A stretch of 64,000 bases of DNA from Vulcanimicrobiota bacterium (GTDB taxonomy: Bacteria > Vulcanimicrobiota > Vulcanimicrobiia > Vulcanimicrobiales > Vulcanimicrobiaceae), in assembly GCA_027459645.1 (NCBI GenBank), contig DAIDHQ010000004.1, positions 1 through 64,000 of the forward strand, read 5' to 3'. The position numbers and the translations under genes are program-made. Position 1 is the stretch's first letter. Each line of letters starts with the position of its first letter. Of the stretch, positions 1-64,000 are shown piece after piece. Under the pieces are notes generated by a model, which saw only the letters and a list, made by a program, of their open reading frames with translations, was not told the DNA's origin and made no database searches.

Positions 1-993
1 TGCGTCGTCGCCGCAGGTGAAGAAGCGGCTTTCCTCTCGCCGTTTCCGTTGAACGTACTCGATATCGATCCGCGAACGATCGAACGTTTCGCGCTTTTGG
101 GCATCGAACGGCTCGGAGCGCTTGCCGCGCTCCCGCACGGGCCGTTGCTCCGTCGCTTCGGCGCGCAGGCCGCATGCTGGCATCTGCGGGCCTCTGGTAT
201 GGAGCGGCGCCCGCTCGTGCCGCGCGCATTCACGCTACCGATCGAAGCGAGCGCGTTGGGTGAAGGCGAGGCGCAGACGCAGGAGCAGCTGCTCTTCGCT
301 TTACGGATCCTGATCGGGAAGATCTCCGAAAGTTGCGCGCGTCGCGGGCGTAGTGCCGGCGGCATTCGCCTTGATTTTTTTTGCGACGATGCAAGCGAAC
401 GGAGTATCGAGCTCTTTTTCGCGCTTCCGACCGCAGAGGAGCGAGCGATCTTCGACGTTCTGCGAGCGCGTTTGGAGCGCGAGCGCTTCGATGCAGCCGT
501 CGTTGGGATGCGCGTTTGCGCGTTGCGCCTCGAAGAGGCGGGGAGCAGCCAGATGCTTTTCGCACGCGAACGGGTCCAACGACAAGATCTCGCGGTCGCT
601 CTCGCTCGTTTGGAAGGATTGCTCGGCGAGCCGGTTCGACGCGCGTGTCTGCGTCCGGCGCACGCGCTCGAGGAGCGCTTCTCCTTCGAGCGTTTTACGC
701 CCGATCTCGCGGCAGTCGAAGATCCGCGCATCTCGGCGCTCCCCGCTCTGCCGCCCCCGGCGCTGCATCTTCTTGCCGAGCGAGAAGTGGCGGTGGAGCT
801 CCGCGACGGAACTCCGGTTGCGATCGGGAGCCCGCCGAGCGTGCTCTGCGAATGCGCGGGCCCTTGGCGCACGCAGGATGCTGCGCGCGAACTCCCACCT
901 CGCGACGAATACGATGTCGCGCTCGCCGACGGGCGCTGGTATCGCATCGTGCATCGCCATGCGCGCTGGTATATCCGCGGCATCTACGAATGA
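1..993 (+). CDS. imuB: ImuB-like Y-family polymerase-related protein, 5'-truncated
   Basis: The frame is open from base 1, so the gene begins upstream of the window; 330 residues are visible. The opening residues (AGEEAAFLSPFPL) and the extreme C-terminus (RWYIRGIYE) match the C-terminal half of ImuB, the catalytically inactive Y-family homologue that connects the mutagenic polymerase to the sliding clamp. An HhH-like stretch (FALLGIERLGALAALP) follows the junction. The catalytic-palm region lies outside the window, so it cannot be judged. The stop overlaps the start of dnaE2 by four bases (ATGA), the usual imuB-dnaE2 arrangement for SOS-induced translesion synthesis. The operon promoter and any LexA box are not visible. 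Confidence 0.85.
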   Translation, partial: CVVAAGEEAAFLSPFPLNVLDIDPRTIERFALLGIERLGALAALPHGPLLRRFGAQAACWHLRASGMERRPLVPRAFTLPIEASALGEGEAQTQEQLLFALRILIGKISESCARRGRSAGGIRLDFFCDDASERSIELFFALPTAEERAIFDVLRARLERERFDAAVVGMRVCALRLEEAGSSQMLFARERVQRQDLAVALARLEGLLGEPVRRACLRPAHALEERFSFERFTPDLAAVEDPRISALPALPPPALHLLAEREVAVELRDGTPVAIGSPPSVLCECAGPWRTQDAARELPPRDEYDVALADGRWYRIVHRHARWYIRGIYE

Positions 994-3900
994 GGGCGCG
1001 CTATGCGGAGCTGCACGCGCGTTCGAATTTTAGCTTTCTCGATGCCGGTTCGCACCCCGAAGAGCTCGTCGAGCGCGCGGCTGAACTCGGAATCGAGGCG
1101 CTGGCGATCGCCGATGCCGATGGTTTATACGGCGCGGTCCGTTTCGCGCGCCACGCCCGCGAGCGTTCCTTGCCCGGTATCGTCGGGGCGCGCCTGCATC
1201 TACCGAATGGGATTCCCCTGGTCTTGCTCGTCGCGGAGGCCTGCGGCTACCATCGTCTTTGCGAATTGATCTCCGGGGCGCAATTGCGTGGCAGCAAAGG
1301 CGCTCCGGAACTCCTCGTCGCCGATCTCGAAGGCGATAATCGCGGTCTGATCGCGCTCTGCGGCGATCTTCGATCGCCGTTTGAAGTGCTACGGAGCCTC
1401 TTCCCCGAGGCGCTCTATATCGAAATCGTTCGTCGTCTCTGCGAAAGCGACGCACCGCGAAACGAATCGCTCGTTGCGACGGCGCGCAAACTTCGCCTTC
1501 CCTACGTTGCGACCAACGATGTTGCTTACGCTCGCCGCGAAGATGCCGAGACCGCTGCGATCCTGCGCTGCATCAAACATGGGGTGACGTTGCAAGAAGG
1601 CGTCGCGCGCAACATCCTTGAGCCCAATACCGAGGCGCACCTCAAGAGTCCGCGAGCGATGGCCCGACTCTTTACCGACTATCCAGGTGCAATCGAACGC
1701 ACGTTGGAGATCGCCGCCCGGGCGAGCTTCCGACTCGAAACCTTGAGCGAGCAGTTCCCGCTGTTCGGCGTTCCGGCGGGTTTCACGCGACAGAGTTATT
1801 TGCGCGCGCTGACGCTGGAGGGGGCGGCGCTTCGCTACGGCACACCGCTCTCGGTTGCGGCGGAGCGTCAACTCGAATACGAGTTAGGGATTATCGCCAA
1901 GCTCGATCTCGCCGGTTACTTTCTCATCGTGTGGGATATCGTCCGTGCGGCCAACGAAATGGGCGTACTCTGCCAGGGGCGCGGATCGGCGGCGAACTCT
2001 GCGGTCTGTTACGCATTGGGGATCACCGCCGTCGATCCGGTTGGGATGAATCTGCTCTTCGAGCGCTTTCTCTCCGAAGAGCGAAAGGAGATTCCCGATA
2101 TCGATATCGATTTCGCCCATCGCGACCGCGAGCGGATCATTCAATACGTGTACGAACGCTACGGGCGCGCGCACGCCGCGATGGCGGCCGAGGTGATAAG
2201 CTATCGTTCGCGTTCGGCGTTGCGGGATATCGGCAAAGTTTTGGGCGTGGCGCCCGAACGGCTCGATGCACTCGCGATCGATCTACGCGGCGGGCGCTCT
2301 TACGGGCGCGAAACGGTTCGCGACACCGCGACGCCCGCCGTCGAACGCCCCGCTATAGAAGAGCGGCTCTCTCGCCTCTGCGCGCGCATCGACGGTTTCC
2401 CGCGCCATTTGGGGATTCATTCCGGCGGCATGGTGCTCGCGCGCGATCCGTTGGTGCGCGTCGCCCCGGTGGAATGGGCGACGATGCGCGATCGTACGAT
2501 CGTCCAATGGGATAAAGACGATCTTCAAGAGCTCGGTTTGATCAAGATCGATCTCCTCGGCCTCGGGATGCTCTCGCTCCTGCGCGAAGCATTCGCGCTC
2601 CACCGCCGCTGCTCCGAACGTGGCGATCGTTGGCTTTTCACCCATTGCGACGCCCGTGTTGCGCTTTACGGTGAAGGCAAGGTATCCGCTGATGAAGCGG
2701 CTCTGAACGAGCCCCGGAGACAGGATGTCGGGAGGGGCGAGGAAGGCAACAGCGTTTTTCACAGGAGGTTGAAAAACGCGAGTGGCGCTGCATCAGCGGA
2801 TACTTTGCCGGAGCGCCTTGCGTTGCACACGATCCCGCCCGACGACCGCGCGACCTACGAGATGATCTCGCGAGCCGATACCATCGGCGTCTTCCAGATC
2901 GAATCGCGCGCGCAGCAATCGATGCTACCGCGAATGAAGCCGGCGTGTTTCTACGATATCGTCATGCAGGTCGCGATCATTCGGCCGGGTCCGATCCAAG
3001 GCCAGATGATCCACCCGTTTTTGCGAAGGCGCTGCGGTTTGGAACCGGTTACCTATCCGCATCCAAAATTGAAGCCGGTGCTCGAACGAACGTTGGGCGT
3101 CCCGCTCTTTCAAGAGCAAGGCATGCGCATGGCGATCGAAGCGGCCGGATTTAGCGCGGGAGAAGCCGATACGCTGCGTCGCGCGATGGGGCACAAGCGT
3201 TCGCGGCAGCGCATGCAAGAGATCTATCCCCGCCTCGTCGAGGGCATGGTTGCAAACGGAATCGATCGCGAGGCCGCCGAGCAGCTCTTTCATATGCTCG
3301 AAGGCTTTGCCGATTACGGCTTTCCCGAATCGCATGCGGCAAGCTTCGCGTTGCTGGCGTACGCTTCGGCGTACGTGAAGTGTCACCATCCGGCCATTTT
3401 TGCGGCGGCGATCTTGAACGTTCAGCCGATGGGGTTTTATTCCACGGAAGTCTTGGTCAACGACGCGCGCCGTCACAAGGTCGTCGTCAAACCCGTCGCC
3501 GTAAACGCGAGCGAGTATTGGTCGTTCGTCGAGAGCGATGGAAGCCTTCGCTTGGGATTTCATCTCGTGCGCGGATTGGGAGAGGCGCAGAAGGAGCGGT
3601 TGGAACGCGCAATCGCGCGAGGGCCGTTTGCCGATCTTGTCGAGTTCGCCCATCGCACGCAACTCGAAAAAGAAGCGATAGAAAATTTGGCGGTAGCAGG
3701 CGCGTTTGCGCCGTGGTACGCATCCCGGCGCGACGCGATGTGGGCGCTGCGCGCGCTCGACGAACGCGAAGCGCGGGGCGAACTCGGGAAGTTGATGGAT
3801 GTCGACGAACCGGCCGTGCGCTTTAAGGCGCTCGAGCCAAAACAAGAAACGGCGTTCGACCTTTGGTCCACCGGCGTGACCGCGCGCGGCCAGGCGATCG

Positions 3901-4253
3901 AACATTTCCGGGATCGCCTGGAGGCCGCTCGCGTCATTCCCGCCGCGCGTTTGAGCGGCATGCCGAATAACTGCGTTTGCCGGATCGGAGGCCTGGTCAT
4001 CACGCGTCAGCGTCCCGGTACGGCAAAAGGTTTCGTCTTTTTGACCATCGAGGACGAGACGGGCCTGGTCAACGTCATCGTGCGTCCGGACGTCTATGAG
4101 CGGTACCGCCGCGCCATTCGAGCGAGCACTACGCTGATCGTCGAAGGAAAGCTGCAAAAAGAAGAAGGCACGATCGATATGCTCGCTCGTGCCGTTTGGC
4201 CATTTGAAGCCGACGGGATCTTAGATGGAGTGCGTCCGAGGAACTTTCACTGA
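990..4253 (+). CDS. dnaE2: Error-prone DNA polymerase III alpha subunit DnaE2 (ImuC)
   Basis: A 1087-residue C-family polymerase. I start it at the ATG that overlaps the imuB stop, because the PHP domain begins at once (RYAELHARSNFSFLDAGSHP). Then come the palm (GRGSAANSAVCYALG), the catalytic acidic motif PDIDIDF near residue 370, MGHKRSRQRM, the helix-hairpin-helix FADYGFPESHAASFALL, and a C-terminal OB fold (CRIGGLVITRQRP). Together with ImuB it performs mutagenic translesion synthesis after DNA damage. Odd point: about 45 residues around 563-607, between LLREAFALHRR and HTIPPDDRATYE, are not typical of the family and coincide with a palindromic repeat. The frame stays open across it. A small exported-protein gene converges on its 3' end. 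Confidence 0.95.
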   Translation: MRARYAELHARSNFSFLDAGSHPEELVERAAELGIEALAIADADGLYGAVRFARHARERSLPGIVGARLHLPNGIPLVLLVAEACGYHRLCELISGAQLRGSKGAPELLVADLEGDNRGLIALCGDLRSPFEVLRSLFPEALYIEIVRRLCESDAPRNESLVATARKLRLPYVATNDVAYARREDAETAAILRCIKHGVTLQEGVARNILEPNTEAHLKSPRAMARLFTDYPGAIERTLEIAARASFRLETLSEQFPLFGVPAGFTRQSYLRALTLEGAALRYGTPLSVAAERQLEYELGIIAKLDLAGYFLIVWDIVRAANEMGVLCQGRGSAANSAVCYALGITAVDPVGMNLLFERFLSEERKEIPDIDIDFAHRDRERIIQYVYERYGRAHAAMAAEVISYRSRSALRDIGKVLGVAPERLDALAIDLRGGRSYGRETVRDTATPAVERPAIEERLSRLCARIDGFPRHLGIHSGGMVLARDPLVRVAPVEWATMRDRTIVQWDKDDLQELGLIKIDLLGLGMLSLLREAFALHRRCSERGDRWLFTHCDARVALYGEGKVSADEAALNEPRRQDVGRGEEGNSVFHRRLKNASGAASADTLPERLALHTIPPDDRATYEMISRADTIGVFQIESRAQQSMLPRMKPACFYDIVMQVAIIRPGPIQGQMIHPFLRRRCGLEPVTYPHPKLKPVLERTLGVPLFQEQGMRMAIEAAGFSAGEADTLRRAMGHKRSRQRMQEIYPRLVEGMVANGIDREAAEQLFHMLEGFADYGFPESHAASFALLAYASAYVKCHHPAIFAAAILNVQPMGFYSTEVLVNDARRHKVVVKPVAVNASEYWSFVESDGSLRLGFHLVRGLGEAQKERLERAIARGPFADLVEFAHRTQLEKEAIENLAVAGAFAPWYASRRDAMWALRALDEREARGELGKLMDVDEPAVRFKALEPKQETAFDLWSTGVTARGQAIEHFRDRLEAARVIPAARLSGMPNNCVCRIGGLVITRQRPGTAKGFVFLTIEDETGLVNVIVRPDVYERYRRAIRASTTLIVEGKLQKEEGTIDMLARAVWPFEADGILDGVRPRNFH
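2676..2809. repeat. Palindromic repeat element inserted inside dnaE2
   Basis: Terminal inverted repeats of 23 bp lie at 2676-2698 and 2787-2809 and differ at two positions; the left arm contains GGTATCCGCTGATG and the right arm its complement. Between them is a perfect 10-bp hairpin (GCGTTTTTCA at 2752-2761, TGAAAAACGC at 2770-2779, loop 2762-2769). The element is translated in frame and adds residues absent from typical DnaE2. No second copy was seen by eye in the window. It could be a MITE-like or RPE-like protein-tolerated element. Confidence 0.7.
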
Positions 4254-4263
4254 CGCCGTGCGT

Positions 4264-5076
4264 TTAGTGAATCGTGAAACCGGCACCCAGATAGTGAGGC
4301 TTCGAATTGCCCGCCGCGTTAAACGCATCGCCCAATTCCACGTTGAAGAGCAGATGCGAGTTGAGCAGACGACCGGCCGAAACGACCGCGCTGGTCTGCG
4401 CGCGCGACCGGAAATATACATTGCTCTGATTCGCCAATTCGAACGTCAGCGACGTGCGAGCATCGAGCGCCTGAGTCATCGAAGCCGCCGCCAGAAACGA
4501 CGGACGAAAATGCTGGCGATAGACGGTTTCGTAATTGATCAGCCCCGCTTCGAAGCCAAATTCACGGCGATGCGAAACCGATGCATTCGCGCTTAGATGC
4601 AGATCTGAAAGCGGAACCAAGTTCAAATTTGCGAGCGCCCCGAGCGGCGGATGACTCTCGGCCGAAAAACTGTAGACCACCCCGTGCGACCGCGCGAGTT
4701 CGATCTTTCCGCCTAACCCGGTCTGCGTCATCAGATAGACGCCGCGCCCCTGTTTGCCGGATTTCGCGATCTCCGACGGCGTGTCGACGAAAAATTCGAA
4801 ACGCGGAAACAGCCCGTAACGAATGCGCGCCTCGGGAAATGCCGCCAGTGCCGTTCCTCCGATGCGCGACGCGTTTTGATAATACGTCGTTTCGACGATC
4901 ACCCGGCCGTGCGGCGTGACGCAGGGCGTCATCTTGGCGTGACTATGGTCGGCGACGTCGCGCAACGATGCGCCCGAACACGCCACCGCAGGCGTTTGCG
5001 TGGCTGCGCCGGCATGCGCTGCGCCAACGAAAAACAGGCCGGCGCATAGACCGGCGGAGATCCAAGAACGTACCAT
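4264..5076 (-). CDS. Exported protein, probable outer-membrane beta-barrel
   Basis: A 270-residue protein with a clear Sec signal peptide (hydrophobic core LCAGLFFVGAAHAGAA, probable cleavage after AGA or GAA near residue 25). The mature part has many short alternating segments with aromatic ends and finishes in a beta-strand (YLGAGFTIH), as outer-membrane barrels do. The pattern resembles the broad family annotated as putative MetA-pathway phenol-degradation or transporter-like barrels, but I cannot assign a substrate. It converges on dnaE2 with a 10-base gap and follows the amine oxidase on the same strand across about 50 bases. Function unknown. Confidence 0.7.
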   Translation of the reverse strand: MVRSWISAGLCAGLFFVGAAHAGAATQTPAVACSGASLRDVADHSHAKMTPCVTPHGRVIVETTYYQNASRIGGTALAAFPEARIRYGLFPRFEFFVDTPSEIAKSGKQGRGVYLMTQTGLGGKIELARSHGVVYSFSAESHPPLGALANLNLVPLSDLHLSANASVSHRREFGFEAGLINYETVYRQHFRPSFLAAASMTQALDARTSLTFELANQSNVYFRSRAQTSAVVSAGRLLNSHLLFNVELGDAFNAAGNSKPHYLGAGFTIH

Positions 5077-5126
5077 CAGAGCCTCAAGAACGGAGGGGCA
5101 ACGCGTTATTCATACCAACATCGCGC

Positions 5127-6260
5127 CTAAGGCGCAAGCCGCTCTGGCCGCAGGAAGCCGATATCCTGAGCGCAGCCGCCGTCCAGGGCAAGCTGGGCGA
5201 GTACCTCGCCTATTGCCGGAGCGAACTTATAGCCGTGGCCCGAAAACCCGGTTCCGATGATGACGCTGGGACTCGCAGGATGCATGCCCACGATGAAATT
5301 CCGGTCCGGTGAGTTCGTGTACATGCACGCCTTGCTCGACCGAAGGGGGCCCGCAGCGCCGGGCATGAACGACTCGGCGATCTCCCGTATCGCTTCCACT
5401 TCCGTCGCCTCCACCGTGCGCTTCAGCGCATCGGCGCCCGTCGCTTCGCCAAAGCCGTGTAGGGCAATCTTTACGCCGTCGCCGGTGTCCGGCATGCCGT
5501 AAAGCGGCGCGGGCAGCGACGAGCGATCCAGAAAGAACGCCGGAAAACGCTCGCGTGAAAAGGCGTCGGTCGTCGCATCGAACCAGTATTGCACGTTGCG
5601 CTGCACGTCGAGCGGCAACCCGGCGCCGGGGAGTAGTTGCGGTGCCCATGCGCCGGCCGTGATAATGACGCGCGTTGCCTCGATCGCCCGTCCGTCGGTA
5701 AAAGCAACGCGCACGATTCCGTCGCGCATCGTTTCCCATCGCGCGACCGCCATATGCTCGTTGAGCGAGGCTCCGAGGTCGCGGGCAAGCCGCAGATGCG
5801 CGGCAATTGCCGCTTCGGGAGCCACCATACCCGCGTCGGGTTCCAAGATTCCAATTTCGCCGTCGCCGATGCGCAGTTGCGGATAGGCGCGGCGCAGCTC
5901 TTGGGTGTCGAATGTGTGCACGGCAATGCCGCGTTCGTGCGCGGCGCTCATCACGCCATTCGCAACGCCGCCGGCCGCGTCGCCGACGACGAGCACGCCG
6001 CACATGTCCAGTAACTGCGTCGCCGTTCGCCGCTCGAGCTCGCGCCAAAGCACGTACGCTCGCTCCAACAACGGCACGTAGGCCACGTCTTCGAAGTAGG
6101 CTTTGCGGATGATGCGGCTTCGGCCGCCCGACGAGCCGCCGTCGTGGCCGAAGGCGAAGCGTTCGAATCCGGCGACGCGCACGCCGCGTTGCGCCAGATG
6201 CACGCAGGCGGCGCTCCCCATCGCGCCTAGGCCGATCACCGCAACGTCGAAGCGTTCCAT
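5127..6260 (-). CDS. solA: FAD-dependent amine oxidase of the sarcosine / N-methyltryptophan oxidase family
   Basis: A 377-residue flavoprotein. The start at MERFDVAVIGLGAMGSAA puts the dinucleotide-binding motif GxGxxG at the N-terminus; an in-frame upstream extension lies inside the neighbouring gene and is not homologous to it. Near residue 313 is the sequence SSKACMYTNSPDRNF, where monomeric sarcosine oxidase and N-methyltryptophan oxidase attach FAD covalently to the Cys. A C-terminal FAD-binding segment follows (IIGTGFSGHGYKFAPAIGE). The predicted reaction is oxidative demethylation of an N-methyl amino acid, giving an aldehyde and H2O2; the substrate is not determined. The start overlaps the preceding gene's stop by one base (TAATG), indicating translational coupling. 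The symbol is by family resemblance only. Confidence 0.85.
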   Translation of the reverse strand: MERFDVAVIGLGAMGSAACVHLAQRGVRVAGFERFAFGHDGGSSGGRSRIIRKAYFEDVAYVPLLERAYVLWRELERRTATQLLDMCGVLVVGDAAGGVANGVMSAAHERGIAVHTFDTQELRRAYPQLRIGDGEIGILEPDAGMVAPEAAIAAHLRLARDLGASLNEHMAVARWETMRDGIVRVAFTDGRAIEATRVIITAGAWAPQLLPGAGLPLDVQRNVQYWFDATTDAFSRERFPAFFLDRSSLPAPLYGMPDTGDGVKIALHGFGEATGADALKRTVEATEVEAIREIAESFMPGAAGPLRSSKACMYTNSPDRNFIVGMHPASPSVIIGTGFSGHGYKFAPAIGEVLAQLALDGGCAQDIGFLRPERLAP

Positions 6261-7141
6261 TACTGCTGCCGGATGCTGCCGGTGTAAATGGCGTTGAGCA
6301 ACGGGCCGAGCGCCGTCCCGGGCGGCAGCACGTACCCAACGGGAGGTTCCGGAATCGGAAGTTGGTGCACGCGATTGAGCGGCAGCATCGCGTCGTGCGC
6401 GGCCGGGTAACAGACGGGCCACGGGATGTTGCCGTCCTCGCTTCCCCCCGTGCTGTACGTCGCATAGTAGTGCACGTAGTAGCACGAGAGGCCGTTTGCG
6501 AGCCAATGCTTTCCGGGAAGCGGGACCAGAATCGCGTCGATGCTTTCGCGCGGGCGGCCGCCGCTCTCGTCGAGCAGCGTTCGTCTGAACGTCGACGGCT
6601 GCTGCGGGGTTATCGTCGCAATGCTGAGCGGCGCTCGCGATTCGCGTAACGTTTGCGCTTCGCGTGCGAACTCGCGTTCTTCGCGTGCTAGCTGCGCTTG
6701 CAGCGACGATGCTTTTGCCGGGCGCGGACGATGCTGTGGCTGCGGCGGCGCCTGCGGCACCTCCCGGGCAAGTTCGCGCGGCGGCGCCGCACGCCGTACG
6801 GCGCGCGCAGGGGCGGCCGCCGCCTGCGGCGACGCGTGTTGCGGTTGCAACGCCTGCTTTTGCGGTTGCGGCGGCGCAACGTGATGGATGGGCCTCGGCA
6901 CGGTGCGTCGCTCGATGCGCAGACTCGTCGACGACACGACGAATTCACGTTCGTGCTGCTTTACGCGCAGCGGGATTTTCAACGACCAGCCGGCGATGGC
7001 GGCCGCGAGCATCCATAGTGCAAGGTTGAACGCGGTCGACGCAACGAGCGAAAGCGCGAGCGTTCTGCGACTGCGGTCGGGAGTGTCGTCGCTAAAGATA
7101 TGTGAGGCCTGCTGTTTGCAAAATGCGGCGCCCTTCACCAT
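6260..7141 (-). CDS. TonB-like proline-rich envelope protein
   Basis: A 293-residue protein with a short cytoplasmic N-terminus, one hydrophobic segment at about residues 27-50 (TLALSLVASTAFNLALWMLA), then a long Pro/Gln/Ala/Arg-rich linker (residues 80-150) and a globular C-terminus with two or three cysteines. This order is that of TonB-family energy transducers, although the C-terminal 90 residues are not a convincing TonB domain to me. The assigned start overlaps the upstream solute-binding protein gene by 50 bases, and I see no better internal start. No exbB or exbD is adjacent. It may serve the TonB-dependent receptor at 44628 or may be an unrelated anchored envelope protein. Confidence 0.6.
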   Translation of the reverse strand: MVKGAAFCKQQASHIFSDDTPDRSRRTLALSLVASTAFNLALWMLAAAIAGWSLKIPLRVKQHEREFVVSSTSLRIERRTVPRPIHHVAPPQPQKQALQPQHASPQAAAAPARAVRRAAPPRELAREVPQAPPQPQHRPRPAKASSLQAQLAREEREFAREAQTLRESRAPLSIATITPQQPSTFRRTLLDESGGRPRESIDAILVPLPGKHWLANGLSCYYVHYYATYSTGGSEDGNIPWPVCYPAAHDAMLPLNRVHQLPIPEPPVGYVLPPGTALGPLLNAIYTGSIRQQ

Positions 7142-7844
7142 GCAGGATAAACGCAGCGAATCGACGCGCTGCCTGCGGGTGCGGCGCCGCCTTTAATATC
7201 ACGAGCGTAAACGTAATCTGTCCTGAGAGCGACGCTTTTCCCGGCAATGCAACCGTGGGAATGTGGCGCGCGATCGCTTCGGTCGAGTACAGAAAGCCGC
7301 AGTCGACGACGCCGGTCTCCAAGCGCACCAGCAGATCTTCTTCCGGAAAGACAGCGCCCAGTTCCGGCGAGACGCCGAGATCGCGCAGCGACCGTATGGT
7401 GAACGTGCCCTTGGGGTCGAGCAGGGGGTCCGTCCGGGCGATGCGCAGGCCCGGCGTTTGCAGGAGCCGCGCGACCGAAAGCCGTCCTGCCGCAGCCTCC
7501 CGAAAGCGGGCAGCGTAGGGAGAGCGGGGGGTATATCCGAGCACGAGCCTGGCGCTCGCAAAGGTCCTGGCGGACGCCACGAGTCCCCTGCGTTGCAGGT
7601 CGCCTACCAGCGACCGGTCCGCGCTGATAAAGACGTCGGGCCTGCGCAATCCTGAGGCGATCAGGTGCGCGAGCGCCCTGCTGCCTTTTGCTTCGCCCGA
7701 AAAGGCCATGCCGCGTCCTGCCAGTGCGCTCGCAATCGGCCCTTCCATCGGCGTCACGAGAGAGCCCGCATACTCGACGACGACCGGTGCGGGAGCGACA
7801 CCTACGGCGAAAAGAAGGGTAAGCACGAGCGTGAGGAAGCGCAC
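7092..7844 (-). CDS. Periplasmic oxyanion-binding protein (tungstate/molybdate type, WtpA/ModA-like)
   Basis: A 250-residue protein. I chose the GTG at 7844 because the signal peptide begins there (RFLTLVLTLLFAVGVAPAP); the longer frame would add 38 unrelated residues. The mature N-terminus VVVEYAGSLVTPMEGPI and the later GEAKGSRALAHLIASG and PDVFISAD match the fingerprint of WtpA/ModA-type binding proteins, which hand molybdate or tungstate to an ABC importer. No permease or ATPase gene is next to it, so it is an orphan binding protein here or uses a transporter encoded elsewhere. It reads into the TonB-like and amine-oxidase genes and is divergent from the small membrane protein at 7912. 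Confidence 0.75.
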   Translation of the reverse strand: MRFLTLVLTLLFAVGVAPAPVVVEYAGSLVTPMEGPIASALAGRGMAFSGEAKGSRALAHLIASGLRRPDVFISADRSLVGDLQRRGLVASARTFASARLVLGYTPRSPYAARFREAAAGRLSVARLLQTPGLRIARTDPLLDPKGTFTIRSLRDLGVSPELGAVFPEEDLLVRLETGVVDCGFLYSTEAIARHIPTVALPGKASLSGQITFTLVILKAAPHPQAARRFAAFILHGEGRRILQTAGLTYL

Positions 7845-7911
7845 TCGCGCCCGCTTCGCCCCGTTAGATGGAGGCCCCCGCGGGTGCGCGAATAAGGCAC
7901 GAACATCTACA

Positions 7912-8142
7912 ATGGAGACGCCAAACGTGGAACGCCCGGAACAGCCGGCTGAGAACAATCAACTCGCGCGCACCTTGATTTGGGTGGGGGTGGCAGGCAT
8001 CGGTGCCGCCGTTGCCTTTACCGTCGTTCGCGCGCTGCTGGCTCGCCGTCCGGCCGACCCGACGAGCGAGCGCATTCAGCAGTTGATCGACGAGGCAAAC
8101 CACTTGCTGAAGACGCTTGACGAACAAAGAAACAGCGCGTAG
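7912..8142 (+). CDS. Small single-pass membrane protein
   Basis: A 76-residue protein starting METPNVERPEQ. It has one transmembrane segment at about residues 24-45 (LIWVGVAGIGAAVAFTVVRAL), a basic flank (LLARRP), and an amphipathic helix at the C-terminus rich in Leu, Glu and Gln that may form a coiled coil. I do not recognise a family. Its 3' end overlaps the rlmD start by 26 bases, so the two are probably co-transcribed. It is divergent from the oxyanion-binding protein gene across a 67-base gap. Confidence 0.6.
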   Translation: METPNVERPEQPAENNQLARTLIWVGVAGIGAAVAFTVVRALLARRPADPTSERIQQLIDEANHLLKTLDEQRNSA

Positions 8143-9613
8143 CGCTTCTCCGACCCTAAGCGCCGGCGCCGAGCTCGAACTTCTTTTCACCGACCTGCTT
8201 GCAAACGGCCAAGCCGTGGGCCGCGCAAGCGGGTTGGTTGTTTTTTGCTTCGGTCCCCTGCCCGGTGAGCGCGCGCGCGTCAGCATCACGTCGGTGAAAC
8301 CGAAGTATGCGACGGCGGAGATGCTGCACCTCACGTCGTCCTCTCCGGATCGCACGGCGCCGTTCTGTTCGGTCTTCGGTTCCTGCGGCGGTTGCCAAGT
8401 TCAGCACCTGGCGTATTCCGCGCAACTCGAGTGGAAGCGCGAGATGGTGCGTAACGCGCTCCTTCGCATCGGCGGATTCGAAGAGCCCGACATCCGTCCC
8501 ACGGTGGGCATGGCGAACCCGCGCAACTATCGCAACAAGATGTCGCTCGTCGTCGATCACTCGCAGGGCGCGCCGGTCATCGGGTTTTATCAGCAACGTT
8601 CGCACGACGTCGTCCCGATCGACGCGTGCCCGATCGTGACGCCTCAGCTCAACGGGTATATCGCGCGGTTCAACGCGGCGCGCAGCGCGGCGGAAACCGC
8701 GCCGGCGATGAAGGCCGCGCGGCATATCGTGTCGCGCAGCGCGGGTTCGACGCGCGAAGCCGTCGTGACCCTTACCACCGCGAACGCTTCCCCCGAAGTG
8801 GAGCGCGCGGCGCCCGTGTTTATGCGCGCGCTTCCGGGCATCGTCGGCTTGACGAACTCGTACGATTTGCGCAGCCAAAATGCTATCATGGGGCGTCGGC
8901 AGCGCGTGCTGCAAGGGCGTTCGGAGATCGAAGAGTCGATCGACGGCGTCACCTACCGGGTCTCGGCGCAATCATTCTTTCAAGTAAACATCGAGATCGT
9001 TTCTCGCATATTCGAAACGATGGCCGGAGCATTGCTGCACCCGCGGCGCATCGTCGATCTGTATTGCGGCGCGGGTACGTTCTCGCTCTTTTTCGCCAAG
9101 AACGGATGCCAGGTGTACGGCATCGAGGAGAATCCTCAAGCCGTGATCGAGGCCGAAGGGAATGCCTCCCTGAACGGGCTCGAAAACTGGGTGCGCTTTC
9201 GCGCCGGGCGCGTCGAAGACGTCGTGCGGTCGCCGGAAGCGCGGCAGGCGATGCGTGAATCCGACATCGTCTTCCTCGATCCGCCCAGAAAGGGAAGCGA
9301 CGAGGTGACGCTCGAGGCGATCGCCGGATCGCACGTGCCCTACATCTGGTATCTCTCCTGCGACCCCGCGACGCTGGCCCGGGATTTGAAGTTCCTGGGC
9401 GCCAATGGATATCGTCTCGGGATCGTCCAACCGTTCGACATGTTTCCGCAGACGGGGCACGTCGAGACGCTCGTGACGCTCTACCGCGAGCCATCCGACA
9501 CGGAGTCGGTACGCCAGGCGTTCAGCGGCGTTCCGGAGCCGGCGTGGCCGCAGACCGATGAATTCGCACACGATCAACGGGAGTATCCGGATTTTGTCAT
9601 CCGAGAAGATTGA
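8117..9613 (+). CDS. rlmD: 23S rRNA (uracil-5)-methyltransferase, RlmD/RumA family
   Basis: A 498-residue enzyme starting at TTG. An N-terminal TRAM-like beta domain (GQAVGRASGLVVFCFGPLPG) is followed by the cysteines that bind a [4Fe-4S] cluster: Cys84, Cys90 and Cys93 (FCSVFGSCGGC) plus Cys171 (DACPIV). The SAM pocket is VDLYCGAGTFS. The catalytic nucleophile lies in YLSCDPATLARD near residue 414, and the general-base Glu in TGHVETLV. The family methylates U1939 or U747 of 23S rRNA, or tRNA U54; the exact target cannot be read from sequence. The gene overlaps the small membrane protein upstream and gatC downstream. Confidence 0.9.
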   Translation: MTNKETARSASPTLSAGAELELLFTDLLANGQAVGRASGLVVFCFGPLPGERARVSITSVKPKYATAEMLHLTSSSPDRTAPFCSVFGSCGGCQVQHLAYSAQLEWKREMVRNALLRIGGFEEPDIRPTVGMANPRNYRNKMSLVVDHSQGAPVIGFYQQRSHDVVPIDACPIVTPQLNGYIARFNAARSAAETAPAMKAARHIVSRSAGSTREAVVTLTTANASPEVERAAPVFMRALPGIVGLTNSYDLRSQNAIMGRRQRVLQGRSEIEESIDGVTYRVSAQSFFQVNIEIVSRIFETMAGALLHPRRIVDLYCGAGTFSLFFAKNGCQVYGIEENPQAVIEAEGNASLNGLENWVRFRAGRVEDVVRSPEARQAMRESDIVFLDPPRKGSDEVTLEAIAGSHVPYIWYLSCDPATLARDLKFLGANGYRLGIVQPFDMFPQTGHVETLVTLYREPSDTESVRQAFSGVPEPAWPQTDEFAHDQREYPDFVIRED

Positions 9614-9884
9614 CGTTCGTTACGTCGCCAAACTCGCGAGAATCGCGCTGACCGACGACGAAGTCGAACGCTTCGGCACGCAGCTGAGCGATTTGCTCGA
9701 GCACGTCGACGCGCTTTCGCGCCTGGACGTCTCGCAGGTTGCCGCGACGGCGCAGGTCGTCGAATCGCGCAACGTCGAGCGCCCGGACGAAGAGCGGCCG
9801 TGCCTAAATCGTGAGACGGTTTTGACGGAAGCGCCGCAACGGCAGGGCGGTTTCTTCCGCGTTCCCCGCATTATCGCAGAATAG
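9594..9884 (+). CDS. gatC: Glutamyl/aspartyl-tRNA amidotransferase subunit C
   Basis: A 96-residue protein. The TTG at 9594 has a GGGAG Shine-Dalgarno about ten bases upstream and gives the normal GatC length, starting SSEKIDVRYVAKLARIALTDDE. An ATG 36 bases earlier in the same frame is possible but would add an atypical tail. The conserved end QRQGGFFRVPRIIAE, which wraps around GatA, is present. GatC stabilises the GatCAB complex that amidates misacylated Glu-tRNA(Gln) and Asp-tRNA(Asn). It overlaps the rlmD end by 20 bases and lies 15 bases before gatA. Confidence 0.9.
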   Translation: MSSEKIDVRYVAKLARIALTDDEVERFGTQLSDLLEHVDALSRLDVSQVAATAQVVESRNVERPDEERPCLNRETVLTEAPQRQGGFFRVPRIIAE

Positions 9885-9899
9885 AATTGAGAGACGTTC

Positions 9900-11387
9900 G
9901 TGGAGTTGTTTGAACGGAGCGCGGCCGAAATCGCGCGCGACGTGCAGGGTGGTACGGTATCGGCCGCCGACGTGACCGAGGCGGTGTTGCGCCACGTGCA
10001 CGCCGTCGACGGCGAAATCGGCGCCTACTTGACGGTACTCGACGATGTCGCGCGCGCTGCCGCCACGCGCGTCGACGAGCGCATCAAGGCGGGCGAGAAA
10101 CTTCCGCTTGCCGGTGTGCCGCTCTCGGTCAAAGACAACATGTGTTTGACCGGCACGCGCACGACGGCGGGAAGCAAGATTCTGGAGCAATGGGTTGCAC
10201 CCTATACCGCGACGGCGGTCGCGCGCATGCTCGACGCCGGTGCGATTCCGATCGGCAAGAGCAACATGGACGAGTTCGCGATGGGAAGCTCGTGCGAAAA
10301 TTCGGCGCTCGGCGTCACGAAAAACCCCTACGATCTCACGCGCGTTCCCGGCGGTTCGACCGGCGGATCGGCAGCCGCGGTGGCGGCCTTTGAAGCCGCG
10401 ATCGGTATGGGGAGCGATACCGGCGGCTCGATTCGCGAGCCCGGCGCCTTCTGCAATCTCGTCGGTTTCAAACCGACCTATGGACGCGTCTCGCGCTATG
10501 GGTTGATCGCGTTTGCGTCGAGCCTCGATCAGATCGGTCCGCTCACGCGTACGGTAGAAGATGCGGCACTTGCTTACGAAGCGATGAGCGGATGGGATCC
10601 CATGGATTCTACCTCGATCGATCGTGAGGTCGAGCCCGTCTCCTCGCACTTGCGCGGCGATCTCTCCGGCCTGAAGATCGGTATCGTCAAAGAGTTCGAC
10701 ACGCGCGCGCTCGGCGATGAAATCGACGAACTCTACGATAAGGCTTACCACGATCTCGAGGCCCTCGGCGCGGAACTGATCGACGTTTCGCTACCGACGG
10801 CGGACTACGGTTTGGCGACGTATTATCTGATCGCCCCAGCCGAGTGTTCGTCGAATTTAGCGCGCTTCGACGGCGTACGCTACGGTCTACGCGTCGAAGG
10901 CGCCGACGTTCACGACATGTACGAAAAGACGCGCGCCGCGGGCTTCGGTCCGGAAGTCAAACGGCGCATCTTAATCGGAACCTACGCGCTTTCGAGCGGC
11001 TATTACGACGCGTATTACGTCCGCGCGCAAAAGGCCCGTACCCTGATCGCCGACGATTTCCGTAAGGCGTTCGCGCAGTGCGATCTGATCGCGTGTCCGG
11101 CCGCCAGTTCACCGGCGTTCCAGTTCAACGCGAAGAGCGATCCCTACAGCATGTATTTGATGGACTATTACACGATTCCGATGTCGTTAGCCGGGCTGCC
11201 GGCGCTCTCGGTCCCGTGCGGATGGATCACGCCGCCCGGCGGCGACCGTCCGATGCCGATGGGCCTCCAATTGACCTCACCGCTGTTCACCGAAAAGCTG
11301 CTTCTCGGCGCCGCGCACGCCTACGAGCGTGCGACGCAACACGCGAGCAAACACAAGCCGGCGTTCGACGCGGTTTCAGGTCGATGA
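9900..11387 (+). CDS. gatA: Glutamyl/aspartyl-tRNA amidotransferase subunit A
   Basis: A 495-residue amidase-signature enzyme starting at GTG. The Ser-cisSer-Lys triad is visible: Lys in PLSVKDNM (about residue 78), Ser in GGSTGGSAAAVAAF (about 153) and Ser in GSDTGGSIREPGAF (about 177). It hydrolyses glutamine and channels ammonia to GatB. The C-terminal half contains the conserved DLIACPAASSPAF and DYYTIPMSLAGLPALS. The length is typical. Its stop overlaps a 19-codon mini-ORF that leads into gatB, and the order gatC-gatA-gatB is complete. Confidence 0.95.
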   Translation: MELFERSAAEIARDVQGGTVSAADVTEAVLRHVHAVDGEIGAYLTVLDDVARAAATRVDERIKAGEKLPLAGVPLSVKDNMCLTGTRTTAGSKILEQWVAPYTATAVARMLDAGAIPIGKSNMDEFAMGSSCENSALGVTKNPYDLTRVPGGSTGGSAAAVAAFEAAIGMGSDTGGSIREPGAFCNLVGFKPTYGRVSRYGLIAFASSLDQIGPLTRTVEDAALAYEAMSGWDPMDSTSIDREVEPVSSHLRGDLSGLKIGIVKEFDTRALGDEIDELYDKAYHDLEALGAELIDVSLPTADYGLATYYLIAPAECSSNLARFDGVRYGLRVEGADVHDMYEKTRAAGFGPEVKRRILIGTYALSSGYYDAYYVRAQKARTLIADDFRKAFAQCDLIACPAASSPAFQFNAKSDPYSMYLMDYYTIPMSLAGLPALSVPCGWITPPGGDRPMPMGLQLTSPLFTEKLLLGAAHAYERATQHASKHKPAFDAVSGR

Positions 11388-11443
11388 TGGCGACGAGAAA
11401 GTGTTGTTTTAGCGCGCCCCAGGGGAGAGAAGAGCATGTCTGA
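11384..11443 (+). CDS. Possible 19-residue coupling ORF between gatA and gatB
   Basis: The gatA stop overlaps ATG at 11384 (ATGATGG), and this frame runs 19 codons (MMATRKCCFSAPQGREEHV) to a TGA that overlaps the gatB start region by eight bases. Ribosomes finishing gatA could re-initiate here and be delivered to gatB. Such a short frame may also be chance; I see no conserved feature in it. Confidence 0.2.
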   Translation: MMATRKCCFSAPQGREEHV

Positions 11444-12962
11444 AACGATGAGCGCGCGCGAGGCACGGGGGCCCCACGAAGTGGGGGGCGCGGAGGCTAG
11501 GCCGGAGCGCCGTTTTGAAGCTGTTATCGGCATCGAGTGTCACGTCGAGCTCAAGACGCGCAGCAAGATGTTCTGCGGCTGTCCCAACGAGTTCGGCGGC
11601 GAACCCAACACGAACGTATGCCCCGTTTGTCTCGCGCTGCCCGGCGCGCTGCCGGTTGCAAATACGGCGGCCATCGAACACATGATTCGCGCGGGCCTCG
11701 CATTTAACGCGGAGATTCCGGCGTTTTCGAAATTCGACCGGAAGAATTACTTCTATCCGGACATGCCCAAAGATTATCAGATCTCCCAGTACGACATGCC
11801 CCTGACGCAAGGCGGGGTCGTGCGCTACTGGCTCGACGACGGCACGATGAAAGAATGCCGGCTCACGCGCATTCACTTAGAAGAAGACACCGGCAAGTCG
11901 ACGCACGCCGGTTCCGGAGACGGGCGCATCGCCGGCAGCACCTATTCGCTCGTCGATTTTAATCGCGCGGGCGTTCCGCTCATGGAGTGCGTCTCCGAAC
12001 CCGAAATCCATTCGGCGGAAGAAGCGGTCGGCTATTTGGAATCGTTGCGCCGCACGTTGCAGCAGATCGGCGTCAGCGACGTCAAGATGGAGGAAGGCTC
12101 GTTACGCTGCGATGCCAACGTGTCGATCCGCCCGGTCGGTTCGACCGAACTCGGAACCAAGACCGAAATCAAGAACATGAACTCGTTCCGGTCGGTTCAT
12201 CGCGCGATCGAAAGCGAAATCGAACGCCAGATTGCCGTCATAGAATCCGGCGGCCGCATCGTGCAGGAGACGCGTGGCTGGGACGAAGTCAAAGGCGTGA
12301 CGCATTCGATGCGCAGCAAAGAGCAAGCGCACGACTACCGGTATTTTCCGGATCCCGATTTGGTGCCGCTCGAAGTCTCTCGGGCGGTCGTCGAACGCAT
12401 ACGCGCGGAACTTCCGGAACTTCCGCCGGCGCGCTTCGTGCGCTACACCACGCAGTACGGGCTCGACGTTAAACAGGCCACGCAACTGATCGACAACGTA
12501 GCGCTTGCGCTCTATTTCGACGAAGTCGTAAACGCGAGCGGCAACGCGAAGCAGTCGACCAATTTCGTTCTCGGGGACCTCTCGCGCCTGGCGAATGAAA
12601 CCCAGACGCCGGTTCATGCATCGCCGGTTACTCCGGCGCACCTCGCCGAACTGATCGCGCTCGTCGAAGGCAAGACGATCAACTCGAAGATCGCCAAAGA
12701 TTTGATCGAGCGGATGTGGCGCGGCGAAGGCTCGCCGAAGGCGATCGTGGAGCGGGAAGGCTTGGCGCAGACCTCGGATCCGGCGGCGATCGAGAAATTC
12801 GTCGACGACGTGCTTGCCGCAAACGAAAAGAGCGTCGGCGAATATAAAGCCGGGAAGACGAATGTCATCGGCTTTCTCGTCGGTCAGGTGATGAAGGCGT
12901 CGAAGGGTAAGGCCGACCCGCAACTCGTCAACGCGCTGATGAAGCAGAAGCTAGAAAGCTAG
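11436..12962 (+). CDS. gatB: Glutamyl/aspartyl-tRNA amidotransferase subunit B
   Basis: A 508-residue protein with a GGGGAG Shine-Dalgarno before ATG. It carries an unusual N-terminal extension of about 27 residues (MSETMSAREARGPHEVGG...), encoded by a GC-rich stretch with a small inverted repeat near 11470, before the normal beginning FEAVIGIECHVELKT. The zinc-type cysteines lie in MFCGCPNEFGG and NVCPVCLALPG. The kinase-like ATP/tRNA domain (KFDRKNYFYPDMPKDYQISQ) and the C-terminal YqeY-like tail (VGQVMKASKGKADPQLVN) are complete. It phosphorylates and then amidates Glu/Asp on misacylated tRNA, using ammonia from GatA. Confidence 0.95.
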   Translation: MSETMSAREARGPHEVGGAEARPERRFEAVIGIECHVELKTRSKMFCGCPNEFGGEPNTNVCPVCLALPGALPVANTAAIEHMIRAGLAFNAEIPAFSKFDRKNYFYPDMPKDYQISQYDMPLTQGGVVRYWLDDGTMKECRLTRIHLEEDTGKSTHAGSGDGRIAGSTYSLVDFNRAGVPLMECVSEPEIHSAEEAVGYLESLRRTLQQIGVSDVKMEEGSLRCDANVSIRPVGSTELGTKTEIKNMNSFRSVHRAIESEIERQIAVIESGGRIVQETRGWDEVKGVTHSMRSKEQAHDYRYFPDPDLVPLEVSRAVVERIRAELPELPPARFVRYTTQYGLDVKQATQLIDNVALALYFDEVVNASGNAKQSTNFVLGDLSRLANETQTPVHASPVTPAHLAELIALVEGKTINSKIAKDLIERMWRGEGSPKAIVEREGLAQTSDPAAIEKFVDDVLAANEKSVGEYKAGKTNVIGFLVGQVMKASKGKADPQLVNALMKQKLES

Positions 12963-12969
12963 CGCACAT

Positions 12970-15327
12970 ATGGGTTCCTTGGCCGACGAGCGCACGCTCG
13001 CGGCGCTGGATTTTTCGAGCGTCAGGGATCGAGTCGTCGGCGCGACGCGCACGCAGCGCGGGAAAGCGCGCGCGCGCGAACTCGAACCGCTGACCGATTT
13101 CGCGCTCGTTCGTTTGGAGCAGGCGCGAACGGCGATCGTTCGCCAATTGGTGGTCGCCGAAGACCTCCACGTTTTGCCCGCGGTCGACACGCAAGAGGTG
13201 ACGCAAGCCGCCGCCGTCGGTCGAACGATCGGCGCGGAGGAATTGCGCGCGGTTGCCGACGCAATTGCGGCGGCAGCCGCCGCGTATAATGCGCTCAAGG
13301 AAACAAAAGAGGCGGAGTTGCGGGCGATTCTTGCTCGCTACACCCCGCTCAAAGAACTGCATCGCGCGCTGACCGACGCGATCGACGAGCGCGGCACGAT
13401 TCTCGACCGCGCGTCGCCTGCGCTCGGTCGCATTCGCCGCGGAATGGTCAACGCGCAGAACGATGCCCGCGATCGCGTAACGTCGATCGTGCGCTCCGGA
13501 AAGCATGCGCGCGTCATTCAAGACGCCGTCGTAACGATCCGCGAAGGCCGCTTCGTCGTTCCCATCAAGGCGGAGTTCGCGGGCGAGTTTCCAGGCATCG
13601 TGCACGACTCGAGCTCGTCGGGGCAGACGCTCTTCGTCGAACCGCTTGCGGCGTTGGAATCCAACAACCGCGTGCGTACGCTGCGCATCGAGGAGGAGCG
13701 CGAGATCGCGCGCATCTTGGAGGAGCTCTCCCGCGGCGTCGGCGCGCACGCGGCGGCCATCGACAACAACGTCGAAATGCTTTCGGAGATCGACGTTCTG
13801 GTCGCGAGGGCGAACGTGGCGCGGTCGATGGATGCCATCGCACCGGAACTTGCGGACGAGGCAATCGTGCACATCGAACGCGGGCGCCACCCCCTGCTCG
13901 ACCACCGCGCCGTTCCGCAGACGATTCCGCTCGACGGCGGGACGCGACTGCTCGTGATCAGCGGGCCCAATATGGGCGGCAAAACCGTTGCGCTGAAGAT
14001 GCTCGGCCTTTTCGTCGCCATGGCGTATGCGGGCATGCAAATTCCCGCGGCGCCCGGTACGACGATCGGGCGCTTCGATCGCGTGATTGCGGATATCGGC
14101 GACGAACAGTCGATCGTCGAGAACGCCTCGACGTTCTCGGCACACCTTGCGCGCATGCGCGAAATGTTCGAACGCGCCGACGATCGTACGCTCGTGCTCG
14201 TCGACGAGATCGGCGGCGGCACGGAACCCGGCGCGGGCGCGGCACTTGCCATCGCGATGCTGGAACGTCTGCTGGCGCTCGGCGCATGCGGCGTCGTGAC
14301 GACTCACGCGACCGAGCTGAAGCTCTTTGCAAGCGGCGTCTCCGGCGTGGTAAACGCGAGCGTGCGTTTCGATCCGGCGACCTTCCGGCCAACCTACCAT
14401 CTCGACGTCGGAGCGCCGGGGCAGTCGTTGGCGTTTCCTCTCGCGGCGGCAATGGGCATCGATCGAAGTATCGTCGAGCGGGCGCAGGCGTTGCTGGACT
14501 CGCGGGAACGCGATTATGAATCGGCGCTCGCGGAACTGTCGATGCGCGCGATGGAACTGCAGAGCGAGCGCGACGCCCTTACGGCGGAACGGCGTGCAGC
14601 CGAACGGGAACGCGGGGGTCTTGCTGCGGATCGCGAGCGTTTCGAGGCGGAGCGGCGCGCGTTTGCGGACCGCGCGGAAGAAACGATGCAGCGAAGCTTG
14701 CGCGAATTTGCGACGGAGTTGGAGCGGCGTGCGGCGGCTGCGGAAGCCAAACGGCCGAAGGTGACGGCCGCGCAAAGCGCGCTGCTTTCCCGTACCGCCG
14801 ATGAAATGCGGCGTGCGCTCGGCGTGACGAACGATTCCGGCGCTCACGAGACGCCGGAGGACGGCGCCTTCGAGCCGAACGATCCGATTCGGATTCTTTC
14901 GCTGCGGCAAGACGGCACGGTGGTCGAAGACTACGGCGATACGATTTTAGCCGCCGTCGGCCCGATGAAAACGGTCGTCAAGAAGAGCGACGTGCGCAAA
15001 TTGCCGCACCGTGCGGGCGGGGCAAAGCGCGAACGTGCCGCGCGTGCGCGGGACGAGAATGCGAGCCGGGGCGCGGCCATGCGCTCGAGGGCCGAACTCG
15101 ACGTACGCGGGAAGCGCTTCGTGGAGGCCGAGCCGCTGGTCGATCAATGGATCGACGAAGCGGTCTTGGCGGGCAATTCACCGCTGCGCTTGATCCATGG
15201 GAAAGGCACCGGCATGCTGGGACGCGGTTTGCAAGAGTTCTTGCGCGGTCATCCGGCGGTTCGTTCCGTGCGATACGGAAACGAAGACGAGGGCTCCGGC
15301 GGCGTAACGATAATTGAGCTAGCATGA
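12970..15327 (+). CDS. mutS2: MutS2 family ATPase with C-terminal Smr domain
   Basis: A 785-residue protein. Following lever and clamp regions it has the ABC-type ATPase with Walker A GPNMGGKTVALK (about residue 332), Walker B LVLVDEIGGGTEPGAG and ATHATELKLFA. Next come a long charged coiled coil (residues 500-600) and a C-terminal Smr nuclease domain from about residue 706 (LDVRGKRFVEAEPLVDQW, LIHGKGTGMLGRGLQ). MutS2 lacks the mismatch-recognition domain of MutS; family members are linked to suppression of recombination and to rescue of collided ribosomes. It starts eight bases after gatB and its stop overlaps tyrS (ATGA). Confidence 0.93.
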   Translation: MGSLADERTLAALDFSSVRDRVVGATRTQRGKARARELEPLTDFALVRLEQARTAIVRQLVVAEDLHVLPAVDTQEVTQAAAVGRTIGAEELRAVADAIAAAAAAYNALKETKEAELRAILARYTPLKELHRALTDAIDERGTILDRASPALGRIRRGMVNAQNDARDRVTSIVRSGKHARVIQDAVVTIREGRFVVPIKAEFAGEFPGIVHDSSSSGQTLFVEPLAALESNNRVRTLRIEEEREIARILEELSRGVGAHAAAIDNNVEMLSEIDVLVARANVARSMDAIAPELADEAIVHIERGRHPLLDHRAVPQTIPLDGGTRLLVISGPNMGGKTVALKMLGLFVAMAYAGMQIPAAPGTTIGRFDRVIADIGDEQSIVENASTFSAHLARMREMFERADDRTLVLVDEIGGGTEPGAGAALAIAMLERLLALGACGVVTTHATELKLFASGVSGVVNASVRFDPATFRPTYHLDVGAPGQSLAFPLAAAMGIDRSIVERAQALLDSRERDYESALAELSMRAMELQSERDALTAERRAAERERGGLAADRERFEAERRAFADRAEETMQRSLREFATELERRAAAAEAKRPKVTAAQSALLSRTADEMRRALGVTNDSGAHETPEDGAFEPNDPIRILSLRQDGTVVEDYGDTILAAVGPMKTVVKKSDVRKLPHRAGGAKRERAARARDENASRGAAMRSRAELDVRGKRFVEAEPLVDQWIDEAVLAGNSPLRLIHGKGTGMLGRGLQEFLRGHPAVRSVRYGNEDEGSGGVTIIELA

Positions 15328-16535
15328 CCGCCACGCCGATCTCCACCGACGCCGCGTTCTTGCTCGACGGCTTCGATCATGTCGAAACCGTCGACGATTT
15401 TCGCGCGCGCCTCAAGCTCGGCCGCCCGCTCAACGTCAAGCTCGGCATCGATCCGACGAGCCCGGATTTACATCTGGGATTCATGGTGGTGCTGCACAAG
15501 CTGCAGCGCTTCGCCGAAGCCGGGCACAACGTCACGTTGATCATCGGCGATTTTACGGCGAGCATCGGGGACCCGAGCGGCCGCAACGCGATGCGTCCGC
15601 CCTTGACGCCGGAACAGATCGACGCGAACATGCAGACCTATCGCGAACAGGCGGGCAAAGTGCTCGATCTGGAGCGCGTGAAGATACGCTACAATTCGGA
15701 ATGGCTTGGAAAGATGAACTTTTCCGACGTCATTAAGCTGCTTTCGCACGTGACCGTCGCCCAAGTGCTCGAACGCAACGACTTTCACAATCGCTATGCG
15801 AGCGGCACCGCGATCTCGCTCCACGAATTTCTCTATCCGGTCGCGCAGGCATACGACTCGATCGCCGTTGAAGCCGACGTCGAACTCGGCGGAAGCGATC
15901 AATTGTTCAACCTGCTCCTCGGCCGGCAATTTCAACGCGAGTTCGGACAGTTGCCGCAGATTTGCGCGACGGTTCCGTTGCTCGTCGGCCTCGATGGCGT
16001 CAAGAAGATGAGCAAATCTATCGGAAACTACGTCGGCATCACGGAGAGCGCACAGACCCAGTTCGGCAAACTGATGTCGATCGGAGACGAGCTGATGCCT
16101 ACCTATGCGCGGTTGGCCGCCTTCCGCAGTCAAGAGAGCGCCGATGCGATGCGGGCCACGATCGAAGGTGGCCGTGCGAACGCGATGGACCTCAAGAAGG
16201 AGCTGGCGCAGGAAATCGTGGCGCGTTACCACGGGGATCGGGAGGCCGCTGCGGCTCGCGAGTTCTTCGAGCGGACCGTTCAGCGAAAAGAGATTCCGCT
16301 CGAGGCCGTCCCGGAGATCGCGCAGGGAGAAGCCAAAAAGGTCGCCGACCTGCTCGTCGCCGCCGGCTTCGCCGAGAGCAAGCGGGCCGCCGAGCGACTT
16401 ATCTCCGGGAACGGGGTCAAGGTGGATGGTATAGTCGTGAACGATCCACGTGCCCCTTGGACGCCCGTCGTCCCGGCGGTGCTCTCGGTCGGCTCGCGCA
16501 AATTCGTCCGCATTCTTCCCGCAAAAGGAACGTAG
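15324..16535 (+). CDS. tyrS: Tyrosyl-tRNA synthetase
   Basis: A 403-residue class I synthetase. The HIGH-equivalent is PDLHLGF (about residues 47-53), the KMSKS loop is KKMSKS at about 227-232, and the tyrosine/tRNA pocket contains LGGSDQLFNLLLGRQFQRE. A C-terminal S4 RNA-binding domain (ESKRAAERLISGNGVKVDG) closes the protein. The motif style is closer to the TyrZ-like bacterial branch than to E. coli TyrS. It charges tRNA-Tyr. The start is fixed by the ATGA overlap with mutS2. No T-box leader is seen, which fits its internal operon position. Confidence 0.93.
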   Translation: MTATPISTDAAFLLDGFDHVETVDDFRARLKLGRPLNVKLGIDPTSPDLHLGFMVVLHKLQRFAEAGHNVTLIIGDFTASIGDPSGRNAMRPPLTPEQIDANMQTYREQAGKVLDLERVKIRYNSEWLGKMNFSDVIKLLSHVTVAQVLERNDFHNRYASGTAISLHEFLYPVAQAYDSIAVEADVELGGSDQLFNLLLGRQFQREFGQLPQICATVPLLVGLDGVKKMSKSIGNYVGITESAQTQFGKLMSIGDELMPTYARLAAFRSQESADAMRATIEGGRANAMDLKKELAQEIVARYHGDREAAAAREFFERTVQRKEIPLEAVPEIAQGEAKKVADLLVAAGFAESKRAAERLISGNGVKVDGIVVNDPRAPWTPVVPAVLSVGSRKFVRILPAKGT

Positions 16536-16537
16536 CA

Positions 16538-16777
16538 GTGGCGCAATCACCGGTTACTTATACGTCGTCGATGGAACCGCTCGAAGGAAAGATCTTTACC
16601 TGCAAGCGCTGCCACCGGAAGTACAATTATCCGCATGCCGGCGCCCGTCCGATCCGTTGCGAATGCGGCTGGTGGTACTACAACGACGGTGCGGGACTTC
16701 GCGAGATTTACTGGCAGCGGTTGGAAGGGTACAAGATGCCCGACGATCTTCGCCGCATGTTCGAACCGCCGATCTAG
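16538..16777 (+). CDS. Small zinc-ribbon protein
   Basis: A 79-residue protein starting at GTG two bases after the tyrS stop. The cysteines in FTCKRCHRKY and IRCECGWWYY form a CxxC...CxC zinc-ribbon pattern, followed by an aromatic-rich segment (GLREIYWQRLEGYKMPDD). I do not recognise a named family. The close spacing to tyrS suggests co-transcription as the last gene of the gatC-tyrS cluster. It converges with hslO across seven bases. Confidence 0.75.
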   Translation: MAQSPVTYTSSMEPLEGKIFTCKRCHRKYNYPHAGARPIRCECGWWYYNDGAGLREIYWQRLEGYKMPDDLRRMFEPPI

Positions 16778-16784
16778 GGCAACC

Positions 16785-17693
16785 TCACGCGATCGATTCG
16801 GCGAGAGCGTTGACCTCGTCGGAGGTAAACACGTAGAGCTTTTTGCAAAACTCGCAGGTGGCCTCGGTTTCCGGGCGCTCGCCGGCGAGTTTTCGCAATT
16901 CATCGGCGCCCATTCCGATCAGCGCCGCTTCGACCCGAGCGCGGTCGCAGAGGCACGCGAAACGCAGATCGATCGTGCGGTGCGAACGCAGTTCAATGGG
17001 CCCCGCGAGCGCGTGCATCAATTCATGCGCGTCGGCGCCTTGCTTGATGAGCGTCGTCACCGGCGGCATCGCGAGCGCCCGCTCTTCGAGCGTCGCCACG
17101 GCCTTTTCGTCGGCCCCCGGTAGGACTTGTGCCAACACGCCGCCGGCGGCGCGAACGCCCTCGGGGTTCGCGAGCACGCCCAGCGCGACGACGCTCGGGA
17201 TTTGCTCGGACTTCACGAGGTAGGCCGCCAGGTCTTCGGCGATCTCGCCCGAGTAGAGCGGCACGACGCCCACGTAGGGCTGGCCGACGTCGTAGGATTT
17301 GATGACGTGCAGTGAGCCGTCGCCGACCGCGCCCGCCACATCGAATTTCCCGCGAGCGTTGAGCGGCAGGTCGACGTTGCCGTTCCGCGCATAGCCGCGG
17401 GCGCCGAGCAGATCCGGCTCGAGCAGCCACGCATCGGCGCCGATCGGGCCGATCGGGCCGTTGCCGGAGATCTGCAGGGTGAGCCGCTCGCGCCCTTTGA
17501 TCGACGCTGCAAAGAGGATCGCGCCGGTCATAAGGCGGCCGACTGCGGCCGTCGCGAGGGGCGAAAAATCGTGGCGCTTTTGCGTTTCGGTCACGAGTTC
17601 GGTCGTGATCGCGGCAACGATGGCAATGCCGGCGTCGGGGGCCGCGGCGCTCAAGAGAAGATCGGGCATCCCGTTTCCGTCGTCCGAAGGCAC
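16785..17693 (-). CDS. hslO: Hsp33 redox-regulated chaperonin
   Basis: A 302-residue protein. I start it at GTG 17693 because a near-perfect Shine-Dalgarno (GAGGAGGA) lies just upstream and the protein then begins PSDDGNGMPDLLLS, close to other Hsp33 proteins. The dimer core has GADAWLLEPDLLGARGYARN. The C-terminal redox switch is CLC (FACLCDRAR) and CEFC (EATCEFCKKLY), four cysteines that bind zinc when reduced and form disulfides under oxidative stress, activating holdase function. It is divergent from aroQ across only 31 bases. Confidence 0.93.
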   Translation of the reverse strand: MPSDDGNGMPDLLLSAAAPDAGIAIVAAITTELVTETQKRHDFSPLATAAVGRLMTGAILFAASIKGRERLTLQISGNGPIGPIGADAWLLEPDLLGARGYARNGNVDLPLNARGKFDVAGAVGDGSLHVIKSYDVGQPYVGVVPLYSGEIAEDLAAYLVKSEQIPSVVALGVLANPEGVRAAGGVLAQVLPGADEKAVATLEERALAMPPVTTLIKQGADAHELMHALAGPIELRSHRTIDLRFACLCDRARVEAALIGMGADELRKLAGERPETEATCEFCKKLYVFTSDEVNALAESIA

Positions 17694-17724
17694 ACGGTTT
17701 TCCTCCTCGAATGACAAGCGACCA

Positions 17725-18159
17725 ATGCGCGTGCTCGTCATACACGGACCGAACCTCAATCTACTGGGCGAGCGGCAGCCCGAGATTTACGGCCGGCAAA
17801 CACTCGGCGAAATCAACGATTTTATTACCGCCAGCGCGCGCGAAATGGGCGTAGAAGTCGACTGCGTGCAGCACAATGCCGAGGGGCCGATCATCGACGC
17901 GATTCATAACGCGCGCAACGTGTACGACGCGATCGTGATCAATCCGGGCGCGTACGCTCATTATTCCTATGCAATCGCTGATGCGCTCGCATCGGTGCCC
18001 GTGCCGGCGATCGAGGTGCATTTATCGAACATTGCCGCGCGCGAGACGCATCGCCGGACCAGCGTCACCGCTGCAGCGTGCAATGGCTCCATCAGCGGAT
18101 TTGGGCCGTTTTCTTACGTTCTCGCGGTGCGTGCCGCGCTCAAAACTCAAGGAAACTAG
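17725..18159 (+). CDS. aroQ: Type II 3-dehydroquinate dehydratase
   Basis: A 144-residue enzyme with the type II signature from the first residue: VLVIHGPNLNLLGERQPEIYG, with the catalytic Tyr in EIYG and Arg on the mobile loop. INPGAYAHYSYAIADAL and VHLSNIAARETHRRTSVTA contain the conserved Asn, His and Arg. It dehydrates 3-dehydroquinate to 3-dehydroshikimate in aromatic amino acid synthesis. No other shikimate gene is nearby. The HU gene follows after 60 bases on the same strand. Confidence 0.95.
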   Translation: MRVLVIHGPNLNLLGERQPEIYGRQTLGEINDFITASAREMGVEVDCVQHNAEGPIIDAIHNARNVYDAIVINPGAYAHYSYAIADALASVPVPAIEVHLSNIAARETHRRTSVTAAACNGSISGFGPFSYVLAVRAALKTQGN

Positions 18160-18186
18160 GGCGTCGGTCCGTATATCCCCCTTCCT

Positions 18187-18202
18187 GGCGGGTCGTCCCG
18201 CC
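18187..18202 (+). promoter_or_regulatory. Small hairpin just upstream of the HU ribosome binding site
   Basis: GGCGGG and CCCGCC around a TCGT loop form a six-pair hairpin that ends directly before the GAGAGGAG Shine-Dalgarno of the HU gene. It could be a processing or translation-control structure. Only the geometry supports this. Confidence 0.3.
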
Positions 18203-18219
18203 GAGAGGAGCCTAGGGCA

Positions 18220-18522
18220 TTGACGAAAGCGGACCTCGTGGACACCGTCGCGAGCGAAATCGAGCTCACGAAACGCCAAGCCGGACAGATCGTCGACTTG
18301 ATCCTTGACGAGATTAAGACGGCACTTCAAAAAGGGGATCGCGTCGCACTCACACCGTTCGGTAGTTTCGTCGTAAGGAGCCGTAAGGCACGCGAAGGGC
18401 GCAATCCCAAAACCGGGGAGAAGATCAAGATCGCCGCGCGCAAGGTTCCGGCATTCGTCGCAGGGCGCTCGTTACGCGAAGCCGTCAATGGCGCCGCGCG
18501 GAAGAAGAAGAAAGCCCGCTGA
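18220..18522 (+). CDS. hupB: HU family nucleoid-associated DNA-binding protein
   Basis: A 100-residue protein starting at TTG, with GAGAGGAG ten bases upstream. It has the whole HU fold: MTKADLVDTVASEIELTKRQ, the DNA-bending arm signature GRNPKTGEKIKIAARKVPAF, and a short lysine-rich tail (ARKKKKAR). HU binds and bends DNA with little sequence specificity. The tRNA-Pro used as an integration target lies 44 bases downstream. Confidence 0.95.
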   Translation: MTKADLVDTVASEIELTKRQAGQIVDLILDEIKTALQKGDRVALTPFGSFVVRSRKAREGRNPKTGEKIKIAARKVPAFVAGRSLREAVNGAARKKKKAR

Positions 18523-18566
18523 CAGGAAAAACCCCAGCCTCTTGGTATATCGCACCTCCGGCAGAA

Positions 18567-18641
18567 CGGGCTGTAGCGCAGCTTGGTTAGCGCGCTTGAC
18601 TGGGGGTCAAGAGGTCGCTGGTTCGAATCCAGTCAGCCCGA
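18567..18641 (+). tRNA. tRNA-Pro (GGG anticodon)
   Basis: A cloverleaf can be drawn: the acceptor CGGGCTG pairs with CAGCCCG; the anticodon stem is CTTGA/TCAAG with loop CTGGGGG, giving anticodon GGG; the T arm is CTGGTTCGAATCCAG; the discriminator is A. The CCA end is not encoded. Its 3' part is the integration site of the element that follows, and integration keeps the gene intact. Confidence 0.95.
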
Positions 18642-18645
18642 TAGT
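18600..18645 (+). repeat. attL: 46-bp direct repeat with the tRNA-Pro 3' half
   Basis: The 46 bases from the anticodon loop through the tRNA 3' end plus ATAGT recur perfectly at 31005-31050. A perfect repeat of a tRNA 3' half flanking an integrase-bearing segment is the mark of site-specific integration, so this is the tRNA-proximal attachment site. Confidence 0.93.
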
Positions 18646-18682
18646 AAAAAAGCCGCGAAATCGAGTGTTTCGCGGCTTTTTG
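18646..18682 (+). terminator. Rho-independent terminator after tRNA-Pro
   Basis: AAAAAGCCGCGAAA pairs with TTTCGCGGCTTTTT around a short loop and ends in a T run. It works for the tRNA transcript, is near-symmetrical, and now lies on the element side of the left repeat. Confidence 0.8.
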
Positions 18683-18702
18683 TTTAAGTCTATTCTCGGT
18701 TG

Positions 18703-18725
18703 TGTCCCAATTTGTAGCCCAATTG
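18703..18725. promoter_or_regulatory. Candidate integrase arm-type sites, left end
   Basis: Two copies of CCCAATT (18706-18712 and 18718-18724), in GTGTCCCAATTTG and GTAGCCCAATTG, sit 60-80 bases inside the left repeat. The same two motifs occur inside the right end. Paired motifs near both ends are expected for arm-binding sites of lambda-type integrases. Confidence 0.45.
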
Positions 18726-18745
18726 CTTGAGAGAGGGTGTTCGTA

Positions 18746-18961
18746 GTGCATTACTTTGTAGTCGTAAATGGATTCGGGGCGATCGAGGTTTCCGAGGTCG
18801 AGTGGACGCGGGTCGAGGCGCTTTTCCGCGACGGATCGGATGGGTGGGTGAAGCTAACGCCGGCAGAGGGCGTCGATACTTACCTCATTCGCGCCAACCA
18901 TATCATCGGGCTGACGTCCTCCCCGCAGAAGAAGCGAAGCGCCTTCGCCGCCGCGATCTAA
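18746..18961 (+). CDS. Small hypothetical protein at the element left end
   Basis: A 71-residue protein. I use GTG 18746 because GAGAGAGGG lies about eight bases upstream; another GTG nine bases earlier is possible. The sequence (HYFVVVNGFGAIEVSEVEW, then VDTYLIRANHIIGL) alternates hydrophobic and polar residues and looks like a small all-beta protein. No family recognised. It is the only rightward gene at this end and converges on the integrase with a four-base overlap. The corresponding position is empty in the decayed sister element outside the right repeat. Confidence 0.55.
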   Translation: MHYFVVVNGFGAIEVSEVEWTRVEALFRDGSDGWVKLTPAEGVDTYLIRANHIIGLTSSPQKKRSAFAAAI

Positions 18962-20169
18962 GCGCCTGAGGCTCGGATTTCGCTAAAGAGGGCGTCGACG
19001 CGATCGGCCGCTTCTCTTTGCATCGAGGGCATAACGTGGCTGTAGGTGTCCATCGTAACGGCTATGCTCGCGTGGCCGAGTCGTTCTTGCACGACCTTCG
19101 GCTGGACGCCTAATTCGAGCATCATGGTCGCGGCGGTGTGCCGCAGATCGTGAAAGCGAATCGCGGGGAAGCGGTCCGCTAGGCGTCCCGCTTTCGCTGC
19201 TTCCTCATCGACCTTCGCCTGAATGCTCCGCAGCATCGGTTCGAACGATCGCCGGATAAAGTTCCGGGGACAGATCGGGCTTGCTGCCTCGCTGGGGAAT
19301 ATCCAGGGCGCCATGCGGTTCTCGGCCATTAGGCGCGCCCTATGCTCGCGTAACGCTCGGACGGCAACGCTCGGAAGGTCGATGCGCCGGCGTCCCTTGG
19401 CGGTTTTGGTATCCGCGACGATAGGCTTCCCGTGAAGCGTAACGATTGAGCGCACGACGGAAAGCGCGCATTTGTCAAAATCGACGTCGGCCCATTGCAA
19501 GCCGAGCAGTTCGCCACGCCGAAGGCCGCACGTTAGGGCCAAGACGTACAGTGCATAGAAGCGCGTCGTCGCGGCCTCCTGAAGAAGAAGCGCGACCTGT
19601 TCCCGATTCAAGGTCAGCATTTCGCCGCGCGCGGATCTCGGCTTGTCCACGATACTTGCAACATTCCGGGGAACGAGGTCCCACTTAACCGCCTGGTCGA
19701 GTGCGGACGAGAGCGTAGTGAGGACCAACGCCTGCGTTCGCTCCGACTTGCCGTCGCGTTGCATGGTGGACAGAATGCCCTGAACGTCCTGCGCTGTTAG
19801 CGCGTCGAGCCGACGTGCGCCTATCGTCTCGAAAATATGGTTCTTCGCAAGGCTCCGATACAGTTCCAGCGTCGTGGGACGCACCCGTGCGGCCATAACG
19901 TCGTCAAGCCATCGTTGCACGAACGCCGAAACCGTTGTGCGCTCTCTGCTTGGCACAATTCCCCGCGAAGCGTCCGCGTTTAGCCGCGCGATCTTCGTCG
20001 CAAGCTCGGCACGCGTTTTCGCATACAGCGTGATTCTCCGAGCCTTTCCCGTTTTCGGGTCAAGCCCGAGGGAGACTCGACCGCGCCACCGCTCGACGAT
20101 CGTTCCGTCTTTTCTGGCGCGTCGTATTTTGTCGATCGCGCCGTCTCCATTACTACGCCGCGCCTTCAT
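18958..20169 (-). CDS. int: Tyrosine recombinase (phage-type integrase)
   Basis: A 403-residue integrase. I start it at the ATG overlapping the upstream stop (ATGA). An N-terminal arm-binding domain (VERWRGRVSLGLDPKTGKARR), a core-binding SAM-like domain (VSAFVQRWLDDVM) and a catalytic domain are present. Active-site residues are visible: Arg217 (CGLRRGELLG), His340 and Arg343 (FHDLRHTAATMM), His366 (RLGHAS) and Tyr376 (DTYSHV). It should recombine the tRNA-Pro site with the circular element. It is the last gene of the leftward operon, an unusual place because integrase expression then depends on the operon promoter at 25284. Confidence 0.95.
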   Translation of the reverse strand: MKARRSNGDGAIDKIRRARKDGTIVERWRGRVSLGLDPKTGKARRITLYAKTRAELATKIARLNADASRGIVPSRERTTVSAFVQRWLDDVMAARVRPTTLELYRSLAKNHIFETIGARRLDALTAQDVQGILSTMQRDGKSERTQALVLTTLSSALDQAVKWDLVPRNVASIVDKPRSARGEMLTLNREQVALLLQEAATTRFYALYVLALTCGLRRGELLGLQWADVDFDKCALSVVRSIVTLHGKPIVADTKTAKGRRRIDLPSVAVRALREHRARLMAENRMAPWIFPSEAASPICPRNFIRRSFEPMLRSIQAKVDEEAAKAGRLADRFPAIRFHDLRHTAATMMLELGVQPKVVQERLGHASIAVTMDTYSHVMPSMQREAADRVDALFSEIRASGA

Positions 20170-20834
20170 TTGGCGGCTCCCTCCGTGCATTTAGGGACGG
20201 CTGTGGGCCACGCGTTGGTCGGGGTATGTGAGAGACGCCACTCGATATTGCTATCGACCTGTTCCATCGCTCCTCCACCGGTTGCGAACGTGGCGGCAAG
20301 CGTATGCGGCCATGCCACGCAATGCTCGTCGGACGCGTCACCGGACGTTGCGTGCGCTACCACGCGGTATGCTACCGTACTGTCGGGCGCAAATAAGCTT
20401 GGCGACGCTGAGAAGTGGTTAAAGACCAGAACCTTGGTAGTCGAGGCTCCGCCAGGGAGCATAAAGGGCGCAAAGTCGGCCTTTATAAACGGAGTGGTAG
20501 CACCTTTTGAGGTGGGATCGTGAAGGAATGCCTCGATGGAGTCTGCCCTAATTGAGAACCACGCAGTATACGTTGCTACATGACTGCCGGCGGTTTCTTT
20601 AAGCATTACATCGGTTATCGTTGTGGCTTGGGCGCCATCGTTTGAGAATGTAACAGGAACGATAATATGGTCGCCTCCTCGGGTGCTGGCCGCGACCGTT
20701 GCAAAACTGACGCTAAGTTGCGCGGGGCGAGCAGTCCACCATAACGTCAAGAACGAAATTAAGAGTGATACGACCGCGAAAAGGGTGCTTAAGGTCCATA
20801 CGCTTTCCCTATGTAGGCTTCGCTTCTGACTCAT
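20166..20834 (-). CDS. Membrane-anchored hypothetical protein
   Basis: A 222-residue protein starting MSQKRSLHRESVW at an ATG overlapping the upstream stop (ATGA). One transmembrane segment near residues 15-36 (LFAVVSLLISFLTLWW) is followed by a probably extracytoplasmic beta-rich domain (QLSVSFATVAAST, IIVPVTFSNDGAQATTITDV) that resembles an immunoglobulin-like sandwich, with two cysteines in the last 70 residues. No named family recognised. A cell-surface role is inferred only from topology. Confidence 0.6.
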   Translation of the reverse strand: MSQKRSLHRESVWTLSTLFAVVSLLISFLTLWWTARPAQLSVSFATVAASTRGGDHIIVPVTFSNDGAQATTITDVMLKETAGSHVATYTAWFSIRADSIEAFLHDPTSKGATTPFIKADFAPFMLPGGASTTKVLVFNHFSASPSLFAPDSTVAYRVVAHATSGDASDEHCVAWPHTLAATFATGGGAMEQVDSNIEWRLSHTPTNAWPTAVPKCTEGAAK

Positions 20835-21310
20835 TTCCCACCAAACCCCCGAAAAATCGCGCGTCCCGCATTCCCAAACGCGCGCCAAAAAACGTGCTGC
20901 GCTCCGCGTCTGACGATCTTCTCGGGATTCCCGGAAGCGACGGCTTCGGCGTCACCAAGAATACTGCCGGCGCGATACAACCCGCCACGAATAGAACCGG
21001 TCGACGCTACGCCGGCAGCGACTGCGCCAAGCGCGGCAACCTGCGGGATAGCGTTGCCGGAACTGAACCACGCGTCGGCTAGAACGTCCGCGGCAGCGTC
21101 GAGCGCCGTGTTTTCAATCGGCGTTACGTTCTTCTGCATCACGGCGATAACGTCGAGGTTGCGCTCCTTGCATACCACGCCGACCTCCGCGCCGAGTTCC
21201 GCCGTCTTTGCGATCGCCGCAGTAAGCGCTGCGCGTAGGGTCGCCGCAACGTGCGGATCGAGCTTCGCAAACACGCCCGCGGCTCGCGAACCGTCACTCG
21301 TTGGAATCAT
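20831..21310 (-). CDS. Hypothetical element protein with Gly/Ala-rich helical segment
   Basis: A 159-residue protein. The N-terminal 55 residues look helical and soluble (VAATLRAALTAAIAKTAELGAEV). The centre has a Gly/Ala-rich hydrophobic stretch (IPQVAALGAVAAGVASTGSIRGGLY) that could insert in a membrane, and the end is basic and aromatic (FWRAFGNAGRAIFRGFGG). No family recognised. The gene is joined by ATGA overlaps to both neighbours. A decayed piece of a homologue lies at 31527-31630 with nearly the same central peptide, so the gene is a recurring part of this element family. Confidence 0.6.
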   Translation of the reverse strand: MIPTSDGSRAAGVFAKLDPHVAATLRAALTAAIAKTAELGAEVGVVCKERNLDVIAVMQKNVTPIENTALDAAADVLADAWFSSGNAIPQVAALGAVAAGVASTGSIRGGLYRAGSILGDAEAVASGNPEKIVRRGAQHVFWRAFGNAGRAIFRGFGGK

Positions 21311-22227
21311 AGGGCACTCACTTTCCGGCGCTGCTCCATCTCCGCGGAAAGCCGCGCCTCTGCTTCGCGGTCGGCCTCGGTGGTGTTAGGCATTGCCGCG
21401 ATACCGTAGTCGCGCGTCTCCGCCTTGTTCGTGCCCGAAGCTGTCGCGTGCTGCGTCGTAAGGGCTTTGAGGATATTTCCGTCCATCATCATGGCCGGCA
21501 TCCCCGGCATGTATGCCGTACCGTCGCGCGGGTCAAGGTGAACGATCGGGACTCCCGTCGCTGCTTTGAGGCTTAGACCGGCCTCCCTGGCGCGAGAGCA
21601 GAATTCGTAATCTTCGCCGTGATCGGCGCGAAGCGTGAACGGATCGGGGCCGACCTTTTGAAGCGCACTTGCGCGCATGAGCACGAAGTGAAATCCCGCA
21701 GTCTCAATCGGGACGACCTGCCCAAATTGATAGTCGATACCTAAGCGCAGATAGCTTTCGGAATCGCTCGCGTCTCGATATGCAAACGGCGGCGCATAGG
21801 GCGTGCGCGCCCCGAACATGGCAAAGACGATATCGGCGGTGCGATCTTGGTGCATGCCGTTCATAAGCGCCTCGACCGTTCCAGGTTGCCACCATGCGTC
21901 GTCGTCAACCCACAGGACGTACCACTCGCGCGGTACGAACGACAGAGGGTTCGCGTCTATCGCTTCGAGCGCCAATCGTGCAAGCTGATTACGCGCCTCG
22001 ACTACGGGCCTTCGCGCCACCATGCACGAGAGGTGTTCGATACCCTGGAGATTCATCCGAAGCGCAAGCTCCGTCTCGAACGTGATTTGTCCGCGCGTCG
22101 GCATGCAGACGATTAGCGCGTCCTGGTCCCGGCGTGGCTTGCGCTGCACCGCCTCTTTCGTAAGGCAGCAAACCTTGTATTTGCGCCCACTACCGCACGG
22201 GCAGGGCGCATTGCGACTGACGTTCAT
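21307..22227 (-). CDS. SEC-C zinc motif fused to GT-A glycosyltransferase-like domain (copy 1)
   Basis: A 306-residue protein. The N-terminus NAPCPCGSGRKYKVCC is a textbook SEC-C zinc-binding motif. After a short linker, a Rossmann-like GT-A domain follows: IVCMPTRGQITFETE, RRPVVEARNQLA, and WYVLWVDDDAWWQPGTVEAL, where DDD fits the nucleotide-sugar/metal DxD motif; then FHFVLMRASALQKVGPDPF and HGEDYEFCSRAREAGL, the acceptor-side ED pair of family-2-like transferases. It may glycosylate a host or phage component, but no acceptor is known. The fusion and its paralogue at 22400 are unusual cargo. ATGA overlaps join it to a 20-codon ORF upstream and the 159-residue gene downstream. Confidence 0.8.
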   Translation of the reverse strand: MNVSRNAPCPCGSGRKYKVCCLTKEAVQRKPRRDQDALIVCMPTRGQITFETELALRMNLQGIEHLSCMVARRPVVEARNQLARLALEAIDANPLSFVPREWYVLWVDDDAWWQPGTVEALMNGMHQDRTADIVFAMFGARTPYAPPFAYRDASDSESYLRLGIDYQFGQVVPIETAGFHFVLMRASALQKVGPDPFTLRADHGEDYEFCSRAREAGLSLKAATGVPIVHLDPRDGTAYMPGMPAMMMDGNILKALTTQHATASGTNKAETRDYGIAAMPNTTEADREAEARLSAEMEQRRKVSAL

Positions 22228-22286
22228 TTCGTATATCCCAAGGGTGTCTCAATTTCGGCGCCCTGTGATACTGTAGGATTTGCCAT
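22224..22286 (-). CDS. 20-residue leader ORF, remnant of a duplicated gene start
   Basis: ATG at 22286 is preceded by an AAGAAAGG-type ribosome site and runs 20 codons (MANPTVSQGAEIETPLGYTK) to a TGA overlapping the start of the SEC-C gene (ATGA). The first seven codons and the upstream bases resemble the start of the 253-residue gene at 24161 (MANSSVS). The simplest reading is a truncated duplicate of that gene, kept as a translational leader. Confidence 0.45.
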   Translation of the reverse strand: MANPTVSQGAEIETPLGYTK

Positions 22287-22399
22287 AGGAAACCAGCCTT
22301 TCTTGTGGCTGAGGCCGCTCGCGTCTAGACACCGGCGCGGGTGGCCGTTTGAGTTAGTGGGACTATTCGGGGTAGGAGTAGGCGCGACTCTGCTAGCGG

Positions 22400-23410
22400 T
22401 CATCCGCGGAGCCTCTCGACCCGGCGCTCTTTTTGCATGGCAGACTTTCTGAATTTCTCAATCGCGCGAGGGCCAACGACGTCCCGGATCATGTCCGCAA
22501 GAGGCGGCGGCTTCCCGAAAATGCCTTCATAGAGGACGACAAACCGTCGTAGCTTTTCAAGATGTAGGCGTATCGCCTCGGCCGTTTGAAACTCGCGCGT
22601 CACGGCGGTTTCAATATCCCGCCCGTATACTCTGGGGACGGGAACCGGAAATATCCCCGACGCGGGCGCATCTTCAGCCGGCGCAATCTTACCTTTCGTA
22701 ATTCTTTGGACCGGTTCAAAGGGCAGGTACGCGAGGCCCGTGTCCGTATCGACATGCGCTACTTTTACGCGCTGAGCTACGGCGAGCTCTCCGCCAATCG
22801 CGCGAATCCGAGCGCAAAAGATGTGATCTTCGTATTGGCCATCCTTCTCAATGGAGAACGGCTTAGGCCCAAGCTTATCGAGTAACGAGAGCCTGTGAAT
22901 CCGAAAGTGACCGCCGCAGCTTATGATCCTGAGCAGATCGCACCCGTGCGCGCACGCCCGGTAGTCGGAGTCGCGTAAAAGTTCATTAAACTCCAGGATT
23001 GGTCCCAAATTCGCAACCCGAGCTGAATAAAGGCCCGCTATCAGGTCGATATCGGCGTGCTTTATAGCGAGATCCAGAATATCTTTAACGGCTCCGCGCG
23101 GCCACCATGCGTCGTCATCGACCCAAAGGACGAACCATTCATGGTCAGCATCGAGCGCGCCGGATTCGCGATCGCGAAGGATCTGCTCGCACAATTCATT
23201 GCGCGCCTCTACGACGGGCTTGCCAACCACACGATACGTTCGCTTCGGTAATCCGTCAAAGTGGTAGCGCAAGGCGTAGGCGGTTTCCCGCGAGAGGCCG
23301 CTGCGCGTAGGCGTTGCGACCGCGATCGCCGGAGGCTTCGCGCGGCCACAGCACTTTTTATACTTGACGCCGCTGCCGCATCGGCAAGGCCCGTTGCGGC
23401 TAGTGTTCAT
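22400..23410 (-). CDS. SEC-C zinc motif fused to GT-A glycosyltransferase-like domain (copy 2)
   Basis: A 336-residue paralogue of the gene at 21307. I chose the ATG giving MNTSRNGPCRCGSGVKYKKCC, since this SEC-C motif matches the other copy; the longer frame lies inside the upstream gene. The GT-A part has PVVEARNELCEQIL, HEWFVLWVDDDAWWPRGAV, GGHFRIHRLSLLDKLGPKPF and QYEDHIFCARIRAIGG. Compared with copy 1, the C-terminus is about 50 residues longer, with a helical basic tail (FRKSAMQKERRVERL). The divergence between copies suggests different acceptors or donors. The start overlaps the 253-residue gene by 11 bases. About 110 bases without a clear feature separate its stop from the leader ORF. 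Confidence 0.8.
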   Translation of the reverse strand: MNTSRNGPCRCGSGVKYKKCCGRAKPPAIAVATPTRSGLSRETAYALRYHFDGLPKRTYRVVGKPVVEARNELCEQILRDRESGALDADHEWFVLWVDDDAWWPRGAVKDILDLAIKHADIDLIAGLYSARVANLGPILEFNELLRDSDYRACAHGCDLLRIISCGGHFRIHRLSLLDKLGPKPFSIEKDGQYEDHIFCARIRAIGGELAVAQRVKVAHVDTDTGLAYLPFEPVQRITKGKIAPAEDAPASGIFPVPVPRVYGRDIETAVTREFQTAEAIRLHLEKLRRFVVLYEGIFGKPPPLADMIRDVVGPRAIEKFRKSAMQKERRVERLRG

Positions 23411-24161
23411 CTGCTGTTCCCGCGTCAACGTCGCGCTGCGCTTGCTCGAGGTATTCGCGGTTCTGACGCGCCTTATATTGCGCGTTCTGCTCGTCAAGCT
23501 GCCTATTAGCAAGGGCGAGCGCCGCGCTGAGGTCGCCGGCCAGCTTCACACCATAGCCGGGGCAAAGACCCCTGAGGGTACTCACCGGGAACAGGTCCTC
23601 GGCAAGGATGCGCGCGATGATCGCTTCACGCAGCTTTCGCTCCCGTTCGGTTAGCGGTTCGCGCATCCAATCTATAGCGTGACCACTTGCAGAGCGCACG
23701 ATCGCCTCGGCTGCGATAATCGGGTCGTTACTCATGCTTGCGTCATCCGTTGCAGGTGTTCTGGCCGGCGTGCTGGCTTTGGTGCCCTCCGTCTCGCGCC
23801 AATTGCTCGCGTAGGGCGCCGGTGATTCGCCTTCGATGCATTCAAACAAGAAGTTCGACCGATCAAGGAACCTCACGTCTCTGCTCGCACTATAAAGCTC
23901 GTCCTGAACGCCGAAAAGCGCGACGAGCCACCTCTGAGCCGGTTCCATAACCCGAAGCCGGTGCAGTCGCTTCCTATCACGCAGGGCCGCAAGGTCCGTT
24001 AGTTCCTCGGCCATCTTCCGCGACTCACGCGCGATCTTCTCGCACGACTCTGCCTCGCGAATGAGATCGCGAACAATACGCTTTCGGTTCGCCTCTTGAA
24101 TCCGCAACGAGTCGACGAACGGAGGCAAGTAGTGGCGCCGTGATACACTCGAATTTGCCAT
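23400..24161 (-). CDS. Hypothetical helical protein
   Basis: A 253-residue protein. The first 70 residues are strongly charged and helical (ESCEKIARESRKMAEELTDLAALRDRKRLHRL), probably a coiled coil. The centre is Ser/Thr/Pro-rich and low complexity (TEGTKASTPARTPATDDAS). The last 100 residues are again helical (TERERKLREAIIARILAEDLFP, ALALANRQLDEQNAQ). No known domain recognised. It follows the bS21-like gene after a 70-base gap holding a GC hairpin and precedes the SEC-C/GT copy 2 gene with an 11-base overlap. Scaffold-like composition is suggestive only. Confidence 0.55.
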   Translation of the reverse strand: MANSSVSRRHYLPPFVDSLRIQEANRKRIVRDLIREAESCEKIARESRKMAEELTDLAALRDRKRLHRLRVMEPAQRWLVALFGVQDELYSASRDVRFLDRSNFLFECIEGESPAPYASNWRETEGTKASTPARTPATDDASMSNDPIIAAEAIVRSASGHAIDWMREPLTERERKLREAIIARILAEDLFPVSTLRGLCPGYGVKLAGDLSAALALANRQLDEQNAQYKARQNREYLEQAQRDVDAGTADEH

Positions 24162-24186
24162 GAGAGATCGTTCCTTTCGTGGTCAT

Positions 24187-24215
24187 GCCTCGGGGCGTTC
24201 GTGCGCCGCCGAGGC
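24187..24215 (-). promoter_or_regulatory. GC-rich hairpin between the bS21-like gene and the next gene
   Basis: GCCTCGG (24187-24193) pairs with CCGAGGC (24209-24215), with extra GC pairs inside. On the leftward transcript no U run follows, so it is more likely an mRNA stability or processing structure than a terminator; on the plus strand it is followed by T-rich sequence. Confidence 0.35.
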
Positions 24216-24231
24216 GTCTTTGTGTTTTGTG

Positions 24232-24420
24232 TTACGCGGCTTTAGCCAATCGCTTGCGTGCCTGGCGCGCTTTGCGGCGCCGCCGTTCTCCGCGCGGGAT
24301 GAAACACTCGTGCCGCGCGAATTCACCTCGCGGGGTCTTTTCGAGATTCCGTCTGAACCGTTGGAGCGCCGATTCGATCGGCTCGCCCGGTGCGACGTAA
24401 ACCATGCGTCGGTCGTTCAT
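24232..24420 (-). CDS. Ribosomal protein bS21 homologue carried by the mobile element
   Basis: A 62-residue basic protein. After MNDRRM, the run VYVAPGEPIESALQRFRRN, then LEKTPRGEFARHECFIPRGE and a K/R-rich tail (RRRRKARQARKRLAKAA) align with bS21: the EP..ALRRFKR..E core, an R.REFYEKP-like site and a basic helix. bS21 sits near the anti-Shine-Dalgarno of 16S rRNA and assists initiation. Phages are known to encode bS21 homologues that may bias host ribosomes. The start overlaps the serine recombinase stop (ATGA). Exchange for host bS21 is inference. Confidence 0.8.
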   Translation of the reverse strand: MNDRRMVYVAPGEPIESALQRFRRNLEKTPRGEFARHECFIPRGERRRRKARQARKRLAKAA

Positions 24421-25139
24421 GCGTTGCTGCCTTCTTGTGCCATTTTGGAGTTCAGGACCGCGGAGATAGAGCCGGCAGTCCACTTGGTAGCGCGGTGAGG
24501 ACGAACGCCGCGCGCGTCGAGCATCTCAGCGATCGCGCGGTACGTGTGACCGCTCGCGCGCATCGTTTGCATTTCGGCCAGCGCTTCGAGTTCATCGGGA
24601 ACCGCGACGAGCGCGTCGTTCTCGTAGGCGTAGCCGAACGGCGGAAATTTTGAGTAGCGCTTGCCGCTGCGGCGACGGAATCCGAGAACGTCGCTGGTGC
24701 GTTCGGAGATCCGGCCGCGTTCGAATTCCGCGAACGTGCCGAGCAGATGCACGACCATGCGGCCAACCGCGCTCGACGTATCGAGCGACTCGGACGCTGA
24801 GAGTAGCGCCGTGTTGGTCTGCTGGCAGAGGTCGAGCAGTTCCAGAATGTCGCGAAGGTTGCGGCTGAGCCGGTCGAGCTTAGTAACGTACACCGCGGCG
24901 ACCTCGCGGCGTTTGATCTTGCCGAGAAGCTCCATCATCGCGGGTCGCTCGAGGTTTGACCCCGAGAAGCCATCATCGACGAGGTACGCATCGACCGGGT
25001 GAAAATCACGGCTGACTTGCGCGAATAGCTCGATACGTGCGCGCTGAGCGTCTATCGAGAAGCCCGCTTGCGCCTGCTCAGAGGTCGATACCCGGACGTA
25101 TCCGACAATCATGCGCGGCGCCACAGATCGCTTGGCCAC
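24417..25139 (-). CDS. Serine recombinase (resolvase/invertase family)
   Basis: A 240-residue protein starting at GTG 25139, which comes two bases after the stop of a 33-residue ORF; ATG at 25112 is the alternative. The catalytic domain begins MIVGYVRVSTSEQ with nucleophile Ser18 (first Ser of RVSTSEQ), then DDGFSGSNLERPAM, YVTKLDRLSRNLRDIL (conserved Arg pair) and LLGTFAEFERGRISERT. It ends in a short recombinase-type DNA-binding part (PPFGYAYEND, GHTYRAIAEMLDARGVRPHR). It is much smaller than large serine integrases. A second recombinase beside a tyrosine integrase may invert or resolve DNA; no inverted target sites were found. Confidence 0.9.
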   Translation of the reverse strand: MAKRSVAPRMIVGYVRVSTSEQAQAGFSIDAQRARIELFAQVSRDFHPVDAYLVDDGFSGSNLERPAMMELLGKIKRREVAAVYVTKLDRLSRNLRDILELLDLCQQTNTALLSASESLDTSSAVGRMVVHLLGTFAEFERGRISERTSDVLGFRRRSGKRYSKFPPFGYAYENDALVAVPDELEALAEMQTMRASGHTYRAIAEMLDARGVRPHRATKWTAGSISAVLNSKMAQEGSNA

Positions 25140-25141
25140 GA

Positions 25142-25243
25142 CTAGGCCGCCTTCTTGAGCGAAATCGCGACCGGCGTTGCCGGCGGCTTCGGGTCGTTCT
25201 TTGATTGGCGGTAGGCGTCGAGGCTGATTATCTGTGCGCTCAT
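25142..25243 (-). CDS. 33-residue small protein at the head of the recombinase operon
   Basis: ATG at 25243 has an AAAGAAAG-like ribosome site and encodes MSAQIISLDAYRQSKNDP and so on, ending SLKKAA. Its TAG is two bases before the GTG of the serine recombinase. The ISLDAYR pattern is common in very short phage proteins, but I cannot name a function. It is the first gene after the promoter at 25284-25306, so it may act as a leader for translational coupling. Confidence 0.55.
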   Translation of the reverse strand: MSAQIISLDAYRQSKNDPKPPATPVAISLKKAA

Positions 25244-25278
25244 GGTGCTTCTTTCTTTTGCGACCGTTCGGTACTTGA

Positions 25279-25306
25279 ATTATAGCACTAGTGCTAACTA
25301 GCGCAA
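25279..25306 (-). promoter_or_regulatory. Sigma70-type promoter overlapped by a palindromic operator
   Basis: Read on the minus strand, TTGCGC (25306-25301), a 16-base spacer and TATAAT (25284-25279) form a good promoter for the leftward recombinase-to-integrase operon. The perfect 14-bp palindrome TAGCACTAGTGCTA (25283-25296) fills most of the spacer and touches the -10 box, and a further half-site ACTAGCGC follows at 25297-25304. Occupancy would block polymerase. The nearby RHH protein is the obvious candidate repressor. Confidence 0.65.
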
Positions 25307-25355
25307 GAGGGGCAAAACCATGCTGAGCTAGGGAGCGGCGCGAACCATTCCCGGC

Positions 25356-25577
25356 ATGGCCAAGAAAGAGGCAGAAACGCCCTCCACGACGCGAGTTCAG
25401 GCCCTGGTCGATACTGAGGTCGCCAACCGGATGCACGACGTCAGAGCGGCCCTGAGACGCGAAAGCGTGCATGTTAGCGTTAGCCACTTCGTGGAGATCG
25501 CGCTCCGCGAGATCTTGAAGCGTCCCGATATTGCTCAGGTCATGCGGAAATATAAGGCCACGGCGCGCCGCGACTAG
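25356..25577 (+). CDS. Ribbon-helix-helix type transcriptional regulator
   Basis: A 73-residue protein. A predicted beta strand (TTRVQALVDTEV) is followed by a helix (ANRMHDVRAALRRE) and a second helix (VSHFVEIALREILKR), the order of MetJ/Arc/CopG ribbon-helix-helix proteins, with a basic tail. Such dimers bind short palindromes, and one lies 60 bases upstream of its start, over the divergent promoter at 25284. It is the only rightward gene in the centre of the element, converging with the small-terminase candidate by four bases. Control of the divergent operon is inferred from position. Confidence 0.65.
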   Translation: MAKKEAETPSTTRVQALVDTEVANRMHDVRAALRRESVHVSVSHFVEIALREILKRPDIAQVMRKYKATARRD

Positions 25578-26089
25578 CATGGCTTCGCCTGCGGTAGCGC
25601 GCGGCCGGCAGCGATAATCGCACGAAGCTCGTCGTCGCTAAGGTCCTGCAATATCGCCGTTTGCTTGCGCGCGTCGATCGTGACCGAAACGCCGTCCGGT
25701 TGCAGCAGTCCATGAATACGCGCGAGCATTTCAAGGACGCTTTTTGCCTCGCGCACGGCCTTAAGCGCGAGCAAATCATCGTTCGCACCCTCCGCACGCG
25801 TTAAAACGCCTTCTGCGCGGCTCAGCAAAACGTCCGCGCGTTCGATAATCGAGCGCGCATCTGTTGCAGGGCGAAGCGCAACAGTTTTTGCAGGTAAATC
25901 CTCTTGCGCGCCCGCGCTGCCGTTTTTCTGCGTACCGGAGAGTCGCAGGCAGTTCTTCCGGTGCCGCATGACGGCTGCCGAGGTGACCTTGAACCGAGAC
26001 GCCAGGGGACGAATCGTATCACCGGCGCAGAGTGCTCGAGTGATCTCCCATCCGCGGGGATTGGTGCAGATTGAGCAGACTTGCGGCAT
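25574..26089 (-). CDS. Zinc-finger/HTH protein, small terminase subunit candidate
   Basis: A 171-residue protein starting MPQVCSICTNPRGWEITRAL, with an ATGA overlap at the upstream gene stop. The N-terminal CxxC and a later Cys (RHRKNCLRL) surround a helix-turn-helix (IRPLASRFKVTSAAVMRHRK), a module often found in phage DNA-recognition proteins and small terminase subunits. The middle is helical (IIERADVLLSRAEGVLTRAEG), which fits oligomerisation, and the end has LQDLSDDELRAIIAAGRALP. It sits in the same operon as TerL, with one gene between. The small-terminase role is an inference; a general DNA-binding regulator is the alternative. Confidence 0.5.
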   Translation of the reverse strand: MPQVCSICTNPRGWEITRALCAGDTIRPLASRFKVTSAAVMRHRKNCLRLSGTQKNGSAGAQEDLPAKTVALRPATDARSIIERADVLLSRAEGVLTRAEGANDDLLALKAVREAKSVLEMLARIHGLLQPDGVSVTIDARKQTAILQDLSDDELRAIIAAGRALPQAKPC

Positions 26090-27126
26090 TATGCCACCCC
26101 CTGTTCTCGTTCCAATTTCGTACTGCGAAGCAGGTCCGAGGAGTTCGTTAAGACGTGCATGCGGGCACAATCCGCTTTCGAGATCGGCGCGCCGTGAGGA
26201 CAGCAGTTGCACGGGAAGTGATTTGAGCCACAGCTCTCACAAGGGTCCTCTCGGAATACGCGCGGCTTGGGATCGTCGCAGCGGCCAACATGGAACATGC
26301 CGCAAACGCCACACTCCTTAAAGTGGCGGCCAGCGGTTTTCGGTATCTTGTCGCAAGGATCGGACGGGGTGTCGGGTTCGATGCCCTCTTTCAGCATCCA
26401 AAGCGCGTAGGCGAGAGGGTTGCCGACGTTATCCCTTGCGCTTGCGACATCGAGGTGAACGAGTAGCGCATCGACGTTGGCAGCGCCGATCTGCTTAAGA
26501 ATCCGAGCCGGTTTATTGCTCGGCTTGTCTGGTACGCCATACCGATCGAACGCTTCAGCCAGAATGGCGAGCAGATCGTCGCCTCCGGTGGCTTCTTCGT
26601 TTTTTTCAAAGCTTGCGTCGTCGTGCGTATTAATTGGTGTAGAAGGTGGAGTATTGTCTGGCGGGGGCTGGGAGAGCTTTTGTCCAGCCGCTGGGAGAGC
26701 ATTTGTCCGGGCGCTGGGAGAGCTTTCCGATGATGCTCCGTCAGTAGCTGGGAGGGCTTTAGCTCCGTCATTGGCTGGGAGAGCTTCGTAACGCAAGGTG
26801 TAAATCGGGGGCTTCGGGCCGCAGTTCTTAACGCTTAAAATCCCCGCTTCTTCTAAGACGGTGATGGCTTCTCCAATTCGTTTTTCGCTAAGCCCCAGGT
26901 GCTTCCCGATTGCCTTCTGTCCCCAAGTCGAAAGCGTATTGGTTCCATAGTCTCGATGTCGGCTTATCATCATCGCGACTCCGAGGGCGTTGAAGCGATA
27001 CCTTGGCTTCGCGTAGATCGCGCTCCACCACCACAGCGGGACAATGGGTTCGGGCTGTGGTATCCTAGTCGAAGCGGTTTTAGACTTACTCGCCGGAGTT
27101 GACGCTCCGGTTTTTTCTTGCTCCAT
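26089..27126 (-). CDS. Winged-helix protein with Cys-rich tail, possible replication protein
   Basis: A 345-residue protein. ATG 27126 has GGAGAG seven bases upstream, so I reject a longer frame inside terL. Residues 30-100 (AKPRYRFNALGVAMMIS, GQKAIGKHLGLSEKRIGEAI, LEEAGILSVKNCG) form a winged helix like those of phage replication initiators. A Ser/Pro/Asn-rich linker follows, then a helical domain (DLLAILAEAFDRYG), then a cysteine cluster (CGVCGMFHVGRC, CESCGSNHFPCNCCPHG), probably binding two zinc ions. The layout resembles phage or plasmid replication proteins, but no helicase or primase motif is visible. It lies between TerL and the small-terminase candidate. Confidence 0.55.
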   Translation of the reverse strand: MEQEKTGASTPASKSKTASTRIPQPEPIVPLWWWSAIYAKPRYRFNALGVAMMISRHRDYGTNTLSTWGQKAIGKHLGLSEKRIGEAITVLEEAGILSVKNCGPKPPIYTLRYEALPANDGAKALPATDGASSESSPSARTNALPAAGQKLSQPPPDNTPPSTPINTHDDASFEKNEEATGGDDLLAILAEAFDRYGVPDKPSNKPARILKQIGAANVDALLVHLDVASARDNVGNPLAYALWMLKEGIEPDTPSDPCDKIPKTAGRHFKECGVCGMFHVGRCDDPKPRVFREDPCESCGSNHFPCNCCPHGAPISKADCARMHVLTNSSDLLRSTKLEREQGVA

Positions 27127-27145
27127 TGCAAACTCTCCGTGCTCG

Positions 27146-28507
27146 CTAACATATAGCGAAGAAAAACTCCGAGCCGGTTTTCGCTTGTGAAAGAACCATC
27201 GCGAACGCATCCACCATGTCGTCATGGTCGCCCGAGGGAAACTCACAAAGCTCTGCTTCGAAATCCGCAAGCCAGCGCGCCGATTTTGGCAAGTGGACGC
27301 GGCCCGCTTCAATCGTTCCGGTAATCGCCTCTACGCGCGACTCTTTGCTTCCGACCGGCTTAATCGCGACGATCGGGAGGGACGAGTCATCTTTGAGCTG
27401 CTGAATCAGCGCCGTGGCGTTCGAGGTGTCCTCGGCATAGATCGTGCTCGGGTTGTGCTTCTCGTATGCCGCGAGGACCATGCGAAGCAGATCCGGGAAT
27501 TCGACGCGCCGCCGCTCGACGTCGAGGACGAAATATGCGTTGCCCTTCACGCCGAGGGTTACGATCGCGGAGTAGTCGTTCCGCACGCCGGTCTTGCTCG
27601 CCGCGTCGAGTGCTTGGATGACGCGATCGAACGACTCCGGAGGGCTGTCGTAACGCTCGAACCAATCGAGCTTTATGAGGTTCCCCGTATCGTTCGTTGG
27701 CGCGCCTTGGTACTGTGCGGCGAAGTGCCGGCTTCCAATATCTTCGCGAATTGCCTCAAGGGCTGCGACGTCGAATCGTTCCGGCCAAAGAGCTTCCCCC
27801 GGTTGGCGCCCGAGGATATCGTCGTCCTCTGCGAGCGCCGGCATACGGACGTAGGTCCATTGCTCGCCACGCGGGCCTTTCATAAGCCGGCGCGGGAGAT
27901 CGTCGTTTGGCCAGCGCGTTTGTACGATAACGACCGCGCCGTTAGGCTCTAAACGCGTGAGCGCTTTTCCGCGGAACCAATCTTCGAGGCCGTCCAATTC
28001 TGGCTTCGATGACTGACCATCTTCGAGATCGTCGCAGAGGAGCAGCGGCGCGCGCCAGCCGGTGATCGTGCCGCCGACGCCGACGCCGAACAAGCCGCCG
28101 CCTTCGCTCGTTTCCCAGGCGGTGGACGCGGAGGCATCGGGTGCGAGCTTGGCGCTAAACGGCCACGATGCTTCGGTGAAGCAGTCGCGTACCGCGCGGC
28201 TGTTGCGTACCACAAGGCGTTCCGCGGCCGACGTCGCGATGATCTTCCGACGCGGGTCGCGTCCGAGATACCAGGCGGCGAACAATTGCAGCAGCGTACT
28301 CTTACCGCTGCCGGGATGCAGGGAAACGATAACGCGTCGAAGCCCACCCGCCTCTACCATTTCGAGGATTTCCGCGAGATAGCGGAGGTGCGGGGGCGCT
28401 TGGAAGCCGAGGTACATTAGGCGGCAGAAGTCCGGCAAATTGCGCCGAGCGAGTTCCTTTTCCGCGAAGGTTGCAACGGTGCGGGTCTTGAGATCCGTCG
28501 TCGTCAT
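27146..28507 (-). CDS. terL: Phage terminase large subunit
   Basis: A 453-residue packaging motor. ATG 28507 is preceded by GGAGGGAG. The ATPase has Walker A SLHPGSGKST (about 62-71) and Walker B APLLLCDDLED (about 153-163), followed by the motif-III-like VVIVQTRWP. The RNase H-like nuclease has its first Asp in QALDAASKTG (Asp301) and the last acidic cluster in GDHDDMVDAFAM. It cuts and translocates DNA into a procapsid. It is the only packaging-machine gene here, since no portal or capsid is present; it could package the element into a helper's particles. A terminator-like hairpin separates it from the upstream gene. Confidence 0.93.
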   Translation of the reverse strand: MTTTDLKTRTVATFAEKELARRNLPDFCRLMYLGFQAPPHLRYLAEILEMVEAGGLRRVIVSLHPGSGKSTLLQLFAAWYLGRDPRRKIIATSAAERLVVRNSRAVRDCFTEASWPFSAKLAPDASASTAWETSEGGGLFGVGVGGTITGWRAPLLLCDDLEDGQSSKPELDGLEDWFRGKALTRLEPNGAVVIVQTRWPNDDLPRRLMKGPRGEQWTYVRMPALAEDDDILGRQPGEALWPERFDVAALEAIREDIGSRHFAAQYQGAPTNDTGNLIKLDWFERYDSPPESFDRVIQALDAASKTGVRNDYSAIVTLGVKGNAYFVLDVERRRVEFPDLLRMVLAAYEKHNPSTIYAEDTSNATALIQQLKDDSSLPIVAIKPVGSKESRVEAITGTIEAGRVHLPKSARWLADFEAELCEFPSGDHDDMVDAFAMVLSQAKTGSEFFFAIC

Positions 28508-28536
28508 TCCGCGCTCCCTCCGCATTGAAAGCGCGC

Positions 28537-28576
28537 AAAGGCCGACCCGTTGAGTATGGAGACGGGCCGGCCTTTT
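28537..28576 (-). terminator. Strong hairpin between the control genes and terL
   Basis: AAAGGCCGACCCGT (28537-28550) pairs with ACGGGCCGGCCTTT (28562-28575), with one mismatch and an 11-base loop. It has short T runs on both strands (TTT on minus, TTTT on plus), so it could terminate or attenuate transcription entering terL. No strong separate promoter for terL was recognised. Confidence 0.55.
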
Positions 28577-28636
28577 GCTACTGCCGACTGCGCCGAGAGG
28601 GGTGACGCAGCGGACGTTTGGGAGGGGCGCATCCGA

Positions 28637-28999
28637 CTACTGCGGCCCCGTGCCGCTCTTGTCGCGAATCGCGATCATCTGCCGGAGGGCTTTTCGGAAG
28701 CCAGCGATGCCGCCGCCGTTCGCCATGATCTGTTCGTTCGTCGGCTGTGGTTGCGTCATCGACGCTTCGATCTCGCCCGCAATGTCTTTAGCGGTTGGCG
28801 GCGAGTTCATCTCGCGCCGCTGAAGCCGTGAGTAGTAGTCGCCTTCGACGGCTCGTCCGCTCGGCGTCATTCCCGGCGCGTCGACGGTTCCGCCTTTTAC
28901 GACGTCAGCGATCGTTTTCGCCTTGCCCTTCTGGGCGTATTCGAAATAGATCGGGAGCGGTTTCGCCGCGTTGGCTTTTTGTTTGGCTGTGTTCTTCAC
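28637..28999 (-). CDS. Hypothetical element protein
   Basis: A 120-residue protein starting at GTG within a GTGA overlap with the upstream stop. The N-terminus is Lys/Ala-rich (MKNTAKQKANAAKPLP). The centre has YFEYAQKGKAKTIADVVKGG and DAPGMTPSGRAVEGDYYSR. The end is helical (GGIAGFRKALRQMIAIRD). No family recognised. Its place just before terL is where small-terminase or head-associated genes often lie, so it is an alternative small-terminase candidate. Confidence 0.55.
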   Translation of the reverse strand: MKNTAKQKANAAKPLPIYFEYAQKGKAKTIADVVKGGTVDAPGMTPSGRAVEGDYYSRLQRREMNSPPTAKDIAGEIEASMTQPQPTNEQIMANGGGIAGFRKALRQMIAIRDKSGTGPQ

Positions 29000-29466
29000 G
29001 ATTGAACCTCCTCGACGTAGAGATGGGGGTGCTGGGTCTTGTGGGCCACGATTTTTTCGTGCCGATTGTACGCACGAGCAGTCGCGAGATCGCGGTCGTG
29101 CTTCGCGCGTTGGTAGGCAGTCTGTGCTTCCACAAAACGATCTTTGGCGAGGTTTAGCTCAGTCTGGGCGACGATAAGGTTTTCGTGCGCCTCTTTGCCC
29201 AATCGCTCGGCCTCGCGCCACGAATCAATCAGCGCGGCTTTTTCCTGGTGTGGAATTTGGCGCTGGATATGATTCCGAATCGCATCGGCGGTCTTGAGGT
29301 CTTCCTCAAGCTCAGTAATTTTGCGCTTTAACGCTTTGCAATCCGCGCCATCTGCGCCAGCTTTCCCAAGTCTCATTTCTAAGTCGATCATCTCGGCTTT
29401 GCCTTGGGCGATTTTGTCCTCGATTGTTGCGAGGTGCGCCGGGTAGTCTTCACTGTTGGTGGTCAT
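28996..29466 (-). CDS. Coiled-coil hypothetical protein
   Basis: A 156-residue protein, almost wholly helical with heptad-like spacing (DKIAQGKAEMIDLEMRLGKA, LKRKITELEEDLKTADAIRN, AQTELNLAKDRFVEAQ), so it should form a long coiled coil. No catalytic motif. It is joined by ATGA and GTGA overlaps to its neighbours and so is translated with the Xre-like regulator and the gene before terL. Possible roles include scaffolding or structure, but the sequence alone does not decide. Confidence 0.6.
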   Translation of the reverse strand: MTTNSEDYPAHLATIEDKIAQGKAEMIDLEMRLGKAGADGADCKALKRKITELEEDLKTADAIRNHIQRQIPHQEKAALIDSWREAERLGKEAHENLIVAQTELNLAKDRFVEAQTAYQRAKHDRDLATARAYNRHEKIVAHKTQHPHLYVEEVQS

Positions 29467-29693
29467 TGGTTTTGTGGTCCCTTCTCGTCCGCTTCAAGGA
29501 CGGAGATCAAGTCTTTGGTCAGGTCGCTCCAGGGGAGCGTGTAGGCTTGCTCAAGCCGCGCTTTCGTCGAACGTGAAACGCTTTTGCCTGACTCAGCGCG
29601 CCTAAGTGTCCAGCGTGAAACGCCTGTTGCCACAGAGGCGGCGTTGATCGTACCAAACCGCACTCGCCTCAAAATTCGAAGGCATGTTTCCAT
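29463..29693 (-). CDS. Xre-like helix-turn-helix regulator
   Basis: A 76-residue protein. GTINAASVATGVSRWTLRRAESGKSVSRSTKARL reads as the five-helix Xre/Cro fold: helix 2 ASVATGV, recognition helix SRWTLRRAES, then the typical GK.VS..T...L. It starts three bases after the excisionase-like gene's stop and its own stop overlaps the coiled-coil gene (ATGA). As the second gene after the divergent region it is a candidate control repressor. Confidence 0.7.
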   Translation of the reverse strand: METCLRILRRVRFGTINAASVATGVSRWTLRRAESGKSVSRSTKARLEQAYTLPWSDLTKDLISVLEADEKGPQNQ

Positions 29694-29695
29694 TG

Positions 29696-29869
29696 CTAGG
29701 ACCCGGCCCGGTTGCGACTCACGAACGCTTCAATGTCATCGATCGATAGACGCACGAGTCGTCCGATGCGAACGTGAGGGAGCTGCCCTGTCTTAATGAG
29801 GTTCCAAACTGTGCGTTCACTAACGCACAGAAGCGCCGTAGCACCGCGAACCGACATCAGAGTTTTCAT
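29696..29869 (-). CDS. Excisionase / AlpA-type helix-turn-helix protein
   Basis: A 57-residue protein with the MerR-like HTH_17 pattern MSVRGATALLCVSERTVWNLIKTGQLPHVRIGRLVRLSIDDIEAFV: helix-turn-helix, wing with RIGR.VR, then D.EAFV. Such proteins act as recombination directionality factors or as regulators. I start at ATG 29869; the frame extends further upstream through the divergent gene but without the motif. It heads the leftward control and packaging operon. The 85-base region to the divergent 29955 gene must hold promoters, but I cannot pick convincing boxes. Confidence 0.75.
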   Translation of the reverse strand: MKTLMSVRGATALLCVSERTVWNLIKTGQLPHVRIGRLVRLSIDDIEAFVSRNRAGS

Positions 29870-29954
29870 GCTTACGGAAATACTCCAACAGGAGCAGCGC
29901 CTACCTCCGCGAACGTATGAGTTGGTGAATTGACGCTGGACAGGAATAAAAACT

Positions 29955-30857
29955 ATGAGCAGGCCACAGGGTATGAGGTTAAGCGGTGAAAGTTCGAGCG
30001 CACTGAAGGTGCGCGCGGACACGATCCAGCTAATGCTGCTGGCCTGCGTAAACGCCGAGCAGTATGCCGCCGCCATTGGAACGTCGTACAAGACCCTTGA
30101 AAGAGCCCTACGTCTAGGTGACTTGCGCCGGGGGTCTGCGGTTCAGAGTCAGCCGCCCATGAGCATGGAGCACTATTACCGCCTCAAGTTTGCCGTCAAA
30201 GCTCTTGCGATCGAGTCGCCATACCTGTCGAAGAAGGGGAAAACCGAGGGCCGTGTCCCGGACAGGACTGTCGGCGCTCCGCGAGAGGTCGTAGTTGAGG
30301 CTATGGCGGGAGAGGAGCGGGTTTCGTTGCTTGGATGGTCCCAGGAGTATGCTGCTCGCGCTCCGCTAACTCGTTCTCTTTCCGCGGTCGACGTAATCAA
30401 TACATACTTCTGGAACACCGCTGGCAACGCGAGCTTAGTCACGCGTGCTCTTACGAAATCAAAGGCTCAGGACTACGCCGGCAAGAGAGGCTATCGCCCC
30501 AAGGAGCACGACGTAAGAGCGGCCCTTGCGGCATACTGTGAGCGTATGAAGGCACGCTTTCTACAGCGCGCGCCATCGCGGATCGGTAGAGCCAGCGTCG
30601 AGCGGCGTATTCAGGACTACATGAGCCGGCCCCATGAAGAACAGGGAACGCCGCCCCATCCCCGGTTTTTGCGGATGGAAGATCGGGCTAGAGCAATTCA
30701 AAAGGAGCGCCTTGAGCGTTTACTGACGCAATATCAGCCAATCGTGCTGGCCCGGCGAAACCTTGAGTCCGGGGATCGCTTGCGGTCGCGCGCCGCCCTG
30801 TCGGTTGGAGAAGAAGCTCTCCTGTGGGAGATTTTCCGAAAGCCACTCGACGCGTAG
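29955..30857 (+). CDS. Hypothetical protein at the element right end, possible HTH
   Basis: A 300-residue basic protein with AGGA before ATG. Residues 28-60 (MLLACVNAEQYAAAIGTSYKT, then LERALRLGDL) may be a helix-turn-helix. The rest is rich in Arg and helical (RRIQDYMSRPHEEQG, RAIQKERLERLLTQYQ), with an odd aromatic patch (VDVINTYFWNTAGNASLVTRAL). No known domain recognised. It is divergent from the excisionase-like gene, the position of an activator or immunity gene in many prophages. About 150 bases without a gene separate it from the right repeat and hold the arm-type motifs. Confidence 0.5.
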   Translation: MSRPQGMRLSGESSSALKVRADTIQLMLLACVNAEQYAAAIGTSYKTLERALRLGDLRRGSAVQSQPPMSMEHYYRLKFAVKALAIESPYLSKKGKTEGRVPDRTVGAPREVVVEAMAGEERVSLLGWSQEYAARAPLTRSLSAVDVINTYFWNTAGNASLVTRALTKSKAQDYAGKRGYRPKEHDVRAALAAYCERMKARFLQRAPSRIGRASVERRIQDYMSRPHEEQGTPPHPRFLRMEDRARAIQKERLERLLTQYQPIVLARRNLESGDRLRSRAALSVGEEALLWEIFRKPLDA

Positions 30858-30880
30858 CCCAATTGTGTGTCCCAATTGGA
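30855..30880. promoter_or_regulatory. Candidate integrase arm-type sites, right end
   Basis: GTAGCCCAATTG and GTGTCCCAATTGG contain two CCCAATT copies (30858-30864 and 30871-30877) in the same orientation as the pair at 18706-18724 but in opposite order. They lie about 130-150 bases inside the right repeat and overlap the end of the 300-residue gene. Confidence 0.45.
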
Positions 30881-31004
30881 ACGCAAATAGGGGCAACGTC
30901 GTGCAATCTCGTGCAAGAGGCGAGCGGCGAGAATAGCTTAATTAGACGGCGTTTTTCCGCTGCTTGCAACGGGCCGCAATGTTGTGCAATATGGCAAAAT
31001 CAAG

Positions 31005-31050
31005 CTGGGGGTCAAGAGGTCGCTGGTTCGAATCCAGTCAGCCCGATAGT
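31005..31050 (+). repeat. attR: second copy of the 46-bp tRNA-Pro 3' repeat
   Basis: Identical over 46 bases to 18600-18645, carrying the tRNA-Pro anticodon loop to 3' end without the 5' half, so it is not a functional tRNA. It marks the distal boundary of the element. The bases just before it (CAAG versus TGA) already differ. Confidence 0.93.
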
Positions 31051-31103
31051 CTTACAAAAAGTGAGCGCGCCGCATTGCGGCGGGCTCACTTTTTCGTAAG
31101 ACT
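31048..31103. terminator. Long hairpin just outside the right repeat
   Basis: AGTCTTAC-AAAAGTGAGC and its complement GCTCACTTTT-GTAAGACT form a long stem with a CGCCGCA/TTGCGGCG inner part. T runs lie on either side, so it can act as a bidirectional terminator at the element border. Confidence 0.65.
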
Positions 31104-31215
31104 CCCGTTGAAACGGATGAGACCCGACCATAAAAAAGCTTCAAAACCCTAGCTTTTTGCGGCTTTTGCTTTGAGTCGCAATTCCACTTGTAGCCCAATC
31201 ATTCGGAACGCCGGC

Positions 31216-31430
31216 GCATGATCGCGCTGCGCGCAGTTCGCTAAAGAGAGCGTCTACGCGGTCCGCGGCTTCCCGTTGCATCGACGGCACGACATGGCTG
31301 TACGTGTCCAGCGTAACGGCGATGCTTGCGTGGCCGAGCCGTTCTTGAACGACCTTCGGCTATACGCCTTATTCGAGCATCATCGTTGCCGCGGTAGAGC
31401 GCAGATCGTGAAAACGTATCGGCGGAAAAA
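31216..31430 (-). pseudogene. Decayed C-terminus of a sister integrase
   Basis: Read on the minus strand it gives FHDLRSTAATMMLE, stop, GV, stop, PKVVQERLGHASIAVTLDTYSHV and AADRVDALFSEL, nearly the same as the intact integrase. Where the intact gene has GAATTAGGCGTCCAG, this copy has GAATAAGGCGTATAG: two nonsense changes between the HxLR box and the GHAS/Tyr boxes. The second catalytic His is replaced (DLRST for DLRHT). The N-terminal three quarters are gone. Confidence 0.88.
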
Positions 31431-31526
31431 CATGCGCTCAACGGTGCGCGGTATCAAGCCCCTAGACGGCTTGATCTAAAGCCGCCGATCCCCCGAGTTC
31501 GCCATTTCAATTGCTTCCAACGCGGC

Positions 31527-31630
31527 GCTGCGTCGAGCGCCGTGTTCTCAATCGGCGCGACGTTGCGCTGCATCTCCGTGATAACCTCGAGATTGCGAGC
31601 TTTGCATGCGACGCCCACCTCTGCGCTGAC
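31527..31630 (-). pseudogene. Fragment of a homologue of the 159-residue element gene
   Basis: On the minus strand it encodes AEVGVACKARNLEVITEMQR followed by NVAPIENTALDAA, close to AEVGVVCKERNLDVIAVMQK and NVTPIENTALDAA in the intact gene at 20831. It has neither start nor stop. About 100 bases after the integrase relic, it keeps the gene order of the intact element with the intervening gene deleted. Confidence 0.8.
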
Positions 31631-31852
31631 TCGAGTCGTTGAAGAACAGCCGAGCCGTTCCGCTCAGCGTGGTGCCGTATGCGCCGACCGACAGTCTCTC
31701 GTCGGCAGGAACGTAACCACGATGAAGCAATACCTAGCTACCGGCTGCCCGCTTCACATGGCGATGACACTGCTCAACTGCAGCTTCTGGGCGAACGGGG
31801 TCCTCGGCGCCCAGTCGCTCGCACCCAGCTTCTAACGCAAGGAATCGACTAC

Positions 31853-32329
31853 ATGAAACGTATGCTCGCGATCTGCGGGCTCGCACTTGCCATCGTTGCA
31901 GGCGCGCGCACGCCCGTCTCGGCCGACGGGGCGCCGATCAATTACCACAACGGATACATCAAGATAACCAACGCCGCCAATATGCCGCTCTATATCTACG
32001 GCATTCGGCACGCCCTGGTGCCCGGGGGGGCGCTCGGTATCACGATCGACGGGAAAACGGTCGTGCCTCCCGGCGCTGTGTTCTATGCCAACCGCTGTTG
32101 TTACGCAGCCGGCTCGGAGTACGAAATCGCCGCCTCGTACTATGAAGACCGAGCGGAAGCCGAGCGAGTTCACGCCCTTGCGACGAAGCGGGTCTTTTTG
32201 GAATTATGCCGCCACGGGAGCATATGGCTTGGGTCTGCCGACGTCAAATTTTACGGCGAGCTACGTGCGGGTGTGCGTGAGATCGGCTTTGGGAGTTACC
32301 ACCAAGCGACCCCGGACAGGACGTGCTAG
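31853..32329 (+). CDS. Secreted cysteine-containing protein, tandem copy 1
   Basis: A 158-residue exported protein. Signal peptide MKRMLAICGLALAIVAGA with likely cleavage after VSA near residue 24. The mature part (INYHNGYIKITNAANMPLYI, GALGITIDGKTVVPPGAVFY, then ANRCCYAAGSEYEIAASYYE) looks like a small beta protein with a CC pair and a third cysteine in LELCRHGS. No family recognised. A second copy follows at 32415 with an almost identical first 45 residues. AAGGAA lies 12 bases before ATG. Confidence 0.65.
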   Translation: MKRMLAICGLALAIVAGARTPVSADGAPINYHNGYIKITNAANMPLYIYGIRHALVPGGALGITIDGKTVVPPGAVFYANRCCYAAGSEYEIAASYYEDRAEAERVHALATKRVFLELCRHGSIWLGSADVKFYGELRAGVREIGFGSYHQATPDRTC

Positions 32330-32414
32330 CTGTGTGGTCGCTAACGCTAAGGCGAACCCTCGGCGGCGAGGCTACTCGCGCCGAACTTCTACTGAAACGA
32401 TAGGAATCCAAGAT

Positions 32415-32876
32415 ATGAAACGTATGCTTGCGATCTGCGGGCTCGCACTTGCCATCGTTGCAGGCGCGCGCACGCCGGTTTCGGCCGACGGGGCGCCGAT
32501 CAATTACCACAACGGGTACATCAAGATAACCAACAGGGCGAATCGACCGCTCTATATCTTCGACATCCGGCACGTGCTGTGGTATCGGGGGCCGCTCGGT
32601 ATCACGATCGACGGGCATGCGGTCGTGCCGCCCGGTGGTGTGTTCTACGCCAACCGCTGCTGTTATGCGGCAAGTGCGGCGTACGAAATCGCCGCCTCAT
32701 ACGACGAACATCGAGCGGACGCGGAGCGCTACCACACGCTCATGACGCCGCATGTTACGATGCGGTATTGCCACCACGGGAGCATACCGCTTGGATTTGC
32801 CGACGTTACATTCAACGGTCCCGGGAACGTTGGCGTCTCCATGCCAGCGCAGCAGGGGTCGGCGCAAGAGTGCTAG
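32415..32876 (+). CDS. Secreted cysteine-containing protein, tandem copy 2
   Basis: A 153-residue paralogue of the gene at 31853. The signal peptide is identical, and the mature part keeps INYHNGYIKITN, PLGITIDGHAVVPPGGVFY, ANRCCYAAS and MRYCHHGSIPLG. Differences cluster in the middle (IRHVLWYRG) and at the C-terminus, which lacks the last strand of copy 1 and ends AQQGSAQEC. The 3' flanking bases of both copies also match (CCTCGGCGGCGAG), so the duplicated unit is about 560 bp and includes the intergenic part. Confidence 0.65.
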   Translation: MKRMLAICGLALAIVAGARTPVSADGAPINYHNGYIKITNRANRPLYIFDIRHVLWYRGPLGITIDGHAVVPPGGVFYANRCCYAASAAYEIAASYDEHRADAERYHTLMTPHVTMRYCHHGSIPLGFADVTFNGPGNVGVSMPAQQGSAQEC

Positions 32877-33100
32877 GCCGTGCGGCCGTAACCCCTCTGG
32901 CGAGCCCTCGGCGGCGAGTCGCTATGATCTCGGGGGGGCGCAAGAGTGCATTGTTTGACGCGTAAGCGGCAGATCGTGTTCGCTTGATCCGGCTTACAGG
33001 TGAAACATCTGACCATCGACGATTCGATAAAACATCGAAAAATACGAGAAATTAGCGATTACACGAAAAAGACGCTCCTCGTGGCGAATGAGGTACCGCG

Positions 33101-33316
33101 ATGAAACCCCGAATCAAGCGTAAGTGGAGCCGCGTGACGGCCGCCGAAAAGCGTCCGTGCCAGATGCCCGGCTGTAGCGCAATCGCGAACGAGCGGTGTA
33201 AACAGAATAATTGCGGCGAAGTGATTTGCGGCGCGCATAAAGGCGACCATTCTGCGCTCCACACGTTCCTCGCACGGCAGCGCAAAGAATCGGCTGCGCC
33301 GCGCGGCGGAAGCTAG
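33101..33316 (+). CDS. Small Cys/His-rich protein, probable zinc binder
   Basis: A 71-residue basic protein. CQMPGCSAIANERC, then NNCGEVICGAHKGDH, gives a C-x4-C...C...C-x4-C-x2-H series like small B-box or zinc-knuckle proteins. The N-terminus is Lys/Arg-rich (MKPRIKRKWSRV). GAGGT precedes the start. Before it, 32877-33100 holds no gene I can support; the part near 33010-33080 is AT-rich and may contain its promoter. It converges on the UbiB gene with a four-base overlap. Function unknown. Confidence 0.55.
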   Translation: MKPRIKRKWSRVTAAEKRPCQMPGCSAIANERCKQNNCGEVICGAHKGDHSALHTFLARQRKESAAPRGGS

Positions 33317-34938
33317 TCGCGCCGGAACGATTCGTGCGGGGTCTTTCGAAAGCTCGCCCAGCCGGTACGGAAGAGCCATATCACGGCCAGAGCGATGCCG
33401 ATCCAAAAGATCGGCGCAACTAAACCATGGCCGCCGCGCGGATGGTAGAACGCAAGTAAGATCGTCACGCCGACGATGAGCGCGGAAACGAGCATCGTGG
33501 CATTGGCACGTTCGACGATGCGCTCGAGGCGGCGCAGGATCAATTCGCTCTCTTCGATGCGCGCCCAGACCCGAAGGTTGCCGCGTTCTATGTCGGCGAG
33601 AACGCGGTCCGCGCGTCGCGGCAGTTCCAGCCCGAGTTCCGCCGTTTCCATCGCGGAGCGGCGAGCACGCTGGGCGAACCGTTTCGGATCGAGTTCGGTT
33701 CGAGAAATGCGCTCGGCGACGGGCTCGAGTACGTCCTCGATCGATGTTTGCGGGGAGAGCGTGACCATGATCGATTCCGCAAGCGCGACCGCTTTAAAAA
33801 ACAACGAAACCGGCGCCGGCAGCCGCAATCGGAAATCGCGTGCCAGATCGAGCAGCGCGATCAGCGTTGCACCGGCGCGCGCGCTTTGGAGCGACGAGGA
33901 GAGATCGCGCTCGATAAGGCGCGAAACGCGAGCTTGAAACGCGACGCGATCCACGGGCCTCCGTGGCGGCCCCAGATCGACGAGGCGGTCGGTAAGGCGT
34001 TGTTCGTCCCGCCGGCTCAGCGCCAGAAGGATGTCGCCGAGATGACGGCGCTGCTCTTCCGAAAAGCGCCCCACCATGCCGAAATCGACGAATCCAACGG
34101 TGCCGTCATCGCGAAAGACCACGTTGCCCGGGTGCGGGTCGGCGTAAAACACGCCGTGCACCAATGCCGGCTCGAGCAAGAAGCGGGCGATGCGTTCGAC
34201 TGCGGCAGTGCTCGTTTCTTCGTCCAGCGAGAAACCGTCGTTGAGCTTCCATCCCTCAACGTAGGTCAGCGTCAAGACGCGGTCCGTCGAGAACTCGGAA
34301 ACGACCGAAGGGAGCGCGATGCCGTCGCGCTCTTCGTCGAACATGCTTCGGAAAGTGTTGATATTGGCTGCTTCGTGCGTATAGCTCAGCTCTGCGCGCA
34401 GCATGTCCGAGAACTCTTCGATCAAACCGGACACGTCGTACTCCGCGAGTTCCGGAACGAACGACGCGGCTCGATGCGCGAAGCTGCCAAGAATTTCGAG
34501 ATCCTGTTCTACGTCCGCGCGCACGCCGGGTTTGCGAACTTTCACGATCGCGGAGCGGCCGTCGAGAAGTTGGGCGGCGTGAACCTGCCCGATCGACGCG
34601 CACGCGAGCGGCTCGATCTCGAACGATTCGAAGAGGTCGAAGGGTGATGCGCCGAGCTCGCTTTCGATCGCCTCGACGATAAGTCCGGGATCGATGGGAT
34701 GCACGGAATCCTGAAGTTTTGAAAGCTCTACGGTGTAGGTTTCCGGTAGGATATCGCCGCGAGTCGAAAGCAACTGCGCGAGCTTCACGAACGTCGTGCC
34801 GAGTTCGTCGCAGGCTTCGCGCAGTTGTCGCGCGGCGCGTTCCGAGCGAAGATCGGTTCCGGCTGCAAGACCGTGTTTGGCAAAGACCGCGACGATTTCG
34901 CGGACGCGTTCGCTCGTATGGTTAGCCGCGTCGTGCAT
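33313..34938 (-). CDS. ABC1/UbiB family atypical protein kinase-like protein
   Basis: A 541-residue protein. The KxGQ-type extension appears as GTTFVKLAQLLSTRGDILP. Then come the Ala-rich nucleotide loop CASIGQVHAAQL, the ion-pair Lys in SAIVKVRKPG, the catalytic loop YADPHPGNVVF and the metal Asp in GFVDFGMVGR. Two transmembrane helices end the protein (ATMLVSALIVGVTILLAFY and APIFWIGIALAVIWLF), the standard UbiB layout. Family members are ATPases that support ubiquinone or other isoprenoid-lipid synthesis or transport. No quinone genes are nearby. The region to the divergent gene at 35128 is 189 bases. Confidence 0.9.
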   Translation of the reverse strand: MHDAANHTSERVREIVAVFAKHGLAAGTDLRSERAARQLREACDELGTTFVKLAQLLSTRGDILPETYTVELSKLQDSVHPIDPGLIVEAIESELGASPFDLFESFEIEPLACASIGQVHAAQLLDGRSAIVKVRKPGVRADVEQDLEILGSFAHRAASFVPELAEYDVSGLIEEFSDMLRAELSYTHEAANINTFRSMFDEERDGIALPSVVSEFSTDRVLTLTYVEGWKLNDGFSLDEETSTAAVERIARFLLEPALVHGVFYADPHPGNVVFRDDGTVGFVDFGMVGRFSEEQRRHLGDILLALSRRDEQRLTDRLVDLGPPRRPVDRVAFQARVSRLIERDLSSSLQSARAGATLIALLDLARDFRLRLPAPVSLFFKAVALAESIMVTLSPQTSIEDVLEPVAERISRTELDPKRFAQRARRSAMETAELGLELPRRADRVLADIERGNLRVWARIEESELILRRLERIVERANATMLVSALIVGVTILLAFYHPRGGHGLVAPIFWIGIALAVIWLFRTGWASFRKTPHESFRRD

Positions 34939-35127
34939 GCACCGAGTATTCCCCTGGATGCACGCTGCTAATGCGACCCCTCGGCGAGAGAGTTATCAGC
35001 AAACTCTCAAGCGTCTATCAGGTCAGATAAAAAGCCGCCGGAAGCTTCCGAGCGCACGAACGTTTCGCGCTTCTTAAGCGTTCTCTCATCGTAACTGAAC
35101 AAGCGCACCTTCGGAAGGGGAGTAGAT

Positions 35128-36834
35128 ATGCTTCATCCTCTGGTTCGACGCGTCCGACGCACGTTATGTGCGCTCGGCGTTCTCACATTCGCCGGTCTTC
35201 ATCTGCCGCTGGCGGCTCGTGCATACGACGCTCCGGGTATTGCCCGGATCGGTGCGGTCGTCGGGAACGTGGCGATCAGGCACGGCGACTCGTCGGAAGA
35301 TATGGCCGTCGTCCTAAACGCACCGCTCGAAGCCGGCGATTATCTTTCTACCGGCGGGGGCGGGCGCGCGGAGGTGCAGCTCGACGGATACGACGCGATT
35401 CGTGTAGACGAACGTTCGCAAGTGCGTTTCACGCAGCTCGACGGGACCGACGACGTCGCGCAGCTGGCGATTGGAACCATCGAAATGCGCGTCTTTGACG
35501 GATCGACGTTGCAATTGCGCGTTCAGACGCCATCGGTCGACGTCGTGCCCGCCCGCAGCGGTGCATACGTCGTAAAGGTCGATGCGCGCGGGAATACCTA
35601 TGTGACCGCACGTCGCGGGCGCGTTACGGTCGTCACACCGCAAGGTTCGCAAGACGTCGTGCCCGGATCGACGATGGAGATTGCCGGATCCGCGGCAGAC
35701 CCGGAGTATAAAATCCTCGCCGCGGGTCCCGAAACGGGCTTCGATCGCTGGAATAACGATCGCGATCGCATCGCGTATCAAGTTGCAAGTCTCGCGCCCT
35801 ATGAATATCTGGATCCGGCGATTGCCGGCGCGGCGGACTTGGCACAAAACGGCGATTGGGTCAACGTGCAAGGCCAGGGCGAAGCGTGGCATCCGCGCGA
35901 CGAGAGTCCGGATTGGACGCCCTACAGCGACGGCTCGTGGAGCTACGAGCCATACTACGGTTACACGTGGGTCGGAGACGAACCCTGGGGATGGGCGCCG
36001 TACCACTACGGCCGCTGGTTCTTCGTGGACGGTATCGGATGGGTCTGGTCGCCCGGTGCGCGCGCGAGTGCGTTTGCCTGGGCACCGGCGCTGGTGGCCT
36101 TCTTCGAATTCGGAAACGGCGACGCCAACATCGGTTGGGTGCCGCTTGCGCCGGGCGAAGACGTGCAGCCGTGGTGGGGCCCGAGTTCCACGACGATCGT
36201 CTATAACACGACGGTCGTGATCAATCAGTACCAAAACGTCAATCGCGATATCGTCGCGCTGAACGTTACGCGTTGGCACAACGGCGACTTCCGCGACGTA
36301 CGCCGCGTTCCGATCGGCTCCGTAACGCACGTTCGCACGATCGGTCGCATTCCGCTCGCGCCTTCGCCCGCAAACTATCGCTTCGGCCCGGCCCGGGCAA
36401 AGGTGCCGGTCATGCCGTCGCGCTTTGCGCCGATCGCACGCCGCGAACCGATTCCCGTCGTGACGGTTCCGGTGCATACGTGGACGCGTTTCCAACCCGT
36501 TCGCGCGGTGCATCAGCCGGTGAGTCTGGCGCCCATCTATCGCCGCAGCGCTCCGGTATACCGTATGCCGCAACCAGCACCGCGCCATGTTGCGCCGGTG
36601 TATTCGCACCCGTCGCCCATCCATCGCCGCAGCGCTCCGGTGTACCGTATGCCGCAACCTGCGCCGCGCCATGTTGCGCCGGTGTATTCGCACCCGTCGC
36701 CCATCCATCGCCGCAGCGCTCCGATCGAACGCAGCGCTCCGGTCCGACGCGTTCCCGCTGCGCGCCACTCGCCGCATCCGCTCACCCCACACGGTCCCTT
36801 GACTCACGTTGATACGACAAGGAGCGCCTCATGA
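35128..36834 (+). CDS. Exported FecR-domain protein with WGWAPYHYGRW repeats and a repetitive C-terminus
   Basis: A 568-residue protein with AGGGGAG before ATG. The signal peptide covers about residues 1-33 (ALGVLTFAGLHLPLAARA). A FecR-like beta domain (IGAVVGNVAIRHGD, GDYLSTGGGGRAEVQLDGY, DERSQVRF) runs to about residue 190. The middle has aromatic motifs (WSYEPYYGYTWVGDEPWGWA, PYHYGRWFFVDGIGWVWSPG) like DUF6600-type secreted proteins. The Pro/Arg/His-rich C-terminus contains two exact 28-residue repeats. Probably an envelope surface protein; sensing is not implied. The 160-residue exported protein overlaps its end (ATGA). Confidence 0.75.
   Translation: MLHPLVRRVRRTLCALGVLTFAGLHLPLAARAYDAPGIARIGAVVGNVAIRHGDSSEDMAVVLNAPLEAGDYLSTGGGGRAEVQLDGYDAIRVDERSQVRFTQLDGTDDVAQLAIGTIEMRVFDGSTLQLRVQTPSVDVVPARSGAYVVKVDARGNTYVTARRGRVTVVTPQGSQDVVPGSTMEIAGSAADPEYKILAAGPETGFDRWNNDRDRIAYQVASLAPYEYLDPAIAGAADLAQNGDWVNVQGQGEAWHPRDESPDWTPYSDGSWSYEPYYGYTWVGDEPWGWAPYHYGRWFFVDGIGWVWSPGARASAFAWAPALVAFFEFGNGDANIGWVPLAPGEDVQPWWGPSSTTIVYNTTVVINQYQNVNRDIVALNVTRWHNGDFRDVRRVPIGSVTHVRTIGRIPLAPSPANYRFGPARAKVPVMPSRFAPIARREPIPVVTVPVHTWTRFQPVRAVHQPVSLAPIYRRSAPVYRMPQPAPRHVAPVYSHPSPIHRRSAPVYRMPQPAPRHVAPVYSHPSPIHRRSAPIERSAPVRRVPAARHSPHPLTPHGPLTHVDTTRSAS
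36541..36723 (+). repeat. 84-bp tandem repeat in the FecR-type gene
   Basis: Units 36541-36624 and 36625-36708 are nearly identical, with a third partial copy of 15 bases. Each encodes RRSAPVYRMPQPAPR then HVAPVYSHPSPIH. The in-frame length (28 codons) allows slippage without a frameshift. Confidence 0.95.
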
Positions 36835-37313
36835 AACGACTCATCATCGGAATCTGCGCCGTGCTGCTCGCGACGGGCGTTTACGGTCGGGCAATGGCCG
36901 GTATCACGCCGGGAGCGGCCCCCGCCGACGAATACTTCGGCCGGCGCCACGAGAGCATCTTAGAAATCCGCAATCGGCTCGATCGTCTGGAGGCGCGTCC
37001 CGACGTCGATCAGCGCATGCTGGGCGAAATGGACTCGATCGCCGGCTGTCTTTTAGATTGGCAGCAGCAGTATCCGGCGGACCCATGGGTTCCTCACGCG
37101 TTTGTGCGATTGCTCGTGCAGTATCACCGGATCCAAGCGGATAACGATCCGCGCGCCATGCGGTTGCGGCGAGTGATGGAAACCGCATACGGCGGTTCAA
37201 ACGAAACGCGACGCATGGAAGAGCTGCTCGCCGGCCAGAACGACGCACACGTCGATACCGGCGACTGGCAACACTTCGACGCGTCGCGCGATGGTGATGG
37301 AGGCGGAGGGTGA
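36831..37313 (+). CDS. Exported hypothetical protein
   Basis: A 160-residue protein starting at an ATG overlapping the upstream stop (ATGA). The signal peptide is MKRLIIGICAVLLATGVYG with cleavage near residue 23. The mature part is helical (ESILEIRNRLDRLEARPDVD, IAGCLLDWQQQYPADPWVPH) and has a DPRAMRLRRVMETAY segment and a Gly/Asp-rich end. One cysteine. No family recognised. It is presumably co-expressed with the FecR-type protein and acts in the envelope. Confidence 0.6.
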   Translation: MKRLIIGICAVLLATGVYGRAMAGITPGAAPADEYFGRRHESILEIRNRLDRLEARPDVDQRMLGEMDSIAGCLLDWQQQYPADPWVPHAFVRLLVQYHRIQADNDPRAMRLRRVMETAYGGSNETRRMEELLAGQNDAHVDTGDWQHFDASRDGDGGGG

Positions 37314-37314
37314 G

Positions 37315-37662
37315 TTAGCCGCCGACCTTCTTGAGGCGTTCGTTTGCGTTGTTCATGATGTAGATCTTGTCGGCGTGGCGGATGCCGAGTGCCTTTTGAT
37401 CGTAAACGATTGCAACGTAACGGCCCGGCTTGACGTCTTTCATCTGATACGTCGCCGCGCCGTTGTCGTTGAGTACTTGATCGAAATGGGGAACGAGTAC
37501 GAAACTCAAGGTCTGGTGCGTGTGGGGGTCGGTGACCTTGATGTTGTTGGTCGAGACGTGGTTGACGATCCCGTAGAAAACGCTCGCGGCGGAAGCCACG
37601 TTCGGAACGAGGATGGCGACGGCCATCGCCAGGGCCGAAAAGGTACGAATCAATATAGCCAT
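37315..37662 (-). CDS. Small exported protein
   Basis: A 115-residue protein with a signal peptide (ILIRTFSALAMAVAILVPNVASA). The mature part is beta-rich (VFYGIVNHVSTNNIKVTDPH, SFVLVPHFDQVL, VKPGRYVAIVYDQKALG) and resembles a small OB- or transthyretin-like periplasmic domain; the ending NERLKKVGG is basic. No named family. Its ATG is only 16 bases from the divergent rnhA ATG, and a TATAAC box ends six bases upstream of it, so the mRNA may be leaderless. Confidence 0.6.
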   Translation of the reverse strand: MAILIRTFSALAMAVAILVPNVASAASVFYGIVNHVSTNNIKVTDPHTHQTLSFVLVPHFDQVLNDNGAATYQMKDVKPGRYVAIVYDQKALGIRHADKIYIMNNANERLKKVGG

Positions 37663-37674
37663 ACAATTGTTATA
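37662..37674. promoter_or_regulatory. Overlapping divergent -10 boxes, probable leaderless promoter pair
   Basis: The 16 bases between the two start codons contain TACAAT (37662-37667, plus strand) and TATAAC (37674-37669, minus strand) around the palindrome ACAATTGT. The minus-strand box lies six bases from its ATG, the distance seen for leaderless transcripts; the plus box is 11 bases from ATG. No Shine-Dalgarno fits either gene. Confidence 0.5.
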
Positions 37675-37678
37675 CCCG

Positions 37679-38119
37679 ATGACGCTCTTCGATCAGCTCC
37701 CCTTCGACGCGATTCTCTTTGCGGACGGCGGCTCCCGAGGCAACCCGGGGCCGGCGGCTAGCGGGGCGGTGTTGGTCGACCCCCACGGGCAGGTCCTCGA
37801 CGAGGTCGGCCGCTACCTCGGTATCGCCACCAATAACGTGGCGGAGTGGACGGCCCTGTGCATCGGACTCGAACGTGCGAAGGAACGGGGCCTGCGGACG
37901 CTCGCCGTGAGAATGGATTCCGAGCTGGTCGTGAAGCAAATGCGCGGGGAATATCGCGTAAAGCACGCCGATCTGCAGCCGCTCCATAGGCGGGCTCAGA
38001 CCCTGTTGCGCTCGTTCGAGCACGTGGAGATCAAGCACATTCCTCGCAAGCAGAACGGGCTTGCGGATTCCCTGGTCAACGAGGTACTCGACCAGGAAGC
38101 GGAGGCGGCCTCTCCGTAG
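37679..38119 (+). CDS. rnhA: Ribonuclease HI
   Basis: A 146-residue protein with the RNase H fold: ILFADGGSRGNPGPAASGAV (first catalytic Asp), NVAEWTALCIGLERAKERG (Glu), VRMDSELVVKQMRGEY (Asp), and HIPRKQNGLADSLVNEVLD (His and the last Asp). The NNVAEW and KHIPRKQN forms fit the short HI type found in many non-proteobacteria. It degrades the RNA strand of RNA-DNA hybrids. Starting further upstream would run through the divergent exported gene, so I take ATG 37679. Confidence 0.92.
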   Translation: MTLFDQLPFDAILFADGGSRGNPGPAASGAVLVDPHGQVLDEVGRYLGIATNNVAEWTALCIGLERAKERGLRTLAVRMDSELVVKQMRGEYRVKHADLQPLHRRAQTLLRSFEHVEIKHIPRKQNGLADSLVNEVLDQEAEAASP

Positions 38120-38128
38120 CCTGCGCGG

Positions 38129-38776
38129 ATGCGGCGTTTTCCCACAACCCTGTTCATCGTGGCCCTCGTGGTCGTTTTTGCGATCAGCGGGTATTTCATC
38201 TACTGGAAGACCGAATGGAATCGCTTCAACGAGGTTGCCAAGCTCGAGAAGGCGCCCAGCCGAATCTACGCCGACCTTCTGATCCGTTACGACAAGCCCC
38301 CGGTGTATGAAGAAGAGTATAAGATGAGCGACATCGAGGGCATCTCCACGTTTACCTATCGCATTCGTTCCTATGCCGGCAAGCAGATCTCCATTACGGC
38401 ACCGCCCGCGCGCATGTACGACGTGAGCTTTTTGTTCGGCGCACTGGTGGAAGACGGCGTGTGGAAGATCGTGAATAAACCGCCCGTCGGCAATACGTCG
38501 ATCCACTACCGGGTCTACGTGAAGCAAGTCATCGACTTTAAGCAAGGCGATCGCACGATCACCTTTACGGATCCGCACTACTGGGCGACGACCGCGGGCC
38601 GTCAGTATCACATCGACTTGAGCAAGAACCGCCCCCAGGACTTGCTGAAGCTCGACAGTACGACCCTCGCCGATCCGCGCTATCAAAAGATCGTCGACGA
38701 CTTCCGGAACTTTGGGCCGCCGTCGTTTCGAGCCCGAATTGCCGCCGCGCGTACGTCGCTCGGTTTGAAGCCCTGA
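38129..38776 (+). CDS. Membrane-anchored hypothetical protein
   Basis: A 215-residue protein with one N-terminal transmembrane segment (TLFIVALVVVFAISGYFIYW), followed by an extracytoplasmic mixed domain (IEGISTFTYRIRSYAGKQIS, ISITAPPARMYDVSFLFGAL, VWKIVNKPPVGNTSIHYRVY). No family recognised. It lies nine bases after rnhA, and its TGA overlaps the ATG of the polysaccharide deacetylase by one base (TGATG), so it may work with that envelope enzyme. Confidence 0.6.
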   Translation: MRRFPTTLFIVALVVVFAISGYFIYWKTEWNRFNEVAKLEKAPSRIYADLLIRYDKPPVYEEEYKMSDIEGISTFTYRIRSYAGKQISITAPPARMYDVSFLFGALVEDGVWKIVNKPPVGNTSIHYRVYVKQVIDFKQGDRTITFTDPHYWATTAGRQYHIDLSKNRPQDLLKLDSTTLADPRYQKIVDDFRNFGPPSFRARIAAARTSLGLKP

Positions 38777-39573
38777 TGCGCGCGCGACCGCTGTCTCGAC
38801 CCATGGGCGTCGCGCGCGGTGCGTTCCTCGTCGCGTTTCTTGCACTTGCGTGTTTCGCTCTCTACGAATACGTCGAAAATCCATCGAATCAACTCTTTGG
38901 CAAGACGCTCGTCAGCGGGCCGGCGCACGATCGCGTCGTTGCGCTCACCTACGACGACGGACCGAACCCTCCGTACACGACCGCGATCTTGCACGTGCTC
39001 GAGCGCGAACACGTCCCGGCGACGTTCTTCGTGGTAGGCCGCGCCGCGCAGGCGTTTCCTTCGGTCGTCGATCGAGAATTTCGTGACGGCGATGCGATCG
39101 GCAACCACACCTGGAATCACGCGCATTTGATCGTGATGTCCCCCGCCGCCGTGCGCAGCAGCCTCGAACGAACCGACGAGGCGATTTATCGCGCGACGGG
39201 AATCCACACGCACCTAATGCGGCCGCCATTCGGGGCGCGAGATTGGCTCGTGTTGCAACAAGCGCGTGCTTTAGGGTATACGCCCGTCATGTGGTCCGTG
39301 CCGCTCGCCCGCGATTGGGAAGACCCACCCCCTGCGGTAATTGCCTCGCGCATTCTACCCTACGTCAAAGACGGCTCGATCATCGTGCTGCACGACGGCA
39401 ATCGCGGCATTCTGTGTGCGCGCATCCATGCGCCGGCGCACGTGTGCGATCGCTCGAGCGACATACGAGCAACGTCTTTAATCGTGGACGCCCTAAAGCG
39501 GCGCGGCTTCCGCTTTGTAACGATTCCGCAGTTGCTTGCGCTCAAGCGTAGATCCTATCATTCCAACGGATGA
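38776..39573 (+). CDS. Polysaccharide deacetylase (NodB family)
   Basis: A 265-residue protein with an N-terminal membrane anchor or uncleaved signal (RGAFLVAFLALACFALYEYV). The NodB motifs are complete: motif 1 LTYDDGPNPPYT (catalytic Asp and metal Asp), motif 2 GNHTWNHAHL (metal His pair), motif 3 MRPPFGARDW, motif 4 near PVMWSVPLARDWEDP, motif 5 IIVLHDGNR. It removes N- or O-acetyl groups from an envelope glycan such as peptidoglycan or an exopolysaccharide; the substrate is undecided. Coupled to the membrane-anchored gene upstream. It converges with the DUF3465-like gene with a 32-base overlap. Confidence 0.92.
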   Translation: MRARPLSRPMGVARGAFLVAFLALACFALYEYVENPSNQLFGKTLVSGPAHDRVVALTYDDGPNPPYTTAILHVLEREHVPATFFVVGRAAQAFPSVVDREFRDGDAIGNHTWNHAHLIVMSPAAVRSSLERTDEAIYRATGIHTHLMRPPFGARDWLVLQQARALGYTPVMWSVPLARDWEDPPPAVIASRILPYVKDGSIIVLHDGNRGILCARIHAPAHVCDRSSDIRATSLIVDALKRRGFRFVTIPQLLALKRRSYHSNG

Positions 39574-39835
39574 AGCCATCGGGATGCTGGTGCGCGGGAT
39601 CGTGATGCGTCCAGTGAATGATCGGCGATGCTTTGCCCGGATCGTGAACGAGGTCGCCTCGAACCTCGATCGAGTCACCGGGACGCACCGGAACACGCGG
39701 CGCGATGGCGACGTTGTCGATGACTTGGACGTTTCCAAGTCGCGTCTGGATGCCGAATTGCTCGTGTTCGCAATGCGTGTGGCTGCCGTAGAAAAACGTG
39801 GGGGCCGTCGTAACCGTCCCGGTCAAATCCGTCAT
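39542..39835 (-). CDS. DUF3465-like small protein
   Basis: A 97-residue protein. I start at MTDLTGTVTTAPTFFYGSH because the longer frame runs through the divergent acetyltransferase gene. THCEHEQFGIQTRLG, DNVAIAPRVPVRPGDSIEV, and SPIIHWTHHDPAHQHPDGFI match the pattern of DUF3465 proteins, in particular the IHWTHHDP box. The fold should be a small OB-like beta barrel; no activity is known. It lacks the signal peptide many members have. Confidence 0.75.
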   Translation of the reverse strand: MTDLTGTVTTAPTFFYGSHTHCEHEQFGIQTRLGNVQVIDNVAIAPRVPVRPGDSIEVRGDLVHDPGKASPIIHWTHHDPAHQHPDGFIRWNDRIYA

Positions 39836-39886
39836 GTTCGTCGCTCCCTTCGCCGTTCGTTCACGCGAAGCAAAGGCGGCGGCTAG

Positions 39887-40423
39887 ATGCGTTCGCTTCT
39901 GACCGAGCGTTTGCGGCTCGTCCCGGTGACCGCGGAAAACGCCGACCTGTTGTGGGAGTTGCTGCAGAAGCCCGATCTTCGCGATTATCAGGATCTGCCC
40001 GAGGTCGATCGTGCGCAGTTCCGGCGAACCGTCGCAGCCCGTCCTCGCCGGCTGCAGCCCGGTGCGTGGGGCCGATTCGAATGGTTGCTGTATCTCGAGG
40101 GCATCGGTGAAGCGGTCGGGTGGGCGTCGCTGCGCATCGCGGAACGATCGATATCGTCGGGCGAAGTGGGCTATAGCGTCGTGCGCGAGTATCGCGGCCG
40201 CGGCATTGCTACCGAAGCCTTGCGCGCGGTCGTCAAGGAAGCGTTTGAGACGCTCACGCTGCGCCGCGTTCGAGCCTACTGCGTGCCAGACAATGTTGCC
40301 TCGCGCCAAGTGCTGCGCAACGCCGGATTCGAAGAAGACGGCGTGCTGCCGCATGGCGCGACCGTGCGGGGACGGCCGGTCGACGTGCTGGGATACGTGC
40401 TCAATCGTCCCAGCGAACCGTAA
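39887..40423 (+). CDS. GNAT N-acetyltransferase (RimJ-like)
   Basis: A 178-residue protein. MRSLLTERLRLVPVTAENA is the typical RimJ/RimL-type start, GEVGYSVVREYRGRGIATEA holds the acetyl-CoA pyrophosphate loop (R/QxxGxG/A), and RVRAYCVPDNVASRQVLRNA, then GFEEDG is the usual C-terminal motif. The substrate may be a protein N-terminus, an amino acid or a small molecule; it cannot be told. It overlaps the convergent Nudix gene by 23 bases. Confidence 0.85.
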   Translation: MRSLLTERLRLVPVTAENADLLWELLQKPDLRDYQDLPEVDRAQFRRTVAARPRRLQPGAWGRFEWLLYLEGIGEAVGWASLRIAERSISSGEVGYSVVREYRGRGIATEALRAVVKEAFETLTLRRVRAYCVPDNVASRQVLRNAGFEEDGVLPHGATVRGRPVDVLGYVLNRPSEP

Positions 40424-40850
40424 TTCCGGCATCGTGGCGCGAAAAATACCGTTCGCGCCGTTGCAGATAGGCGAGCAGCGGATCGCGCACGACCGGTACC
40501 TCGACGCGATGGACCACGTCATCGAGCGGACACCACTCGACGGCGGCGACGTGATCGTCGGCGCGCGCAGCGGCTGGTTCTCCCTTCAAGGTGACCTCGA
40601 AGACGACTGAGACGAAATGCGTCTGGCCGTCGTAGCTCTCGTTGAGGTATGCAAACGCCGCGATCGTCGCATCGTAGCCGGTTTCCTCACGAACCTCTCT
40701 CACTGCCGCTTCGTGAAAAAGTTCGCCCGGCTGCAATCGTCCGCCCGGAAGATTCCAGAGCGGCGCCACCTGCGTCGGATAGCGCGAGGCGACCAGCAGA
40801 ATGCGGTTGTCGCGAATCGCGATGCCCCCGGCGAGATGAATCGCGTTCAT
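40401..40850 (-). CDS. Nudix hydrolase
   Basis: A 149-residue protein. I start at the ATG overlapping the GT4 gene stop (ATGA). The Nudix box GGRLQPGELFHEAAVREV and REETGY contains the catalytic REUxEE residues. The rest (LVASRYPTQVAPLWNLPG, YDGQTHFVSVVFEVTL, VAAVEWCPLDDV) is the alpha/beta/alpha fold. The substrate (a nucleoside diphosphate linked to X) is unknown. Position after two glycosyltransferases allows a role with nucleotide sugars. Confidence 0.88.
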   Translation of the reverse strand: MNAIHLAGGIAIRDNRILLVASRYPTQVAPLWNLPGGRLQPGELFHEAAVREVREETGYDATIAAFAYLNESYDGQTHFVSVVFEVTLKGEPAAARADDHVAAVEWCPLDDVVHRVEVPVVRDPLLAYLQRRERYFSRHDAGITVRWDD

Positions 40851-41878
40851 CGGACGACCGACTCGAATACGCGCAGCGTTCTCTCTGCCGTCGTCGTCCA
40901 GCTCAGCGTCTCGGCCCACGCGCGCCCACGCGTTCGAAGCGCGGTTGCATAGCCTTCGTCGTCGACGATTCGTGCGAGCGCCGCTGCGAGCGCGGCTGGA
41001 TCGTCGGGCGGAACGTACGCTGCTGCACCTCCCGTTGCTTCCGGCAGCGACGAAGCATCCGTCGTAACGACGGGGATGCCGTAGAGCATCGCCTCAACGG
41101 GCGGAAGGCCAAAGCCCTCGTACCGCGACGGAAAAGCAAAGACCGACGCGTGGCGATAGAGCTCGGCGAGCGTTGCGTCGTCGACGAACCCCAGTTCGCG
41201 CACGTGCGCTGCTTCATCGCCACGTACCGCATCGCCGCGTGTGCCGGCAAGAACGAGCGTCAGACGCGGATGCGTTGCGGCGAGTATATCCATGGCGCGA
41301 ATCAGGACGTCGACGCCCTTGCGCCGTTCGCTCGTTCCCGCATATAAAACGTACGGCTCGAGCGAGGCGACGTCGATCGAGGGATTGCCGCGTTCCTCGA
41401 GCGGCCTGACGCCGAGTGGAATCGCGACGATCCGTTCGAGCGAAATGGTCAGCTCGCGCGCGAGTTCGCCGCGCGAGAATTCGGAATCGGTGATCAACCC
41501 CTTGCAGTGGCGCGCCGCATTGCGGAAGATCGCCTGCGTGTCCGGCGCGTATCCGTGCACGACGAAGTTCGACGCATCGTGCAGAGTGGCAACGGCAGGG
41601 AGCGAGAAGTTCGTCCAACTGCAGCCGTTCCACGGAAACCAGAGCGCGTCCAAACCGGCCCGGCGGTGCAGCGCGCGTGAAACGACCCGATAGGGCGCAC
41701 CGGCTTCCTCACGATACCGCCCGCGCACCGTCCACGTGTGCCATTCGGGGACGATCAGCGTAACGTCCACGCGCGCAGCGAACCCTTCGCGCCACTCGCG
41801 CAAGATCTCGCGAAGATAGCGCCCGATTCCGCGGCGGTCGTGGGGAAGGTTCCAGGCATCGACGCCGACACGGATCAC
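40847..41878 (-). CDS. Family 4 glycosyltransferase
   Basis: A 343-residue GT-B enzyme. The N-terminal domain has RVGVDAWNLPHDRRGIGRYL. The C-terminal donor domain has YVLYAGTSERRKGVDVLIRA, LVLAGTRGDAVRG, and ASVFAFPSRYEGFGLPPVEA followed by MLYGIPVVTT, the EX7E-type motif of GT4. It is joined to the next glycosyltransferase upstream by an ATGA overlap and to Nudix downstream in the same way. It probably builds an extracellular glycan or glycolipid. Confidence 0.9.
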   Translation of the reverse strand: MIRVGVDAWNLPHDRRGIGRYLREILREWREGFAARVDVTLIVPEWHTWTVRGRYREEAGAPYRVVSRALHRRAGLDALWFPWNGCSWTNFSLPAVATLHDASNFVVHGYAPDTQAIFRNAARHCKGLITDSEFSRGELARELTISLERIVAIPLGVRPLEERGNPSIDVASLEPYVLYAGTSERRKGVDVLIRAMDILAATHPRLTLVLAGTRGDAVRGDEAAHVRELGFVDDATLAELYRHASVFAFPSRYEGFGLPPVEAMLYGIPVVTTDASSLPEATGGAAAYVPPDDPAALAAALARIVDDEGYATALRTRGRAWAETLSWTTTAERTLRVFESVVR

Positions 41879-42921
41879 CGTTCGTTTGCAACCCGTTCAA
41901 AGAGTGAGAGATGCTGCGCCGTGCTGCGTTCCCAAGAAAAGCCCGAGGCGCGTGCGAGTCCTCGTTCGCGAAGCGTCGATTGCAGCGACGGATCGCCGGA
42001 AAGCCGGCGGATCGCCTCGGCCCACGGCGCTTCGTCGTGAGGGTCGGCGTAAAGTGCGGCGTCACCGCCGATTTCGGGTAGGCAGCTGGCGTTCGCAGCG
42101 ATCACCGGCGTGCCGCAGGCCATCGCTTCGATCACCGGCATCCCGAACGTTTCGTGAAACGAGGGCACGAGCAACCCGATCGCACCGCGGTAGAGATCTC
42201 GCAGGCGATCGTTGTCGCGGCTGCGCAAATCGTCGCCGAGTTCGCCGACGGCGACGACGTTCGGTGCGTCGTGCGCGCGCGCGCCGGCAACCACGAGCGG
42301 CGGAGCGCTACCGAACGGATAGGCTTCGTTCAACGCAAGGTACGCGCGGGCGAAGTTTTTCCTCGGTTCGTCGGTGCTGCCGACGAAGAGCCAGTAGGAC
42401 TTCGGCGCGAGCCCCGCGGGCAGTGCTTGCGGATCGCCCGGCGCGAATGTGGAATCGACGCCGTGGTAAATCACTTCGATTCGAGAACGCGGCACCGCGA
42501 GCACCGCTTCGATCTCGCCCGCGCCGAACTGGGAAACAGCGACGACGCGGCGCGCCGTTTTTGCCGAACGCACGAGTGGTTCTTGATCGTGTGCGCGCTT
42601 GCGTGCATCATCGGCCGGGAAACGAAAGGGAACCGCATCGTGGATCGTCGCGACGTTCGGTGCCGTGCTCTTGAAGAAGGTGCCGTTTGCCGGATGCCAG
42701 ACGAGATCGGCGTCGCCCGGCACCTTGGAACGCACGGAAAAATTCTCGGAATCGAGCGCGGCCGCCAACGCGGACTTCCGTAACGAGGGAAGCAATTCGG
42801 GGAGCAGCAGCGTCAGCTTCACACGATCGGCCGCCAGCAGCCGCCGCAAGACGGCGCGCTCGTACCGGCCGATGCCGCGCGCGTCTTGAGCGACGACGCG
42901 CGCGTCAACGGCAAGATGCAT
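41875..42921 (-). CDS. Family 4 glycosyltransferase
   Basis: A 348-residue GT-B paralogue of its neighbour. DARVVAQDARGIGRYERAVL matches the glycine-rich N-terminal loop; SYWLFVGSTDEPRKNFARAY is the donor-domain lysine region; GAIGLLVPSFHETFGMPVIE and AMACGTPVIAANASCLPEIG hold the EX7E motif. It follows the MFS gene after eight bases on the same strand and is coupled to the next GT4 by ATGA. Two consecutive GT4 enzymes suggest sequential addition of two sugars. Confidence 0.9.
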   Translation of the reverse strand: MHLAVDARVVAQDARGIGRYERAVLRRLLAADRVKLTLLLPELLPSLRKSALAAALDSENFSVRSKVPGDADLVWHPANGTFFKSTAPNVATIHDAVPFRFPADDARKRAHDQEPLVRSAKTARRVVAVSQFGAGEIEAVLAVPRSRIEVIYHGVDSTFAPGDPQALPAGLAPKSYWLFVGSTDEPRKNFARAYLALNEAYPFGSAPPLVVAGARAHDAPNVVAVGELGDDLRSRDNDRLRDLYRGAIGLLVPSFHETFGMPVIEAMACGTPVIAANASCLPEIGGDAALYADPHDEAPWAEAIRRLSGDPSLQSTLRERGLARASGFSWERSTAQHLSLFERVANER

Positions 42922-42929
42922 GGGGGCCG

Positions 42930-44435
42930 CTATTCGGCGGCGAGCGCTTGGGTCATTGCCGTCCCGTCATCCGGCTTAGGCTTGACGCGCAGGAGGAACA
43001 CGAGCGGTATCGCGATGACGAAGATGATCGCCGTCAGGCGGAACAGATAGATGTAAGCGATCATCGCGGACTGCTGTGCGACCAGTTGCGTGAGCACGCC
43101 CACGGAGTATCCGTGCGTCTGGGTTATTCCCGAGGCGAGCACGTTCCATGCGACCGCGGTTTGATGCGTCAGCAGCGTGGTGAGAATGGCGATGCCGAAG
43201 CTGCCCCCCAACTGGCGAATCAGGGTGTTTACACCCGTCGCGCCGGCGAGTTCGCCGCGCGGGATGTCGCTGAGCGTTACGGTGGAGAGCGGCACGAAGA
43301 GAAAGCCAAGGCCGAAGCCTTGGACTAAGCGAGGCCAGAAGACTTGCCAGTATCCCGCCTCCGTATTGAGCGATCCGAGCCACCACGTCGACCACGCAAA
43401 GACGAACATGCCGAACGCAATCGATAGGCGCGCGTCGACCTTGTTCAGGATCCTGCCGATGATCACCATGCTCACGGCGGTGGAAAGCGCGCCCGGAAGC
43501 AGCGCGAGTCCGGTGTCAAACGCGGTCAAATTCAGGATGGTCTGAAAAAAGAGCGGCAAGATGAGCGCCGTTCCGAAGAGGCCGAAGCCCGTGATGACGC
43601 CGATGACCTGACCGATCGAGAACGACCGGAAGCGAAAGACGTGGAGATCGACCAGCGGATGTTTGTCTCGCAGCATCTTCCAGAGAAAGAGCGGAATGGT
43701 AATCGCCGCGACGATGGAGAGAATGACGATCGTATTCGAACTGAACCATTCGTCGTGCTCGCCGCGCTCGAGCACGTATTGCAGGGCGGCGAGACCCGCG
43801 ACGAGCAGCCCCAACCCCGTCCAGTCGATGCCGGCTTTCGGCTTTTCGATATACTTCGGATTCGGGATGAACATCATCGTCATAATAAAGGCGATAATGC
43901 CGATCGGAATGTTGATGAAGAAGATGAGCGGCCAGGTCGCGTTATCGACGATGTAGCCGCCGAGCGTCGGCCCGACGGCAGGCCCCACCATCGCGCCCAG
44001 GCCGAAGATCGCCATGGCCGCGCCGCGCTTTTCGGGCGGATACGTTTCAAAGAGCAGCGCTTGGGCGGTCGGCTGCAACGCGCCGCCCCCAATCCCTTGA
44101 ATGACCCGGTAGATCACGAGCAAGACGATCGAGTTTGCCGTGCCGCACAAGAACGATGCGACGGTAAAGAGGGCTAGCGACGCGGCGTAAAAGTTTTTGC
44201 GGCCGAGGTATGCGGTCAGCCAGCCGTTGAGCGGCATGACGCACACGTTGGAAAGAATGTAGCCGGTTGCCACCCACGAGACCTCGTCGATTGAGGCTCC
44301 CAGGTTGCCCGCGATGGTGTTGAGCGCGACGTTGACGATCGTAGAGTCGATGATTGCCATGATCATGCCGAGCATGACCGTAATCGTAATGAGCGCCACC
44401 GGCGCGTTGTGCCGCTGCGCGAAAGGATTAGCCAT
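42930..44435 (-). CDS. MFS drug-efflux transporter, DHA2 (EmrB/QacA) family
   Basis: A 501-residue protein with about 14 transmembrane helices. Motif D1 near the start (MIMAIIDSTIVNVALNTIAG), the motif-A region LNGWLTAYLGRKNFY, and motif C GLGAMVGPAVGPTLGGYIVD mark the DHA2 proton antiporter family. An EmrA-type membrane fusion partner is absent. It heads the leftward cluster with the two GT4 genes and Nudix, so export of a glycan precursor is conceivable, but drug export is the default reading. Confidence 0.92.
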   Translation of the reverse strand: MANPFAQRHNAPVALITITVMLGMIMAIIDSTIVNVALNTIAGNLGASIDEVSWVATGYILSNVCVMPLNGWLTAYLGRKNFYAASLALFTVASFLCGTANSIVLLVIYRVIQGIGGGALQPTAQALLFETYPPEKRGAAMAIFGLGAMVGPAVGPTLGGYIVDNATWPLIFFINIPIGIIAFIMTMMFIPNPKYIEKPKAGIDWTGLGLLVAGLAALQYVLERGEHDEWFSSNTIVILSIVAAITIPLFLWKMLRDKHPLVDLHVFRFRSFSIGQVIGVITGFGLFGTALILPLFFQTILNLTAFDTGLALLPGALSTAVSMVIIGRILNKVDARLSIAFGMFVFAWSTWWLGSLNTEAGYWQVFWPRLVQGFGLGFLFVPLSTVTLSDIPRGELAGATGVNTLIRQLGGSFGIAILTTLLTHQTAVAWNVLASGITQTHGYSVGVLTQLVAQQSAMIAYIYLFRLTAIIFVIAIPLVFLLRVKPKPDDGTAMTQALAAE

Positions 44436-44627
44436 TCGTCACGTTATTAACCTGCTAAGTACCTACGCGGTTGCGCTGCTTGTCGCCTTCTTGCGTCCGC
44501 CTCTTGCCGCGGGGCGCGCGAAGATCTATCTCTTGCGATAAGGGAACCATTACGCCGATTTAAACTTCATCGCGTACGAGTCAGTAGATACCCATTGCAC
44601 TACGTTTTATTGGAGCTGACTCAAACG

Positions 44628-47348
44628 ATGTCGACACGGATTATCTCGGCGTGTATTGCGCTCGGGTTTTTGTGCGCACCGCTCGGCGCCGCCGCACAGA
44701 GCGCACAGGCGGCCCTCACGGGCCGCATTCTCGACCTTTCCCAAGGTCTCGCGGTACCGGCCGCAAAGGTCGAACTGGATCGGGGATCGTCGGTCGTGGC
44801 AACGACGACGACGGACGCGAACGGTGCGTTCGCGTTTCCCCACGAGCCGCCCGGCGAATACTCGCTCTTGGTCGTCGCGCACGGGTACGATACGACGCGC
44901 GTCCCGACCGTCTATCTGGTGGCCGGGCAGACGGCCCAGATTCAGACGGCGCTCGTGCGTTCGGCCGAGACCGCTGCCGGCACAAAGACGATCGCGCGCG
45001 TGGTGATTGCAGCGCACAATGCGCTTCAGACGACCGCGACGATCAACCGCAGCGTGAATCCGAACCTGGTCCAAGGCTTCGGCATGATGCGCGCGGCCGA
45101 TATTCTCGGAACGCTTCCGGGCGTCAATACCAATCACACGACCTCGTCGGTCGGCGACGACGTGAACATCAGCATCCGCGGGTTCGACCCCTCGGAAGTG
45201 ACCACGCTTCTGGACGGACATCCCATCGGTCCTCAGGGCGCGTTCAATTCCTTCGGAGGCTTCGATTATAAGATTTCGCCGTTCTGGGGCGTGTCGAACG
45301 TCAACGTCATCTACGGGTCGGGTGCGGCCGGACTGTACGGCATTTCAACGATCGCAGGTGCCGTCAACTTCGAGAGTCTGAATCCCACGCTCAAGCCGCA
45401 GACGCTGGTCCAGCAAGGCACCGGTAACAACGGCCATCTGATGTCCGCGTTTAACGCGACGGGCACGCTCGGGAAATTGGGGTATGCATTTGCCGCCGGC
45501 GTGCAAGGTACGTACGGCCAGTTTTATCCCGGCGACCGCCTTCAACAAGCAAACCTCTCGGTGAGCGGTTACACCGACCCGAACGGCGTGAACGCCCCGT
45601 CGGTGAGCCCGCTGAATATCGCAAATAACACGTACTTGGTCGGGGGCGGATACACGCAGCGGAACAACCTCGGAAAGCTGATCTATCAGTTTTCGCCGCA
45701 TACGCAGCTGCTCGCCTCGGTCGCAACTTGGACGACGTGGAACGATAAGACGGGCGAAGGCGACAACGACTTCATCACCTACGACTACGCGCTGGCGCAC
45801 GCGCCCGTCGGACAAAATTTCCAACTCCCGAATGGAACATCGACGAATTGCACGGGAAATAACATCGCCGTTATCACCGGCGCCACCGGTTCGCCCGGCA
45901 ACGAAACCCCCACGTCCTATAACTGCCTGACGCCGCAGCAGTATGCCGCAACCTTTTCGGGGCCGGCGGGCGGCGGTATCGGACGATGGAACGCGAGCCA
46001 CGTGCAAGACTATCACGCGCGTCTGACGCAGGACGTCGGAAAGACGCAATTGATCGTAGACGGATTCGTCGACAACTTTACCTCTGACGAGCACAAGGCC
46101 GTCTCGGGGCCGTACTACTTCGATACGTATCTGACGCACGGGTTTTTGCTCTCGGACGAATTCGCGCTCGGAAACAAGAACGACGTAGCCTTCGGCTTCT
46201 TCGGGCAGAACCAGCGCCACGACACCATGAATACGTTCGCGCCGACGGGAACCTACTACCTGACGACCAGCAGCTATTTCTTGCGCGACACTTACACGCC
46301 GAGTCTCAAGTTCAACGCTTTTGCCGACGTATGGGTCCAACACTCGCGCAACACGCAGCAAAACAATATCGATCCGCGGTTGTCGCTCGTCTACCGGCCG
46401 ACGGGCCGCGACGTCGTGCGCCTGACCGCGGGGCGTGCGTATTCCGAACCCGATCCGCAACTCGTCGACGCGGTCACGGCGGGGCTCGGCGCGCCACATA
46501 GCTTGAACCCCGTGTGTTTCCCCGGAGCGCTTAATGCGGTCGGCCAGGTACCGAACTCCGGGCTGAAGACCGAAAGCGCGGTCGACGAAGAACTCTCGTA
46601 CGGCCACCGCTTTAACGCCGCGACCGTCGTGCAATTCGACCTCTACAACGCCAACGAACAGAGTCCGATTCTCGGCGGCCTCGAGCCTTTGAGCGCGTTC
46701 CCCGCCGGCGTTGCGCTGCTGCAGCAGCCCGATCCGAACAACCCCGGCTTCACGTACCAGCAGAGCTTCCTGCAACGCGTTCAGAGCCAATGCGGCGGTA
46801 CGCCGACGCCTGCGGTGCTCGGTTGGAGCACGAACCTCAACGCCGGTTCGGCGATCTACCGCGGCGTCGACGTAAATGCGACGACCTCACTGCTGCGCAA
46901 TCTCACACTTGGCGTCGATTACGGCATCCAGTCGGCGTTCTATCAAAACATCCCGATCACGGTTCTCGAAAGCAATCCGTCTTTGATCAACGGGCATCAG
47001 CTGACGCAGGTGCCGTTGCAGAAGGGCGACGCTACGCTGACGTACGCCAATCCGACCGGATTCCGCGTGACGATGCAAGGCGTCTACACCGGGTCCAACA
47101 ACTGGCTCAATCGCGGCCCGTTCTGGTACGCGAATGCCAATATCGCAAAAACGACCGGTCCGGTGACGGTCAGTCTCGGTATCCAGAACGTGTTCAATAG
47201 CGTCGCGCAGGACTACGGCTATATCGGCTGGGGACTCTTCCAGGGACAGAACCAGTTCGGCGGCGCGACCAACGCGCTCCAAGCCGGCACGGAACTCTTC
47301 GGATTGCCCTACCGGCAGATGCTCTTGAACGTCTCGTTCAAGATGTAA
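44628..47348 (+). CDS. TonB-dependent outer-membrane receptor with N-terminal carboxypeptidase-regulatory-like domain
   Basis: A 906-residue protein; I start at MSTRIISACIALGFL because a proper signal peptide begins there and an upstream TTG would only add residues. After cleavage near AAAQS, a CarboxypepD_reg-like beta domain follows (ALTGRILDLSQGLAVPAAKV, GAFAFPHEPPGEYSLLVVAH). Then the plug (ARVVIAAHNALQTTATINRS, ILGTLPGVNTNHTTSSVGDD, NISIRGFDPSEVTTLLDGHP) and a 22-strand-type barrel ending in an aromatic (MLLNVSFKM). It takes up a large substrate using TonB energy; neither iron nor sugar specificity is visible. Confidence 0.9.
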   Translation: MSTRIISACIALGFLCAPLGAAAQSAQAALTGRILDLSQGLAVPAAKVELDRGSSVVATTTTDANGAFAFPHEPPGEYSLLVVAHGYDTTRVPTVYLVAGQTAQIQTALVRSAETAAGTKTIARVVIAAHNALQTTATINRSVNPNLVQGFGMMRAADILGTLPGVNTNHTTSSVGDDVNISIRGFDPSEVTTLLDGHPIGPQGAFNSFGGFDYKISPFWGVSNVNVIYGSGAAGLYGISTIAGAVNFESLNPTLKPQTLVQQGTGNNGHLMSAFNATGTLGKLGYAFAAGVQGTYGQFYPGDRLQQANLSVSGYTDPNGVNAPSVSPLNIANNTYLVGGGYTQRNNLGKLIYQFSPHTQLLASVATWTTWNDKTGEGDNDFITYDYALAHAPVGQNFQLPNGTSTNCTGNNIAVITGATGSPGNETPTSYNCLTPQQYAATFSGPAGGGIGRWNASHVQDYHARLTQDVGKTQLIVDGFVDNFTSDEHKAVSGPYYFDTYLTHGFLLSDEFALGNKNDVAFGFFGQNQRHDTMNTFAPTGTYYLTTSSYFLRDTYTPSLKFNAFADVWVQHSRNTQQNNIDPRLSLVYRPTGRDVVRLTAGRAYSEPDPQLVDAVTAGLGAPHSLNPVCFPGALNAVGQVPNSGLKTESAVDEELSYGHRFNAATVVQFDLYNANEQSPILGGLEPLSAFPAGVALLQQPDPNNPGFTYQQSFLQRVQSQCGGTPTPAVLGWSTNLNAGSAIYRGVDVNATTSLLRNLTLGVDYGIQSAFYQNIPITVLESNPSLINGHQLTQVPLQKGDATLTYANPTGFRVTMQGVYTGSNNWLNRGPFWYANANIAKTTGPVTVSLGIQNVFNSVAQDYGYIGWGLFQGQNQFGGATNALQAGTELFGLPYRQMLLNVSFKM

Positions 47349-47358
47349 CGGCAAGGCG

Positions 47359-48690
47359 CTACTTCGGCGCGAGCAGTAACAAGCTCGCGCCGAAGACCAC
47401 CAACGCGACAAAGAAGATCATCGCGGTAAAGGCCATGACGCGCTGCAGACCGATACCGGCGATTGCCAGCACCGGCAGACACCAGAACGGCTGAATCATG
47501 TTCGCAACTTCTTCGCCGATGGCGACCCCCATCGCCGTCGCCGCTTGCGACGCTCCGAGCTTCGCAGCGGCCGGTACCACGAACGGCCCTTGCACCGCCC
47601 AATGACCGCCGCCGCTTGGGACGAAGAGCGAAATGACCACGCTCGAGAGATAACTCCAAAACGGTAAAGTCGCCGCGGTTGAAAACGACACGAACCATTG
47701 CGCGATGACGCCCGCAAGACCCGTGCCCGTCATAATGCCCATGATCCCGCCGTAGAGCGGATATTGAATCAGGAGCGGGCCGGTTACGCGCGCGGCGTCG
47801 TTGATCGCGCGTACGTACGCAATCGGCGTCCAATGCAAGAGCAGACCGAGCAAGAAAAAGATAAAGATCAGCGTCTGAATGGGCAGCGAGAAACCGTGGG
47901 CGATCCACGTCGTTGCGAGATAATATGCGCCGCCGAGCACGATCGCGAGGTTGAGTACCCACGCGCGATCGAGCATGCGGCCTAGCGTGGGTTTCGCCGA
48001 TGGAGCTGGTTCCGCGGCGGGCTCTGGCGGGAGGGTGGCAGGCACGAGCGCGTCGCCGCGGGGTTCGAAGGCAAGAAAGATGATCGGAACGACGGCGAGC
48101 AGCACGATCACCGGAACCAGGTTGAACCTCGTGAAGATCGTCTGCGTGATCGGCAGCACGTGGCCGGTGAGCGATTGCACGATGTTCAGCGTGCTGCCGG
48201 GCGTCGCTTGAGCGAGCGCAATCGAACTGGAGAGGCCGCTCGCCCAAATCAAGAACCCGCCGTAGGCTGCTGCGACGAGCCATCCGAAGTCGATGCGCAT
48301 CCGTCGCGCGATCGCGCGCGCGAGCAGTCCTGCTACGACCAGTCCGAATCCCCAATTGAGCCAGCATGAGACGGCCGAGACGAGAAAGGTCAGGATCATC
48401 GCGCCGCGCGGCGTTTTCGGGCGTTGGGCGAGTGCGTTCAGGATGCGCTGAATCGGTGCGCTGCTGGCGAGGGCATACCCGGTCACCAGTATCAAAATCA
48501 TCTGCAGCGCGAATTCGAAGATCGAAAAGATGCCGTTGTACCAGGCGCCGGCAATTGCAACGGCGCCGTGGTGGGGCGCGAGTGCGGCGGCAAGTATCGC
48601 GGTCAAGAGGGTGAGTAGAACCGCGAAGACGTACGGGTCGGGAACGGCGTACTCGAAGACCCTCACGAAGAAAGCGGAAATCGTCCTCAT
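47359..48690 (-). CDS. atoE: Short-chain fatty acid transporter, AtoE family
   Basis: A 443-residue membrane protein with about 11-12 helices. The start MRTISAFFVRVFEYAVPDPY and the motifs CWLNWGFGLVVAGLLARAIA, YPLYGGIMGIMTGTGLAGVI and FVPSGGGHWAVQGPFVVPAA are characteristic of AtoE/TIGR00366 transporters of short-chain fatty acids. The annotated ATG overlaps the ATG of the divergent oxidoreductase by two bases, so either the mRNAs are leaderless or the true start is a downstream GTG (48666). Uptake of acetoacetate/butyrate-type acids is the family role. Confidence 0.88.
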   Translation of the reverse strand: MRTISAFFVRVFEYAVPDPYVFAVLLTLLTAILAAALAPHHGAVAIAGAWYNGIFSIFEFALQMILILVTGYALASSAPIQRILNALAQRPKTPRGAMILTFLVSAVSCWLNWGFGLVVAGLLARAIARRMRIDFGWLVAAAYGGFLIWASGLSSSIALAQATPGSTLNIVQSLTGHVLPITQTIFTRFNLVPVIVLLAVVPIIFLAFEPRGDALVPATLPPEPAAEPAPSAKPTLGRMLDRAWVLNLAIVLGGAYYLATTWIAHGFSLPIQTLIFIFFLLGLLLHWTPIAYVRAINDAARVTGPLLIQYPLYGGIMGIMTGTGLAGVIAQWFVSFSTAATLPFWSYLSSVVISLFVPSGGGHWAVQGPFVVPAAAKLGASQAATAMGVAIGEEVANMIQPFWCLPVLAIAGIGLQRVMAFTAMIFFVALVVFGASLLLLAPK

Positions 48691-49630
48691 GAAAGCTTTG
48701 ATTCACGATCGCTTCGGCGAACCCGCCGACGTTATCCGGTTGGCGGACGTGCCGGCGCCGGAGGCGGGCGTCCCCAACGCGGTCGTCCGCGTGTTGCTCT
48801 CGCCGATCCACAATCACGACCTGGCGACGATCCGCGGCACCTACGGATACAAGCCCGAATTGCCGGCGGTCGGCGGAAGCGAGTTTCTGGGTGAGTACGA
48901 AGGGACGCGCGTCACGGCGACGGGGCATGGAGCGTGGGCGCAAGAGGTCGTCGTCCCGCGCGCGACGCTCGTTCCCGTGCCTGACGCCATACCCGACGAA
49001 AGCGCCGCGCAGTTGCTTGCGATGCCCCTCTCGGCCGTCGTGCTTTTCGAAGAACTGCGCGTCGGCAAGGGCGACTGGATCGCGCAGAATGCGGCTTCGG
49101 GGGCGGTGGGACGCATCGTGATGCGGCTCGCACAAGACGCCGGCGTCAACATCGTGAACCTCGTTCGCAGTGAATCGTCGGCTCGAGAATTACAGACGCT
49201 CGGAGCCAAGCACACCGTCGACACCAGCGATCCGCAGTGGATGCGGCAGGCGCGCGAGCTTACCGGCGGCGAGGGCTTCGCACGTATCGTCGATTCGGTG
49301 GCCGGCCCGCAAACGCTGGAACTCCAACGGCTGCTGGCGCCCTTCGGCGAACTCACGATCTTCGGCGGTCTCTCGGGAGCTGCGGTCAAGCTCGATCCGA
49401 GCCTGATGATTTCGCTCGAATGTACGGTTCGCGGCTTTTGGATGACGTCGTGGATGCGGCGCGCGAGTCAGGACGCGCGCACGCAAGCGGCGCAACGCGT
49501 GTTTGCGATGGCGCTCGGTGGTACGCTGCCGCTCCCGGTTGCCGGCGTCTATCCGCTGGAGCGATGCGCGGAGGCGCTACGCGCTGCCGAGACCCCCGGC
49601 CGCGGCGGCAAGGTGCTCTTGCGCCCCTGA
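48689..49630 (+). CDS. Zinc-independent MDR oxidoreductase (quinone or enoyl reductase type)
   Basis: A 313-residue protein. The start MKALIHDRFGEPADVIRLAD is canonical for the family. SPIHNHDLATIRGTYGYKPE and GGSEFLGEYEG form the catalytic domain; ASGAVGRIVMRLAQDAGVNI is the NADPH-binding loop (AxxGxxG). The cysteine-rich zinc lobe of true alcohol dehydrogenases is absent. It resembles trans-2-enoyl-CoA/quinone reductases. Together with the divergent fatty acid transporter, a role in acyl-CoA metabolism is plausible. The end overlaps the convergent nuclease-helicase gene by 54 bases. Confidence 0.85.
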   Translation: MKALIHDRFGEPADVIRLADVPAPEAGVPNAVVRVLLSPIHNHDLATIRGTYGYKPELPAVGGSEFLGEYEGTRVTATGHGAWAQEVVVPRATLVPVPDAIPDESAAQLLAMPLSAVVLFEELRVGKGDWIAQNAASGAVGRIVMRLAQDAGVNIVNLVRSESSARELQTLGAKHTVDTSDPQWMRQARELTGGEGFARIVDSVAGPQTLELQRLLAPFGELTIFGGLSGAAVKLDPSLMISLECTVRGFWMTSWMRRASQDARTQAAQRVFAMALGGTLPLPVAGVYPLERCAEALRAAETPGRGGKVLLRP

Positions 49631-52600
49631 ACGCTCGACGTAGGCGCACAGCACATTGAGCATGGCCATCTGTTCGGGTGAGTTGCAGCTCACGTCGAGC
49701 AGGCGCGGATTGCAGACGAGCACGGCGAGCGCCCGTGCGCGGGAAACCGCGACGTTGAGCCGGTTGCGCTCGAAGAGAAAATCGAGATCGCGCGGCACGT
49801 CGTCGCCGCTCGACGTCGCCATCGAATAAAAGACGACCGCCGCTTCTTGGCCTTGGAACTTGTCGACCGTGCCGACGGCAATCGCGAGTCCACGTTCGCG
49901 CAGCAGACGTTCGATGAGGCGGCGCTGCGCGTTATACGGCGTGACGACGATGAAATCCGATTCGCGGAAGGCGCGCGGCACGCCGTCGTCGTCGGTGACG
50001 GTGCCGGGCAGCATGCGTGCGATCCGCTCCACGATATATTCGGCTTCTTGCCGGGACTCCGATGCGTTGCCGTCGTGAGCGATCGGCGCAAACCGTAAGC
50101 CGGCACCCGAAAAGACTGCTGAGTCGATGCGATGGTTGGCCGCCTTGGACGTGGCGTGCAAACGGCCGTCGTACATGAGGTCCGAAACGAATTCACAGAT
50201 CGGCGGTGCCATGCGATGGCTTCGGTCGAGAAAGATGCCGAGTTGCGGCGGGATGGTGGCTTCGTCGCCGAGCAGGTGCTGCAACACCGACCGGCCGGCG
50301 CCCGCCGGATGCGTACCTTGACTGACTTGGGCGAGTTGCGCCGGATCGCCGAGAAGAATGACGTTGCGCGCGGACAGACTCACCGCGAGCGCATCCGCAA
50401 GCGACACCTGACCCGCTTCATCGATGAAGAGATAGTCGAAAGCGCCCACGAGATCGGGGCGCGTAAAGAGCCACGACGTTCCTGCCGCAAGATCGAAATC
50501 GAGCGAGGAGAACGCGCCGCCTTGCGGCGTCGAGGAGATACACGGATCTGCCAGGCGGGATTCGTAGACGGAATGCGGTCGATCGTCGGAGTGTTTGTAG
50601 AGTCCCCGAAAGGAGGCGCCGCGCGACGCCATCGTTTCTTCCAGTTTGTGCAAGAGATTATGAACCGCTTTGTGACCCGTACTGGTAACGCCGACGCGCG
50701 CGCCGCGCTGCAAAAGGTCGGCGATGACGCTTGCGGCGATCGTCGTCTTGCCGCTGCCCGGCGGCCCTTGGATGAAGAGGTAGCTCTCGTCCAAGAAACC
50801 GGCGACGGTTGAGACGCTGCGCGCGTCGACCGTGGCAGGCTGAATCGGCGCACCGGCGTCGCGCCCCGAGGTATGCGGAGCGCGCGCCAGGAGCATATCT
50901 GCAACGGCGCGATGATCGCGGTCGAGCGTTCCGGCGGCAAACGATTCGGCTATCCGGTAGAGCGCGTCGCGCTGGGCTTTGGTTTGTACCGGGCCGCCGG
51001 GAATCAGGGCGCGCAACTGCGCCGCGCGTTCGAGCGGCATCGTGGACTTTAGCTCGAGCACGCCGCGATCGTCGTCGATTGCGACGATCGTTCCGACCGG
51101 ATTTGGGCGATGCGTCGCAGGATCGCAGACCTTGTCGCCGGCGGAGAGCTTGTACCGCTGCGGCGGCAGCACGTAGGTGTAGATACGGCTGCGGCCCACG
51201 GGGCGCGCAGCGATGTCGTTCGCGAGTTGCAAACCGCCGACCGCTTCGCGGTCGAACTCCAGCAGATCGTCGGCGTTGTCGCAGCGATCGAAGAATGCCC
51301 ACCACGCCGGTTTCTCTTCGCGGCGGTGATACGAGAGAAGCGCGTCGAGCAGGGCGTGATCGACCTGCGGCGGCGGTGGTGGTTCCTCGGTGCCCAGTTC
51401 GCGGATCGCTTTGGGTTCTCGCAGGGGATAGTCGGCGCCGTGCGCTTCGCGCGCTTCCGCGCGGCGTTCCAGCAGCCAGTCGCGCAGCAGATAGGTCGAA
51501 CGGCAATCGTCGGCGTTGTAACGTTCGATATCGTCGAGGATCGCGCGGTCGCCGGTTTCAAGCCAGTGTTCGAACATGACGATCGAATCGTCGCCGCGTT
51601 TGGTTTCCGTGGAGCGCTCGAGTCCGTAGAACTTTTCGAACCGCTTGATGCTATAGCTGTCCTCGGAGATCGCGACGGCTTGTCGCGCGACGGCGTACAG
51701 GTCGACGAAGACTTCGGCGCGCAGCAAATCGTCGACGGAATCTTCGCGCGTGGCATGCTGCTGCGCCAGGCGTCGCAGCGCGGCTTTTTCGTAATTGGCG
51801 TAATGGTACACGTGCATGCGCGGGTAGCGTTCGCGGCGCTCGGTTACGTAGTCGACGAACGCTTCGAACGCGCGTTTTTCTTCGACGCGGTCGAGCGCCC
51901 AGAAGGCCCAGTACTCGGGCGCGTCGTTCGGCGCCCAAACGCCGAAGAGATATTCGAGCGACCGTCCCGGCTCGTAGAGCGGGTCGCCTTCCATGTCGAA
52001 GAAGACGTCGCCCTCGTCCGGCGGCGGCATGATGCCGAATCCGGTACCGGCGTCGTGGCGCAGCAGTTCGTATTGCAAGCCTTCGCTGCGTCCGCGCACC
52101 TGGAGCGCGGCTTGCCGGCGAAGTTTCGCAAAGGTTTCCGGACTCATGCCCGCGGGACGCTCGTCTTCGGTTGCGCGCGCGAGACGTTCGACGCTTGTGA
52201 TTCCGAGCGCTTCGAACTTGGCGATCTGATCGCGGCGCATCCACGCCACGAGGCTCAAATGGTCGTCGCGGCGCCGTTGCGAGACGCATGCGTCGTTCCA
52301 GTCGCAGTACGCGCAGTGCGATCGCCGGTGCGGATATTCGTCCGGCGTTTCGCGTCGTTCGCGAGCGGAGACGAACGTCAGGAAAGCATCTTTCAGGTGC
52401 CGGTAATACGCGGCATAGTCGTGCATCAGATAACCGCGTTCGTCGCGATTTCCGAAGACGATGAAACCCTGGCGCGGCGCGCGGCCCTGCAGGCGTTCGA
52501 GATGTTCGCTGTAGTTACAGAGCTGCACGAGAAAATAGGGTTTGGCGTCGAGCGCGAGCTTCGTATCGAGAACTTCGTAGCTCCACGCCCCGAGCGCGGA

Positions 52601-52975
52601 TGGCGTTTCGACGCGGCGCAGGAAATCGGCGTGCCCGAGAAAGGTTCCGTCGAAGAAGGTCGCCTGGTAGATGACCGGCGCGCCGTCGCGCATTGCGGCC
52701 AGGGTTTCGGCCTCGGCCGCTCGATAGGCGTCGGCGCCCCGTCCGCGCCGCCCGATCGAAGTGACCGGAATGCCGGAAGCCTCGAGCGCGCAGAGATAGG
52801 CCCGCTCGTGCTCGTCGCCCTTACGCCGGACGAGCCGGTTGCGTTCGTCGTCGGCCGCAGGCGGCTGCAAGAGCTTTCGAGCGACCAGATCTTCGAGTTC
52901 CGTCAAGCGGCGGCACTCGAGAAAATTGTTCAGATCGGTCGCCGAGTATACCGCGGCGTCGCCCAGAAGCTGCAT
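49577..52975 (-). CDS. TM0106-type RecB-like nuclease fused to SF1 DNA/RNA helicase
   Basis: A 1132-residue protein with three parts. Residues 1-300: RecB-like PD-(D/E)XK nuclease (YSATDLNNFLECRRLTELED, GHADFLRRVE, SYEVLDTKLALDAKPYFLVQ, and the Fe-S-type Cys patch HCAYCDWNDACVSQ). Residues 330-520: an RNase H-like exonuclease region (VFFDMEGDPLYEPG, RMHVYHYANYEKAALRRLAQ, YNADDCRSTYLLRDWL). Residues 730-1130: SF1 helicase (Walker A FIQGPPGSGKTTIAASV, DEAGQVSLADAL, TVDKFQGQEAAVVFY, LNVAVSRARALAVLV). This multi-domain form is widespread; a role in DNA repair or defence has not been settled. Confidence 0.9.
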   Translation of the reverse strand: MQLLGDAAVYSATDLNNFLECRRLTELEDLVARKLLQPPAADDERNRLVRRKGDEHERAYLCALEASGIPVTSIGRRGRGADAYRAAEAETLAAMRDGAPVIYQATFFDGTFLGHADFLRRVETPSALGAWSYEVLDTKLALDAKPYFLVQLCNYSEHLERLQGRAPRQGFIVFGNRDERGYLMHDYAAYYRHLKDAFLTFVSARERRETPDEYPHRRSHCAYCDWNDACVSQRRRDDHLSLVAWMRRDQIAKFEALGITSVERLARATEDERPAGMSPETFAKLRRQAALQVRGRSEGLQYELLRHDAGTGFGIMPPPDEGDVFFDMEGDPLYEPGRSLEYLFGVWAPNDAPEYWAFWALDRVEEKRAFEAFVDYVTERRERYPRMHVYHYANYEKAALRRLAQQHATREDSVDDLLRAEVFVDLYAVARQAVAISEDSYSIKRFEKFYGLERSTETKRGDDSIVMFEHWLETGDRAILDDIERYNADDCRSTYLLRDWLLERRAEAREAHGADYPLREPKAIRELGTEEPPPPPQVDHALLDALLSYHRREEKPAWWAFFDRCDNADDLLEFDREAVGGLQLANDIAARPVGRSRIYTYVLPPQRYKLSAGDKVCDPATHRPNPVGTIVAIDDDRGVLELKSTMPLERAAQLRALIPGGPVQTKAQRDALYRIAESFAAGTLDRDHRAVADMLLARAPHTSGRDAGAPIQPATVDARSVSTVAGFLDESYLFIQGPPGSGKTTIAASVIADLLQRGARVGVTSTGHKAVHNLLHKLEETMASRGASFRGLYKHSDDRPHSVYESRLADPCISSTPQGGAFSSLDFDLAAGTSWLFTRPDLVGAFDYLFIDEAGQVSLADALAVSLSARNVILLGDPAQLAQVSQGTHPAGAGRSVLQHLLGDEATIPPQLGIFLDRSHRMAPPICEFVSDLMYDGRLHATSKAANHRIDSAVFSGAGLRFAPIAHDGNASESRQEAEYIVERIARMLPGTVTDDDGVPRAFRESDFIVVTPYNAQRRLIERLLRERGLAIAVGTVDKFQGQEAAVVFYSMATSSGDDVPRDLDFLFERNRLNVAVSRARALAVLVCNPRLLDVSCNSPEQMAMLNVLCAYVERSGAQEHLAAAAGGLGSA

Positions 52976-53026
52976 GAGCTAAAGGATAGTCCCTCGCCGT
53001 GCCATACGCCTGGCACGGAGGAGAGA

Positions 53027-53341
53027 TCAGAACGAACCGACGGCGGTTTCCACGTCCTCGTAGAGAGGCCAGATCGTGTCGAGTTGCGTGAGTTTAAAGA
53101 CGTGCCGAAGCGAAGCGTTCAATCCGGCCAAGCGCTTGGGCTCGAAGCCCTTTTCCGCCCGCCGTTTGCGGAATTTGACCATCAGGGAGAGCGCCGTCGA
53201 ATCGATGTAGGCGACCTTGGAGAAGTCGACCACGACATAGGGTAGATCGAGGCTGGGAACGAGTTCCAGCTCGAGCTTATCAACGGAGTACACGTCGTAC
53301 TCCCCGGAAAGGGCAATCACCCGGACCGCATCGACACCCAT
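53027..53341 (-). CDS. STAS-domain anti-anti-sigma factor-like protein
   Basis: A 104-residue protein with the STAS fold: VRVIALSGEYDVYSVDKLEL, then VVVDFSKVAYIDSTALSLMV, where the Ser of DSTALS is the usual phosphorylation site, then NASLRHVFKLTQLDTIWPLY. Such proteins bind an anti-sigma kinase (partner switching). No kinase or sigma gene is within sight. It stands alone, 51 bases from the nuclease-helicase and 78 from the SNF2 gene on the same strand, so it could share a transcript with them. Confidence 0.88.
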   Translation of the reverse strand: MGVDAVRVIALSGEYDVYSVDKLELELVPSLDLPYVVVDFSKVAYIDSTALSLMVKFRKRRAEKGFEPKRLAGLNASLRHVFKLTQLDTIWPLYEDVETAVGSF

Positions 53342-53419
53342 CGGCAGCTCCTTCTGTACGCGAACGTTATGGCGACGCCGTTTGCCACCTTCAGCGGCGT
53401 ACCTCTGGTTTTTTGTACC

Positions 53420-56242
53420 CTATGCAAAAAGCGTATCTATGTCGTCGTTCGAGAGCATGAGCGGCGCATGCGCCGTTTCGTCGAAGAGCGTTTCCGCCAG
53501 AGCCCCCTTGCGTTCCTGAAGCTCGACGATGCGCTCCTCGACGGTCGATTCGGCGATGAGCTTATACACGAAGACGTGCTGCTCTTGGCCGATGCGATGC
53601 GCGCGATCCGTTGCCTGCGCTTCGACGGCGGGATTCCACCAGGGATCGTAGTGGATGATCGTGTCGGCAGCGGTCAGATTCAGGCCGGTTCCGCCGGCTT
53701 TGAGGCTGATCAGAAATAGCGGAACCTCTCGCTGCTGGAAGCGGCGCACCGGGGTCTCGCGGTCGCGCGTCGCCCCGCGTAATTCGACGAAGGGAATCTT
53801 ACGCGTCTGCAACTCGGGTTTGATTAGATCGAGCATCGAGGTGAACTGCGAGAAGAGCAAAACGCGCCGTCCGTCCTCGATGAGGCTTTCAAGCATATCG
53901 AGCAACGCTTCGAGCTTTGCCGATTCGCGCACGTTCGCGGCGGCTGGAAGCTTGAGCAAACGCGGGTCGCAGCAGACCTGCCGCAGCTTCAAGAGCGCGT
54001 CGAGCACCACGATCCGGCTGCGATTGAGACCGCGGCGTTCGACTTCATCGCGCACGCGCGCATGCATTGCCAGGCGGATCGTTTCGTAGAGGTCGCGCTG
54101 CTCGCCCGAGAGCTCGACGCGCTGGACGATCTCCGTCTTTTCGGGAAGATCGCGCGCGACGGACGCTTTCGTCCGGCGCAAGAGGAACGGCCGCAGCCGC
54201 GACGCGAGCGCGGCGCGCCGGAAGGTGTCGTCGTGCTTTTCAATCGGGGTTCGAAAGAGGCGCCGGAAGGAGCTTACGTCTTCCAACAGGCCCGGTTCCG
54301 CGAAGGCGAAGATCGACCACAATTCCTCGAGGTGATTTTCGAGCGGCGTGCCCGTTAATGCCAGGCGTTGCTGCGCGCGCAGCTTTCGTGCGGCACCGGC
54401 CGCGTTCGTGCGCGGATTTTTGATCGCTTGAGCTTCGTCGAGCACCGCGATCGACCACTCGTGCGCGAGCAGGTCGTCGCGGTCGCGGGGCAGCAGCGCA
54501 TATGTCGTGAGCACGATGTCGGCTTCACTGATCGACGCAAAGCGTTCGCGCCGGTCGGACCCCGTGAGGCTCACGACGCGCAGGGACGGCGCAAACCGCG
54601 CAATCTCGGCGCGCCAGTTCGGCACCACGCTCGTTGGGGCGACGATCAAGACCGGCTTTGTCAGCCGGCCCGCTTCGCGTTCGATCGTCACGTGTGCGAG
54701 CAATTGCACCGTCTTGCCCAAGCCCATGTCGTCGGCCAGCACGCCGCCGAAACCGCGCTCGCGCAACGCTTGCAGCCATGCGACGCCGTCGCGTTGATAG
54801 GCGCGCAGCGTGCCATGAAAGCTCGGGGGAACCGTGACGGCTTCGCCGTCAAGAACGCGCAGCGATTCGAAAAGTTCGCGCAATCGGGCGATTCCCGCGC
54901 CGCGTGCGAGTGCAACGCTTTCCAGCGCATCGAGCCCCGCGGCGCGCGACGCCGGAACGCGCAGACGCCCTTCGCCGGTAAGCGGCGAATCGAAAAGATC
55001 GACGAGCGTTGCAATCAAACGCGCGACGCGTTCGCGCGGCAGCGCCACGTACGTGCCGTTGGGGAGTTGCGCGAAGAGCGGTTCTTCACGCGCTGCGAAT
55101 GCACTGAGCGCTTCCGACGACGACACGTTTTCGTCGCCGAGCGCTCGCACGAGCAACGGCAGAAGGGCGATGCGTTCGCCGCCCACGTCGATGCCTAGAT
55201 CGACTTCGAACCAGCGCGCTTCGGCTTGCGTCAATTCCGCTTCCCACGGCGTGTCGTCCGGTTCGATCACTTCGTACGGAAACTCGTCGTCGATTTCGAC
55301 GCGCCAGCCTTCGCGGCGCAATTGGGGCGCGACGTGACCGACGAACGAAACCCAGGCGCGTTCGCTCGTATCTCGTCCTAAATTCAGCTCGGCGAGGCGT
55401 TCGGTCGCGGCTCGTTCGAACGCCGTTCGCCGGGGCCACACCGAGCCGCCGGCGCGGAATTCGCGGCGCGCGTCGTTTTCGCGAATCTCTACGTCACCGT
55501 ACGCAAACGTCAACTCGTTGGAGAGCGCACCAGCAGCGGCGTGCACGCGCAGGACCGCAACGGGATCGCGATCGAGAACGTCGATGTTTTCCGGCACGTG
55601 CGGCGCCTCGAGCTGCGCCGAAGCAAAGACGTGCCGCAGCGCGACGTTCACGCGGCGGGCCTGTTCGGGCGTCAACGACGGCGCCGATGCCAGCGCCGCG
55701 GCGGCCGCTTCGGAGAGTCCGGCCTCGATCGGCCCGGCGACGTTGCTTCGTGCGTCCACGTACCACAGCGGTGCGGAAGGCAACAAGACCGTCGACGCAC
55801 GCCCGACGACGTAGAGCCTCTGGCGGCCGTCGGCGCCGCGGATCCATCCCAAGCGTCCCTCGCGGATCGGCGCTTCGCGCAGCGGTGCCGCTTCGATCGT
55901 GCGCCAGTGCAAGCGCCCGGTCGAGATCAACACGTCGAGCAGCGTTCCAAGCACGACGGGCGAAAAATTGCGCAATCCGCCGATCAGCCCGCTTGCACCG
56001 ATGAGCTTTCCGGCAGTGCGGTCGACGGGTGCGACGTATTTCGCATTTGCGGTCGCGAGCGTAGCGAGATCGATGCGGCGTCCTGCAGCATATGCGTTGA
56101 GAATCAGACGCGGAACGTAGTATTGTTCGTGGATCTCGATGGTATAGGAAACCGCATCGCGCGGCGCGCGACCGTTGGTAACGAGCGCCGCGGAAACCGA
56201 TTCGATCCAGCTATCGACCGCACCATCTGCTGCATCACGCAT
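53420..56242 (-). CDS. SNF2/SWI2-family DNA-dependent ATPase
   Basis: A 940-residue protein. The N-terminal 480 residues are poorly conserved. The ATPase has VLADDMGLGKTVQLLAHVTI (Walker A), VLIVAPTSVVPNWRAEIARF, VLDEAQAIKNPRTN (DEAQ box), RLALTGTPLENHLEELWSIF, LLFSQFTSMLDLIKPELQT, and the C-terminal helicase motif VEAQATDRAHRIGQ. The layout is that of bacterial RapA/HepA-like SNF2 proteins that move along DNA or remodel polymerase complexes. No zinc-finger SWIM domain is visible. It is upstream of the STAS and nuclease-helicase genes on the same strand. Confidence 0.92.
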   Translation of the reverse strand: MRDAADGAVDSWIESVSAALVTNGRAPRDAVSYTIEIHEQYYVPRLILNAYAAGRRIDLATLATANAKYVAPVDRTAGKLIGASGLIGGLRNFSPVVLGTLLDVLISTGRLHWRTIEAAPLREAPIREGRLGWIRGADGRQRLYVVGRASTVLLPSAPLWYVDARSNVAGPIEAGLSEAAAAALASAPSLTPEQARRVNVALRHVFASAQLEAPHVPENIDVLDRDPVAVLRVHAAAGALSNELTFAYGDVEIRENDARREFRAGGSVWPRRTAFERAATERLAELNLGRDTSERAWVSFVGHVAPQLRREGWRVEIDDEFPYEVIEPDDTPWEAELTQAEARWFEVDLGIDVGGERIALLPLLVRALGDENVSSSEALSAFAAREEPLFAQLPNGTYVALPRERVARLIATLVDLFDSPLTGEGRLRVPASRAAGLDALESVALARGAGIARLRELFESLRVLDGEAVTVPPSFHGTLRAYQRDGVAWLQALRERGFGGVLADDMGLGKTVQLLAHVTIEREAGRLTKPVLIVAPTSVVPNWRAEIARFAPSLRVVSLTGSDRRERFASISEADIVLTTYALLPRDRDDLLAHEWSIAVLDEAQAIKNPRTNAAGAARKLRAQQRLALTGTPLENHLEELWSIFAFAEPGLLEDVSSFRRLFRTPIEKHDDTFRRAALASRLRPFLLRRTKASVARDLPEKTEIVQRVELSGEQRDLYETIRLAMHARVRDEVERRGLNRSRIVVLDALLKLRQVCCDPRLLKLPAAANVRESAKLEALLDMLESLIEDGRRVLLFSQFTSMLDLIKPELQTRKIPFVELRGATRDRETPVRRFQQREVPLFLISLKAGGTGLNLTAADTIIHYDPWWNPAVEAQATDRAHRIGQEQHVFVYKLIAESTVEERIVELQERKGALAETLFDETAHAPLMLSNDDIDTLFA

Positions 56243-56302
56243 AAAGACCTATGGTACCGATAAAGCAATGGGCTTGCCAAGGCGTGATACACTTTCGTGG
56301 TT

Positions 56303-56464
56303 ATGGGATCGATCGGGTCACACCACGGCCATCCATATGCCATCCAGTCGCTTGCATTTCTGGCCACGCTCATTTTCCCGGCAGGCGTTTTTGCGCTCCT
56401 GACGGGCGCTGTGGTCGAACAGGCCCGCCGGAAGGTAGCCCGGTTCCTGCCGTCGGGGGAATAA
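56303..56464 (+). CDS. Small membrane protein
   Basis: A 53-residue frame: MGSIGSHHGHPYAIQSLAFL, then ATLIFPAGVFALLTGAVVE, then a basic amphipathic end (ARRKVARFLPSGE). It has one transmembrane helix. There is no strong ribosome site (CGTGG before ATG). It lies between the divergent SNF2 gene and the rpoB promoter. I give it moderate confidence from composition only. Confidence 0.45.
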   Translation: MGSIGSHHGHPYAIQSLAFLATLIFPAGVFALLTGAVVEQARRKVARFLPSGE

Positions 56465-56469
56465 TCTCC

Positions 56470-56498
56470 TTGACGCCCTCCTCGGGCGGTGATAGAAT
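56470..56498 (+). promoter_or_regulatory. Sigma70 promoter of rpoB
   Basis: TTGACG (56470-56475) and TAGAAT (56493-56498) are separated by exactly 17 bases, a near-consensus housekeeping promoter. Transcription would start near 56505, giving a leader of about 115 bases before the rpoB ATG. Confidence 0.8.
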
Positions 56499-56545
56499 CT
56501 CAGCCTATGCCCTGCGGCTATTAAAGCCACAATAGAAGAGAAGGG

Positions 56546-56586
56546 CGAGCATCATCCGGTCCGCCGGACGAGCTCGGCCTCTTTTG
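56546..56586 (+). promoter_or_regulatory. Terminator-like nested hairpin in the rpoB leader
   Basis: CGAGC (56546-56550) pairs with GCTCG (56572-56576) around an inner TCCGG/CCGGA stem, followed by GCCTCTTTTG. This may be an attenuator controlling read-through into rpoB. An earlier small stem GGCT-ATTAAA-GCC lies near 56517-56527. The stems are short, so support is moderate. Confidence 0.4.
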
Positions 56587-56618
56587 TGTGTTTCCAGATA
56601 CCCTAAGAGAGAGAACGA

Positions 56619-60518
<3,900 letters not shown>

Positions 60519-60545
60519 AACCGGAACCTCCTGGCAGTCGAAGCT

Positions 60546-60580
60546 GAAAGCCCGTTCTGAAGAGGACGGGCTTTCGTTTT
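60546..60580 (+). terminator. Rho-independent terminator of rpoB
   Basis: GAAAGCCCGT (60546-60555) pairs perfectly with ACGGGCTTTC (60566-60575) around a ten-base loop and is followed by GTTTT. It ends the rpoB transcript 28 bases after the stop, so the polymerase gene is a one-gene unit. Confidence 0.85.
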
Positions 60581-60602
60581 GCCGGGTGGAAGTGGCAGTA
60601 CC

Positions 60603-61082
60603 ATGCAGGTCCGGCCCGCCCGTTCGAGCGATCGCGATTTCATCGTCCGCCTGGCCCATCGCTTTGCGGAGTTCGAATTGCCGGTGTGGCTGGATCGGCG
60701 TTCCGTCACGGAAGGCACGGCGCGGCAACTCGAGCGGGCGCTTGCGAAGACCGACGACCGGTCCGCACTCTTGATCGCCGAGACGGACGGCAGCCCCCTG
60801 GGCTTTGCGTGGGTTCATCTCTTGAACGACTTTTACGGGGGACCTGACCTCGCGAAAATCTCCGAAATCGCCGTAGAGCGGGACGGCACCGGCGCGGGAT
60901 CGGCGCTTATGGCGGCCTGCGAGCGGTGGGCCGCGCAACGCGGATGCGAGCGCCTCGTGCTCAATGTGATGGAAGGAAACGGCCGCGCGCGGGGATTCTA
61001 CGAGCACCACGGTTTCGAACCGGAGTACACGATGCTGGTCAAGGTCATCCCCGGATGCGGGAAGGCCCCCGCCGCCGGATGA
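60603..61082 (+). CDS. GNAT N-acetyltransferase
   Basis: A 159-residue protein starting MQVRPARSSDRDFIVRLAHR, a typical GNAT beginning. Acetyl-CoA loop: ISEIAVERDGTGAGSALMAA. C-terminal motif: LVLNVMEGNGRARGFYEHHG, then FEPEYTMLVK. The substrate is not identifiable. It overlaps the MASE1 gene by four bases (ATGA) and follows the rpoB terminator after 22 bases, so it belongs to a new unit whose promoter lies near or inside the terminator region. Confidence 0.88.
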   Translation: MQVRPARSSDRDFIVRLAHRFAEFELPVWLDRRSVTEGTARQLERALAKTDDRSALLIAETDGSPLGFAWVHLLNDFYGGPDLAKISEIAVERDGTGAGSALMAACERWAAQRGCERLVLNVMEGNGRARGFYEHHGFEPEYTMLVKVIPGCGKAPAAG

Positions 61083-63274
61083 AAGAGGTTGCCGTGGGCT
61101 CGAACCGGTTGCGCGCAAACGGCCAGAGGACGGCACTGAGCATTGCCCTGTTTCTCGTGCTGTGGCAGTTGCTCGGCATGTTGGGCGAACGTTTGCTGCA
61201 GGTCAGCAACCTCACGCCGATCTATCCGAACGCGGCCCTCGACGTCATCTTCTTGATCCTGGTGGGCTGGCGTTTTTGGCCGCTGATTCCGGTAAGCGGC
61301 GTCCTTTCGTGGGGCTTCGTCGACCATTTCGCGCCCTCCGCGTTTCTGCCGGACCTCGTCGTGCAGTTTTTCGTCGGTCTGGGCTTCGGCCTCGCCGTTC
61401 GCTACCTGATCGAAAACAAACGCATCTCGATTCCTCCGCGGTCGATCTCCGACATCGGCTGGCTGTGCGGCTTAACGGGCATCGTCGCCCCCGTCGTCAT
61501 CGGTGTCGTTACTTCGACGGCGATGGTCGTACTTGGAAAAATTGCGGTCGACGAGATTCCCTTGGGTCTCTCGCGGTTTGCACTCGGCGATGCGACCGCC
61601 GTCGTCGTGCTCGTTCCGACGCTGCTGGTCTTTCTGCGATGGCGCGCGCTACGGCCGCCCGCGGAACATCCCGAGCCTCCGGCGATCGAAGGCCTCGCGA
61701 CGCTCGTTTCCGTGCTCGCCCTCGTCGCGCTCAGCCGGCTGCTCGCATCGCAAATACACGAGACGGTTCTCGATCTGTCTTTCATTCCGGTGGCATGGCT
61801 CGCCATTCGCTTCGGGATGCGCGGTGCCGCCGCGGGCGTCGCCGCAGCGTATTGTGCTTCGTTCGTTGCCTACGCGTTCATGAATCAGAGCGTGGCGGGC
61901 GCCATTGCATCGGAGGCGTTGCTGTTCGCAGAGTCGCTGATGGCGTGGCTCCTGGCGGGCATGACCATGGAGCGCTGGGAGCTTCTCGCGCGCCTTTCGC
62001 GTCGCGCGTACGTCGACGAACTGACCGGCCTTCCCAACCGCGAAAAGTTAATCGAATGGATCGGCCAGCATCAGGAATCGCCCGTCGTACTGATCATCAT
62101 GGACGTCGACGACATGCGCCTGCTCAATCAGGGTGTGGGCCGCATCGCCGCGGATCACGTGCTGCAAGAGATGGCGATTCGCATGCGCGTCACGTTTCCG
62201 TCCTCGCACTTCGTCGCACGCGTGAGCGCCGACGAATTCGCGGTTGCCGTCGTCGACGATCGTAGCCCGCACGCCATTATGGCCGAACTGCGCTCGTTCT
62301 TCGAAGCCCCCTTTGATGCCGACGGCTCGCGCGTCTTTATCTCGGTGGCGATGGGTGCGGTGCGCGCGATTCGAACGGCGTCGCCCGATGAATTGATTCG
62401 CAAAGCCGACATGGCGCTCGACCGGGCGAAATCGACCCCGTCGCGGGCCGTGGTCTATACGCCCGAATTGCAAGCCGGCGAGACGCCGTCGCTCGTCGGC
62501 GAACTACACCGCGCGGTCGAACGCCACGAACTCGTGCCGTTCTTCCAGCCGATCTTTGCTTTCGATCCTCGTGCGAATCTCTGGCAGTGCGTCGGTGCCG
62601 AAGCGCTCTTACGCTGGATTCATCCGGACCGCGGCATCGTCTCCCCGGCAAGCTTCATCGACTTCTTGGAACGCCTGACGATCGGGGATCACGTCGGGTG
62701 GGAGGTGATGGAACAGAGCCTCCTGCAAGCGGCGGAATGGCGCCGTATCATTCCCGAATTTCGAGTCTGGGTCAATCTCTTTGCGCGCCAGACGCTTTCG
62801 CGCGATTGCGATCGGCGGATCGCCGAATTGCTCGAACGCACGCGCGTGCCTGCGGAGGCCCTGGTCGTCGAGATCAACGAAAGCATCGTCGCCAGCGACG
62901 AACGCGACGTCGCAGCGCTCGTCTCGCGCTTGCGCGAGATGGGCGTCGTGAGCGCGATCGACGACTTCGGAACCGGCGGGTCGTCGCTCGGGCGCGTGCG
63001 CGACGTGCCGGCGGCCGTGCTCAAGATCGATCGATCGTTCGTCAATAAGAGCGAAGTCGACGCAAAAGCCAAAGCGGTCGCGGCGACGGTCGTACGCCTT
63101 GCCAACGAACTCGGCATGACCGTTCTCGCCGAAGGCGTCGAAAACATGATGCAACTCGACGTCATGATGGAAACGGGATGCCATCTGGTGCAGGGCTATG
63201 CACTCGGTCATCCGTTGCCGGCGGATCTCTTCGCGCGCACGTTCCTCGAAATCGACCGCGCCGTTTCGTCGTAG
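61079..63274 (+). CDS. MASE1-GGDEF-EAL membrane protein, probable c-di-GMP phosphodiesterase
   Basis: A 731-residue protein. Residues 15-300 form a MASE1-type sensor with about eight membrane helices (LFLVLWQLLGMLGERLL, NAALDVIFLILVGWRFWPLI). A GGDEF domain follows (YVDELTGLPNREKLIEWIGQ), but its signature is SADEF near residue 383 instead of GGDEF, so cyclase activity is unlikely. The EAL domain is intact: AEALLRWIHPDRGIVSP (near 507), VEINESIV, AIDDFGTGGSSLGRV, LKIDRSFVNKS, VLAEGVENMMQ, and CHLVQGYALGHPLPADL. It probably hydrolyses c-di-GMP in response to a membrane signal. ATGA overlap with the GNAT gene. Confidence 0.9.
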   Translation: MKEVAVGSNRLRANGQRTALSIALFLVLWQLLGMLGERLLQVSNLTPIYPNAALDVIFLILVGWRFWPLIPVSGVLSWGFVDHFAPSAFLPDLVVQFFVGLGFGLAVRYLIENKRISIPPRSISDIGWLCGLTGIVAPVVIGVVTSTAMVVLGKIAVDEIPLGLSRFALGDATAVVVLVPTLLVFLRWRALRPPAEHPEPPAIEGLATLVSVLALVALSRLLASQIHETVLDLSFIPVAWLAIRFGMRGAAAGVAAAYCASFVAYAFMNQSVAGAIASEALLFAESLMAWLLAGMTMERWELLARLSRRAYVDELTGLPNREKLIEWIGQHQESPVVLIIMDVDDMRLLNQGVGRIAADHVLQEMAIRMRVTFPSSHFVARVSADEFAVAVVDDRSPHAIMAELRSFFEAPFDADGSRVFISVAMGAVRAIRTASPDELIRKADMALDRAKSTPSRAVVYTPELQAGETPSLVGELHRAVERHELVPFFQPIFAFDPRANLWQCVGAEALLRWIHPDRGIVSPASFIDFLERLTIGDHVGWEVMEQSLLQAAEWRRIIPEFRVWVNLFARQTLSRDCDRRIAELLERTRVPAEALVVEINESIVASDERDVAALVSRLREMGVVSAIDDFGTGGSSLGRVRDVPAAVLKIDRSFVNKSEVDAKAKAVAATVVRLANELGMTVLAEGVENMMQLDVMMETGCHLVQGYALGHPLPADLFARTFLEIDRAVSS

Positions 63275-63307
63275 TCACGAAGCGTTTGCGCGTACCGTTG
63301 AACCGGC

Positions 63308-64000
63308 ATGGTACGTTACGCGCGCTATCCTCTCACAATGCTCCTGGCCGCGAGCGCCGTCGTGATGCTCGCCATTACGCTGCTGGCGCCGCGCATACCG
63401 CTTCCAGCTCGGCCGTACGCCATACCGCACCATAATGCCGCCGTGGTGGAGAAAGTCATGGTGTCGCGGCAATCGGCGGAGGCGGCGGGCACGCTGCAGA
63501 TCGCCCGCCGCGCGTCGCTCGACGTGATCGTTGCGAACGTCGACGCCGCGATTGGACGCGCTTCGTCGATCGCACGACGCGCCGGTGGTGACGTCTTTTC
63601 GCTTCAGGCGGAGAACGACGCGAGTGCCAATGCGTCCGCAGATATGAGGCTGAGAGTTCCAGCCGCCGCCTTTGATGCTTCGCTCCTCGCCTTGGCGAAG
63701 CTCGGCACGGTCAAGGAACGTACGGTCGACGCGGACGATTTGACGTCGAACATCACCGACTCCGCCGCCCGTCTGCGCAACTTACAGCATACCGAAGAAG
63801 ACATCTTGAGCATCATGAACCGCTCGGGTTCCGTTTCGCAAATTCTGGAGGCGGAGAACCAGCTCTCGCAGGTGCGCGAACGGATCGAGGTGCTGGAGTC
63901 GCAATTGAAAGAGATGCGCGGTCGCGTTGCCTACGCGACGATCGGGCTGCATTTCGAGCCGGAGGCGGTGCGCGCCGCCCCCGATCGTAGCGCGAGCGCG
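63308..64000 (+). CDS. DUF4349-like membrane protein, 3'-truncated
   Basis: Open from ATG 63308 to the window end, 231 codons. An N-terminal hydrophobic helix (MLLAASAVVMLAITLLAP) is followed by RRASLDVIVANVDAAIGRAS, GGDVFSLQAENDASANAS, MRLRVPAAAFDASLLALAKL, then GTVKERTVDADDLTSNITD and a coiled coil (SQILEAENQLSQVRERIEVL). The order of a GG turn, RVP, DLT...D and the coiled coil is typical of DUF4349. Family proteins are often lipoproteins or membrane proteins of unknown role. The C-terminal membrane helix, if any, is outside the window. Confidence 0.78.
   Translation, partial: MVRYARYPLTMLLAASAVVMLAITLLAPRIPLPARPYAIPHHNAAVVEKVMVSRQSAEAAGTLQIARRASLDVIVANVDAAIGRASSIARRAGGDVFSLQAENDASANASADMRLRVPAAAFDASLLALAKLGTVKERTVDADDLTSNITDSAARLRNLQHTEEDILSIMNRSGSVSQILEAENQLSQVRERIEVLESQLKEMRGRVAYATIGLHFEPEAVRAAPDRSASA

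Follow-up and report, generated by a model that had tools for sequence, protein, structure and literature searches.

What does a gene for ribosomal protein bS21 do on a small mobile element, and why does its start codon overlap the stop codon of a recombinase? Large lytic phages of aquatic habitats commonly encode a bS21. The copy considered here lies in a stretch of 64,000 nucleotides from a Vulcanimicrobiota bacterium (contig DAIDHQ010000004.1; hereafter the window). A reading of the letters alone had proposed that it is a bS21 homologue, translationally coupled to a serine recombinase within a small integrated element, and that reprogramming of translation is part of the induction programme of that element. 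The features around the junction are as follows.

24232-24420, reverse strand: element-borne bS21 homologue of 62 aa (PF01165), in a clade with seven other element bS21 proteins
24417-25139, reverse strand: small serine recombinase (PF00239, E 7e-35; phrog_95, E 4e-62), with an ATGA overlap with bS21
25142-25243, reverse strand: leader ORF of 33 aa, read from the sequence, ending two bases before the recombinase GTG
25267-25275, reverse strand: conserved motif AGTACCGAA, immediately 3' of a TATAAT (25284-25279) and shared with genomes G062 and G066
25283-25296: perfect 14-nt palindrome TAGCACTAGTGCTA, an inverted repeat near the TATAAT
25356-25577, forward strand: divergent small gene of 73 aa, a candidate regulator, facing the recombinase promoter

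The assignment of the protein to bS21 is well supported. Its 62 residues (MNDRRMVYVAPGEPIESALQRFRRNLEKTPRGEFARHECFIPRGERRRRKARQARKRLAKAA) are basic and match PF01165 with 43.6 bits (E 2.4e-11), well over the curated cut-off of 27 bits, at profile positions 2-54 of 55, so that the whole domain is covered. The protein is 44% identical to the bS21 of its host and 36% identical to that of E. coli; its match to the PHROG S21 family is weak (17.8 bits). The protein retains the basic tail and the helix motif at its N-terminus, and in the middle and C-terminal half FIPRGERRRRK replaces HYEKPSVRRKKK, with the loss of one residue. AlphaFold predicts a structure of three helices (mean pLDDT 80); ribosomal bS21 chains take the top three places among its PDB matches, none of these three being significant, while a PDB search with a profile of the element bS21 proteins matched ribosomal bS21 alone.

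The host genome, of 3.14 Mb and 96.6% complete, contains three PF01165 genes over the cut-off. The host rpsU is located on another contig (C39:20334), in its usual setting between an HIT-family gene and a yqeY-like gene (locus L007; both neighbours were named by reading their sequences), and a third, element-borne bS21 is found at C39:56498. A canonical rpsU thus being present elsewhere in the genome, we reject the possibility that the window copy is a host gene captured in place. This separate rpsU, together with the att repeats that bound the carrier, confirms that the window bS21 is additional to the host gene and resides on a small integrated element, whose phage derivation is indicated by the TerL, integrase and excisionase genes around it.

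This carrier occupies 12.4 kb (18600-31050) in tRNA-Pro, holds roughly 18 genes and is bounded by a 46-nt perfect direct repeat of the 3' end of tRNA-Pro(GGG). Besides the junction genes, it comprises:

18600-18645, forward strand: attL, the 3' part of tRNA-Pro(GGG) (18567-18641)
18958-20190, reverse strand: tyrosine integrase (PF00589, E 8e-26)
21307-22227, reverse strand: protein with a SEC-C motif and a glycosyltransferase-2-like part (PF02810, E 1e-9), with homologues in loci L008 and L097
22400-23512 (start approximate), reverse strand: second SEC-C protein (PF02810, E 1.7e-4)
23400-24161, reverse strand: gene directly downstream of bS21, without Pfam or PHROG match
25574-26212, reverse strand: probable small terminase subunit (TerS), named by position alone, without Pfam or PHROG match
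26089-27129 (start approximate), reverse strand: O-like replication initiation protein (phrog_391, E 6e-6)
27146-28525, reverse strand: large terminase subunit, TerL (PF17289, E 3e-20; phrog_38, E 2e-114)
29463-29693, reverse strand: weak helix-turn-helix regulator (HTH_31, E 0.007, under the cut-off)
29696-30091, reverse strand: excisionase-like helix-turn-helix protein (PF12728, E 8e-10; phrog_66)
31005-31050, forward strand: attR, perfect 46-nt repeat

The gene for the small-terminase candidate is conserved and adjoins TerL at most of its loci in the phylum. The two SEC-C proteins are homologous to each other, show weak glycosyltransferase-2 similarity and are conserved in the elements of C39 and G066; models of anti-phage defence yielded nothing beyond weak matches, most of them to the SEC-C motif. 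Among the window genes, several small ones of which have no assignment, the search detected no portal, capsid, protease or tail family. The same search in a complete relative phage (L113, in genome G058) returned portal, protease, major head, neck and tail proteins, and the lack of head and tail matches in the window element is therefore informative. Just right of attR, positions 31141-31663 contain remnants of another such element, now decayed (pieces of an integrase and a gene like that at 20831, with 81-83% DNA identity), so the tRNA-Pro site has probably been used more than once. The region also includes a tandem duplicate of a small secreted protein gene (31834-32133 and 32396-32695, 85% identical).

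The gene content suggests that the carrier is satellite-like and not an ordinary prophage. Two further elements have the same build: a 13.7-kb one lies in tRNA-Leu on C39, a contig of the genome under study, and an 11.3-kb one in G066. Related elements use tRNA-Pro, tRNA-Leu and other tRNA genes. The C39 element encodes a 1258-aa tape measure protein (L008:3598-7374) homologous to one in the complete G058 phage, and the search revealed no further gene for a head or tail in this element. With its 12.4 kb and its att repeats, the window element falls within the ~12-15 kb that characterize PICI and, like them, shows no recognizable structural or lytic genes, the tape measure being carried by its C39 relative; having no capsid or portal match, it does not resemble the capsid-forming PICI, which have a capsid of their own.

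Alternatively, the carrier could be a decayed prophage and its bS21 the remnant of a larger temperate phage, a history that would be compatible with any functional reading of the protein. The tape measure protein still present in the C39 element and the decayed pieces right of attR speak for it. However, matching perfect att repeats and intact genes go together with the same lack of head genes in no fewer than three elements (11-14 kb) from two genomes, and the 20 kb read of the complete G058 phage contain no bS21. We consider decay doubtful and retain a satellite-like carrier as the preferred interpretation.

How widespread is such a bS21? We surveyed 149 genomes of the phylum. bS21 is present in all 85 genomes with a completeness of 90% or more and a contamination of 5% or less, normally as one host-type copy of ~65-84 bits. 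Eight divergent, element-type copies of 28-52 bits were recognized, in the window and C39 elements and in six further genomes; additional weak S21-like matches, among them those in G128 and G100, are chance overlaps. In G139, a member of the phylum with a large genome, rpsU is present in three host-like copies (L085, L088, L115). Six of the eight element-type genes lie no more than 3 kb from a TerL homologue: immediately upstream of it in G054 and G066, 0.3 and 0.9 kb upstream in C39 and G117, 0.2 kb downstream in G099 and 2.7 kb downstream in the window, where no MCP or protease gene was detected near bS21. Since some 28 TerL loci with 3 kb on either side represent, by estimate, roughly 0.04% of the DNA searched, this proximity is not due to chance. 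The G016 copy adjoins an integrase and an excisionase, without TerL, and that of G037 is near an apparent transposase. Of the related TerL loci, only some one in three have a bS21, which is therefore an optional component.

The eight element bS21 proteins form one clade (support 99/95) joined to the host bS21 of the same class, and the clade persists (92/87) when outgroups are included and the three longest rows are removed; with 57 columns and long branches, the tree is good but not final evidence. The topology suggests that bS21 was probably captured once and has long been kept in elements. The single clade speaks against repeated recent captures from each host, with the caveat that branches are long and columns few. 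An N-terminal EP.(D/E).AL.RF and a C-terminal R.R.K are kept in all or most element bS21 proteins, and the reading frames are intact, implying selection.

The junction itself can be read directly: ATGA is common to the recombinase stop TGA (24419-24417) and the bS21 ATG (24420-24418), and a Shine-Dalgarno-like AAGAAGG lies ~9 bases 5' of this ATG, within the recombinase gene. The recombinase, which also matches part of Recombinase PF07508, starts at GTG 25139 or at ATG 25112; the segment singled out by the original prediction, which runs up to 25243, takes in the 33-aa leader ORF besides recombinase and bS21. The predicted overlap is thus real, and it is kept in another genus: G066 has the order TerS, divergent small gene, recombinase, bS21, TerL, with an identical ATGA and a recombinase 55% identical to that of the window. 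It probably recurs in G054, whose contig starts inside an ORF that overlaps bS21 by GTGA; the end of this ORF resembles a recombinase C-terminus, aligning with a score of 65 where shuffled sequences reach at most 50. The further claim of one operon with recombinases, in the plural, holds for the single serine recombinase but not for the tyrosine integrase, which lies 4 kb further downstream.

The recombinase and bS21 are not always found together. In four of the eight cases (C39, G117, G016 and G037) no recombinase directly precedes bS21, which is therefore independent of it, and in G099 TerL sits between the two genes. The recombinase of G062, 68% identical to that of the window, is located between TerS and TerL, with another small gene replacing bS21; more distant relatives of the window recombinase have no adjoining bS21.

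The region upstream of the recombinase may hold its control signals. AGTACCGAA recurs at L097:11608-11616 and L111:3793-3801, in the same place 5' of the recombinase in G062 and G066, and in none of the element loci examined beyond the window and these two genomes. It lies just downstream of a likely -10 site and may be an operator, a start region or a crossover site. A strict scan for the sigma-70 consensus left the TATAAT site unflagged because its -35 hexamer is poor. A homologue of the divergent small gene, 56% identical, occupies the equivalent position in G062, and G066 has a weaker one; the product of the window gene, modelled as all-helical, matches no Pfam or PHROG family. This arrangement leads us to infer that the recombinase-bS21 transcript is regulated, with a promoter active at the TATAAT site and a role for the divergent protein.

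We propose that the bS21 of the window is a variant dedicated to a family of small elements that integrate into tRNA genes, carry terminase and are probably phage satellites. The variant may reprogram host translation, and we hold this reading of the sequences with middling confidence. Upon induction of the element, or during development of a helper phage, the recombinase-bS21 transcript would be produced from its own promoter, and the element bS21 would be loaded onto host 30S subunits, which its loose binding and exchangeability would permit. The altered C-terminal half, located near the anti-Shine-Dalgarno tail in known ribosomes, could then shift the choice of the mRNAs that are initiated at packaging. 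The serine recombinase probably has a separate function, resolution or rearrangement, expressed from the same regulated transcript. Much more tentatively, satellites might keep their own bS21, co-transcribed with a serine recombinase, in order to steer ribosomes to satellite or helper late mRNAs during packaging.

Reprogramming of translation by an element bS21, as originally predicted, is plausible in view of published work. bS21 is exchangeable and near the anti-Shine-Dalgarno, and in Francisella the proteome is altered by one of its paralogues (PMC9578407); E. coli ribosomes can take up a bS21 of phage origin (PMC6375957); and phage bS21, encoded near TerL, is expressed late, with late replication or late genes (PMC9723584). 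The original prediction also envisaged Shine-Dalgarno features that would set element genes apart from host genes. No such difference emerged, with medians of -5.6 kcal/mol for 31 element genes and -3.5 for 23 host genes (p=0.15), in a weak test for which start sites were assigned roughly, by rule. An ordinary anti-Shine-Dalgarno tail is present in relatives of the host, whose own 16S rRNA is missing from the assembly, so nothing special is needed to start translation; this, like the optional presence of bS21 beside TerL, counts against the proposal.

The homologue could instead no longer act in translation, having been recruited as an RNA- or DNA-binding protein to packaging or to the regulation of recombinase and terminase. 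The adjacency to TerS or TerL in six of eight cases, the coupling to the recombinase and a C-terminal half that has diverged and lost one residue are consistent with such a role, for which the moonlighting of bS21 in the OLE ribonucleoprotein complex (PMC12054373) offers a precedent. Yet the whole bS21 domain is kept, including the N-terminal helix motif, the element profile retrieves only ribosomal bS21 chains, and the copies in G016 and G037 are not beside a terminase, so that we regard a non-ribosomal role as unlikely. We give still less credence to a dominant-negative subunit, whereby ribosomes carrying the element bS21 would translate poorly and the element would gain from impaired helper or host synthesis: E. 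coli ribosomes with a pelagiphage bS21 are ~5% active (PMC6375957) and satellites often interfere with their helpers (PMC6092414), but the element needs translation too, and the ~5% activity may reflect species mismatch. Passive capture of a functionless host gene, compatible with the host-like origin of a clade that joins the host bS21 of the same class, is disfavoured and very improbable, as decay or repeated recapture would be expected instead of one old clade with long branches, intact frames and a junction and neighbourhood conserved in many genera.

A dedicated, translation-modifying bS21 would, if true, extend ribosome remodelling from phages to their parasites, with ribosome specialisation exerted by a satellite and not by a phage. 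On a 12-kb element with roughly 18 genes, each of them must pay its way, and the findings suggest that even tiny elements may try to retune host ribosomes. A single old lineage, comparable across genera and with host and element copies side by side, makes the role of a mobile bS21 easier to test.

In the literature searched, of which coverage was incomplete, we found no report of bS21 in phage satellites. At the sensitivity used, tblastn and pattern scans of IMG/VR, INPHARED and GTDB species revealed no clade members outside the phylum, the matches there being ordinary host rpsU or apparent pieces of host rpsU in phage records; TerL relatives in IMG/VR, ~30% identical, have no bS21 nearby. Several known systems share part of the arrangement. 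Francisella also has several bS21 variants per genome, one of which can change the proteome (PMC9578407), but these paralogues are not described as element-borne, whereas here two extra copies are on integrated elements. Virus-encoded bS21 that enters ribosomes is known from pelagiphage HTVC008M, alongside 1310 viral bS21 contigs (Mizuno et al. 2019, PMC6375957); these are mostly aquatic and lytic, with temperate signature genes in 3 of the 1310. PICI (Fillol-Salom et al. 2018, PMC6092414) resemble the window element in their 12-15 kb, in their integrase, replication module and regulators, and in that no structural or lytic genes are found; some carry TerS, to which the window element adds TerL and bS21. 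Large Bacteroidetes phages (Chen et al. 2022, PMC9723584) likewise place bS21 a few genes from TerL, in a late-module position. These phages, however, reach 331 kb, lack an integrase and carry bS21 on the strand opposite the structural genes, while the window element is 12 kb, integrated and without capsid genes, with bS21 on the TerL strand and overlapping a recombinase. Phage bS21 beside terminase is thus known from large, mostly lytic phages; what is new is a bS21 lineage in small, integrating, capsid-less elements.
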